40,937 nucleotides of DNA from an uncultured Chitinophagales bacterium. GTDB taxonomy: Bacteria; Bacteroidota; Bacteroidia; Chitinophagales; JAHDHT01. The translations under genes were made by a program, and so were the position numbers. Below, piece by piece: positions 1-40,937 of this stretch. The stretch covers positions 1 through 40,937 of the forward strand of contig CALHDG010000249.1 of the NCBI GenBank assembly GCA_938023075.1, given 5' to 3'. Every line of letters starts with the position of its first letter. Position 1 is the stretch's first letter. The notes under the pieces are model-generated. The model did no database searches. It was given only the letters and a program-made list of their open reading frames with translations, and was not told the DNA's origin.

Positions 1-765
1 AAACTCAATCAACAATACCGAACTTTCATCAATGCCAAACATACCGGCGGCGTTGCCTTGATTCATTGAAATTTGCAAATAACCGGCTTCATTAAAAATA
101 CAACATTTTTCGTAAGATGGAATTTCACCATAGTGCCGGTACAGCTTATCAATAAAATCGCCCCGGTTATAGGTAATGTTAAAAGAACGCTGTTTGCCAA
201 CCTTGTCAAATAAAGCCTTGTCAACATTTAAAATAATATTTTGGTAAGCATCAATAAATAAAACGGCCGCCTTTATGGTATTTTCTGTATACGTAGCTTG
301 TAAAGGAATGCGTTCTTGAATTTGTTCAATGGCTTGTCCAATTTCGTTTAATTTTTTTCCGATGGCGAGTTGGGCGGCAGCGGGCGCAAAATAGTCTAAT
401 TCGGGGAAACTACTGTTTCCTTCTTGTACGGTTAATTTATATATTTCTGTTAACGGTTTATCAAAAAGCAAACTAAATAAGCCATTATCGGAACCAATAA
501 AGTAATGTTGCTGTTGTTTTACCATTATATAACGGGGTTTATTGTTTAGCATACTTAAAACACCGGCTATATGAATAGTTCCTTCTGGAAAATGATGATA
601 GGCATTTTTTAAAATATAAGCAGCTTGATTGATATGATAAGATGGAATGTTATTACAAACATCCACTATATTTGCCTGTGGACAAATAGATAGAATTTTG
701 CCTTTTACGGCAGCGGTGTAGTAACCGACCGAACCAAAATCTGTTGTTAATGTAATTATGGGCAT
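1..765 (-). CDS. SAM hydroxide adenosyltransferase-like protein (DUF62), 3' end outside window
   Basis: 255 codons are visible from an ATG at 765 down to the window edge. The family is usually about 260-280 residues, so only a short C-terminus is missing. The N-terminus reads MPIITLTTDFG, the hallmark TDFG start of the SAM hydroxide adenosyltransferase / chlorinase-fluorinase family. It is followed by an INQAAYIL segment and a later GSDNGLFSLL segment, the family's 'DNG' motif. Members cleave S-adenosylmethionine to adenosine and methionine with water or hydroxide; this is family knowledge, not shown here. The central loop after PEGTIHIAGV departs from the classical VDPGVG form, so activity on SAM is inferred. 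It diverges from phoH across a 116-bp spacer. Confidence 0.85.
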   Translation of the reverse strand, partial: MPIITLTTDFGSVGYYTAAVKGKILSICPQANIVDVCNNIPSYHINQAAYILKNAYHHFPEGTIHIAGVLSMLNNKPRYIMVKQQQHYFIGSDNGLFSLLFDKPLTEIYKLTVQEGNSSFPELDYFAPAAAQLAIGKKLNEIGQAIEQIQERIPLQATYTENTIKAAVLFIDAYQNIILNVDKALFDKVGKQRSFNITYNRGDFIDKLYRHYGEIPSYEKCCIFNEAGYLQISMNQGNAAGMFGIDESSVLLIEF

Positions 766-881
766 TGGTTTGATTATTGCTATACTTTATTTTATAAAAA
801 GTGGTTATTAAAAGATATTGATTAAAGTAACCGATAATATTTTAGCTATCCGTTACCTAACGAAAAAACAAAAGTAACAAT

Positions 882-1871
882 TTGAGCGAAGTAACAATAC
901 ATTTAAATGGAATAGAACCGGTAGATTTTTACGGAATTAATAATGGCAAGCTAAAAAAACTCCAAAAATCTTTCCCGCGCATTAAAGTGGTTTCCAGAGG
1001 AGACCGGATTAAACTAAACGGCAACGAAGCAGATATTGCCCGTTTTACCAAAACGGTTACTCAAATTCAACAGTTTATACAACGCTATGGCGAAATAACC
1101 GGCGATCAATTAACAGATTTATTAGATGGTATTGATGTTGAACAATTGAAAGGCAACAATCAATCGCAAGATGTGTTGGTTTTTGGACCACACGGCAAAT
1201 TGATTAGAGCTAAAACGGCGAACCAAAAAAGAATGGTTGAACTGAATGAAGATAATGATGTGTTGTTTACCGTTGGTCCTGCCGGAACGGGTAAGACTTA
1301 TACGGCGGTAGCTTTGGCAGTTCGGGCATTAAAAAGTAAATCCGTTAGAAAAATTGTATTAACTCGCCCTGCAGTTGAAGCCGGTGAAAGTTTAGGCTAT
1401 TTACCGGGTGATTTAAAAGATAAAATTGACCCTTATTTACGACCGCTTTATGATGCTTTAGATGATATGATACCCATTGATAAGCTCAATTATTATATGA
1501 CTAACCGCGTTATTGAAATTGCCCCTTTGGCTTTTATGCGTGGACGAACTTTAGATAATTCGTTTATTATTTTAGATGAAGCACAAAATGCTACCGGTCC
1601 GCAGTTAAAAATGTTTTTAACCCGTTTAGGACCCAGCGCCAAATGCATTATTACCGGCGATTTAACCCAAATTGATTTGCCCCGCCACCAACGGTCGGGT
1701 TTAGCTAAAGCTATTGGTTTGCTTAAAAATATTAAAGGTATAGGGGTGGTGCAACTAAACAAAGGAGATGTTATTCGCCACCGTTTAGTTAAACATATTG
1801 TAGAGGCTTACGAAGATGACCACGAGCGACAGTTACAACAAGAAGCCGAAAAGCAAAATAAACAGACTTGA
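882..1871 (+). CDS. phoH: PhoH-family ATPase
   Basis: 329 residues, a normal length for PhoH. The N-terminal ~110 residues are the KH/R3H-like part. The PhoH P-loop ATPase follows, with Walker A GPAGTGKT at about 132-139 and Walker B IILDEAQN with Asp232-Glu233. PhoH proteins are cytoplasmic RNA-associated ATPases; the cellular role is not settled. The start must be TTG at 882: an in-frame TAA lies at 858-860 and no ATG occurs between it and residue ~113, well inside the conserved part. It is transcribed away from the SAM-hydrolase-like gene. A short repeat-like segment follows the stop. Confidence 0.95.
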   Translation: MSEVTIHLNGIEPVDFYGINNGKLKKLQKSFPRIKVVSRGDRIKLNGNEADIARFTKTVTQIQQFIQRYGEITGDQLTDLLDGIDVEQLKGNNQSQDVLVFGPHGKLIRAKTANQKRMVELNEDNDVLFTVGPAGTGKTYTAVALAVRALKSKSVRKIVLTRPAVEAGESLGYLPGDLKDKIDPYLRPLYDALDDMIPIDKLNYYMTNRVIEIAPLAFMRGRTLDNSFIILDEAQNATGPQLKMFLTRLGPSAKCIITGDLTQIDLPRHQRSGLAKAIGLLKNIKGIGVVQLNKGDVIRHRLVKHIVEAYEDDHERQLQQEAEKQNKQT

Positions 1872-1904
1872 TATAAACAATCAGCAGGCAGGTATAATGC
1901 TAAT

Positions 1905-1932
1905 GTAAATTTATTTTTTTTTCATTTCCTAA
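1905..1932. repeat. Possible solo end of the foldback element (copy D)
   Basis: The stretch ATGTAAATTTATTTTTTT followed by CATTTCC and TAA closely matches the right end of the foldback element at 11085-11113. No left half is visible because the phoH coding end lies directly upstream. It may be a relic end, or an AT-rich coincidence. Confidence 0.35.
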
Positions 1933-2034
1933 TCAAGTACAGTTAATAAGCGATGCTTAACAAATAAAGACGTTATTACCAGTAGCAAGATTGAAAAGAA
2001 GCTAATGACTTATCGTTTAATTTGGAACAGGAAT

Positions 2035-2062
2035 AAAAAAACCGCAAATGGTATTTTGCGGT
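2035..2062 (-). terminator. Rho-independent terminator of the phasin-like gene
   Basis: A perfect 8-bp stem, ACCGCAAA (2041-2048) with TTTGCGGT (2055-2062), closes a 6-nt loop. Read on the minus strand it is followed by six T (2035-2040). It lies 24 bp past the stop of the minus-strand gene 2086-2379. Confidence 0.8.
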
Positions 2063-2085
2063 AATGTATATATATAAAAGTGAGG

Positions 2086-2379
2086 TTAGGCTTTATTGTT
2101 AAGGGCTTCCAATTTAGCTTCTAATTCTTCTACTTTGGCTTTCAATTCGTCGTAGTCTTCTTTTTTTACGTAGTTAATTTTTTCACTAAAGCCATCTACT
2201 GTTTCTTTAAACTTGGTTTCAAATTCGGCTGATTTTTCGCCGGCTTTCTTTTTTAGGTTTTCTAAACGCTCCCGGTTTTCTTCGGTTAGGTTTTTATCAA
2301 CAAAGTCTTCTACGGTATCTTTTATTTTGCCAAAGGCTTCTGCCCCTTGTGATATTAAATCTTTAAATTTATCTGACAT
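2086..2379 (-). CDS. Small charged helical protein, phasin-like
   Basis: 97 residues, almost all predicted amphipathic helix and rich in Lys and Glu. The N-terminal ~60 residues (MSDKFKDLISQGAEAFGKIK onward) have the Phe-spaced pattern of phasin or YtxH-like helical proteins. The C-terminus, after a KKEDYDEL turn, is a Leu-heptad coiled coil (VEELEAKLEAL). That order, amphipathic helix then short leucine-zipper tail, resembles polyhydroxyalkanoate granule-associated proteins. No PHA synthase is in the window, so a granule role is only a suggestion. A general stress or structural coiled-coil protein is the alternative. It has its own promoter region and a clear terminator. Confidence 0.75.
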   Translation of the reverse strand: MSDKFKDLISQGAEAFGKIKDTVEDFVDKNLTEENRERLENLKKKAGEKSAEFETKFKETVDGFSEKINYVKKEDYDELKAKVEELEAKLEALNNKA

Positions 2380-2533
2380 ATTCTATTCTTTTTATTATAA
2401 ATGAAAATTGGTGTGGATAAGTTCCTTTTGACGACTTTATTTTTTTCTACAAGTTAAACTGTTCGATTTTTGAAGAACATAAATTAACTTAAGTTTTGGC
2501 AGTAAAGTAATGTTCGAAGTTGTCCTTAAAATT

Positions 2534-2562
2534 CTGTCATTTCAAATGAAATAAGAAATCTT
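2534..2562. repeat. Interspersed 29-bp motif, copy 1
   Basis: It begins CTGTCATTT and ends GAAATCTT. It matches the copy at 2746-2774 at 24 of 29 positions in the same orientation. Motifs of the type TGTCATTTCGAnCGAAnnGAGAAATCT are scattered through many Bacteroidota genomes (recalled, not searched). Confidence 0.65.
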
Positions 2563-2745
2563 CCCCTGTTTCATTAGGCAGATTAGCAGCAAAACGGTTT
2601 AACATAAATAAAGCTTTCAGTGTGAATTCTTTGCTGTCGTAACTACTTCAAGTCGTTTTTCAACGTACCCACCTACTTCGAAGTAGTTGGTTGTTGAGTT
2701 AAGTTCCGGTTGTAAATCAAAAAGATAAAATTAGACTTATGCAGC

Positions 2746-2774
2746 CTGTCATTTTGAGTGAAACGAGAAATCTT
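2746..2774. repeat. Interspersed 29-bp motif, copy 2
   Basis: Second copy of the 29-bp motif (CTGTCATTTTGAGTGAAACG then AGAAATCTT), 212 bp from the first and in the same orientation. Confidence 0.65.
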
Positions 2775-2845
2775 AACACTACTAATCAATAAAATAAGAC
2801 AAGTTTATCAAAGTAGTTGATGCATTTTTGGTTTCGAGTGCCTCC

Positions 2846-2894
2846 GTTTTTTATCTTTCTACGAAGCACCGAAGTTTTTAAACTAGCCCCGATT
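2846..2894 (-). repeat. 49-bp dispersed repeat, copy 1
   Basis: The minus strand reads AATCGGGG, then TAGTTTAAAAACTTCGGTGC, then a GTAG and A-rich tail. The same tract occurs on the plus strand at 15167-15215 with only about five differences. Here it overlaps the 3' end of the RNA candidate at 2884-2962. Confidence 0.75.
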
Positions 2895-2962
2895 GCAGCG
2901 GTTATGCAATTTTGCAGCGCAGATTTTGAAGCATAGCAATTGCATTTGAGCGGAAAGCGGGA
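2884..2962 (-). ncRNA. Structured RNA element resembling flavo-1 RNA, copy 1
   Basis: On the minus strand the order is CCCGCTTTCCGCT, an arm ATGCAATT, an apical region, the partner arm AATTGCAT, ACCGCT, and ATCGGGGCTA. CCCG can pair with CGGG as an outer stem, and the two 8-nt arms pair perfectly as an inner stem. The element at 6156-6230 has the same single-stranded blocks (TCCGCT, ACCGCT, GGGCTA) with different but still complementary stems. The architecture fits my recollection of the Bacteroidota flavo-1 RNA motif; that name needs a covariance-model search. Confidence 0.55.
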
Positions 2963-3187
2963 CCAATGGTATTGTAATGTTATATAGTTTCGCTTCAAAA
3001 AAAATTTATGCACAAGTGTTAACCAATTTATTGCTAAAATTGATTCATATATTTTTAGTTAATCGCTGTTTTTAGCAAAGCGTGTTTGATGAACTTGATT
3101 CAGTAAATCCTAAATCCATAAAATTGAGATCTGATTTGGAAACACACTAATTTTTAATTAAATATTTCAATTTTAATGAATTGTTTA

Positions 3188-3195
3188 TAACTTTG
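3188..3195 (+). promoter_or_regulatory. Bacteroidota -7 box TAACTTTG
   Basis: TAACTTTG fits the Bacteroidota -7 consensus TAnnTTTG; no clear -33 TTTG is seen. Transcription would begin near 3202. That places the ATG at 3196 upstream of the transcript start and favours the ATG at 3217 for the carboxypeptidase gene. Confidence 0.45.
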
Positions 3196-3216
3196 ATGGA
3201 AACAATACCACATTGT

Positions 3217-5538
3217 ATGATCAATTTTCAACAAGTAATGCTACTCACGGTACTTTTTGTATTTGTTTTCAACACAAATTTTGCGCAAAGTGATAACTAC
3301 GCTAAAATAAAAGTGGAACTGACTTCTGCAGAGCAGATGACTCATTTAAATACTTTAGCGATTGATTTTGATCACTTTCAGATTGCAGATGAAAACAGCC
3401 TGAAGTTTATTGTTAATCAGCTAGACTTACCGGTTTTAGATGCAGCAAATGTTAGCTATGAAATATTGATTGAAGATTGCAGAGCAAATTATAAAGAGCA
3501 ACAATTATTGGATAAGCTATCTGATAAAAAAGCTGAGAGAACGAATTTTACAGCAGATCATTTTGGCTATGGTAGTATGGGTGGCTTTTATACTTTAGCC
3601 GAAATTGAAGCCAAATTAGATGAGATGAGTGCCGATTTCCCTAATCTGGCAAGCCCAAAATACAGTATCGGTAAATCAATAGAAGGCAGGGATATTTGGG
3701 CAGTAAAAATTTCTGATAACCCTTTAATTGATGAAGATGAAGAAGTGGTGTATTATGATGCTTTACATCATGCACGAGAGCCACTTTCGATGGCGGTAAC
3801 CCTTAACTATGCTTTTTGGCTGTTAGAGCATTATGCAATAGATGAAAAAGTGAAATATATGCTGAATAACCGGGAGATTTATATTGTACCGTGTGTAAAC
3901 CCGGATGGCTATGAATATAACCGCGAAACCGACCCAAATGGCGGTGGCTTTTGGAGAAAAAACCGGCGATTGATTAGTGATGATTGTGTGGGTATTGATC
4001 TCAACAGAAATTATAGTTTTGGATATGCGCACGATAATAATTGTTCAAGCACCAATCCATGTTCAAATATTTACAGAGGGGAAGAAGCATTTTCTGAGCC
4101 CGAATCGATGGCGGTTAAAAACTTTTTGGCAGAAATTAAGCCCAACACCTCGCTTTCAATTCACTCTACTGCGGGCAGTTGTCTAATGCCTTATGGTTTT
4201 GATACTTCTCCGCCGGCTTTTCCAATTTACTCAGAATGGGCATCCGATTTTTTAAGTGAAAATGACTATCCTTATGGGGTTACTTTTCAAATGTTGGGCT
4301 ATACCTCTTGTGGTACAACCCGGTCTTATCTTCATTCAGAAGGCGTGTATTGCTGGACTTTAGAAATTGATGGTTCTGGTTTTTGGCCCCAGCAAAGCGA
4401 AATTTTTCCATTGGTAGATGAAAATGTATATGTACTGTTTTATCAGACTTGGATTGCCGGACAATATACCGATGTGCAAAGCCACCAACTTATTGGGGAG
4501 GCAGTTAGAGGTGGCAATTTTGAAATGAACGTTGAAGTGAAAAATAAAGGACTTGGTTCAAGCCCTTCCATGGTTGAGGTAAGTATTGTACCAAATAATG
4601 AATATGTAGTGGTTACTGGCAATGGCTCTATTGGCATGGTCGCCTCAAGAGAACGGGATAGAAGCGGAAATTTTAATATTTATATTGATCCGATGTTTGA
4701 AGGCGAACAATTTGAAGTTGATCTTATAGTAAGTCAAAATGGAACGGAAATGAACAGAGAAACCATTATAGTGCCTATTGGAAAAAAGACAATTTTATTT
4801 GAAGATGATGCAGAAGCTGGTTTGGATAATTGGACTAGTTCAGGAAACGGAATAGCTTGGGGCTTGTGTGCAGATGATACTTATGATGGGTCGTTTTCTT
4901 TTGCTGATTCAGACAATGGGAATTCAGCAAGTAATACAACTAATTTTTTTACAATTAATGATTGGATTGACTTGAGCGAAAGTAATCAACCCCGTTTAGA
5001 ATTTTTTAGCAAATGGTCTTTCGATAATTTTCAAGATCAAGTGGCTTTACAAATTCTAACATCTGCAGAACCACTTTGGACTACTTTACAAACTTATACC
5101 AAAAGTGAAGCATGGCATCAGGAAATGATAGACTTAGCAGACTATAAAGGAGACCGCATAAAAATCCGGTTCGAATTGCAAACCGATCCTATATTAAGTG
5201 GAGATGGCTTTTATATAGATAAACTTAGCATCATTGATTATACTTGCGTTGATTGTATAATATCTGATATTGTAGAAGTAGAAAGTCCGGTGCATTTGTT
5301 TTATCCTAATCCGTTTAGTGAATATTTATATATAGCCTTAAAAGAAAATATCAAAGCCGAAATTAATGTTTATGATCTGAATGGAAAAAAAGTTAAGGAA
5401 CTTATCCTGCCCGAAATGTCCAATACGGTTCAACTAAATTTGAGTGATCTGCTTTCAAGTGTTTATATGATGCAAATTATCGATTTAAATTCTGGAGCGA
5501 CCTTTTCGGATAAAATAATTAAAGCAAACATCCATTAA
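3217..5538 (+). CDS. Secreted M14 zinc carboxypeptidase with T9SS sorting domain
   Basis: From ATG 3217 the protein is 773 residues. It has a signal peptide (MINFQQVMLLTVLFVFVFNT, cut near FAQS). The M14 domain follows, with zinc motif HHARE (His185, Glu188), substrate-binding LNRNY at about 263, a third zinc His in SIHST near 316, and catalytic Glu383 in CWTLEIDG. Residues ~520-670 form a jelly-roll, immune-inhibitor-A/MAM-like region beginning ILFEDDAEAG. The C-terminus (LFYPNPFSEYLYI ... SDKIIKANIH) is a T9SS type A sorting domain. It probably trims peptides at the cell surface or outside. The frame is open from TTG 3181, with ATGs at 3196 and 3238 as alternatives; 3217 gives the best signal peptide and fits the promoter. 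Confidence 0.93.
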   Translation: MINFQQVMLLTVLFVFVFNTNFAQSDNYAKIKVELTSAEQMTHLNTLAIDFDHFQIADENSLKFIVNQLDLPVLDAANVSYEILIEDCRANYKEQQLLDKLSDKKAERTNFTADHFGYGSMGGFYTLAEIEAKLDEMSADFPNLASPKYSIGKSIEGRDIWAVKISDNPLIDEDEEVVYYDALHHAREPLSMAVTLNYAFWLLEHYAIDEKVKYMLNNREIYIVPCVNPDGYEYNRETDPNGGGFWRKNRRLISDDCVGIDLNRNYSFGYAHDNNCSSTNPCSNIYRGEEAFSEPESMAVKNFLAEIKPNTSLSIHSTAGSCLMPYGFDTSPPAFPIYSEWASDFLSENDYPYGVTFQMLGYTSCGTTRSYLHSEGVYCWTLEIDGSGFWPQQSEIFPLVDENVYVLFYQTWIAGQYTDVQSHQLIGEAVRGGNFEMNVEVKNKGLGSSPSMVEVSIVPNNEYVVVTGNGSIGMVASRERDRSGNFNIYIDPMFEGEQFEVDLIVSQNGTEMNRETIIVPIGKKTILFEDDAEAGLDNWTSSGNGIAWGLCADDTYDGSFSFADSDNGNSASNTTNFFTINDWIDLSESNQPRLEFFSKWSFDNFQDQVALQILTSAEPLWTTLQTYTKSEAWHQEMIDLADYKGDRIKIRFELQTDPILSGDGFYIDKLSIIDYTCVDCIISDIVEVESPVHLFYPNPFSEYLYIALKENIKAEINVYDLNGKKVKELILPEMSNTVQLNLSDLLSSVYMMQIIDLNSGATFSDKIIKANIH

Positions 5539-5563
5539 TTAAATGCTGATAAAATAATTGTGT

Positions 5564-6019
5564 ATGAAAATCGTAAAAGGAGATTTAATTCAATTAGCTA
5601 TTAAAGGTGAATTTGATTTGATTATACACGGCTGTAATTGCTTTTGTAACATGGGGGCAGGAATTGCCTACACCATCAAACAGAAGTTTCCCGAAGCTTA
5701 TCAAGCAGATTTGAAAACTAAAAGAGGAGACCAATCAAAATTAGGAACCATTAGTTGGGCAGAAATGAAGATACAAGATAGAAAGCTAATTATTGTAAAT
5801 GGCTATACCCAATTTGATTGGAAAGGCGAAGGCGTATTAGCCGATTACCAAGCCATTAGAAATGTATTTAAACAAGTAAAGAAAAACTTTTCAGGCACGC
5901 GAATTGGCTATCCTGCCATTGGAGCCGGATTAGCGAGAGGCGATTGGGGAATCATTTCAGCAATCATCAAAGATGAATTAATAGACGAAAATCATACTTT
6001 TGTAGAATACCAAAAATAA
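5564..6019 (+). CDS. Macrodomain (ADP-ribose-binding) protein
   Basis: 151 residues, essentially a single macrodomain. It starts MKIVKGDLIQLA and has the ligand loop HGCNCFCNMGAGIA (the N-x(6)-GAGIA signature) and a second loop, YPAIGAGLARGDW. Such proteins bind ADP-ribose or ADP-ribose-1''-phosphate, and some hydrolyse ADP-ribosyl bonds. It is a stand-alone phage/Appr-1''-P type. No ADP-ribosyltransferase partner (such as DarT) lies beside it, so a toxin-antitoxin role is not supported. It starts 25 bp after the carboxypeptidase stop and could be co-transcribed. ATG 5564 is preferred over an upstream TTG at 5558. Confidence 0.88.
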   Translation: MKIVKGDLIQLAIKGEFDLIIHGCNCFCNMGAGIAYTIKQKFPEAYQADLKTKRGDQSKLGTISWAEMKIQDRKLIIVNGYTQFDWKGEGVLADYQAIRNVFKQVKKNFSGTRIGYPAIGAGLARGDWGIISAIIKDELIDENHTFVEYQK

Positions 6020-6155
6020 TTTATTGAACACTTCACCATCCTAACCGAATAGTAACATTTGGGGTAAACGGTAAATTAAAGTTTATCAACTAGTTAATTA
6101 CAGGTTTAACCATGCTCTTTTTTTTTAGAAGCGAAACGACAGAAGTATTTAAAAA

Positions 6156-6230
6156 CGGGCAACCTGCTATCCGCTAAATCTTTTTATTCCACTTTGTTCC
6201 ATAAAAAGGATACCGCTCCTATCAGGGCTA
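6156..6230 (+). ncRNA. Structured RNA element resembling flavo-1 RNA, copy 2
   Basis: The order is CCTGCTATCCGCT, an arm ending CTTTTTAT, the loop TCCACTTTGTTCC, the partner arm ATAAAAAGG, ACCGCT, and CAGGGCTA. CCTG pairs with CAGG as an outer stem. In copy 1 the same positions are CCCG and CGGG, a compensatory change. The inner stem also keeps pairing with a different sequence. It lies between the macrodomain gene and accA. Confidence 0.6.
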
Positions 6231-6380
6231 ATCATTTAACGGCAACCGTATTCAGTTACGTACCAAATACGGTACCATCAAGTTATCGTACTACCAATTT
6301 CTGTAATAATTATGAAGATGTAAAACCTAAAATTTCAGTATATTTATGAACAAGCATCTGTACTGATTCTTTTATTGTTT

Positions 6381-6480
6381 AGCCTCGTCTTAACTTAGGC
6401 AAAAGCATGCATTTTTCACCTCGACAAGAAAAAAAATAATAATATTCTCAATTAATAAATTTATTTCTCAGCATTCCTAA
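6381..6480. repeat. Probable decayed copy C of the foldback element
   Basis: AGCCTCGTCTTA at 6381 matches the core of copy B (33018 region). The right end, AATAAATTTATTTCTCAGCA then TTCC and TAA (6478-6480), matches the element's terminal repeat and its flanking TAA. The left half is too diverged to delimit. Confidence 0.5.
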
Positions 6481-6582
6481 ATACCTTACCCAAGCCCAAC
6501 AAATACATCGAAATGTTAATTTAAGGCAGTTTTCTTTCCCTTTTTGCAGGAATAAACTATTTTGTGAAGCAATCGAAACCAC

Positions 6583-7590
6583 ATGGAACAAGGTAAAAGA
6601 ATTTTTCTTGATTTCGAAAAGCCCATTGAAGAGCTATATGAGCAACTGAACGATATTAATCGTATTGGTAATCAACAAAATATTGATGTAACGACCATTC
6701 GTGAGGAACTAACGGAAAAACTGGCAGTTGCCCAAAAGGAAGTATTTGCTAAGCTGAATCCCTGGCAGATTGTTCAACTTGCACGGCATCCTAACCGTCC
6801 ATACACCAATTATTATATCCGGCAAATTTGCGATTTATTTACTGAGCTGCATGGCGATAGAAATTTTGGAGACGACAAAGCCATAGTTGGCGGCTTTGGC
6901 TCAATTGAAGGTAAAACCTATATGATTATTGGACACCAAAAAGGCTCTAATACCAAAACCCGGCAGTATCGTAATTTTGGAATGCCCAATCCTGAAGGTT
7001 ACCGCAAAGCCTTGCGCTTAATGAAGTTAGCAGAAAAATTTAACAAACCAGTGGTTTGTTTGTTAGATACCCCGGGTGCTTACCCAGGTTTAGAAGCAGA
7101 AGAGCGCGGGCAAGGGGAAGCTATTGCCCGTAATATTTACGAAATGACACAATTAAAAGTGCCGGTAATTTGTTTAATAATAGGAGAAGGCGCTAGTGGT
7201 GGAGCCTTAGGTATTGGCGTGGGCGATCGTTTATTAATGTGTTCCTATAGTTGGTTTTCGGTTATTTCACCAGAATCGTGTTCTTCTATATTATGGCGTA
7301 GTTGGGAGTATAAAGAGCAAGCCGCAGCCGCTTTAAAACTAACCGCCAAAGACTTAAAAAAAGTTGGACTAATAGATGCAATTATTAATGAGCCGCTCGG
7401 TGGTGCACACGATAAACCTGAGAAAATGGCGAGCATTCTTAAAAAAGTAATCATTAAACATACTAATCAATTGGAAGCCATATCAGCGGAAGAACGAATT
7501 GAACAAAGAATTAAAAAATACAGTGCCGTTGGTGATTTTATTGTTCATAAAGAAGAAGAAATAAAACAAGTTAGTCCGGTAACGGAATAA
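6583..7590 (+). CDS. accA: Acetyl-CoA carboxylase carboxyltransferase subunit alpha
   Basis: 335 residues, close to the family norm of ~320. It begins [20 protein letters not shown], the typical AccA N-terminus, followed by the crotonase-fold carboxyltransferase domain. Conserved segments include [34 protein letters not shown] and the [19 protein letters not shown] oxyanion region. With AccD it transfers the carboxyl group from biotin to acetyl-CoA to make malonyl-CoA, in the cytoplasm. It heads a co-directional run; dapA begins 8 bp after its stop, which suggests co-transcription. Confidence 0.97.
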
Positions 7591-7598
7591 AATAATAT

Positions 7599-8483
7599 AT
7601 GCAACACTTATTTGAAGGTCTCGGAATAGCAGTTGTTACCCCTTTTAACAAAAATGGTTCAGTAGATGAAACAGCTTTAAGAAAAATTATTCAGCATCTA
7701 ATAGCCGGTGAAGTAGACTATGTAGTGGCACTTGGAACAACCGGCGAATCGGTAACCCTAAATGCCAATGAGAAGAACACTGTTGTTCATATTTTTATAG
7801 AAGAAATTGCAAGTCAAATCCCGTTGGTAATAGGCGTAGGTGGTAATAATACTAACACAGTTATTCAGCAAATAAAGGCATACCAAAACCTTCCTTACGA
7901 TGGTATTTTATCGGTTAGTCCATATTACAACAAGCCGAACCAACAAGCCATTATTCAACATTATGAGCATATTGCTCAAAGCACAGAAAAACCCATCATC
8001 TTATACAATGTACCTAGCCGCACCGGTAGTAATATGGAAGCTGAAACTACTTTGCATTTAGCCCATGCTTGTAACAACATAGTAGCCATAAAAGAAGCAT
8101 CGGGTAACTTGCCGCAAATGATGGACATTATAAAAAACAAACCTGAAAATTTTGCACTCATTTCTGGTGATGATGCGCTTATTTTACCCATAATGTCAAT
8201 TGGTGGAGTGGGCTTAATTTCGGTTGCCGGCAATGCTTTCCCCGAAGTTTACCGGCAGATTGTTCAGCATTGTTTAAACAGTGATTATAAAAATGCTTCG
8301 TTACTTTTTTATGAACAATTGCCAATATTAAAAAGTATGTTTGCCGAGGGTAATCCAACCGGATTAAAATATGTATTGGCTCAAATGGGTTTGTGCGAAA
8401 ATAATTTACGCTTACCCTTAATTGCTGTCAGTAAACATTTACAGCAAACTATTGATGCGCAACTTAGCGTTATGTCTACATAA
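7599..8483 (+). CDS. dapA: 4-hydroxy-tetrahydrodipicolinate synthase
   Basis: 294 residues, full length for DapA. It has a TIM-barrel class I aldolase fold with the signatures GTTGES (residues 46-51), YYNKPNQQ (109-116), YNVPSRTG with catalytic Tyr136, and IKEASG with the Schiff-base Lys165. It condenses pyruvate with aspartate semialdehyde in the first committed step to diaminopimelate and lysine. It lies 8 bp after accA, and its TAA directly abuts the next gene's start region, so it is probably the second gene of the operon. Confidence 0.97.
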   Translation: MQHLFEGLGIAVVTPFNKNGSVDETALRKIIQHLIAGEVDYVVALGTTGESVTLNANEKNTVVHIFIEEIASQIPLVIGVGGNNTNTVIQQIKAYQNLPYDGILSVSPYYNKPNQQAIIQHYEHIAQSTEKPIILYNVPSRTGSNMEAETTLHLAHACNNIVAIKEASGNLPQMMDIIKNKPENFALISGDDALILPIMSIGGVGLISVAGNAFPEVYRQIVQHCLNSDYKNASLLFYEQLPILKSMFAEGNPTGLKYVLAQMGLCENNLRLPLIAVSKHLQQTIDAQLSVMST

Positions 8484-8492
8484 TTGAATCGA

Positions 8493-10955
8493 ATGATTAA
8501 CAACAAAAATACGACCCTTCTTCGGAAACAACATCTTAAGCAAGTCTTATTTTTGTATGCTAGCATTTGTTTCAGCTTTATGGCTTTTTTGCTTTGGTTG
8601 TATATTCCATATGCTATTCAACCGTTTAATCATTTGTTTTTTTTATTGGCATTTTTAGGCATAGTAGTTTTAGCGGCTATTCCATTTCTATATGAGGATT
8701 TTAGACTTAAGCAAAGTAAATATTTGTTGAAACATATAAATGCACATCCCAAAATGGAATACAGTACAACTTTGCTAGTAAAAAATTCTGACAATTTAAA
8801 TAGTTTAGAAAAAATACAATTATCGAAAATACAAACTCGAGTAAGCAAGGTTTTTAATGAACTGAACACACCTCATTTTTTTGGGAAAGCATTCATATGC
8901 GTATTCATTAATTTGCTTTTGGTAGGATGGGTGATACAATTTCAATTAGATACTCAAGCGGTCAAATCTCCCGTTTCTAATATCTTACCAAATGCAAAAT
9001 CAAGCCTTGAATTTGGTATAGCAGATTCAACTCAAGTTGTATCGTTAAAAGATTATAAGATAAAAGTTATACCTCCAAAATATACTCGCTTACAATCATT
9101 TGCTCAAAAAGAAATGGACATTGAAATTGCTGAAGGAAGTTTGATTGAATGGAGATTACAATTTGATCGTAATGCGCCAAAACCTATTGTGGAAATAGAT
9201 GGTAAATCAATACCTTTCCGCACAAATGATTCGGTTAATTATGCTATAGAACTTACATTGAAAACACCTCGAAAAACATGGTATAATCTTAAAGCAGACA
9301 CCACAATTAAAGCTCCAATATTGAATACTTTATATGCCATAAACGTAATACCTGATAAAAAACCAATTGTACGAATAACAAATTTAAAGCATTATCAGCA
9401 AATTCGGGAAAGTGAATTGAAACCGCAAATGATAAGGTATATTTTAAAAGATGATTATGGAATTTCGAAAGCTGATATACAACTCCTTAAAAGTAGTGGA
9501 GATGGAGAGTCGGTAATTTTTGAGGAAGAAAACTATGCTTTATCTACAGTAAGAAAAGAGGAGGAACAATCGCTTACTATCAATTTAAATGATTTAAAAC
9601 CTGAACCAGGAGATGAGTTTTATATCAGAATAGAAGCAAGTGATAATCATCCTGCCAAAAAGCAAACTGTTTTTTCAGATACCTATATTATTGCTATTGA
9701 AGATACTACAAAACAACAAGCCGATTTTACCATGGCATTGGGTATGGATAGAGAACCAGAATATTTTAGAAGTCAACGACAACTTATTATTGATACCGAA
9801 AATTTGATTGAACAGAAGACCGATTTAAGTGAACTTACTTTTAAAGAAGAAAGTAACAATATTGGAATAGAACAGAAATTACTGCGCCTTCGCTACGGTA
9901 AATTTTTAGGGGAAGAATTTGAAGGAACAATTGGTATTCGAACGTCCTATAACCACGCAAGCCGAACACCTAACAAAAAAGTTTCAAACAATACAGTAAG
10001 TGAAAAAACGCATCATCAGCATGAAGAAAGTTTAGAACATCATCACGATCACGATCATCATGAAGAAGAACATCATCACGAACACGATCATCATAAAGAA
10101 GAACATCAAACTCATAAAAAACACGATCATAATCATCATGAAAATTGTGATCACAACCACGAACATGATATGTTGGAAGAAGTGGAACACTTCGATGAAA
10201 AAGAACACGGTCACGAAAATGAACTTTTAGCACATGATCATTCAAGTCATGATGATGATCACGACCATTCAAGTCATAACTATCATCATCACGGCGAAGA
10301 AACCGAAAACCCGGAAGCACCCAAAAATTGGTTAGCTCCATTTCAACACTTTCACGATAATGCCGAAAGCAATACATTTTTTGAAAGTGAAGTAAAAGCA
10401 AAACTAAAAGCTGCACTCGCACAAATGTGGGATGCTGAATTGCAATTGCGCTTGGGTCAACCTGCCTTGTCTTTACCTTATCAACACAAAGCTTTAAAAT
10501 TAATTAAAGAAGTTCAACAGGCAAGTAGAGTGTATGTAGAACGAGTTGGTTTAGATTTACCTGAAATTGATGTAGCCAAAAAAAGATTAAGAGGAGAGTT
10601 AGATGAAATAACAGACCCTAAGCATATTATTTCTTTGCCCGCTGATCAGGTTGTTCAAAAGATATACCTTGCTTTGCAAAAGGTAGAGTATTTAATACAT
10701 CAACAAACCTATACTTTTGAGACTCATCAAACAGTAAACAAAATTAAAGACTTACTTTATGGTATTCGGGAGAAGGATGAAAATTGTTATGTACAATGTC
10801 TTCATATACTCAATCAAATTCCGAATAAAATAAACAAACTACATGAGCTTCAATATGTTTTGCATTTATTTCTAAAAGAAAATGAATCGCTTAGTGGAAA
10901 GACGGTGAGAAAAAACAGTAGATTAGAGAATTTATACTGGCAGTATGTTAATTAG
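8493..10955 (+). CDS. Large membrane protein, DUF4175-like, with His-rich loop
   Basis: About 820 residues. Two hydrophobic segments near the N-terminus (FLYASICFSFMAFLLWLYIP and LFFLLAFLGIVVLAAIPFLY) and a third near 133-150 (FICVFINLLLVGWVIQF) anchor it. A long, probably periplasmic region follows, with Ig-like or beta stretches such as YKIKVIPPKYT. A His/Asp/Glu-rich loop spans about residues 507-603 (10011-10302). The C-terminal ~200 residues are helical. Layout and neighbour resemble Bacteroidota DUF4175-type proteins found with BatA/GATase1-like membrane proteins. The exact function is unknown. ATG 8493 is chosen; an in-frame TTG at 8484 abuts the dapA stop. Its TAG stop (10953-10955) spans the junction with the foldback element. 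Confidence 0.8.
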   Translation: MINNKNTTLLRKQHLKQVLFLYASICFSFMAFLLWLYIPYAIQPFNHLFFLLAFLGIVVLAAIPFLYEDFRLKQSKYLLKHINAHPKMEYSTTLLVKNSDNLNSLEKIQLSKIQTRVSKVFNELNTPHFFGKAFICVFINLLLVGWVIQFQLDTQAVKSPVSNILPNAKSSLEFGIADSTQVVSLKDYKIKVIPPKYTRLQSFAQKEMDIEIAEGSLIEWRLQFDRNAPKPIVEIDGKSIPFRTNDSVNYAIELTLKTPRKTWYNLKADTTIKAPILNTLYAINVIPDKKPIVRITNLKHYQQIRESELKPQMIRYILKDDYGISKADIQLLKSSGDGESVIFEEENYALSTVRKEEEQSLTINLNDLKPEPGDEFYIRIEASDNHPAKKQTVFSDTYIIAIEDTTKQQADFTMALGMDREPEYFRSQRQLIIDTENLIEQKTDLSELTFKEESNNIGIEQKLLRLRYGKFLGEEFEGTIGIRTSYNHASRTPNKKVSNNTVSEKTHHQHEESLEHHHDHDHHEEEHHHEHDHHKEEHQTHKKHDHNHHENCDHNHEHDMLEEVEHFDEKEHGHENELLAHDHSSHDDDHDHSSHNYHHHGEETENPEAPKNWLAPFQHFHDNAESNTFFESEVKAKLKAALAQMWDAELQLRLGQPALSLPYQHKALKLIKEVQQASRVYVERVGLDLPEIDVAKKRLRGELDEITDPKHIISLPADQVVQKIYLALQKVEYLIHQQTYTFETHQTVNKIKDLLYGIREKDENCYVQCLHILNQIPNKINKLHELQYVLHLFLKENESLSGKTVRKNSRLENLYWQYVN

Positions 10956-11113
10956 GAATGATGAGAAAATAAATTTACCATCTATGATAATGCAATTTTT
11001 TGATAGACGAGGCGAAAAACGTAGTCTTAGTGGGGCTAAGACGAGGCTTTTCAACGAAGTATATCGAAAAATTGCAAAGTCAACATGTAAATTTATTTTT
11101 TTCTCATTCCTTA
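10952..11113 (+). mobile_element. Palindromic foldback element (MITE/ERIC-like), copy A
   Basis: A 156-bp core (10955-11110) begins GGAATGATGAGAAAATAAAT and ends in the inverted counterpart ATTTATTTTTTTCTCATTCC. It is flanked by direct TTA repeats (10952-10954, 11111-11113), which look like a 3-bp target duplication. The palindrome continues inward: GCAATTTTTTGATAGAC faces GTATATCGAAAAATTGC. At the centre, GTCTTAG (11024-11030) pairs with CTAAGAC (11036-11042) around TGGGG. A second copy in opposite orientation lies at 32953-33112. No transposase is encoded. Confidence 0.82.
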
Positions 11114-11134
11114 GTCAATTTTTATATTCATAAA

Positions 11135-12991
11135 TTGCAGTTTTCAGGTTTTTATTTTGATACTTCAGCAACGGTATTGAGCTTAATCATTGGAATAAGT
11201 TCAATAGTTTGGATGATTGGTGTTTGGTTCAGTTATCGTACATCAACTAAAAATATTATTGTAAGAAGTGTGCTTTTTTTGTGTTGTATTTTAAGTGTAG
11301 ATGCTTTAGTACTTCAACCAAAATACAATAAAAAGCAGATCAGTTCAACAGCAGTATTGTTTACGCATCAAAAAGATATTGACCATTTTAATGCTGAACA
11401 ATGGAAGGATAAAAATTACACATTTTTTAAACTACCTCAAATAAAATCTACATCTAAAGACTCATTGTTAATAAAAACTGTAGCCAATGTTGACCATCTG
11501 ATTCATCACTATCAACCAATTGATCAAATTTACATTGTTGGCGATCACCTATCCATAATTGCATTTAAAAATTTACCAGAAGTGCCCATTCAATTTCTTC
11601 CTTCAGTTGCTAAAGAATTGAACAATTTATTGTCTATTGAGTATACAAAGAATTTAAAAGTAAATGAATATTTTGAATTGTTTATAAAATTGGAACTTGA
11701 TTCAAGTATTCAAAAATACACATTGCAAAGTCCTTTTATCCAATTGGATACGATTGAGATTACAGAAAAACCACTAACAATTGAACATAAAGCCATTTGT
11801 GCCATACCGGGCAATCATTTGGTAGAACTTCATTTTTTAAATACAGATAATGCTATAGTAGAAACCGTTGCTTTACCTTTAGAAGTAATCCCTAATCAAA
11901 AAGCATCTATTTTAATGCTTAATGGGTATCCTGGCTTTGAACATAATCACCTGAAAAATTACTTAGCCAAACAAGGGCATCAACTAAAGGTAAAAACTCA
12001 AACATCTTTGCAAAATTTTCAGTTTGATCAAATTAATGTAAAAGAAAAAAGCAAGGCTTTTGTTTTTAATAAGACTTTATTGAAAAACATCGATTTGTTA
12101 ATTGTAGACGGCACATCTTTGTTAGCCCTAAATGAAAGTGCATATCAATTGATAAAACAATTTCATAAAAACGGGATGGCAATATTGTTACGAACTGATG
12201 AAAACATACTAAAAGCCGCTAGCAAATTAGCTGATTTTAAAATTGATATAGAGCAAATTGCACAAAGCCAAAAAATGTTTGCCAAGGTCTTAATTGATAA
12301 GCAACCAACAGAAATAGACATTTACCCTTATCAAAATAACTTATTCACCTCAAAACGCTTTAAAGGAAAAGATGCCGGCAAAATATTATCAACCAACCGG
12401 AATGTTTATCAGTTATTTGGCATCACAAATTTGCAAAACAGTTATTTGTTTAATTTAAAAGGAGATTCATTAACCTACAATCACCTATGGTTTGGTATGA
12501 TAGATGAAATGCTAGGAGTTAAAAACGTGGTTGAAAATACCTGGCAATTTAAGACGGTATTTCCAATTAGCGGTGAAGCTATTAAATTGATTTTATTAAG
12601 TAATGAAACACAACCGGCAGCATTTTTTAAATCACCTGAAACCGTTGAAAACAATTGGTCTGCATTGCATTTACTTCAACATTATTTAATTAGTGAACAA
12701 TATGAAGCCACTTTTTGGGCAAACCAAGCAGGTTGGTATCAATTTAAAACAGGAAAAGATAGTAGTTTTGCCGAACTGTATGTTTCTGGCAGCCATCAAA
12801 ACAAACTTATAAAAAGGTATAACGAAAGTAGGTTAAAGGCAAAATATATTGATTTGGTTGAAGAAAGACATACCGCAGATTACAAAGCACAACATATTTA
12901 TATCAAAAAGTTAATACCACCAATTTGGAATTGGCTAATTTTCATTATATGTTTAAGCACTATTTGGATACTCGAAAAATTTTTCAATTAA
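11135..12991 (+). CDS. Membrane protein with GATase1-like region, partner of the upstream gene
   Basis: About 618 residues from TTG 11135. Two N-terminal membrane segments (VLSLIIGISSIVWMIGVWF and IIVRSVLFLCCILSVDALVL) and one at the C-terminus (IWNWLIFIICLSTIWILEKF) enclose a soluble region. That region has a Rossmann/flavodoxin-like part (ASILMLNGYPGFEHNHL ... IDLLIVDGTSLL), resembling the GATase1-like domain of Bacteroidota membrane proteins that accompany DUF4175/BatA clusters. No catalytic Cys motif is evident. The frame stays open up to TTG 11000, but that part lies inside the foldback element, and homologous proteins as I recall start close to the first membrane helix. The role is unknown; it probably works with the preceding protein in the envelope. 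Confidence 0.72.
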   Translation: MQFSGFYFDTSATVLSLIIGISSIVWMIGVWFSYRTSTKNIIVRSVLFLCCILSVDALVLQPKYNKKQISSTAVLFTHQKDIDHFNAEQWKDKNYTFFKLPQIKSTSKDSLLIKTVANVDHLIHHYQPIDQIYIVGDHLSIIAFKNLPEVPIQFLPSVAKELNNLLSIEYTKNLKVNEYFELFIKLELDSSIQKYTLQSPFIQLDTIEITEKPLTIEHKAICAIPGNHLVELHFLNTDNAIVETVALPLEVIPNQKASILMLNGYPGFEHNHLKNYLAKQGHQLKVKTQTSLQNFQFDQINVKEKSKAFVFNKTLLKNIDLLIVDGTSLLALNESAYQLIKQFHKNGMAILLRTDENILKAASKLADFKIDIEQIAQSQKMFAKVLIDKQPTEIDIYPYQNNLFTSKRFKGKDAGKILSTNRNVYQLFGITNLQNSYLFNLKGDSLTYNHLWFGMIDEMLGVKNVVENTWQFKTVFPISGEAIKLILLSNETQPAAFFKSPETVENNWSALHLLQHYLISEQYEATFWANQAGWYQFKTGKDSSFAELYVSGSHQNKLIKRYNESRLKAKYIDLVEERHTADYKAQHIYIKKLIPPIWNWLIFIICLSTIWILEKFFN

Positions 12992-13020
12992 TATAATTTT
13001 AAAAAAACCAGTATTGAAAT

Positions 13021-13479
13021 ATGACTACATTGAAAGTAAATGATATAGCACCTGATTTTGAGGCTAAAGATCAGAATGGAGAAATAGTAAAATTATCTAA
13101 TTACAAAGGCAAAAAGGTGATTTTATATTTTTATCCACAAGATAATACGCCTACTTGTACAACAGAAGCGTGCAATTTTAGGGATAATTACAGCAAATTA
13201 AAGAAAAAAGGATACGAAGTAATTGGTGTAAGTCCTGATAGTGAAAAAAAGCACCAAAATTTTATTAAAAAATTCGAATTGCCGTTCACCTTACTTTCTG
13301 ATAAAGATTTGAAAGTTGCCAATACTTATGGTGTTTGGGGACCCAAAAAATTTATGGGACGGGTTACCGATTCAATTCACAGAGAAACTTTTGTGATTGA
13401 TGAAAACGGCACGATCGAAAAAATTATTGAAAAAGTAGTTAGCAAAAAGGCAACAGAACAAATTTTGGAGGAAGCTTAA
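13021..13479 (+). CDS. bcp: Thioredoxin-dependent thiol peroxidase (BCP-type peroxiredoxin)
   Basis: 152 residues, full length. A thioredoxin fold of the AhpC/TSA superfamily with the BCP motif TPTCTTEACNFRD: peroxidatic Cys46 and resolving Cys51, in the CxxxxC spacing of the atypical two-Cys class. Position 45 is Thr where Gly is usual (TPGCT); the cysteines are intact. It reduces hydrogen peroxide and organic peroxides using thioredoxin. It starts 29 bp after the preceding gene and probably ends the accA-dapA operon. Confidence 0.95.
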   Translation: MTTLKVNDIAPDFEAKDQNGEIVKLSNYKGKKVILYFYPQDNTPTCTTEACNFRDNYSKLKKKGYEVIGVSPDSEKKHQNFIKKFELPFTLLSDKDLKVANTYGVWGPKKFMGRVTDSIHRETFVIDENGTIEKIIEKVVSKKATEQILEEA

Positions 13480-13623
13480 TTCTATTTTTTTGAGACAGAA
13501 AATGGATTATAGCTACTAAATTTATAGTATTGAAGGACAATTTACACAATTGATACTTCCATTGGTTAAAAAATAGATTTTGTTATCAAATGTTAAATTA
13601 TCGTTATTTTTTAAGGGTAAATA

Positions 13624-13631
13624 TATGTTTG
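13624..13631 (+). promoter_or_regulatory. Possible -7 box TATGTTTG for the TPR gene
   Basis: It matches TAnnTTTG exactly. It would start transcription near 13638, giving a ~97-nt leader to the gene at 13735. No matching -33 TTTG is found at the usual distance. Confidence 0.35.
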
Positions 13632-13634
13632 CTG

Positions 13635-13653
13635 TGAGAAAATAAACTTACCA
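13635..13653. repeat. Fragment like the left end of the foldback element (E)
   Basis: TGAGAAAATAAACTTACCA matches 18 of 19 bases of the left terminal repeat of copy A (10962-10980). The outer GGAATGA and the right half are absent, so this is a relic or chance match in AT-rich DNA. Confidence 0.3.
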
Positions 13654-13734
13654 ATCCCATAAAAATCATTTTTTATCTTAAACCATAGGGAAAATAAACA
13701 ATCTTTAAGTTACAAACGAAAATTTTAATTTAGA

Positions 13735-14925
13735 ATGAATACAATGAAAAAGTCTTTTATTTTAACGGCATTAGTACTTTTTAGTGGACTTTTTGTTCAC
13801 GCACAAAATAACAAAGTAGTCAGTGCCTGGAATTATTTAACCCAGTTTGATCGTGATTCTGACGATGATGCATTGATAAAAGCAAGAGAAGCTATTGATG
13901 CAGCTTTAAAACACGAAAAAACTATGGGCAATTCAAAAACCTGGCATTATAAAGGTTTAATAGAACTAAAACTCGGTAGCAGCGAAGCACATAAAGATGT
14001 GGCTGGAGATGCGATCAATATGGCTTCAGAAGCATTTAGTAAAAGTTTAGAGTTAGATAATAAAAACCGGTACAGAGATGATAATATTCAAAATTTGGGT
14101 GCATTAGCTACTATATTGAGTAATGAAGGAATTGGTCATTACAACAATAAAGATTTTAAAAATGCTTATAGCAGTTTTAGCAAAATTTTATCGGTAAACG
14201 AAATTGTAACCCAATACAGCAAGAACAAACCACCTATGGATACATCAAGCATGAAAAATGCTGCATTATGTGCTCAGAAGGCAAATCTAGATGAAGAAGC
14301 CCTGTCAATATACCAAAAAATTTATGATGCTGATATAAAAGACATCGGGGTACTTTCAAGCTTAGGTGCTTTATACAAAAAAACCGGTGATGATGCTAAA
14401 GCAAAAATGATAAGAGCTGAGGCACGTGAATTATTTCCAGAAAATCAAGGAATTTTAATTGATGAGATAAATGAATTGTTAGCCAATGATAAGCAAGAAG
14501 ATGCCATTGATTTGTTAACCGAAGCAATAACCAACGAACCAGAAAAAGCAGAATACCATTTTGTATTAGGTACTGCAAAAGATAAAATGAAAGATTATGA
14601 AGGTGCACAATCAGCTTACGAAAAAGCCATTGAATTAAATCCAGAATATTTTGATGCCTATTTTAATCTTGGCGCAATTTTTTACAACAAAGCTGCTGAT
14701 CTTACCAAGCAAATGCAAGAATTGAGTTTAGATGCTAACGATGAGTACGATCGGTTAAATAAAGAAAGTGGTGATCTATTTCAACAATCCCTACCTTTTT
14801 TAGAAAAAGCGCATACTATTAACAAAACTGACATCAATACCCTAAATGCATTAAAAGAAATATATGCGAAAATAGGAGACTTTGATAAGTCGAATGCTAT
14901 GAAAGAGTTGTTGAATCAGCAATAA
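13735..14925 (+). CDS. Secreted or periplasmic tetratricopeptide-repeat protein
   Basis: 396 residues. It has a signal peptide (MKKSFILTALVLFSGLFVHA, cut after AQ). TPR-type helical repeats fill the rest, clearest at EKAEYHFVLGTAKDKMKDYE and AYEKAIELNPEYFDAYFNLG (~residues 265-315), with weaker ones before and after. Such proteins act as scaffolds; the partner is unknown. The start is ATG 13735 or, equally, ATG 13744 (MKKSF). It is a single-gene unit: 255 bp from bcp upstream and with its own terminator at 14949. Confidence 0.88.
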   Translation: MNTMKKSFILTALVLFSGLFVHAQNNKVVSAWNYLTQFDRDSDDDALIKAREAIDAALKHEKTMGNSKTWHYKGLIELKLGSSEAHKDVAGDAINMASEAFSKSLELDNKNRYRDDNIQNLGALATILSNEGIGHYNNKDFKNAYSSFSKILSVNEIVTQYSKNKPPMDTSSMKNAALCAQKANLDEEALSIYQKIYDADIKDIGVLSSLGALYKKTGDDAKAKMIRAEARELFPENQGILIDEINELLANDKQEDAIDLLTEAITNEPEKAEYHFVLGTAKDKMKDYEGAQSAYEKAIELNPEYFDAYFNLGAIFYNKAADLTKQMQELSLDANDEYDRLNKESGDLFQQSLPFLEKAHTINKTDINTLNALKEIYAKIGDFDKSNAMKELLNQQ

Positions 14926-14948
14926 TATAAGTTTTCATATATATAAAA

Positions 14949-14979
14949 AGTCGGTTAATTATTTAACCGGCTTTTTTTA
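14949..14979 (+). terminator. Rho-independent terminator of the TPR gene
   Basis: A ten-base-pair stem, AGTCGGTTAA (14949-14958) with TTAACCGGCT (14963-14972), has one G-T wobble and a 4-nt loop, and is followed by a run of T. Confidence 0.9.
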
Positions 14980-15055
14980 TAAGACAGATATTTCATAAAA
15001 TATTAAGTAGCGATACAATAAGGCAGTTTGGAAACAGGCAACACTAAATGGTCAA

Positions 15056-15106
15056 CCAAAAAATATCGAACACCGAACACCCAATTTTGAATGACGAAAT
15101 TTTCCA
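15056..15106 (-). repeat. TTCGATATT-type dispersed repeat, copy 1
   Basis: The minus strand (TGGAAAATTTCGTCATTCAA ... GTTCGGTGTTCGATA, TTTTTTGG) aligns with 31038-31095 on the plus strand, apart from a short insertion in the latter. Confidence 0.75.
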
Positions 15107-15166
15107 TTCGAAAAACAACACTTAGCAACTACACAACCCAACACCCTTTAGCGTAGTTGACTTGGA

Positions 15167-15215
15167 AATCGGGGATAGTTTAAAAACTTCGGTGCTTAGT
15201 AGTAAGAAAAAAAAT
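15167..15215 (+). repeat. 49-bp dispersed repeat, copy 2
   Basis: AATCGGGG, one base, then TAGTTTAAAAACTTCGGTGC and an A-rich tail; the inverted partner of 2846-2894 with about five differences. Unlike copy 1 it lacks the preceding RNA-element arms. Confidence 0.75.
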
Positions 15216-15256
15216 CGATGTCAGTCGAGATATTTATGGAGTTCTGAGTTTTGTGT

Positions 15257-17041
15257 CTATGGTTTTAAAAATTTAAACAAAACCCCTCCGCTTATAAAAA
15301 CCAATGCAAAACCCAACCAATACCATCTGGTTTTTGAATACAGCGAATCGGAATTGCCGGTAGCTATTAAACCTGCCCAATTAACAGGGTGACTTTCGCT
15401 TATTAGTGCATCGTTTAAATAGCCTAATTTTGCTTGCTGTAATGCAACATCTTTGCTTTCCCCACTTTTTAAATTTTTAAAAAACCCACGAAGTACATTG
15501 GCAGAAGCATGTTCGGGGATACTCCATAAACTCATCACTAAGCTAGGGCAACCGGCATAAGTAAATGCCCGGGATAAACTCATCACCCCTTCTCCCTTTT
15601 GTAAAAGACCCGTGCCGGTATTGCAGGCACTTAAAACCGCTAAATCGGTTTGCAGTTTCATATTGTACAAATCGGCAGCATACAAATTGGAGTTGCCGGG
15701 TATAGCATCTTTAGTAAAAACTAAATGAGAATTTAAAGGATGCCGATCATCCAATTTGCCGTGCATGCCAAATTGTAGAATTTGGTAATTCAAGGAATCT
15801 TCCAAAAAATGTTGCTTGCTTGCTCGATTACCTGAATAAGCTTCTCCATTAAAAAATAAAGCCATGTCTTGCACCAATTGACGGATTGTCGGTAAATCTT
15901 CATCAAGGCTATCGGACTTTTCATACAGTGCTGCATAACCCCCATATTTTGAGGTTTGTTGGTTCTCGTTTTTTACATTATTTTCAAGTTGTTCCATCAT
16001 TAAAGCAGCAGAATAATGGTAACTAACAGACTGTTGTTTTAACACATAAGCTAAGTTTTTGTAATCAACCGATGCAGTATCACCCATTTCGGTCAACAAT
16101 AGCTCGAAAGGAATATAATTCAATTCTCCATCCGGAATAATTTTTAAATGTGTATGATGACTTAATTCTTCAAGCGGCTGATTTAGCAAGCAATTGTGTA
16201 AAGTATGTGCATGCTGCACAAACTGCCGAAATATTTTTGGCGTATAGGGATTGGCTTTCATTTCAGGCTTAGATAAAGTAACCACCTCTCTAAAATTTTG
16301 GATGACGGTATTCCAATCGGCAGGTTTTTGGGTTTTGAACAATTGGGTATTGTCTTTTTGAGTGAGTAATGTGTAGATGGAGGAATCACCAACAAAATAA
16401 GAAAGGATGGCGGTTTGATCATTTAATTGTTCTTGAACATCGCTTAGTTGAGTTTGGTTTTGTTGGTATTTTAGGTTGTAGTAATCAGGATGGTTTTCTT
16501 CTAAGTTGTTGATTAATCGGCGATACAGTTCTTTGTTTTCAAAGAGGGTGTTTTCCAATTCATTAATTGCTGTAATGGTATCTTCATTTAAACGAGCATC
16601 GTTCAGTTGTCGTTGGTAAAATGAGATGGCTATTTTTAAATCTTTCTCTTGTTCAATCAAACTATCCGGTAAATTGGCGAATTGTAAAGCATCAGCTTCA
16701 TTCATAGCTTGTAGTAGAACGGTGGCTTTGTTTTTTTCCATAAAGCGGAAAGTAGATGCTCCAATATCTTGCCCTTTTTCTTGCAATTCATAAGCTATTT
16801 TTAAAGCATTTTCAATATATGATACAATGTTTTTTGCCTGGAATAAGCGGGAGTTTTCAGTGGAGATGTCTTGCTGGAGATTGTTGTGGAAATTGAAGGC
16901 GGTTTGATATGTTTGGTTGGCGAGGGTTAGGTATTTTTGGCTGTTGTTTTGTTGGTAGTATTGGCAGGCGGCGGTGGCTTTTAGGTGGAGTACTCTTATT
17001 ATATCTGGGTTTGAGTAGATGAATAGGCTTGTGTCTTTCAT
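15257..17041 (-). CDS. CHAT-domain (caspase-like) protease, N-terminally truncated, membrane-anchored
   Basis: 594 residues. The first ~200 are helical (end of a TPR array and linker: NPDIIRVLHLKATAACQYYQ). The CHAT domain occupies about 330-560. The catalytic dyad is present: His427 in FGMHGKLDD and Cys473 in LSACNTGTG. A C-terminal membrane segment (WYWLGFALVFISGGVLFKFL) follows. CHAT proteins are caspase-clan proteases; Bacteroidota versions usually carry several hundred residues of TPRs before this point, and they are missing here. An in-frame TAG at 17048-17050 lies just upstream of ATG 17041, so the frame cannot extend. The first 185 bp overlap the subtilase gene in another frame. No signal peptide is seen. 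Either an overlapping gene, a frameshifted fusion or a truncation relic. Confidence 0.85.
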   Translation of the reverse strand: MKDTSLFIYSNPDIIRVLHLKATAACQYYQQNNSQKYLTLANQTYQTAFNFHNNLQQDISTENSRLFQAKNIVSYIENALKIAYELQEKGQDIGASTFRFMEKNKATVLLQAMNEADALQFANLPDSLIEQEKDLKIAISFYQRQLNDARLNEDTITAINELENTLFENKELYRRLINNLEENHPDYYNLKYQQNQTQLSDVQEQLNDQTAILSYFVGDSSIYTLLTQKDNTQLFKTQKPADWNTVIQNFREVVTLSKPEMKANPYTPKIFRQFVQHAHTLHNCLLNQPLEELSHHTHLKIIPDGELNYIPFELLLTEMGDTASVDYKNLAYVLKQQSVSYHYSAALMMEQLENNVKNENQQTSKYGGYAALYEKSDSLDEDLPTIRQLVQDMALFFNGEAYSGNRASKQHFLEDSLNYQILQFGMHGKLDDRHPLNSHLVFTKDAIPGNSNLYAADLYNMKLQTDLAVLSACNTGTGLLQKGEGVMSLSRAFTYAGCPSLVMSLWSIPEHASANVLRGFFKNLKSGESKDVALQQAKLGYLNDALISESHPVNWAGLIATGNSDSLYSKTRWYWLGFALVFISGGVLFKFLKP

Positions 17042-19181
17042 TGCTAACTAAACGGTTTGTTTCAAAATCGGTTAATATTTCTTCAAAAGTTCTGTTGGTA
17101 CAAGTGCCAATTTCTAAAGCCAACTCCTTAGAAACAAAAAAGGTAGACATGGACGTACCACTGGCAACCATTGTTCCTTTGGGAACATTACTTACAATAT
17201 TTTCACCAAAAGCAGCAAGTTTAACTGCATTTCGGCTTCGGTTTGAAAATTCACTTAAATCTCCACTTTCGGTAATTGAAGCTACTGAAATTACATTGGG
17301 ATAATCTTTTGCAAAATATGCCGGATATTGGTGCTTGATGTCAATATCAATAGTATCATTTCCAGCCGAAGTAGCAATAAAAATACCTTTCGAACAGGCA
17401 GTTGAAACTGCATTTTCTAATATAGCAGAAACTTCACCACCATAAAACCCGCCACTTAAGTTAATTACATCGGCATTATTATCTATTGCAAAATATAAAC
17501 CACAAACTAAGTTAAAAAGGGTTGATTTATCATCTTCAGTAAAAATTTTTACCGGAACAATTTTTAGAGGGACATTGTTATCTAAATGATGTGTGATTGA
17601 GTTAAACCCAAAAGTGCCGTGCCACCCATTATCCAAAATATCATCATTCATTCCGTCACAGGCTTCTACAACAGCAGCTTGCAAAAATGGAGAATCACCT
17701 GTAAATCCGGTATCTAACATATAAATGGATATAGTATCTTCACAACTTTCATTACTAACATTCGATACTTCATAGGCTTCTGGTCCAATATTAATAGGCC
17801 CAAATTTCAATATATTATTAAAATCACTATCTATTTCAGTGCTATCTTTCATAGCGATTGACTTTTCATTCAAGAAAATTTCGGCGGCATTATTAGCATT
17901 TGGAAATTCATACAAATATATCTCGCGGTTACAATTGCACGAATCAATTACAAAACCACCATAGTTGACAATTATAGAATCTTCATAAACTTGTCTTTCT
18001 TGTGCATTGCAAAACTCAATCATTACTTGATTTGATACAACTGCTTCACCATATAAATCATAGCCATCAATAACCACGTAAAAGGGTTCATAAATATATT
18101 CCAACGTATCTGTATTGTTTAAAATTTCTGATAATTTTAGTGTGTAAGCACCTGCGTTTTCCGGCTCATTAATATGTAGATTTAAAGTATTTGTACTGGT
18201 GTCAACATCACCACGCATAACCTCATTATTTTTGCACCATTGGTATTTTATGATATTTTCATTTTCTACAGAAACCGTTAATGCTTCGGTAACTGGCTCA
18301 TTTAATGAATTGATGGTAATAATGTTAGAATTATTACTTAGTTTAACATATTGCGGATTAAATATAAATTGGTCAAAATTAGATGCATTAGAAATATTGT
18401 TAGTTTTGAAATAGTTTCCGTTTACCTTAAATGAGTTTAAACTTAAAGCAGGTATGTTGCCTGTTAATTGATTATAAGATAAATTTAAGACCGACAAATT
18501 GGTTAAGTTTTCAAATTGAACCGGTATGTTACCACTTAGTTGATTATAAGATAAATTTAAATCTGACAAATTGGTTAACAAGCCTAATTCATTAGGGATG
18601 CTTCCTGTAAATTGATTATAAGATAAATTTAAGACGGATAAATTCGTTAAATTTTTTAATTGAATTGGGATGCTACCGTTTAATTGATTATGCGATAGAT
18701 TTAATGCTAACAAATTGGTCAAGTCACCAAACTCATCCGGTATATTTCCTTTCAATTTATTATTTGACAAGTCTAAAATAGTTAAACGATTTATTCTACC
18801 TAATTCAGCAGTTAGGTTACCGCTTAATTGATTATTTGATAAATCTAATTTTGTCAAATAATTTAATAAGTGTATTTCATTGGGTATTTCTCCATTTAAT
18901 TTATTATTTACTAATCTTACAAGGTCAACTCTTCCATTTTCAAAAGAATCGAGACTTACTTTTAGTGTTACACCATGTAAAACGCCTAAATCACATTTGT
19001 TTTGAGGAACTGTTCCCTCAATTTGTTCCCAACCTTTATTGTTTTTCCAATTTTCCCCATTTGTATTTTCGTATAGGGCTTTCAAAGCTGTCCAATCATC
19101 TATATGGCATTGCGCTTTACTGTGTTGATAAAAAAGGGTGCTGCAAATTAGCAGGCTAAGCATTAAAATAATTTTTTTCAT
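16857..19181 (-). CDS. Secreted leucine-rich-repeat subtilisin-like (S8) protease
   Basis: 774 residues. A signal peptide (MKKIILMLSLLICSTLFYQH, cut near SKAQ) precedes a plant-type LRR cap (DWTALKALYENTNGENWKNN) and seven ~24-residue LRRs (NNxLxGxIP type, ~80-260). An Ig-like stretch follows (~290-360), then an S8 domain with a complete set: Asp490 (MLDTG), His521 (WHGT), Asn608 (SAGND) and Ser677 (GTSMS). The natural end appears to be about residue 715. The last ~58 residues (HKPIHLLKPRYNKSTPPKSH ...) are Pro/Arg-rich and unlike the rest because this DNA also encodes the CHAT gene in another frame. No T9SS sorting domain is visible, which is odd for such a protein. Probably a surface or secreted protease. 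Confidence 0.88.
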   Translation of the reverse strand: MKKIILMLSLLICSTLFYQHSKAQCHIDDWTALKALYENTNGENWKNNKGWEQIEGTVPQNKCDLGVLHGVTLKVSLDSFENGRVDLVRLVNNKLNGEIPNEIHLLNYLTKLDLSNNQLSGNLTAELGRINRLTILDLSNNKLKGNIPDEFGDLTNLLALNLSHNQLNGSIPIQLKNLTNLSVLNLSYNQFTGSIPNELGLLTNLSDLNLSYNQLSGNIPVQFENLTNLSVLNLSYNQLTGNIPALSLNSFKVNGNYFKTNNISNASNFDQFIFNPQYVKLSNNSNIITINSLNEPVTEALTVSVENENIIKYQWCKNNEVMRGDVDTSTNTLNLHINEPENAGAYTLKLSEILNNTDTLEYIYEPFYVVIDGYDLYGEAVVSNQVMIEFCNAQERQVYEDSIIVNYGGFVIDSCNCNREIYLYEFPNANNAAEIFLNEKSIAMKDSTEIDSDFNNILKFGPINIGPEAYEVSNVSNESCEDTISIYMLDTGFTGDSPFLQAAVVEACDGMNDDILDNGWHGTFGFNSITHHLDNNVPLKIVPVKIFTEDDKSTLFNLVCGLYFAIDNNADVINLSGGFYGGEVSAILENAVSTACSKGIFIATSAGNDTIDIDIKHQYPAYFAKDYPNVISVASITESGDLSEFSNRSRNAVKLAAFGENIVSNVPKGTMVASGTSMSTFFVSKELALEIGTCTNRTFEEILTDFETNRLVSNERHKPIHLLKPRYNKSTPPKSHRRLPILPTKQQPKIPNPRQPNISNRLQFPQQSPARHLH
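18430..18910 (-). repeat. 72-bp tandem repeats encoding the LRRs
   Basis: The segment TTGATTATAAGATAAATTTA recurs about every 72 bp (for example near 18468, 18540, 18612), matching 24-residue LRR units. Adjacent units in the lower half are nearly identical, which suggests recent duplication. Confidence 0.8.
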
Positions 19182-19273
19182 TTTGTTGTAATTTTTTAAG
19201 GTATCAATTTTTAAAATGGATATTTTTTAGCAACCAATTTAGGCATACTTATTTTCTTTTAAATTAATTAAAC

Positions 19274-19315
19274 GTTGTAAAAACATACCTCGTAATGAGG
19301 TATGTCTATTACAAC
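19274..19315 (-). terminator. Terminator of the surface-protein gene
   Basis: A perfect 9-bp stem, ACATACCTC (19283-19291) with GAGGTATGT (19297-19305), is extended by an outer stem GTTGTAA (19274-19280) with TTACAAC (19309-19315). On the minus strand the inner stem is followed by a short T run. It lies 45 bp past the stop at 19360 and before the subtilase gene. Confidence 0.75.
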
Positions 19316-19359
19316 AAAATGTTATGGGGATTGTTTGGGCTTTTCGATTCTTAATAATA

Positions 19360-21489
19360 TTAATTTATTAGTAACAGCTTACTGCTTTGATTAATATGTT
19401 CAGATGAAACTTTAAGTACATAAACTCCTCTTGGCAAATCTGCTACATTAAAATTTAACTGATGTTCACCTTTTGTTAGCTCAGTATTATTTTCTAATAC
19501 TAATCTACCAGATGAATCTATCAATTGAATATTCAGCAATACCTCTTCCGCATTGTTTAAATCTAATTTGAAGAAATCGGTTGTTGGGTTTGGATATACC
19601 GATATTGGATTGGTATTATTACCATTAGAAAGCTTGGGGGGACCTCCTCTTGGGTCTTCTGTGTCGTCGCCTTCAGAATCCAAAATTCCGCCTTCATTTG
19701 TACCACCTGTATCATCTATAATTTCGATATTTTTACCTGGGTAGCAATACTGTTTTGATTTTTTTGATATACCATCACTACAAATAGCTTGCACTTGCCA
19801 TACGAAACAACTGTTAACTTGCTTTTTATTAAGTTGATAAGAGCTGCCCACTATATTGTTAACATATATATAATCTTGTTTTTTACACCCGCAATTAATT
19901 TGAAGTTCCAACGGTCCAGGAGAACTAATAATATAACCTGTTGCACCCGGAACAGGATCCCAAGTAAGTATTCCACCGGGTAAAACCTGAAGATTTGTTG
20001 GAACGGTAGTTATATCGCAATCACATTCGTCACAATTGGTAATGTTAATAGTTTCGCAACCTGTTTCTTCACATAAATTGCCAAACGGATCTTCGTAAGA
20101 CATAGTCCAGCAAAACTCATATGCTCCGTTGCATTCATAAGTGTGTTCTATATTGCAAGTACCTGTATAGGTTTCATCTTCAAAAGTCCACTCATAAGTT
20201 GCACCTTCACATACATTTTGCACACAAACTCCGCCAGTACATGGCTTACCATTTATTTCTCCAAATTTTAAATTTGGTGTATCACAGTTACAACAATCTA
20301 CACAGTCTGTAATTACAATTGTTTTGTTTGCAAAAGTAGTACACGTCAAATCTTCTCTATCACTTACGGTTACATATACAATAAATTCATAGGTTCCATT
20401 GCAACTGTAGGTATGCTCTAAACATACATTATCGAGGCTCTCATAACTAACTATGTTGCCGTCGCCATAGTCGATTTCCCAACCTATAATTTCATTACAT
20501 GGATCTTGGTATATAACAGGAGGAGTACAGAATTCAATATCGCATCCATTTTTGAAAATATTAAAATCCAGTATATCTAATTCGCAATCTTCACAAGTTT
20601 CTTCACAAGTGGTTAATTCAACCTCATCATCCCAATAAAGCTGACCATCCACAAAAAACTCAACTAAGTATGTATCATTTTCATCTAAACAATGCAAAAA
20701 CTCTCCTACACCATTGGCATCATCCGGTTCATAAATTGTTCCATCTGTTTCAATGTGCCAATTTACGCAATCGCTTGTTGAACCGGCATCTATTATAATG
20801 CAACAATCTTCATAGCTAGATTCTTGAGCACTAAAATAGTATCCGCCGGTACAATCTTCACAGGTAGTTAATTCTACTTCTCTATCCCAATAAAGCTCAA
20901 CATCAACAAAAAACTCAACTAAGTACGTATCATTCTCATCTAAGCAATGTAAAAACTCGCCAGCATCATTTGCGTCATCTGGTTCATAAATTGTTCCATC
21001 TATTGCAACGTGCCAATTATCGCAATCACTTGTTGAACCGGCATCTATTATAATACAGCAATCTTCATAAGTAGATTCTTGTGCACTAAAATAATAGCTA
21101 TTATCACAATCTGGACAAGTAGTTAAGCTAATGTTATAACTTGCTCCACATCTGGGAATTCCATTTTTATAGTAAGTCAACACAAGCGTGTAATTGCCGG
21201 GGTTATCATATTGAAAGCTAAATACAGGTCCATTATTGCTACTTAAAACAGTGCCGTTTGTATCTCCCATTTGTATATCATAATCATATCCAGTACCTGT
21301 ATTCACTTCAAAATCTACCGTGCAGCCAGTTGTTTCAACCCAGTTAAAACCACATTGTCCAAAGCCACTAAAATTAAAGCTAATGAATGCCAATACTATG
21401 CAAAGTATGGATACTATTTTATTGCAATTGTGTAATCTATGCTTAGTTTTTGGTTTATTGTTAAATGTTGTTTTTGTTTGATGTTCCAT
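19360..21489 (-). CDS. Cys-rich surface protein with PKD-like modules and T9SS domain
   Basis: 709 residues. A basic leader is followed by a signal peptide (IVSILCIVLAFISFNFSGFG). Two ~85-residue Cys-rich modules (YYFSAQES ... EDCCIIIDAGSTSDC ... YEPDDAN) are nearly identical. PKD-like units follow (IGWEIDYGDGNIVSYES; YEWTFEDETYTG), then a fibronectin-III-like segment (VPTNLQVLPGGILTWDPVPG). The end is a T9SS type A sorting domain (ISVYPNPTTDFFKLDL ... SSKLLLIN). No catalytic motif is visible, so it is probably an adhesin or binding protein. It diverges from the ECF sigma gene and shares its strand with the subtilase/CHAT genes downstream, but a strong terminator separates them. Confidence 0.87.
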   Translation of the reverse strand: MEHQTKTTFNNKPKTKHRLHNCNKIVSILCIVLAFISFNFSGFGQCGFNWVETTGCTVDFEVNTGTGYDYDIQMGDTNGTVLSSNNGPVFSFQYDNPGNYTLVLTYYKNGIPRCGASYNISLTTCPDCDNSYYFSAQESTYEDCCIIIDAGSTSDCDNWHVAIDGTIYEPDDANDAGEFLHCLDENDTYLVEFFVDVELYWDREVELTTCEDCTGGYYFSAQESSYEDCCIIIDAGSTSDCVNWHIETDGTIYEPDDANGVGEFLHCLDENDTYLVEFFVDGQLYWDDEVELTTCEETCEDCELDILDFNIFKNGCDIEFCTPPVIYQDPCNEIIGWEIDYGDGNIVSYESLDNVCLEHTYSCNGTYEFIVYVTVSDREDLTCTTFANKTIVITDCVDCCNCDTPNLKFGEINGKPCTGGVCVQNVCEGATYEWTFEDETYTGTCNIEHTYECNGAYEFCWTMSYEDPFGNLCEETGCETINITNCDECDCDITTVPTNLQVLPGGILTWDPVPGATGYIISSPGPLELQINCGCKKQDYIYVNNIVGSSYQLNKKQVNSCFVWQVQAICSDGISKKSKQYCYPGKNIEIIDDTGGTNEGGILDSEGDDTEDPRGGPPKLSNGNNTNPISVYPNPTTDFFKLDLNNAEEVLLNIQLIDSSGRLVLENNTELTKGEHQLNFNVADLPRGVYVLKVSSEHINQSSKLLLIN
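20590..21115 (-). repeat. 255-bp tandem duplication inside the surface-protein gene
   Basis: Two copies offset by 255 bp (85 codons). For example, CTAAGTATGTATCATTTTCA at 20664 corresponds to CTAAGTACGTATCATTCTCA at 20919. They encode the paired Cys-rich modules. Confidence 0.85.
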
Positions 21490-21525
21490 CTTAAAAATTT
21501 ATTTTTGATTAAATTCAAATTTTGT

Positions 21526-21560
21526 GGGTAAAGCGGTCTTTAGATTATTTCGCTTTACCC
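21526..21560. promoter_or_regulatory. 10-bp perfect inverted repeat upstream of the surface-protein gene
   Basis: GGGTAAAGCG (21526-21535) and CGCTTTACCC (21551-21560) are exact reverse complements separated by 15 nt. They lie 37-71 bp upstream of the minus-strand start at 21489. It could be an operator or a 5'-leader hairpin; no T run follows on either strand. Confidence 0.45.
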
Positions 21561-21597
21561 CTTTTGTAAAAAACCTATTTAGCCAGATTTTTGCTTT

Positions 21598-21627
21598 GCA
21601 TCAAACACTTTCTAAAAGTGCTGGTGC
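21598..21627. promoter_or_regulatory. Two-part hairpin in the divergent spacer
   Basis: GCATCA (21598) pairs with TGGTGC (21622), and CACTTT (21606) pairs with AAAGTG (21615), with a small internal loop and a 3-nt apex. It lies between the divergent surface-protein and sigma genes. Function unknown. Confidence 0.35.
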
Positions 21628-21772
21628 ATGATTTAGTTAAAGTACTTTAGGGTTGAATTACCTCCTTTTAAATTATTGGTTAATTAATATTTACAGCTAT
21701 ATCGTTTCTACTTTCAAAACCTTAGCAAATTTTTATATTATCTTGTGAAATTGAAAAAAGCTTAACCAGTTT

Positions 21773-22369
21773 ATGCCACACGAAGACAAGAAATACATCA
21801 ATGGTTTACTTAAGGAAGAGGTAAGTATCATAAAAGAGATATATAAAAAATGGGGACCAGAGTGCAAACGATTTGTACTCAGCAACAGTGGTAATGTGCA
21901 AGATGCGGACGATCTTTTTCAGGAGTGTTTATTGACAATATTGAAACATGCGAAATTGCATAAGATAGAACTCAACGTGCCTTTTGGTGGTTATCTGTAT
22001 TTCATCTATCGTAATAAGTGGATAGATACCTTACGTAAAAGAAAAAATGAACAACTAAGAATATCGGAGTCGACACGATATACAAATGAACTTACTTCAA
22101 AAGCATTAGCGGAAGAAACTGAATTAGTGAATGAGAGAATGCTACTTTTTTATGCTTGCCTCTATCAATTGAGCGATTTTTGCAAAACCCTTATTGATGG
22201 AAGACTAAAAAAAATGAGCAGTAAGCAGCTGATGAACTTACTGAAACTACCAACGGCAAACGCTGTCGATTTTAGAATGCACAAATGCCGGAAGCAACTC
22301 AAAAAACTGATTGAACAGCACCCTAATTTTGAAGAGTTATTCTTCCGCTCAAAACCAAAGGAAAAGTAA
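21773..22369 (+). CDS. ECF-type RNA polymerase sigma factor
   Basis: 198 residues, the size of an ECF sigma factor. Region 2 is recognisable (NVQDADDLFQECLLTILKHA ... YLYFIYRNKWIDTLRKRKNE: region 2.2 acidic patch, then the 2.3-2.4 basic helix). Region 4 is a diverged helix-turn-helix (LSDFCKTLIDGRLKKMSSKQ ... DFRMHKCRKQLKKLIEQHP). It would direct RNA polymerase to a dedicated promoter set. It is followed after one base by a membrane protein that probably controls it. The likeliest targets are its own operon and the divergent gene at 21489, but this is inference. Confidence 0.9.
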   Translation: MPHEDKKYINGLLKEEVSIIKEIYKKWGPECKRFVLSNSGNVQDADDLFQECLLTILKHAKLHKIELNVPFGGYLYFIYRNKWIDTLRKRKNEQLRISESTRYTNELTSKALAEETELVNERMLLFYACLYQLSDFCKTLIDGRLKKMSSKQLMNLLKLPTANAVDFRMHKCRKQLKKLIEQHPNFEELFFRSKPKEK

Positions 22370-22370
22370 A

Positions 22371-23186
22371 ATGGAAAAAGAAATAACAATAAACAAATAC
22401 ATAAACGGAGAACTCACGGGCTCCGCACTAAGCCAATTTGAAGCCTTGTTAAAAGAAGATAAGGCTTTAGCAGAAGAAGTGCAATTTCATAAAGAAGTAG
22501 ATAAAACTTTAGCTATTCATGAAGAAGTAGAAAGCAATGAAAACCTAAAATCACTATTGAAAGATTTAGGGAAAACGCATATTCAAAATAAACCCTTGGA
22601 AAGGGTGGATTCAAGCACTCAAACAAAAGAAGCTGAAATTATTGCCAATCCGGAAATTTTTCCTGAGAATGAACCTAAGATTAAAAACCTCAACCGGTAT
22701 GCATGGTTAGCGGCAGCAGCAGCATTGTTACTGTTTTTGTTTGTACCTAATATGCTAAAAAAGTCGAACCCTGATTTGGCGGACCATCATTTTAAATTGT
22801 ATCAATTGAACGACACGGAAATGGGCAACGGAAATATGGATCAATTGTACAAAAAGGCTAAAGCTAATTATGCCGATGGACAATTTAAAGAAGCAAATGT
22901 GTTGTTTAGGGAATATGATCAAGCTAAGCCTAATGTGCCCAAAGTTTGGTTGGCTATAGGTTCTGCCGAATTTAAATTAAATGAGTTGGATGCGGCTTTG
23001 CTTAGCTTTCAAAAAGTTATTGAGATGAAAGATAGTGAGGTTTACCATCCGCAGGCATATTGGTATTTGGCTTTGTGTTATTTGAAAAAAGACGAAGCTC
23101 AACAAGCCATTCATCAATTAAAAAAGATAAAAGAAGGGCAAGATTTTTATTCTGAAGCAAAGCGGTTGCTTAAGAAATTACAATAG
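22371..23186 (+). CDS. Membrane TPR protein, probable anti-sigma partner
   Basis: 271 residues from ATG 22371, one base after the sigma stop. The N-terminus (ITINKYINGELTGSALSQFE ALLKEDKAL) has the helical 'INKYL-GEL-F' pattern of Bacteroidota anti-sigma cytoplasmic domains, without zinc-binding Cys/His. A membrane segment lies at ~110-128 (AWLAAAAALLLFLFV). TPR-like repeats fill the rest (YADGQFKEANVLFREYDQAK; LAIGSAEFKLNELDAALLSF; YLALCYLKKDEAQQAIHQLK), probably in the periplasm. The design suggests that an envelope signal sensed by the TPRs frees the sigma factor. The frame extends upstream to 22311 but only inside the sigma gene. Confidence 0.8.
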   Translation: MEKEITINKYINGELTGSALSQFEALLKEDKALAEEVQFHKEVDKTLAIHEEVESNENLKSLLKDLGKTHIQNKPLERVDSSTQTKEAEIIANPEIFPENEPKIKNLNRYAWLAAAAALLLFLFVPNMLKKSNPDLADHHFKLYQLNDTEMGNGNMDQLYKKAKANYADGQFKEANVLFREYDQAKPNVPKVWLAIGSAEFKLNELDAALLSFQKVIEMKDSEVYHPQAYWYLALCYLKKDEAQQAIHQLKKIKEGQDFYSEAKRLLKKLQ

Positions 23187-23942
23187 CTATTTTTTGAAGG
23201 TTGCCGCAAACCGATCGACCATCTCCAAAATTTCAGGATGTGTGTTAAACGCTATGAATTCTTTTGCTACAACTTCGGCATCTCTATCAACAATTTTTAA
23301 CAGGTCTTTTCTGAAAAATTGTTTGGATTGCTTGTAAACAACCGGTAGAACATGCATCAGTTTTTTTACATGTTTTTCTGCCCGGGGCAATACTTCTTCG
23401 GCTTCAACTGATTCGTTAACTAAGCCCACTTCAACAGCTTCGTCGCTTTGATAGAGTTGCGCATTTTGTACAGCAGCCCAAGCATTTTTCTCGCCCATTT
23501 GGTACGCATAAATATCACATAACATTTCTGGTATTTGTAACGACATCTTAAATTCGTGCATACCAATTACATGTTTTTCGCCTTTCGCCATAATTCTATA
23601 GTCGGCACACAAAGTGAAAATGGTTGCTCCTGCAGGTGCATAACCGGTTATGGCACAAACAAATGGCTTACTATAGCGAACCATTGCTTGAAGGGCTTTA
23701 ATATACTCAATCCAAAATTGGGTAGCTTTTTCTGCTCCGCAAGTGGCGAGGTATTTAATGTTTAAGCCTGCACTAAAGCCGTGAGGTCTGCCTGCCAAAA
23801 TTACGCCTTTGTTGTTCGGGTCGTTTTCTAATTGGATAAATTGATTGTATAAAGCTCTTGCTAAATCGGTATCAATCGCATTTACTTTTCCATGATCTAA
23901 TTGAACAATGGTATATCCATTTTTAACTTCCGTTTTTAACAT
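23187..23942 (-). CDS. Enoyl-CoA hydratase/isomerase family protein
   Basis: 251 residues, a single crotonase domain. Visible features are HGKVNAIDTDLARAL, the first oxyanion segment PHGFSAGLNIKYLATCG, and the second, AITGYAPAGATIFTLCADYR. The region where hydratases carry a catalytic Glu reads IGMHEFKMSLQIPEMLCD and aligns better with delta3,delta2-enoyl-CoA isomerases; the exact reaction cannot be fixed by eye. It acts on acyl-CoA thioesters in the cytoplasm. It converges with the TPR gene: their stops form TAGCTA with no spacer. Confidence 0.9.
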   Translation of the reverse strand: MLKTEVKNGYTIVQLDHGKVNAIDTDLARALYNQFIQLENDPNNKGVILAGRPHGFSAGLNIKYLATCGAEKATQFWIEYIKALQAMVRYSKPFVCAITGYAPAGATIFTLCADYRIMAKGEKHVIGMHEFKMSLQIPEMLCDIYAYQMGEKNAWAAVQNAQLYQSDEAVEVGLVNESVEAEEVLPRAEKHVKKLMHVLPVVYKQSKQFFRKDLLKIVDRDAEVVAKEFIAFNTHPEILEMVDRFAATFKK

Positions 23943-23987
23943 ATTTTCTTTATTAATGTCGATTTAAGTACAAACAAGACAAAACAT

Positions 23988-24023
23988 AAAAGAGGTTATC
24001 TTAACTTTAAGATAACCTCTTTT
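23988..24023 (-). terminator. Strong terminator after the 1193-residue surface protein gene
   Basis: A 17-bp perfect inverted repeat, AAAAGAGGTTATCTTAA (23988-24004) with its complement at 24007-24023, carries A and T ends that supply a T run on either strand. It lies 32 bp past the stop at 24055 and upstream of the enoyl-CoA hydratase gene. Confidence 0.9.
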
Positions 24024-24054
24024 AATATAAAAATTAAATAAGTTTAATTAAGTT

Positions 24055-27000
24055 TTACTCAACAACAAATTTATGCGTGGCTATTTCATTGCCTTTTATG
24101 GCATGTAGTAAGTAAACACCTTCTTTTAAAAAGTCGATGTTCATTTGATATACATTCGCACTTTCAACGGCTTTATTCGTTTGGCTATAAACTACCACAC
24201 CATTCAAATCTACTATTTGAAATAAAACTGATGCTTTACTGCTGGCAGTAATTACTACATTAACAAAGTTATTGGCAATTGTTGGATAAATATTTTCAAT
24301 TGATAAATGACCGCTTGGTAAATGTCTACCAACTCGAAATCCACCACAATCCGCATCAACAGAAATAGAAGCTACATCGTGATCATCTTCATCGCCATTT
24401 TGATTGTAAATAGCATTGTCAGAATTAGTTCCTGGAATTGCTCCCGGATCATTATTTGGATCACTATCTGCATTACTATCTTTATCATTGCCATCATCCA
24501 TACTAATTTCTGAATAAAAATTCAGTACAGAATTCGGTGCATTATCAATTTCTAATATTAAAAATGCACTTAACAAATCAGAATCGGGATTAGGATAAAC
24601 ACCGCCTGGTGGAATACAACTGGTAATATTAGTTGTAGCTACCGAACCATTAATGGTCCAAATTGAATTTTGTGGATTATCACTTACCGACATGCCTTCT
24701 GGTATGTAGGCAGTTATTTGAACATTACAAGCTGTTATTTCACCGGTGTTATAAATGGCAGTATTATATCGTACCTCATCACCCGGGCAATATTCTGTTG
24801 GTAAGCTGGAAGATATACCATTCACTAAAGCCAAATCATATTCTAAAATCTCACCAATTGTTATAGCGGCTACATCATGATCGTCTTCATCACCCATTTC
24901 TCCATTAATGGTGTTATCTGTTCCAGAATTAGGTATGGCACCAGGATCATCATTCATACCATCTGCTGTACTATCAATATCTTCGCCATCATCCATACTA
25001 ATTTCGGCATAAAAGTTAAGGTTTGCGCCTTCCACTTCTGCATCAAGCGTTAAGTAGATATTTACTGAAGCTGCACCACCGGGTTCTATGCAACTGTTAA
25101 TAGTTGTGGTAGCAATATATCCATCAACAGTCCAAATTGAATTTAGGGGGTTATTGCTAAGAGACATCCCAACTGGAATATAAGCGGTTACTTCAACATT
25201 GCATGCTTGTACCTCACCTTGATTGTAAACCGTAGTACTAAACCCAACTTCATCTCCAACATTAACAACAGAGTTATAACCTGGCGCAAGGGTGGTAATT
25301 AATGCTAAGTCATAAATTTCTTCTTCACATATAGTAATAGCGGCTACATCATGGTCATCTTCATCGGCAGGATTATAAATTGAATTATCAGTATCGGTAT
25401 TTGGCACCGCACCGGCATCGTTATTTGGATTATTGTCTGGTGTACTGTCAATATCATCCCCATCGTCCATACTAATTTCTGCATAAAAATTAACCATCGT
25501 ACCTGGGGCTCCGGAAATTTCTAATATTAAGAAAGCACTTAACGGATCTGTACTGGCATTTGGATAAGTTCCACCTGGTGGGATACACGTATTAATAGTA
25601 GCAGTAGCGATAGAACCATTAACCGTCCAAATTGAATTTAAATCATTATCACTTACCGACATACCAGCCGGTATATATGCGGTAATCTCGAAGCTACAAG
25701 CCTCTACTTCACCAGTATTATAAACTACTACATTAAAGCGCACCTCTTCTCCCGGGCAATATACCGTATCATAAGAAGAAGAAATGCCTGCAATTAAAGC
25801 TAAATCATATACTCCGGGATTTCCAATAACAATTGCGGCTACATCGTGGTCATCTTCATCACCGTTTTCTCCATTTATTACACCGTCTGTGTTTGAATTT
25901 GGAATGGCACCAGGGTCGTTATTGACATTATTGTCTGGCATGCTGTCAATATCATCACCATCATCCTGACTAATTTCTGCATAAAAATTAATCATAGAAC
26001 CTGCAGCACCCGAAACAAGCGTTAGATAAATATTAACTAGTTCTGCACCGTTTGGCGCAATACAAGTATTAATAGTTGTTGTAGCAGTTGAGCCGTTAAC
26101 CGTCCAAATTGAATTTAGTGGATTGCTGCTTAGCTCCATGCCTGCAGGTATGTAAGCCGTTACCTCTACGTTACAGGCTTGTTCATCTCCCTGGTTATAT
26201 ACGGTGGTGCTAAAACCAACTTCTTCTCCAGGATTTACGGTTGAATTATAACCGGCGGCTATATCAGTAACTAACGCTAAATCATACTCTACCGGATCAC
26301 AAACATTAATGCTGGCTACATCGTGGTCGTCTTCATCATTAGGATTATAAATTGCATTATCTGTATCAGAATTCGGTATACCTCCTGCATCGTTGGTAGG
26401 ATCATTATCTGGCATACTATCTATATCATTACCATCATCCATACTAATTTCTGCATAAAAATTTACCGTTGATGCGGTTGCACTAGTAATTTCAAGTACT
26501 AAAAATGAACTCAAAATATCAGAATCAGCATTTGGGTATACTCCACCTGGTGGAATGCAACTGGTTATATTGGCAGTTGCTGTATTACCATTAATCGTCC
26601 AAATTGAATTTAAAGGATTACTACTGACCGACATGCCTTCAGGAATATAAGCTGTAATTTCAACTTGACACGCTTCTATGTCGCCAGTATTGTAAACAAC
26701 GGTGTTAAAGCGAACTTCTTCACCCGGACAATAAGTACCCGGATAACTGGAAGAAATACCGGTTATTAGTGCTAAATCGTAATCGCCAGTTGGAGGAGGT
26801 GGAGCTGGTGCCATACAATTGCCTTCATTACAGTTTGCTGAGGCATTGTAATTTGTTGCTTCAGGGTCTGTGCATCCCAATATTCGAACTGTTGTAACCT
26901 GGCAACCGCATGTATCCGGATTCCAAACGGCAACATCACCGGCACAAATATCGGAATTACAAATAGTACTGTAGGCAGCACAAGAACCATCATCTTGCGT

Positions 27001-27636
27001 TGCAGTAGAATCATAATTTGGTGCGCAAGGGTCAATACATCCTAAGCTTACGCAATCTTCTCTTACCACAATGGTAGTAAGGTCGTGGTCATCTTCATCA
27101 TTAGATGAATAAATCAGTCCTTCAATAACTGCATCGTTATTTGGATTGTTATCCGGCGTACTATCAATATCATCTCCGTCATCCTGACTAATTTCTGAAT
27201 AAAAAGTAATAGTAGACGATGGTGGATTGTTTAACTCCAACACTAAAAATGCACTAAGTGGACCTGATTCAGCATTTGGATAAACCCCTCCTGGAGGAAT
27301 ACAGGTAGAAATGTTAGCGGTAGCCGTTGAACCATTTACTGTCCAAATTGAATTTAGTGGATTACTACTAGCACTCATACCTGCGGGAATGTAGGCTGTA
27401 ATTTGAACGTTGCAAGCTTCAATATCTCCCGAGTTGTAAAGCACGGTATTAAACCTTACTTCGTCGCCCGGGCAATAATGTGTAGAAAAATCTGTAGAAA
27501 TGCCATTGATTAAAGCTAAATCATATACCTGGCATTTGGCGGTATTCGTAAAGAGCGAAATCATCAAAAATAGTAATGAAAAAGCCGTAATTTTGAGTGT
27601 GTTTACTTTTAAAGGAACTTGTAAAATTTTTTGCAT
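24055..27636 (-). CDS. Repeat-built surface protein with DUF11/CARDB-like modules and T9SS domain
   Basis: 1193 residues with a signal peptide (ITAFSLLFLMISLFTNTAKC). Six ~150-residue modules each begin YDLAL(I/V), contain AYIP(A/V/E)GM and NSIWT(V/I)(N/D)G, and end in an acidic EDDHD motif after an Asp-rich, possibly calcium-binding stretch (DDGDDIDS). Modules 1, 2, 4 and 6 carry a CPG(D/E)EVR...CIPPGG pattern; modules 3 and 5 carry VGFSTTVYNQG...; so the order is A-A-B-A-B-A. Between modules 1 and 2 are Cys-containing units (GCIDPCAPNYDSTA; GCTDPEATNYNASA) common in Bacteroidota exoproteins. A T9SS-type C-terminus (IENIYPTIANNFVNVVI ... ATHKFVVE) ends it. Probably a fibrous adhesin. Confidence 0.9.
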   Translation of the reverse strand: MQKILQVPLKVNTLKITAFSLLFLMISLFTNTAKCQVYDLALINGISTDFSTHYCPGDEVRFNTVLYNSGDIEACNVQITAYIPAGMSASSNPLNSIWTVNGSTATANISTCIPPGGVYPNAESGPLSAFLVLELNNPPSSTITFYSEISQDDGDDIDSTPDNNPNNDAVIEGLIYSSNDEDDHDLTTIVVREDCVSLGCIDPCAPNYDSTATQDDGSCAAYSTICNSDICAGDVAVWNPDTCGCQVTTVRILGCTDPEATNYNASANCNEGNCMAPAPPPPTGDYDLALITGISSSYPGTYCPGEEVRFNTVVYNTGDIEACQVEITAYIPEGMSVSSNPLNSIWTINGNTATANITSCIPPGGVYPNADSDILSSFLVLEITSATASTVNFYAEISMDDGNDIDSMPDNDPTNDAGGIPNSDTDNAIYNPNDEDDHDVASINVCDPVEYDLALVTDIAAGYNSTVNPGEEVGFSTTVYNQGDEQACNVEVTAYIPAGMELSSNPLNSIWTVNGSTATTTINTCIAPNGAELVNIYLTLVSGAAGSMINFYAEISQDDGDDIDSMPDNNVNNDPGAIPNSNTDGVINGENGDEDDHDVAAIVIGNPGVYDLALIAGISSSYDTVYCPGEEVRFNVVVYNTGEVEACSFEITAYIPAGMSVSDNDLNSIWTVNGSIATATINTCIPPGGTYPNASTDPLSAFLILEISGAPGTMVNFYAEISMDDGDDIDSTPDNNPNNDAGAVPNTDTDNSIYNPADEDDHDVAAITICEEEIYDLALITTLAPGYNSVVNVGDEVGFSTTVYNQGEVQACNVEVTAYIPVGMSLSNNPLNSIWTVDGYIATTTINSCIEPGGAASVNIYLTLDAEVEGANLNFYAEISMDDGEDIDSTADGMNDDPGAIPNSGTDNTINGEMGDEDDHDVAAITIGEILEYDLALVNGISSSLPTEYCPGDEVRYNTAIYNTGEITACNVQITAYIPEGMSVSDNPQNSIWTINGSVATTNITSCIPPGGVYPNPDSDLLSAFLILEIDNAPNSVLNFYSEISMDDGNDKDSNADSDPNNDPGAIPGTNSDNAIYNQNGDEDDHDVASISVDADCGGFRVGRHLPSGHLSIENIYPTIANNFVNVVITASSKASVLFQIVDLNGVVVYSQTNKAVESANVYQMNIDFLKEGVYLLHAIKGNEIATHKFVVE

Positions 27637-27656
27637 AATTATATATAAAATTTTTA

Positions 27657-27684
27657 AAAAGCTAATTTACTTCAACCGATCAAA
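27657..27684 (-). promoter_or_regulatory. Probable promoter of the 1193-residue surface protein gene
   Basis: On the minus strand TTTG (27681-27684) is followed after 16 nt by TAGCTTTT (27657-27664), close to the TTTG / TAnnTTTG pattern with one mismatch. It lies 21 bp upstream of the ATG at 27636. Confidence 0.4.
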
Positions 27685-28098
27685 AAAATTAATTAAAATT
27701 TCATGACCATCTTAATTATACGTTAAAAAGAGCAAATAGTTAATATCATATTATTTAAAATGCACATAATAATAAAATATAAAACAAATTTACTTTTTTT
27801 TACTTGAGACAGGTAATACAACAAAAAAATATATTAGATTAAGAAAACTCAATTGTTGTTAGTTTAGCATTCTGAAAACCTTCAAAATAGACCCTTACCG
27901 AAGCGTTTTCCGCTAGTAATTATAGCACGGAATAGGCGTAAAGGAGAACCAAAAATCACAATAACTGAGCCCTTTTAAAAGGCACATCTTCTAAATAAAG
28001 TCCTATCGCATATCTGTTCAATTATTTTCCTGCTAATACTTTTGATAGTGCAAGTTTAACAATAAAAAGTTTAAACTATTAATATTCGCTTCATTTTG

Positions 28099-28106
28099 TA
28101 GATTTG
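28099..28106 (+). promoter_or_regulatory. -7 box TAGATTTG ahead of cysC
   Basis: It matches TAnnTTTG and is followed by CA as in many Bacteroidota promoters. It overlaps the first possible TTG of cysC (28104), so translation should begin at a later non-ATG codon. No good -33 was found. Confidence 0.45.
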
Positions 28107-28109
28107 CAC

Positions 28110-28724
28110 TTGAAAAAAATAATAGTGGCAGATAATATTCATACTACTTTTGAGCAATTACTTAACCGAACACATAGAGAAGCACTTTTAAGCCAACAAG
28201 CCGTTAGTTTTTGGTTAACTGGTTTAAGTGGTAGTGGTAAAACCACCGTAGCCAAGGGTTTAGAACGAAAATTACACGATTTAGGCTATTTATGTATGGT
28301 GTTAGATGGAGATAATATACGCACTGGTATTAGTAAGAATTTAGATTTTAGCTTAGACGGAAGAGCAGAAAATATAAGACGTATTGCAGAGGTAAATAAA
28401 TTAATGAATGATGCCGGAATAGTTACCATTAATAGCTTTGTAAGTCCAACCAAAGCCATTCGTTTGCAGGCAAAACAAATTATTGGTGACATTTTTCAAG
28501 AAATTTATATTAATGCAGCCCTTGAAACTGTTGAAGCCCGCGATGTAAAGGGTTTGTACAAAAAGGCACGAGCAGGAGAAATAAAGGATTTTACAGGCAT
28601 AGATGCCCCTTTTGAAGCACCAGAAAAAGCAGCCCTCGAAATAAAAACTGATGAAGAAACTATTGAGGAAAGTGTAACAAAGTTGTTTACCTTCGCCCTC
28701 TCAAAAATTAAATACAGTAAATAG
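28110..28724 (+). CDS. cysC: Adenylylsulfate kinase
   Basis: About 204 residues, normal for CysC. Walker A GLSGSGKTT lies at ~38-46; LDGDNIR and the SFVSPTK segment follow (the usual lid motif is SPxR), then VKGLYKKARAGEIKDFTGID, the family signature. It phosphorylates adenylyl sulfate (APS) with ATP to give PAPS. No ATG exists between the upstream in-frame TAA (28080) and the conserved region: candidates are TTG 28104, TTG 28110 and GTG 28125. 28110 is chosen because 28104 lies in the -7 box. It heads the cysC-cysD-cysN unit, 4 bp before cysD. Confidence 0.93.
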   Translation: MKKIIVADNIHTTFEQLLNRTHREALLSQQAVSFWLTGLSGSGKTTVAKGLERKLHDLGYLCMVLDGDNIRTGISKNLDFSLDGRAENIRRIAEVNKLMNDAGIVTINSFVSPTKAIRLQAKQIIGDIFQEIYINAALETVEARDVKGLYKKARAGEIKDFTGIDAPFEAPEKAALEIKTDEETIEESVTKLFTFALSKIKYSK

Positions 28725-28728
28725 ATTA

Positions 28729-29634
28729 ATGATATCTTATAATTTAGATCATTTAAGAGAATTAGAATCTGAATCGATCTTTGTGATGCGCGAGGTAGCC
28801 GCTAGTTTTCAAAACCCTTGTTTAATGTTTAGTGGGGGTAAAGATTCTATAGTGATGGCACATGTCGCTAAAAAGGCTTTTTTTCCTGCAAAAATTCCGT
28901 TTCCTTTTTTGCATGTAGATACTGGTCATAATTTTCCTGAAACGATTGCATTTAGAGATCAATTAATTGGTGAACTTGGTGTTAAGTTGATAGCTGCGAT
29001 GGTTCAAGATTCCATTAATAAAGGAACAGCCGTTGAAGAAACAGGAATTAATGCAAGCCGGAATATGTTACAGATCACTACCTTGTTAGAAGCCATTGAA
29101 GAACAAAAGTTTGATGCAGCACTTGGTGGTGCCAGAAGAGATGAAGAAAAAGCCCGGGCAAAAGAGCGGTTTTTCTCTCATAGAGATGAATTTAGCCAAT
29201 GGAATCCAAAAAATCAACGTCCAGAACTTTGGAATACGTTTAATGCTCGTAAAAATATAGGCGAACACTTTAGAGTTTTTCCCTTAAGTAATTGGACCGA
29301 GTTAGATATCTGGCAATATATTCAAACCGAAAATATTGATATACCGAATTTATATTTTAGTCACAAACGTAAAATGTATAATCGCGATGGTGTTTGGTTA
29401 GCCGATAACGAATTTATTACCCTTAAACCTAATGAAACGGTAGAAGAAAAGACCATCCGGTTTAGGACCATTGGTGATATGACATGTACCGGAGCAGCCA
29501 TTTCTGATGCGGCTGATCTTACTTCAATTATTGCCGAAGTCGCAGCTACTCGTATTACAGAACGTGGAGGACGATCTGATGATAAACGATCAGAAACGGC
29601 TATGGAAGATCGAAAAAAAGAGGGGTACTTCTAA
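28729..29634 (+). CDS. cysD: Sulfate adenylyltransferase subunit 2
   Basis: 301 residues, full length. An N-type ATP pyrophosphatase (PP-loop) domain with SGGKDS at residues 35-40; GGARRDEEKARAKERFFSHR and PLSNWTELDIWQYI are hallmark CysD segments. It binds ATP and sulfate and forms APS, driven by GTP hydrolysis in its partner CysN. ATG 28729 lies 4 bp after the cysC stop, consistent with translational coupling. Confidence 0.97.
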   Translation: MISYNLDHLRELESESIFVMREVAASFQNPCLMFSGGKDSIVMAHVAKKAFFPAKIPFPFLHVDTGHNFPETIAFRDQLIGELGVKLIAAMVQDSINKGTAVEETGINASRNMLQITTLLEAIEEQKFDAALGGARRDEEKARAKERFFSHRDEFSQWNPKNQRPELWNTFNARKNIGEHFRVFPLSNWTELDIWQYIQTENIDIPNLYFSHKRKMYNRDGVWLADNEFITLKPNETVEEKTIRFRTIGDMTCTGAAISDAADLTSIIAEVAATRITERGGRSDDKRSETAMEDRKKEGYF

Positions 29635-29716
29635 AAATTATTAATTAGTAATGATTGATAAATAGTTTTTATATTAAATAAATAAAAGCCCGTTGTGGGC
29701 AAAAATCTATATTACA

Positions 29717-30976
29717 TTGGATATTAACGAACAAAAAGAACTACTACGTTTTACGACTGCCGGTAGTGTTGACGATGGTAAAAGTACCTTAATTGGTAGA
29801 TTGCTATATGATAGCAAATCAATTTTTGAAGATCAATATGAAACCATTGTAGCTACTAGTGAAAAAAGAGGAGAAGATTATGTGAACCTGGCTTTATTAA
29901 CCGATGGTTTAAAGGCAGAAAGAGAGCAAGGCATTACCATTGATGTGGCTTATCGCTACTTTGCTACGCCACAACGAAAATTTATTATTGCCGATACGCC
30001 CGGGCATATACAATATACGCGTAACATGGTTACTGGTGCCTCCACTGCTAACTTGGCAATTATTTTAATTGATGCCCGAAATAGCGTTGTAGAACAAACG
30101 CGCCGGCATACTTTTATTGCCTCTTTGTTAAACATTCCGCACGTGGTAATTTGCGTGAATAAAATGGATTTGGTGGATTATAGTGAAGAAGCATTCAACA
30201 AGGTAAAGGCAGATTTTACTGAATTCGCCTCTAAGTTGAATACCAAAGATATTCGTTTTATTCCCATTAGTGCGTTAAAGGGAGATAATGTTGTTGATCG
30301 TTCAGAACAAATGGATTGGTATGATGGACCTACCTTGTTGTATTTATTAGAAACGATTCATATTGGTAGCGATCATAACCATATTGACGTTCGTTTTCCG
30401 GTGCAATACGTTATTCGTCCTTATTCTGATGAGTATCATGATTACCGGGGTTATGCGGGCAGAATTGCGGGCGGAGTTTTAAAACCCGGTGATGATGTAA
30501 TGGCTTTACCTTCTGGCTTTACTACCAAAATTAAATCAATAGACACCTATGATGGACCGGTGGACGAAGCTTTTAGCCCTATGTCGGTTACTTTACGTTT
30601 AGAAGATGAAATTGATATTAGCAGGGGTGATATGATTATTAGACCGAACAACCAACCGGAAGACGGGCAGGATTTGGATATGATGGTTTGTTGGTTAAAC
30701 GAAAAACCCTTAATACCAAAAGGTAAATATGCCATTAGACATACTTCAAAAGATGCACGATGTATTATTAAAGAAGTAAAATATAAGATAAACGTGAATA
30801 CCTTGCATAGAGATGAGGAGGATTTAACCATTGGCTTAAACGATATTGGCCGTATTTCTATAAGAAGTACACAACGCTTGTTTTATGATACTTACCGTAG
30901 AAACCGAATTACCGGTAGCTTAATTTTAATTGATGAAGCGACTAATGAAACCGTTGGTGCTTGTATGGTGATTTAG
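29717..30976 (+). CDS. cysN: Sulfate adenylyltransferase subunit 1 (GTPase)
   Basis: About 419 residues from TTG 29717. An EF-Tu-type GTPase with G1 GSVDDGKST (16-24), G3 DTPGH, G4 NKMD and G5 SALKGDN, followed by two beta-barrel domains. It powers APS synthesis by CysD. It lacks a fused APS kinase, consistent with a separate cysC. An upstream in-frame TAA (29675) with no ATG before the G1 loop forces a non-ATG start; TTG 29717 (LDINEQKELLRFTTAG) fits the family N-terminus better than TTG 29693. It follows cysD after 82 bp. Confidence 0.95.
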   Translation: MDINEQKELLRFTTAGSVDDGKSTLIGRLLYDSKSIFEDQYETIVATSEKRGEDYVNLALLTDGLKAEREQGITIDVAYRYFATPQRKFIIADTPGHIQYTRNMVTGASTANLAIILIDARNSVVEQTRRHTFIASLLNIPHVVICVNKMDLVDYSEEAFNKVKADFTEFASKLNTKDIRFIPISALKGDNVVDRSEQMDWYDGPTLLYLLETIHIGSDHNHIDVRFPVQYVIRPYSDEYHDYRGYAGRIAGGVLKPGDDVMALPSGFTTKIKSIDTYDGPVDEAFSPMSVTLRLEDEIDISRGDMIIRPNNQPEDGQDLDMMVCWLNEKPLIPKGKYAIRHTSKDARCIIKEVKYKINVNTLHRDEEDLTIGLNDIGRISIRSTQRLFYDTYRRNRITGSLILIDEATNETVGACMVI

Positions 30977-31037
30977 TTTTTAGATGATTTAAGTTTATCA
31001 GAAATAGAAAACGATAAAGTAGCAACCGAAGTCTGAT

Positions 31038-31095
31038 TGGAAAATTTTTTCATTCAAAATTAAAAATTCGGTGTTCGATATTCGATATTTTTTGG
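31038..31095 (+). repeat. TTCGATATT-type dispersed repeat, copy 2
   Basis: TGGAAAATTTTTTCATTCAA, AATTAAAAATTCGGTG, TTCGATATTCGATATTTTTT, GG: the inverse of 15056-15106. It lies in the 218-bp spacer between the convergent cysN and IscA-type genes, which holds no other recognised signal. Confidence 0.75.
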
Positions 31096-31194
31096 AGTAG
31101 TATATAATGTATATCGATTAACGAATAATGAATATTGATTAATTTTTAATGATCAATGATATGTTCGGCGAGGTAAGTTAACTGTTTTTGAAAT

Positions 31195-31521
31195 TTAAAC
31201 AGCAAAACTTTCTCCACAACTGCAAGTGCGGGAAGCATTGGGGTTGTTGAAGTAAAACCCTTTTCCATCTAAGCCATCAGAAAAATCTAATGTAGTCCCT
31301 ACTAAGTATAAGATACTTTGGGGATTGGTAACCAATTTCACACCTTTATCTTCAAATATCTGATCTTTTTCCTGCGCTTGATTATCAAAACTTAAATCGT
31401 AAGATAAACCTGAACATCCACCTTGCAACACACTAATTCTAACAAAATAGCCATCGGTTTTACCCTCATTTTGCATTACCTGAGATATTCTTACTTTTGC
31501 TTTTTCTGAAATTTGAATCAT
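31195..31521 (-). CDS. IscA/SufA/ErpA-family iron-sulfur protein
   Basis: 108 residues, full length. The three conserved cysteines are present: Cys36 in QGGCSGLSYDL and Cys100/Cys102 in TCSCGESFAV at the C-terminus. A-type proteins bind and deliver Fe-S clusters. Whether this is ErpA, IscA or SufA cannot be told from one gene, and no other isc or suf genes are in the window. It is monocistronic on the minus strand, divergent from the epimerase gene, with a well-formed promoter immediately upstream. Confidence 0.95.
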   Translation of the reverse strand: MIQISEKAKVRISQVMQNEGKTDGYFVRISVLQGGCSGLSYDLSFDNQAQEKDQIFEDKGVKLVTNPQSILYLVGTTLDFSDGLDGKGFYFNNPNASRTCSCGESFAV

Positions 31522-31525
31522 CCTA

Positions 31526-31554
31526 CAAATATAATTACTGTAAAGATACTACAA
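31526..31554 (-). promoter_or_regulatory. Promoter of the IscA-type gene, possibly leaderless
   Basis: On the minus strand TTG (31552-31554) is followed after 18 nt by TATATTTG (31526-31533), a good -33/-7 pair. The -7 box ends only 4 bp before the ATG (31519-31521), so transcription would begin at or next to the start codon. Confidence 0.5.
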
Positions 31555-31595
31555 CTAAGTTTTTTGTAGATTAGTTCAATATAAAAAGTGAAGGA

Positions 31596-32015
31596 ATGAA
31601 TAAAATAGAGCATATTGGTATAGCGGTAAAAGATATCCAGAAAGCCAATCAATTATATGAAATATTGTTAGGGGTGGCTGCTTATAAAGAAGAAATTGTG
31701 GAATCGGAGCAAGTGCAAACTTCTTTTTTTAAAATGGGAGAAAGCAAAATAGAACTGTTACAAGGTTTAAGTACAGATGATGCCATTACAAAATTCATCG
31801 AAAAAAGAGGTGAGGGTATTCATCATATTGCCTTTGATGTGCAGAATATTGAACAAAAAATGGCAGCCTTAAAAGCAAAAGGCTTTCGTTTGTTAAATGA
31901 AAAACCTAAACCGGGTGCCGATAACAAAATGATAGCTTTTATTCATCCAAAACGTACCAATGGTGTGTTGATAGAATTATGTCAAGACCGAACGACCTAT
32001 GAAGAAGAAAGTTAA
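31596..32015 (+). CDS. mce: Methylmalonyl-CoA epimerase
   Basis: 139 residues, typical for the family. A vicinal-oxygen-chelate (glyoxalase-like) fold with metal ligands visible as His6 (IEHIGIAV), the His pair in GEGIHHIAFDV (~75-85) and Glu in GVLIELCQ near the C-terminus; FKMGESKIELLQ is also typical. It interconverts (R)- and (S)-methylmalonyl-CoA in propionyl-CoA and odd-chain metabolism. No mutase gene is nearby. It is divergent from the IscA-type gene, sharing a 74-bp spacer. Confidence 0.93.
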   Translation: MNKIEHIGIAVKDIQKANQLYEILLGVAAYKEEIVESEQVQTSFFKMGESKIELLQGLSTDDAITKFIEKRGEGIHHIAFDVQNIEQKMAALKAKGFRLLNEKPKPGADNKMIAFIHPKRTNGVLIELCQDRTTYEEES

Positions 32016-32030
32016 AATTGTCAAAGTAGG

Positions 32031-32059
32031 TTTGCCGGCTTCAATTTTTTTTATTTTTG
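32031..32059 (+). promoter_or_regulatory. Promoter of the barrel-protein gene
   Basis: TTTG (32031-32034), 17 nt, TATTTTTG (32052-32059): an exact match to both boxes of the Bacteroidota housekeeping promoter. The leader would be about 60 nt to the TTG start at 32127. Confidence 0.55.
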
Positions 32060-32126
32060 TCTATAATTGATTTATTAATTGAAAAATTATTAATTCGTTA
32101 TAATAACCATAAAGCGTTTATAGAAA

Positions 32127-32918
32127 TTGAAAAAAAATCTAATCATTATTTGCATACTATGTTATGCAAGCGTTGTTAGTTTGGCGCAACAGTATCCCAA
32201 ATTATTTGATGATCGAAATGCCATAAAATTAAGTGTGAATAGCCTGGTATTAAGTAATATTCATATCAAGTATGAGCGTGCGCTGCATCCAAATTTTTCG
32301 TTTCAACTTAGCTTGGGTAAATATTTACCGGTTGATTTAGTTAAACGGCTTTCGGACCGGCAATTTAATTGGCGAAGCTATGAATTGGATTTAGAGAATT
32401 TTAATGAACTTGAATTTTACGGTAACTATTTAACCATACCCGAAATTACTTTAAATGGCTATTATACACAAGGTGAAATTCGTTGGTATCCCAACAGAAA
32501 AAAGACGCTACGCGGTTTTTATTTTGCTCCATTTTACACCTATCATATGGCTTCCTTAACTAATGTGGAAGCCTTTGACAGTGAAGGATATTTTTACAAT
32601 GGTAATGTATCTGTTCTATATGCTGGTGGTGGTTTGCAAGCTGGCATTCAATGGTTAGTTAAAAAATGGCTAATTATTGATTTTAATTTTCTCGGTATTG
32701 GAGCAGCGAGGGTCAACAACAAAGTCTCTTATTCTACCGACAATCCATATGTAAATTATGAAACTCAAATAGAAGACTTCGAAAATTTTGTAACTAACGA
32801 ACTCAACTTTAAAAAGCAGCAATACAACATTTCAGTCAGTGAAAATCAATTGAATTACCAATTGAATCTTAGGGCTCCGGTGCTTCGGTCGGGGGTTTCG
32901 GTTGGGGTAGTTTTTTAA
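32127..32918 (+). CDS. Probable outer-membrane beta-barrel protein (DUF3575-like)
   Basis: 263 residues. A signal peptide (MKKNLIIICILCYASVVSLA, cut before QQYPK) precedes alternating beta-strand segments: NSLVLSNIHIKYERALHPNF, GEIRWYPNRKKTLRGFYFAP, GGGLQAGIQWLVKKWLIIDF, and a final strand VLRSGVSVGVVF ending in Phe as outer-membrane barrels do. The pattern resembles DUF3575-type small barrels; no transport function can be assigned. The start is TTG: TAG at 32121-32123 is in frame two codons upstream, and no ATG occurs before the middle of the protein. A consensus promoter lies ahead of it, and the foldback element copy B begins 34 bp after its stop. Confidence 0.82.
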   Translation: MKKNLIIICILCYASVVSLAQQYPKLFDDRNAIKLSVNSLVLSNIHIKYERALHPNFSFQLSLGKYLPVDLVKRLSDRQFNWRSYELDLENFNELEFYGNYLTIPEITLNGYYTQGEIRWYPNRKKTLRGFYFAPFYTYHMASLTNVEAFDSEGYFYNGNVSVLYAGGGLQAGIQWLVKKWLIIDFNFLGIGAARVNNKVSYSTDNPYVNYETQIEDFENFVTNELNFKKQQYNISVSENQLNYQLNLRAPVLRSGVSVGVVF

Positions 32919-32952
32919 GATGATAATTTAGTAAATTTAGCCTATTCAGGTA

Positions 32953-33112
32953 TAAGGAACGATAAAAAAGAAATTTACCATCTGACTTTGTCATTTTCCG
33001 ATATACTTCCTTGAAAAGCCTCGTCTTAGCCCCACTAAGCCTGCGTTTTCAACTCGTCTATCAAAAAATGGCTTTATCAGAGTTGATCAATTTATTTTCT
33101 CATCGTTCCTAA
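32953..33112 (-). mobile_element. Palindromic foldback element, copy B
   Basis: A 154-bp core (32956-33109) flanked by direct TAA repeats (32953-32955, 33110-33112). Ends are GGAACGAT... and ...ATCGTTCC. Its reverse complement aligns with copy A over the full length, sharing GATGAGAAAATAAAT, TTTTTTGATAGACGAG, CTTAGTGGGGCTAAGACGAG, and GCTTTTCAA. The central hairpin is kept. It lies between convergent genes and interrupts neither. Confidence 0.82.
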
Positions 33113-33148
33113 GAGCAAAAGCCTGCATCAATAAGGTGGAATTTTATG

Positions 33149-33607
33149 TTAATCAAGTATGGTATCATCTATCAGAAACAAAAGATTTATGTCGTTTTCT
33201 GCAAATGTGGTTTCATATTTTTCGGTATAATCATATTTTAAAATTTCAATTTCTTCAAAAGTTGGCGTTGTTTTACCTTGTTTTAAATATTCAATTAAAG
33301 CATCTCTTGAGGCTAACTTGTCGGTTAAGTAAAACCAAAAAGTTTCTTCATTATAATCAAATATTTTTTTTAAAAATGATTTAATTTTCGCTTCTTTCAA
33401 TTCTTCTCCATAGGCTAGTTCTTTAAACCAATCTTGTAAATTAAATGTTGCTTTCTTGCTATAAATATAATCACATAGCTCTTCGGCTGTTTTATCCATT
33501 TCTTTTGCACCTGCTTTGTTAGCATTCAATAACCATTCTCCATAGAAAATTAATTTTACTAAGGTTTTGTATTGATCGTTAGTTAGTTCAATGTTTTTCT
33601 TTTTCAT
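33149..33607 (-). CDS. Uncharacterised cytoplasmic protein
   Basis: 152 residues, no signal peptide or membrane segment. It is acidic and mainly helical, beginning MKKKNIELTNDQYKTLVKLI and containing an aromatic stretch (NEETFWFYLTDKLASRDAL). The overall style (ELT-D-YKTLLKL-Y-G-W--NA at the start, a 'TFW' core) is one I have seen in Bacteroidota hypothetical proteins, but no domain is recognised and no function is proposed. ATG 33607 gives a sensible start. It sits alone between copy B of the foldback element and the divergent metalloprotease gene. Confidence 0.75.
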   Translation of the reverse strand: MKKKNIELTNDQYKTLVKLIFYGEWLLNANKAGAKEMDKTAEELCDYIYSKKATFNLQDWFKELAYGEELKEAKIKSFLKKIFDYNEETFWFYLTDKLASRDALIEYLKQGKTTPTFEEIEILKYDYTEKYETTFAENDINLLFLIDDTILD

Positions 33608-33823
33608 GGTTTCTCAACTTTTTAAGCAATCTATTCCAAATTAAATAAATATTCTTTTTAATTAACTATTTGATACTTCTTGTCATACGGTAAATATAGA
33701 AAATTTACCTTAAGGATTCTAACGGTTTCCCGTTCACGAAATAGCACGATTGAAAAGAAAGTTTGACCCGTAACACAAAGCTCAAATATTTATATTCTAT
33801 AGCATCTTCAATATACTGTATTT

Positions 33824-33831
33824 TAATTTTG
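33824..33831 (+). promoter_or_regulatory. Possible -7 box TAATTTTG for the metalloprotease gene
   Basis: An exact TAnnTTTG match 60 bp upstream of ATG 33892. No -33 TTTG at the usual distance, so support is modest. Confidence 0.35.
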
Positions 33832-33891
33832 GTGAAAACAAAGAAATTATATAGTTTAGTTTTTTTAACCATAACTAAATTAAACAATACG

Positions 33892-35757
33892 ATGAGAGTA
33901 CTTATTTTTGTTTTTAGCCTATTTACGATTTTATCCCTTGATATAGCCTACGCCCAATTACCCAATTGGTGTGGAGCTATGGATGGCTTGCAAGACCGCC
34001 TTCAAAACGATGAAGCCTACGCCGCTTTTCATCAAGAAGCCACTTCAATAGAAAAAATTGAACGAGCAGCCTTGCCATGTGATGCGAGCAACAGTGTAAC
34101 TATTCCCTTAGCTTTTCACTTTGATAATAGTTTTACTTGTGCCGATGTAAACTGCTTATTAACCAAAGTGCAAGAGCAAATTGATGTACTAAATTATGCC
34201 TATGCAGATAATAGCAGCTATCAACAAAATATTGATTTAAATGCAGCTTGTCCGGCAGGCTATCCCATGTCAGATGTATCAACAGGTACTTGTATTGAAT
34301 TTCGTTTAGGGGTTGCACCAGCAGGTCAAGGTTTAGATCCTGCTTGCGATCCCGCTATTACCATTGGTGAATTTGGTGGCGGTACGCAAACCGGTTTAGG
34401 TGGTGCTGGTGCCGGTTGGGCTGGTTACTTAAACGTTTTTGTAGTAGAAGCGGTGGCTATTTATGGATTTCCTTTTCCCGGTATTATTGGTGTAGCTGAT
34501 GGCATACCCGGTGCAGCTACCGGAGATGGCGTTACCGTTTTGGCAGATGCTTTTGGTGGTCTTGGTGCTCCTTGTAATTCTGGTAATGATATAGATATTG
34601 GTGCATCAGACGGTGCAAGTGTTTTCTTTACGGAAGGTGGTACAACAGTTCATGAAATCGGTCATTATTTAGGCTTGTATCATATTTGGGGTGATGATCA
34701 ACCCTTGTTTGGTGGCACACCGCCTTTTTGCACAGGTGATGATAGCACGATGCCACAAGTTGGTCCTTTTGTAGTAAATGATACGCCGCTGCAAAGCGAA
34801 CCAACGCCAACCAATGCAGCATGCCCAACTGTTGCCGGGGCGAGTTGCGGTTCATTACCATCTAGTTGTGATGGTAGTAATGATTATTTTCACAATTACA
34901 TGGATTACTCAAATGATGTTTGTTTTTCGATGTTCACTACCGATCAATCGATGGTGGTAAACTATTGGGCTAACCAGTTGTTTGGAGGCAGTACCATAGC
35001 CACCTTCAGCACAGTTCCTAATCAATTAGCAACCGTATGCGATATGCAACCTTGCGCAGCTTGTGCTTCGGTTAATTTAGATATTTTTTTCGATGGATTT
35101 CCTGGGCAAACCAGTTGGGATATTACCGATAGCAACGGAACAATTGTTGCTTCTGGCGGTACTTATGGATCAGAACCTGGAAATTCTACATTAAGTACTT
35201 CACCTGCTTGTTTGCCCGATGGATGTTATGATTTAAATGTTTTCGATACTTTTAACAACGGAATGTGTCCTTTTCAAAGCTTTGTCGCTGGCTTAGCTAC
35301 TTTTATTACACCAGGTACATTAATTACCCCAGGCACAATTGTGGGTACCTTAAGTTTAAACATCTCTCCGGGTTTATGTGGTTTTTATACCTTAACAGAT
35401 TCTAATGGTGAAGAGCTTGTTGCAGGAGGAGGAAATTTTGGTGCACAACAAAGTACTAACTTTTGTATAAGTGGAGGAGTGGCCGCACCAAAACAAGGAA
35501 ATAGATTAGACAGAAATGTTACCCTTATTCCAAATCCTGCTACCAATCATATTCAAATTGAACATCAATTTGAAAATGAAATTATACAAAAAGTACAAAT
35601 TATTGATGCATTCGGACGAACGGTATTGGAAAATTCTAATCTTACAGAAATGAATGTAAACCTTCAGTTAGATGTGAGTAAGTTAAATGCCGGTGTGTAT
35701 TTAGTTCGCTTGTTGTTTGAGCAAGGCTATACCGATACTAAGTTTGTGAAACGTTAA
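33892..35757 (+). CDS. Secreted pappalysin-type (M43) zinc metalloprotease with T9SS domain
   Basis: 621 residues from ATG 33892. A signal peptide (MRVLIFVFSLFTILSLDIAY, cut after AQ) is followed by an M43-like pre-region (VTIPLAFHFDN...; QIDVLNYAYADNS). The metzincin motif HEIGHYLGLYH is at 254-264 and the Met-turn NYMDY at Met337. The domain matches the PAPP-A / ulilysin group. Residues ~385-530 are Cys-containing beta modules (LPDGCYDLNVFDTFNNGMC). The C-terminus (LIPNPATNHIQIEHQF ... YTDTKFVKR) is a T9SS sorting domain. Probably a calcium/zinc-dependent secreted protease. The frame extends upstream to 33763, but those 43 residues precede the signal peptide and are not credible. Confidence 0.93.
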   Translation: MRVLIFVFSLFTILSLDIAYAQLPNWCGAMDGLQDRLQNDEAYAAFHQEATSIEKIERAALPCDASNSVTIPLAFHFDNSFTCADVNCLLTKVQEQIDVLNYAYADNSSYQQNIDLNAACPAGYPMSDVSTGTCIEFRLGVAPAGQGLDPACDPAITIGEFGGGTQTGLGGAGAGWAGYLNVFVVEAVAIYGFPFPGIIGVADGIPGAATGDGVTVLADAFGGLGAPCNSGNDIDIGASDGASVFFTEGGTTVHEIGHYLGLYHIWGDDQPLFGGTPPFCTGDDSTMPQVGPFVVNDTPLQSEPTPTNAACPTVAGASCGSLPSSCDGSNDYFHNYMDYSNDVCFSMFTTDQSMVVNYWANQLFGGSTIATFSTVPNQLATVCDMQPCAACASVNLDIFFDGFPGQTSWDITDSNGTIVASGGTYGSEPGNSTLSTSPACLPDGCYDLNVFDTFNNGMCPFQSFVAGLATFITPGTLITPGTIVGTLSLNISPGLCGFYTLTDSNGEELVAGGGNFGAQQSTNFCISGGVAAPKQGNRLDRNVTLIPNPATNHIQIEHQFENEIIQKVQIIDAFGRTVLENSNLTEMNVNLQLDVSKLNAGVYLVRLLFEQGYTDTKFVKR

Positions 35758-35831
35758 AACAACTAGGTATTTTTTGAGGCAATACGAAAAACGGTATTAG
35801 GCGGGTAGCCCTAATTAAGATAGTAACAAAC

Positions 35832-35857
35832 TTTGGTTCCTAATGAAAGGAACCAAA
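35832..35857. terminator. Stem-loop between convergent genes
   Basis: A perfect 10-bp stem, TTTGGTTCCT (35832-35841) with AGGAACCAAA (35848-35857), and a 6-nt loop. It sits between the stops at 35757 (+) and 35907 (-). T runs are weak on both sides, so terminator activity is probable rather than certain. Confidence 0.6.
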
Positions 35858-35906
35858 ATTTGTACACTATAATGAAATTTTATTGTTGTGGAAGTTTAAA
35901 AGTCGT

Positions 35907-38900
35907 TTATTCAATAAATATTTTTTCGCTAAGCATACCTTCGTTATTATACAATCGAATTAAAACAATTTGGTTTGCTATATTTACATACGGCAATTTA
36001 TATTGATTGTTACCAGATTGTACCATCAATTTTCCATTCATTAACTGTTGCCCCAACATGTTAACTACATCATACTGAATATCTCTAAGTTGATTGGATT
36101 GTATCTCTAAATGAATTACCTCATTAGCCGCAAATACAGATTGAATATTGAAATGAGTAAAAGGTACTATATGACCTGTATTGCTAATAAGCTCTTCTTC
36201 TTCATGTTGAATCATTAAAATAGTAACCGTGGCATAATCGCAATCACCAAAATCATTACAAATAGTATATACAAATTGATCTTCGCCAACAAAGTCTGTC
36301 GGCGGATTATAGCTGATGGTATTGTTGAACAAAATATTAGTACCATACTTCGGTATTCCAGAATTGCTTACGGTTGCTTCAATTCCTTGTGCAATCGTAT
36401 CATTGGCTAACACATTAATTCTAATGGGCTGATTGACATTCGTGATCAAATGGTCTTCAACCGCTTTAATATTTGGCATTAAATCATCTTCTACTGAAAC
36501 ATAAACTTCTGCTTGACTACATAAATCATAAGCATTACAAAGCCAATAGGTAAATTGATCTTCACCAACAAAACCATAATTGGGTAAATAACTCACTGTT
36601 CCATCAAGGTTTTCATTTAGTTTTCCGAACTTAGCCTCTTCTATAATATTAACTGTGAAGGCATTGGTGTTTGGTGCATCATTCGATAATATTGAAATAG
36701 TTTTTAGTTGATTTTCTTTGGTTTGTACATTGTCGTTTTTAGCCAATGGATTCAAACAAGTTTCATCAATTAAAATGTACGCTAAAGCCAATTCCTCTTT
36801 TCCGTTTTCATTAGCCGCTACTATTTCTAGTGTGTCCGATGCTTCCGAAGCTAATAAAGGCGTGTAGTAAAAACAGCTTTGTTGAATGTTGTTAATTGTG
36901 TTACCCACCTCAGAATTGATGGTTTGTATGGAAGCATTAGTATCACAGAATTCAAGACAAATTTCATTTTCTATTAAAGGTTGAGCGCAACTTTCAAATA
37001 TAGTCGTACACATATCTGCCTCAATACGAACCCTGGCAGTAGCACAATTTCCACAGGTGTTGCATATTTCATATTCAATTTCGTCGGTTCCCGTAAAATC
37101 TTCATTGGGTTTATATTGAATACTTCCATTCACTAACATCTCATTTCCATACTCAGCTCCTTTGGTAATGGCATGAATAAAAAACTCTGGAAAGCATATA
37201 CTTACATTCTCATCATTTAATGCCGGATCGAAAACTACCGTTCCATTAAAATAGGTAGCAAGGGTATTGTTTAACAAAGCTTCTTGTGTATTGATTGTTA
37301 ATACATCTGGATTAGCAACCGGATTGTTGCAAACAACGTCAACTGTATAGTTAGCAATAGTACTTAATGCAGGCAAGCCATCATCGCATATTTTTACCGA
37401 CACATCGCGTGTTCCAACAATGCCGGGTAGGGGAGTATAGAAAAAGCAAAGCCCATTGATGTCGCCAATGGTACAATCAAAATGTGTTTTAATCTCACAA
37501 ATACTTAGGTTGTTATTATCATTATCTTCGGCATCCACACAAATTTCAACCGTTTGCACTGGAGCGGAACAGAAGTTTACATGGTCATTTAAAATAACCG
37601 GTTGCGTGTTGTTGCTTTCGCAATTTTGTATTTGTGCGATTACCAAAGTCTGTACACAAATATTTTGCTCATTCACGGCTTCTACTAAAAATTGATCTTC
37701 TGAATTATCGACGCCTGAAAAGGGTGTGTAAATTAGGCAGTCTTCACTTATTTCTAAAGTACCATTTACCGCACCGTTAGCGTTTTCAATTTCAAAAGTA
37801 CCTGGCACACAAAAATCTGGACAAATCGTAACCGATGTATTCGTCTGCACACATTTTATTAAATCTTCGCAAGCAAATGGAGCCTCACAAGGCAATAACG
37901 GTACTGGTGCATAAACTGTTAAATTGACTGCTGCCGTATTATCAATTTCCACATCATCTGCAGGTGAGCTCGATCTGATGGACACTGCATTTCTATAATT
38001 ACCTGGTGTTACGCCCTGTGTTTGAATAGTTAAACGCGCACTTTGATTAACGTCCAGAAAATCGAGCGACCAAATTTTATCAGTGGCATCGTAAGCACCT
38101 ATACTTGCATCGTGCGAAATATACACCAATTGATTTGGCCATAATTCATCTACCCTTATATTAAAAGCTTCATCTGGTCCATTGTTCGTTAAAGTAATTA
38201 CAAATGAAGTGTTTTCTCCAGATTCAATTGAATTGTCTTGTACACTTTTTTGAATAGATAAATTAGCTTTCGGTAAGGCTCGGATGCCTATATTCGCTTG
38301 CGCAGAATTGTTAGTCGGTCCGATATCTATTTGATTTACATCAACTAAACTTACATAGTTTGTATAATTACCTGGCTTTACTGCTTTTGCCTCAATAACA
38401 AGTTGAGCGGTTGTTGATACCGGTAAAGAGGCAATGCTCCATATTCCTGTAGTAGTATTAAATGCTCCTATACTGGTGCTATAATCAAGATAACTCAAGC
38501 CTTCTGGAAAATCTTCTTTTATGGTAATTTGAGTGGCTTCATCTGGACCAATGTTCGATAAAATTATCACAAACTCAACCGTTTCTTCCTCAAAAACCAC
38601 TTCTTTGTTTACCGATTTAGTTAAAATTAAATCAACTTCTTCAGGCTGCGTTATTTCCTCTTTTACTTCTACTGATGCAAAAGCTTTATTGTTTTGATTA
38701 TTGGTATCTAATTGATCAATGGCGACAATTTTTACTTCGTTGGTAAGTGTACCAGAGGCAGTGGCTATTGCATAAAGGCTTAGTTGTGCTGTTGAAAATG
38801 CCGGAAGTGTGGCAATTAACCATTCATTATTTTCTTCTGAATAATTGCCTCTATTCGCTATGTTCCTAGCATAGCTTAAGCCCATTGGTAAATTTTCTTC

Positions 38901-40937
38901 AACTACAATATTGGTGGCATCTACTTCACTTAAATTTTCTATGGTGATGGTAAACTCAACTTCTTCATTAATATCAACCTCACTTTTATTAATTGTTTTA
39001 TTTAATGATAAATCTACAGAAGGACTTGGCTCAATAAGGTAAGCTTCAATGGTTGAACTTGCACTATCATTTAATTCATTTTCATCAATTTGATCACTGC
39101 TTATAATTTGAACCATATTAGTATATAAACCAGGTTCACTGGCAATTAATGTTATACGAAGTTCTGCAGATTCGCCAGCAGGCAAACTGGCAATTGTCCA
39201 AGTGTTCTCTAATTCAGAAAAATTACCCTCTGTTCTAATGTGATCCATTAGAGTTAACTCAGATGGAATAATTTCATTTACTATAATATTTGTTGCCTCA
39301 TCTGGTCCCTCGTTGCTTATGGTAACAATACATTCCATTTCAGTATTCACCGGCGCATTTTCAGCACTTGGGGAGATGCTGACTGATAAATCGGCGAACC
39401 GTTGTTCAATCAAAATTTCTTCCACTAATACACTGGCTTCATCGGTATTGTTTAATATATTTTCATCTAATTGATCGGCTTGAATAACCGAAGCTCGATT
39501 GGTTTGCAAACCACTTTGGGTGCCAATAGCCTTTACTTTTAACTGCTCAAAACTTACAGCCGGAATTGTTGGGATGGACCACAAACCATCTTCTTCCGAA
39601 TAACTACCTGCCGTAAGACTATATTCGGTTAAAGATAATCCTTCAGGCATCAATTCTTCTACTACCACATTTGTGGCATCTTCCGGACCAGCATTAAACA
39701 AGGTAATGATAAATTCGGTTTCTTCATTTAGTAGCATGCTATCGTCACTAACTGTTTTATTAAGAGATAAATCAGCGATTAATGGCGTTATGCCTTCTAC
39801 CAATAAATCGGCACTACTGCTATTGTTAGTAAATACCGGATCAAATTGCTCAGACGATTTAACTCGTGCAATGTTTGTGTGATTTCCGGCAGAACTACCA
39901 AATACTACAATCGATAACTCGGCAAATCCTCCTGCTTCAATTGAAGAAATTGACCAATCCCCATTGTCAAAATCGTAATTGCCAGAGCTTGCTGCATGGC
40001 TAACGTAAGCAATACCTTGCGGGAGAATTTCTTCTACAATAATATTACTTGCTTGGTCGGGTCCGGCATTAGAAATTAATATAGTAAATACAGCATTTTC
40101 TTCATTCTCAACTACGGTGTTTACGTTTACTGTTTTGTTTAAAGATAGATCTGCTGTTGCTTGCTCAGGTAATGGAGCAACAAACACCACCGCCTCATCA
40201 ACATTGTTGGTCAGCACCGCATCTAACTGATCGCTGCTAACAATGTTAGCTTGGTTGGTGATAGTTCCTGCATCTTCACCAGAAACTTCAATAGTTAAAA
40301 CCGCCGAAGTTCCCGCCGGTAAATCTAACATAGTCCATAGTCCGTTGCTTGCATTGTAATTGCCAACAGTTGCATTGTGACTAATGTATGCTAAGCCTTG
40401 TGGTAAGATGTCTTCTACTACAACATTAGTCGCTGCATCCGGTCCTTCATTAGAAATTAAGATATTGAAAGCCGTCGTTTCATTTTGCATAATGGCATTA
40501 TCATTAACGGTTTTGGTTAAGGATAATTCGGCATAAGGTTCTAAAACTTCTGCTACAAACACTACTGCCTCATCGCTGTTGTTGGTCAGCACCGCATCTA
40601 ATTGATCGCTGCTAACAATGTTAGCTTGGTTGGTGATGGTTCCCGCATCTTCACCAGAAACTTCAATAGTTAAAACAGAGGAAGCTCCCGCCGGTAGATC
40701 TAACATTGTCCATTGTCCGTTGCTTGCATTGTAATTGCCAACAGTTGCATTGTGACTAATGTATGCTAAGCCTTGTGGTAAGATGTCTTCTACTACAACA
40801 TTAGTCGCTGCATCCGGTCCTTCATTAGAAATTAGGATATTGAAAGCCGTCGTTTCGTTTTGCATAATGGCATTATCATTAACGGTTTTGGTTAAGGATA
40901 ATTCGGCATAAGGTTCTAAAACTTCTGCCACAAACAC
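35907..40937 (-). CDS. Giant DUF11-repeat surface adhesin with T9SS domain, 5' end outside window
   Basis: 1676 residues are visible; the N-terminus lies past the right edge. Eight DUF11-type modules of ~125 residues come first (signatures ADLSLNKTV, ISNEGPDEATNI, SSDQLD...NN). About 37250-37900 encodes Cys-containing linker domains (EAPFACEDLIKCVQTN...). Three cadherin-like/tandem-95 modules follow (NPVANPDVLTINTQ; AKNDNVQTKENQLKTISILS; VEDHLITNVNQPIRINVLAN), each with a (F/Y)xGxDxxxYxxCN ending. The C-terminus (FNIQSVFAANEVIHLEI ... LSEKIFIE) is a T9SS-type sorting domain. Such proteins form long extracellular stalks for adhesion or matrix. No enzyme motif is seen. It converges with the metalloprotease gene. 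Confidence 0.92.
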   Translation of the reverse strand: MFVAEVLEPYAELSLTKTVNDNAIMQNETTAFNILISNEGPDAATNVVVEDILPQGLAYISHNATVGNYNASNGQWTMLDLPAGASSVLTIEVSGEDAGTITNQANIVSSDQLDAVLTNNSDEAVVFVAEVLEPYAELSLTKTVNDNAIMQNETTAFNILISNEGPDAATNVVVEDILPQGLAYISHNATVGNYNASNGLWTMLDLPAGTSAVLTIEVSGEDAGTITNQANIVSSDQLDAVLTNNVDEAVVFVAPLPEQATADLSLNKTVNVNTVVENEENAVFTILISNAGPDQASNIIVEEILPQGIAYVSHAASSGNYDFDNGDWSISSIEAGGFAELSIVVFGSSAGNHTNIARVKSSEQFDPVFTNNSSSADLLVEGITPLIADLSLNKTVSDDSMLLNEETEFIITLFNAGPEDATNVVVEELMPEGLSLTEYSLTAGSYSEEDGLWSIPTIPAVSFEQLKVKAIGTQSGLQTNRASVIQADQLDENILNNTDEASVLVEEILIEQRFADLSVSISPSAENAPVNTEMECIVTISNEGPDEATNIIVNEIIPSELTLMDHIRTEGNFSELENTWTIASLPAGESAELRITLIASEPGLYTNMVQIISSDQIDENELNDSASSTIEAYLIEPSPSVDLSLNKTINKSEVDINEEVEFTITIENLSEVDATNIVVEENLPMGLSYARNIANRGNYSEENNEWLIATLPAFSTAQLSLYAIATASGTLTNEVKIVAIDQLDTNNQNNKAFASVEVKEEITQPEEVDLILTKSVNKEVVFEEETVEFVIILSNIGPDEATQITIKEDFPEGLSYLDYSTSIGAFNTTTGIWSIASLPVSTTAQLVIEAKAVKPGNYTNYVSLVDVNQIDIGPTNNSAQANIGIRALPKANLSIQKSVQDNSIESGENTSFVITLTNNGPDEAFNIRVDELWPNQLVYISHDASIGAYDATDKIWSLDFLDVNQSARLTIQTQGVTPGNYRNAVSIRSSSPADDVEIDNTAAVNLTVYAPVPLLPCEAPFACEDLIKCVQTNTSVTICPDFCVPGTFEIENANGAVNGTLEISEDCLIYTPFSGVDNSEDQFLVEAVNEQNICVQTLVIAQIQNCESNNTQPVILNDHVNFCSAPVQTVEICVDAEDNDNNNLSICEIKTHFDCTIGDINGLCFFYTPLPGIVGTRDVSVKICDDGLPALSTIANYTVDVVCNNPVANPDVLTINTQEALLNNTLATYFNGTVVFDPALNDENVSICFPEFFIHAITKGAEYGNEMLVNGSIQYKPNEDFTGTDEIEYEICNTCGNCATARVRIEADMCTTIFESCAQPLIENEICLEFCDTNASIQTINSEVGNTINNIQQSCFYYTPLLASEASDTLEIVAANENGKEELALAYILIDETCLNPLAKNDNVQTKENQLKTISILSNDAPNTNAFTVNIIEEAKFGKLNENLDGTVSYLPNYGFVGEDQFTYWLCNAYDLCSQAEVYVSVEDDLMPNIKAVEDHLITNVNQPIRINVLANDTIAQGIEATVSNSGIPKYGTNILFNNTISYNPPTDFVGEDQFVYTICNDFGDCDYATVTILMIQHEEEELISNTGHIVPFTHFNIQSVFAANEVIHLEIQSNQLRDIQYDVVNMLGQQLMNGKLMVQSGNNQYKLPYVNIANQIVLIRLYNNEGMLSEKIFIE
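40180..40937 (-). repeat. Near-identical 375-bp tandem repeats in the adhesin gene
   Basis: ACAAACAC recurs at 40180, 40555 and 40930, exactly 375 bp (125 codons) apart, and the intervening DNA differs at only a few positions. At least two full units are in the window and the array continues past its edge. An assembly collapse is possible here. Confidence 0.88.

Follow-up and report, generated by a model that had tools for sequence, protein, structure and literature searches.

Foldback-Type MITEs with a Conserved Hairpin Core in a Chitinophagales Bacterium and Relatives of the Core in Other Bacterial Groups

The genome of an uncultured Chitinophagales bacterium (GCA_938023075.1) carries at least 100 copies of a non-coding mobile element, two of which lie in the window analysed here, i.e., the whole 40,937-nucleotide stretch of contig CALHDG010000249.1. 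The elements behave as non-autonomous transposons with terminal inverted repeats (TIRs), that is, as MITEs. The usual definition of a MITE rests on its ends, and the interior is thought to be arbitrary; in this family the interior is what is conserved, in no fewer than four large bacterial groups, and it is the ends that vary. The interest of the family is this conserved dyad-symmetric core, together with a near-constant length, behind changing ends. The element is probably a foldback-type MITE moved in trans by a DDE transposase of the IS5 superfamily, which would act on the tips and insert the element at TWA sites, with selection acting on the folded core and on the length.

Copies in the Window

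The two complete copies, A and B, align from end to end in opposite orientation with 85% identity (E about 1e-47), at the places given for them in the original prediction. Each folds into one long hairpin. Their description as nearly full-length imperfect palindromes with a central hairpin is borne out: A and its reverse complement match at 73% along the whole length, and none of 100 shuffles contains the central GTCTTAG-TGGGG-CTAAGAC hairpin, of which the window has two. The coordinates of the copies and of their remnants are collected in Table 1, where R1 is a covariance model of the central 64 nt and R2 a broader model.

Table 1. Positions of the foldback elements and their remnants in the window.
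Feature	Position	Strand	Basis and remarks
Left 3-bp target duplication of A (TTA)	10952..10954	.	Target duplication rule from the genome-wide set
Element A, foldback, 156 bp	10955..11110	+	Sequence and genome copies; no ORF of its own
Left terminal inverted repeat of A, GGAATGATGAGAAAATAAATTTACC	10955..10979	+	21 of 25 positions match the right end
Conserved core hairpin of A	11002..11065	+	R1 84.2 bits, R2 81.3 bits (E 5e-19); order: loop X (CGAGG), 5-bp stem, loop Y (CGTAG), apical hairpin CTTAG/CTAAG, loop X, stem, loop Y (ACGAAG)
Right terminal inverted repeat of A, GGAATGAGAAAAAAATAAATTTACA, read inward	11086..11110	-	Paired with the left end
Right 3-bp target duplication of A (TTA)	11111..11113	.	
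3-bp target duplication of B (TAA)	32953..32955	.	
Element B, foldback, 154 bp	32956..33109	-	Orientation opposite to A
Core hairpin of B	33000..33062	-	R2 61.5 bits, E 7e-14
3-bp target duplication of B (TAA)	33110..33112	.	
Third copy, degraded: weak core and one end (ATTTATTTCTCAGCATTCCTAA)	6368..6480	-	R2 11.5 bits only; end match
Solo element end (ATGTAAATTTATTTTTTTTTCATTTCCTA)	1903..1931	.	
Probable solo element end (GTGAGAAAATAAACTTACCAATC)	13632..13660	.	

The absence of coding capacity, which had also been predicted, is confirmed, the element having no ORF of its own. Together with the first base of the element, the left target duplication of A supplies the TAG stop (10953-10955) of the ORF at 8484-10955. 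B sits between the converging ORFs 32127-32918 (+) and 33149-33607 (-).

Copy Number and Placement in the Host Genome

That the two copies belong to a larger mobile family was correctly foreseen. A genome search, in which 40 of 312 candidates were scored, gave at least about 40 full-length copies at 87-100% identity, plus reverse-complement self-matches. When up to 3 mismatches are allowed, the 15-base centre has 239 sites in the genome and a reversed control has 65, which leaves an excess of roughly 170; 115 copies distinct in sequence or in the immediate arm were extracted. The modal length is 156 bp. As in MITEs generally, the elements are multi-copy (more than 100), shorter than 500 bp and non-coding, and they have terminal inverted repeats that are matched across copies as well as in A (21 of 25 positions).

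Simple ORF calls put 43 of the 44 copies that have long flanks outside ORFs, within 26 tandem, 8 divergent, 6 convergent, and 3 undetermined gene pairs. Several copies are found at contig ends, so that the family also fragments the assembly. Tandem copies on one contig (G000:C48) were considered as a nested insertion that might provide an empty-site test, but the oldest copy is without its right half; no close relative with or without copies at the same loci was found for such a comparison.

Target Duplication

Element ends were picked by tip and inverted-repeat score alone, ignoring the flanks, before the flanking triplets were compared. Left and right triplets agree in 48 of 90 copies; pairing the left flank of one copy with the right flank of another gives an expectation of 11.7. 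Concordant pairs number 40 (20 TTA/TTA and 20 TAA/TAA), and mixed TTA/TAA pairs number zero; CTA/CTA and AAA/AAA pairs are also present in the genome-wide set. The duplication is exactly 3 bp, 4-bp identity occurring in only 1 of 90 copies, and most non-identical flanks are mis-called ends within the A/T-rich arm. This family-wide result is decisive for a 3-bp target duplication.

The original prediction had reached the same conclusion by another argument, namely that the triplets of A and B differ. They do not: TTA and TAA are complementary, B's TAA is TTA in A's orientation, and the two-copy argument therefore fails once B is turned round. The conclusion itself holds from the TTA, TAA, CTA, and AAA pairs across the genome. 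Neither of the two contrary outcomes named beforehand, a lack of further copies or flanks lacking a duplicated triplet, was encountered.

TWA duplications also flank related families, in 19 of 22 copies in G057 (10.05 expected; all 159 bp), 6 of 7 in G128, and 6 of 9 in G116. No 3-bp TWA duplication was seen in G098, in many clostridial copies, or in many others.

The duplications bear on a REPIN-like origin, in which the hairpin would be moved as single-stranded DNA by a REP-associated tyrosine transposase (RAYT, a Y1 HUH enzyme). IS200/IS605-type transposition makes no target duplication, and the TWA duplications here are clear. Like REPINs and REP elements, the family has paired, imperfect arms forming a long hairpin, a high copy number, and an extragenic location, and the host has Y1_Tnp genes (9 matches). 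Y1_Tnp is, however, present in 112 of 150 genomes of the order irrespective of the core, with no association between the two; G098, G110, and G142 are rich in cores and gave no Y1_Tnp match (all three are incomplete, at 68-83%); and no core stands beside the Y1 genes examined, with the exception of one 850 bp away at G000:C89. The family further differs from REPINs in its length of about 160 bp and its conserved motif, and it has no consistent RAYT. A REPIN-like mechanism is thus very unlikely.

Arms and Core

The arms pair over their full length, with standard pairs in 96% of the consensus-pair cells of 74 distinct copies. Cells changed on both sides number 123 in these copies, against 9-29 when the partners are slid by 1-3 positions, counts that mirror a few subfamilies and thus do not represent independent events. 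Such double changes are found at tip pairs 2:155, 5:152, and 7:150 and in the mid-arm at 39:120 and 40:119. At the tips, GG/CC becomes GT/AC, and AT becomes AC with the matching change at the opposite end.

The core is a hairpin of 64-65 nt. Its 5' and 3' halves both read X (C-R-A-G-G), stem, Y (C-G-C-A-G). Compared with each other, the loops of the halves reach 73% identity at a single offset, and no other offset exceeds 43%; the stems between the loops are complementary and have 10% direct identity, i.e., they are not repeated. Across 18 diverse core sequences, 92% of cells are paired and 14 of 15 pairs have changed on both sides. Double-change cells number 56, distributed over all three helices, against 15.8 after shuffling and no more than 15 with slid partners. 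The conserved parts are the internal loops; the stems are variable. As a folded hairpin, the core uses one internal-loop motif twice, in opposite directions, around a stem of 5 bp. The natural reader of such a dyad-symmetric core would be a twofold-symmetric protein.

A folded core could instead be kept for an RNA function, the element being a regulatory RNA or terminator cassette (a transcribed hairpin and RNase III substrate) spread by ordinary transposition. G-U pairs do occur among the compensatory changes, and MITE transcripts are known to fold into stable stem-loops (PMC10969869). Against this, the copies use all gene orientations, the 8 divergent pairs included, so that a terminator role is not suggested. 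No Rfam 15 family scores above its gathering score over the element, and the patchy presence of the core, in 22 of 150 genomes of the order, is unlike that of a host regulatory RNA. Such a cassette is considered quite improbable.

The Core in Other Genomes

Within the order, R1 identified the core in 22 of 150 genomes from at least three families; about 14 of these carry many copies, and most genomes carry none. In a sample of the phylum filtered for completeness, only 4 of 392 genomes have it. With R2 the core was found in rumen Clostridia MAGs and one Desulfuromonadales MAG, as well as in 40 of 398 Pseudomonadota species and 7 of 297 in the phylum of the Desulfuromonadales, although weak single matches among these cross-phylum counts may be false. 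Matches in other phyla reach E 1e-10 to 1e-17. Blastn independently recovers the core on plasmids of three proteobacteria, Martelella (Alphaproteobacteria), Mitsuaria, and Diaphorobacter (both Betaproteobacteria). The Martelella plasmid pMM593 (locus L327, about 3950-4200) has two opposite cores inside one outer inverted repeat, GTGATTAGRACCCATATGA.

The clostridial and Desulfuromonadales versions gave no plasmid match, and no core was present in the phages or E. coli genomes searched. A scan of 706 kb of viral DNA, chosen beforehand for containing an 18-letter piece of the motif, gave only chance matches and no core, and about 10-11 of 20 genomes or records, most of the 20 being chance pattern hits, had none at E 0.001. 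The core was not described in the literature searched, literal core strings included; the search was limited to open-licence papers, and this absence is therefore weak evidence of novelty.

These results bear on the simplest alternative, an ordinary genome-specific MITE whose likeness to sequences elsewhere is convergence or chance. A full-length DNA query did give no strong match in 60 relatives. The E values in other phyla, the absence of the core from the preselected viral DNA and from most genomes, and its independent recovery by blastn on the three plasmids make this alternative hardly credible. The relatives of the hairpin in Bacteroidota, Clostridia, Desulfuromonadales, and Proteobacteria suggest an undescribed, widely conserved DNA or RNA structure. 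The original interpretation is supported and was essentially right on the MITE family; the recurrence of the core hairpin in other phyla was not part of it.

Tips, Length, and the Link to IS5

The tips are GGAATGA in this genome, TACGAATTAC in G057, GTAATGCGGA in G128, GTGAAAGATC in G116, and AGTAGTCTGACA in G098. They are AGAGTGTGTTTC in Clostridia, where some copies have repeats of 5-9 bp, AGTGTCCTGTGCGG in Desulfuromonadales, and GGAAGCTCTGAACAAGTC and similar in Pseudomonadota. Across these families the total length is mostly 155-168 bp, shorter estimates reflecting an automatic end-finder that halted inside the arms. Target duplications are of 3-4 bp, longer, or unseen.

The original prediction had compared the duplications with IS5/Harbinger-type movement. 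The duplication rule stands: the 3-bp TNA/TWA or 4-bp YTAR duplications of the IS5 superfamily are found as TWA in this genome, G057, G116, and G128 and as CTAG/CTAG around L437, one copy from the phylum of the Desulfuromonadales; CTAG duplications were also read by eye at L367 and L423. The ends divide the families. Proteobacterial tips match the E. coli IS5 end, the one IS5 subgroup compared, significantly (15/18, 13/18, and 11-12/18), whereas the window tips match it at 8/18, with p about 0.2, no better than chance. Mobilisation by the IS5 superfamily is thus well supported, from the resemblance of the ends, only for the proteobacterial relatives. For the family of this genome the link is suggestive, resting on the TWA duplication and on analogy.

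No transposase gene was found between GGAATGA-type tips in the window, in the fetched loci, or beside the transposases examined, nor was an ORF-bearing element or transposase found beside the G057 tips examined. The genome is a draft of 288 contigs, in which a collapsed multi-copy IS could be missing. The one PF13359 (DDE_Tnp_4) match is a C-terminal transposase fragment at a contig end (L069, G000:C221), probably a collapsed multi-copy IS, and its end is unlike the element tips; seven PF01609 loci have no such tips either. At L211 (G000:C89), an IS200-type transposase gene adjoins an IS110-type ORF, with the element copy about 850 bp away.

In G057, an IS1595-type gene (L396) is not bracketed by the tips. 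Unpaired G057 tips and pairs 206-714 bp apart proved to be composite hairpin arrays without ORFs or ordinary genes. Five such loci (L382, L384, L385, L386, and L387) have the TIR and TWA duplication of the 159-bp family and are 206-714 bp long, again without an ORF; elements of this size class are packed with nested hairpin modules (e.g., AAAGGTCGTAAATCGACCTTT, GAACCGA).

The core could also be the mobile or selected unit itself, a folded module served by a dedicated enzyme, with the tips as the changeable base of the hairpin and the duplications arising from staggered cuts. The core and length are conserved while tips and duplication length vary among families, the tips change in matched pairs, and the two Martelella cores share one outer inverted repeat. 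Yet the tips are uniform within each genome, the duplication is TWA, or CTAG with IS5-like tips, as in ordinary TIR transposition, and no candidate enzyme was found. This reading is judged unlikely.

Comparison with Known Elements

MITEs of the IS5 family and PIF-Harbinger type share with the window family short inverted ends, the lack of coding capacity, and a 3-4 bp duplication with a central TA; the window family differs in that no partner IS was found. A long internal palindrome, a conserved core, and a near-constant length are not known to be features of those MITEs.

GTAG- and CGTC-tagged REPs are palindromic repeats of several phyla, some without a known transposase, and consist of single stem-loops of 20-40 bp with a terminal tag (PMC3733652). 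In the present family, by contrast, conservation lies in the centre of a foldback that measures about 160 bp and has a target duplication. CGTC-tagged REPs were considered since CGTC borders the apical stem in B, and were rejected on the absence of the motif in Clostridia. Chunjie of Geobacter (178-235 bp) and QMITE2 of Coxiella (direct repeats of 7-9 bp) are bacterial MITEs that have direct repeats and whose transcripts are predicted to fold (PMC10969869); they are set apart from the core elements by these descriptions of size and direct-repeat length, not by sequence.

Proposed Mechanism and Implications

In the preferred account of a foldback-type MITE, the gene for an IS5-superfamily DDE transposase would lie elsewhere, and its product would recognise the tips and paste the element into TWA sites. 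The palindrome may act folded, as single-stranded DNA, a cruciform, or a transcript, and a conserved protein acting as a dimer might recognise the core in its hairpin form. Selection on the folded unit would keep the core and the length of about 160 bp, and the tips would follow whichever transposase is available. The putative reader of the core could aid transposition, protect the host, or protect the element. The conserved interior suggests that transposition, or the handling of hairpins by the host, includes a recognition step overlooked until now.

A stronger form of this account is put forward as a tentative possibility that would sooner prove wrong than right. The core may be a pan-bacterial folded module, its hairpin read by a dimeric protein through two identical internal loops symmetric about the 5-bp stem; this module would fix the length at about 160 bp, and the same lineage would work with different transposases by exchanging its tips. 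If true, the elements would make up a new class, one in which the centre and not the ends defines a mobile element. With the covariance model, thousands of intergenic repeats that lack an explanation can be annotated, and the core-reading protein can be sought.

Other Features of the Window

A stretch at 6156-6233 (-) scores above the gathering score of the Flavo-1 RNA family (RF01705). Two short dispersed inverted repeats unrelated to the element were also noted, one of GAACACCGAACACC type at 15041-15109 and 31035-31110 and one of GAAGCACCGAAG type at 2847-2894 and 15167-15214. The ORF at 8484-10955 (weak DUF4175 match) contains His/Glu-rich short tandem repeats at 10034-10144. Large repetitive ORFs lie at 18450-18881, 24448-27432, and 35907-40937, with internal repeats of 72 bp and of roughly 970 bp or 375 bp, and the last of them runs past the end of the window.
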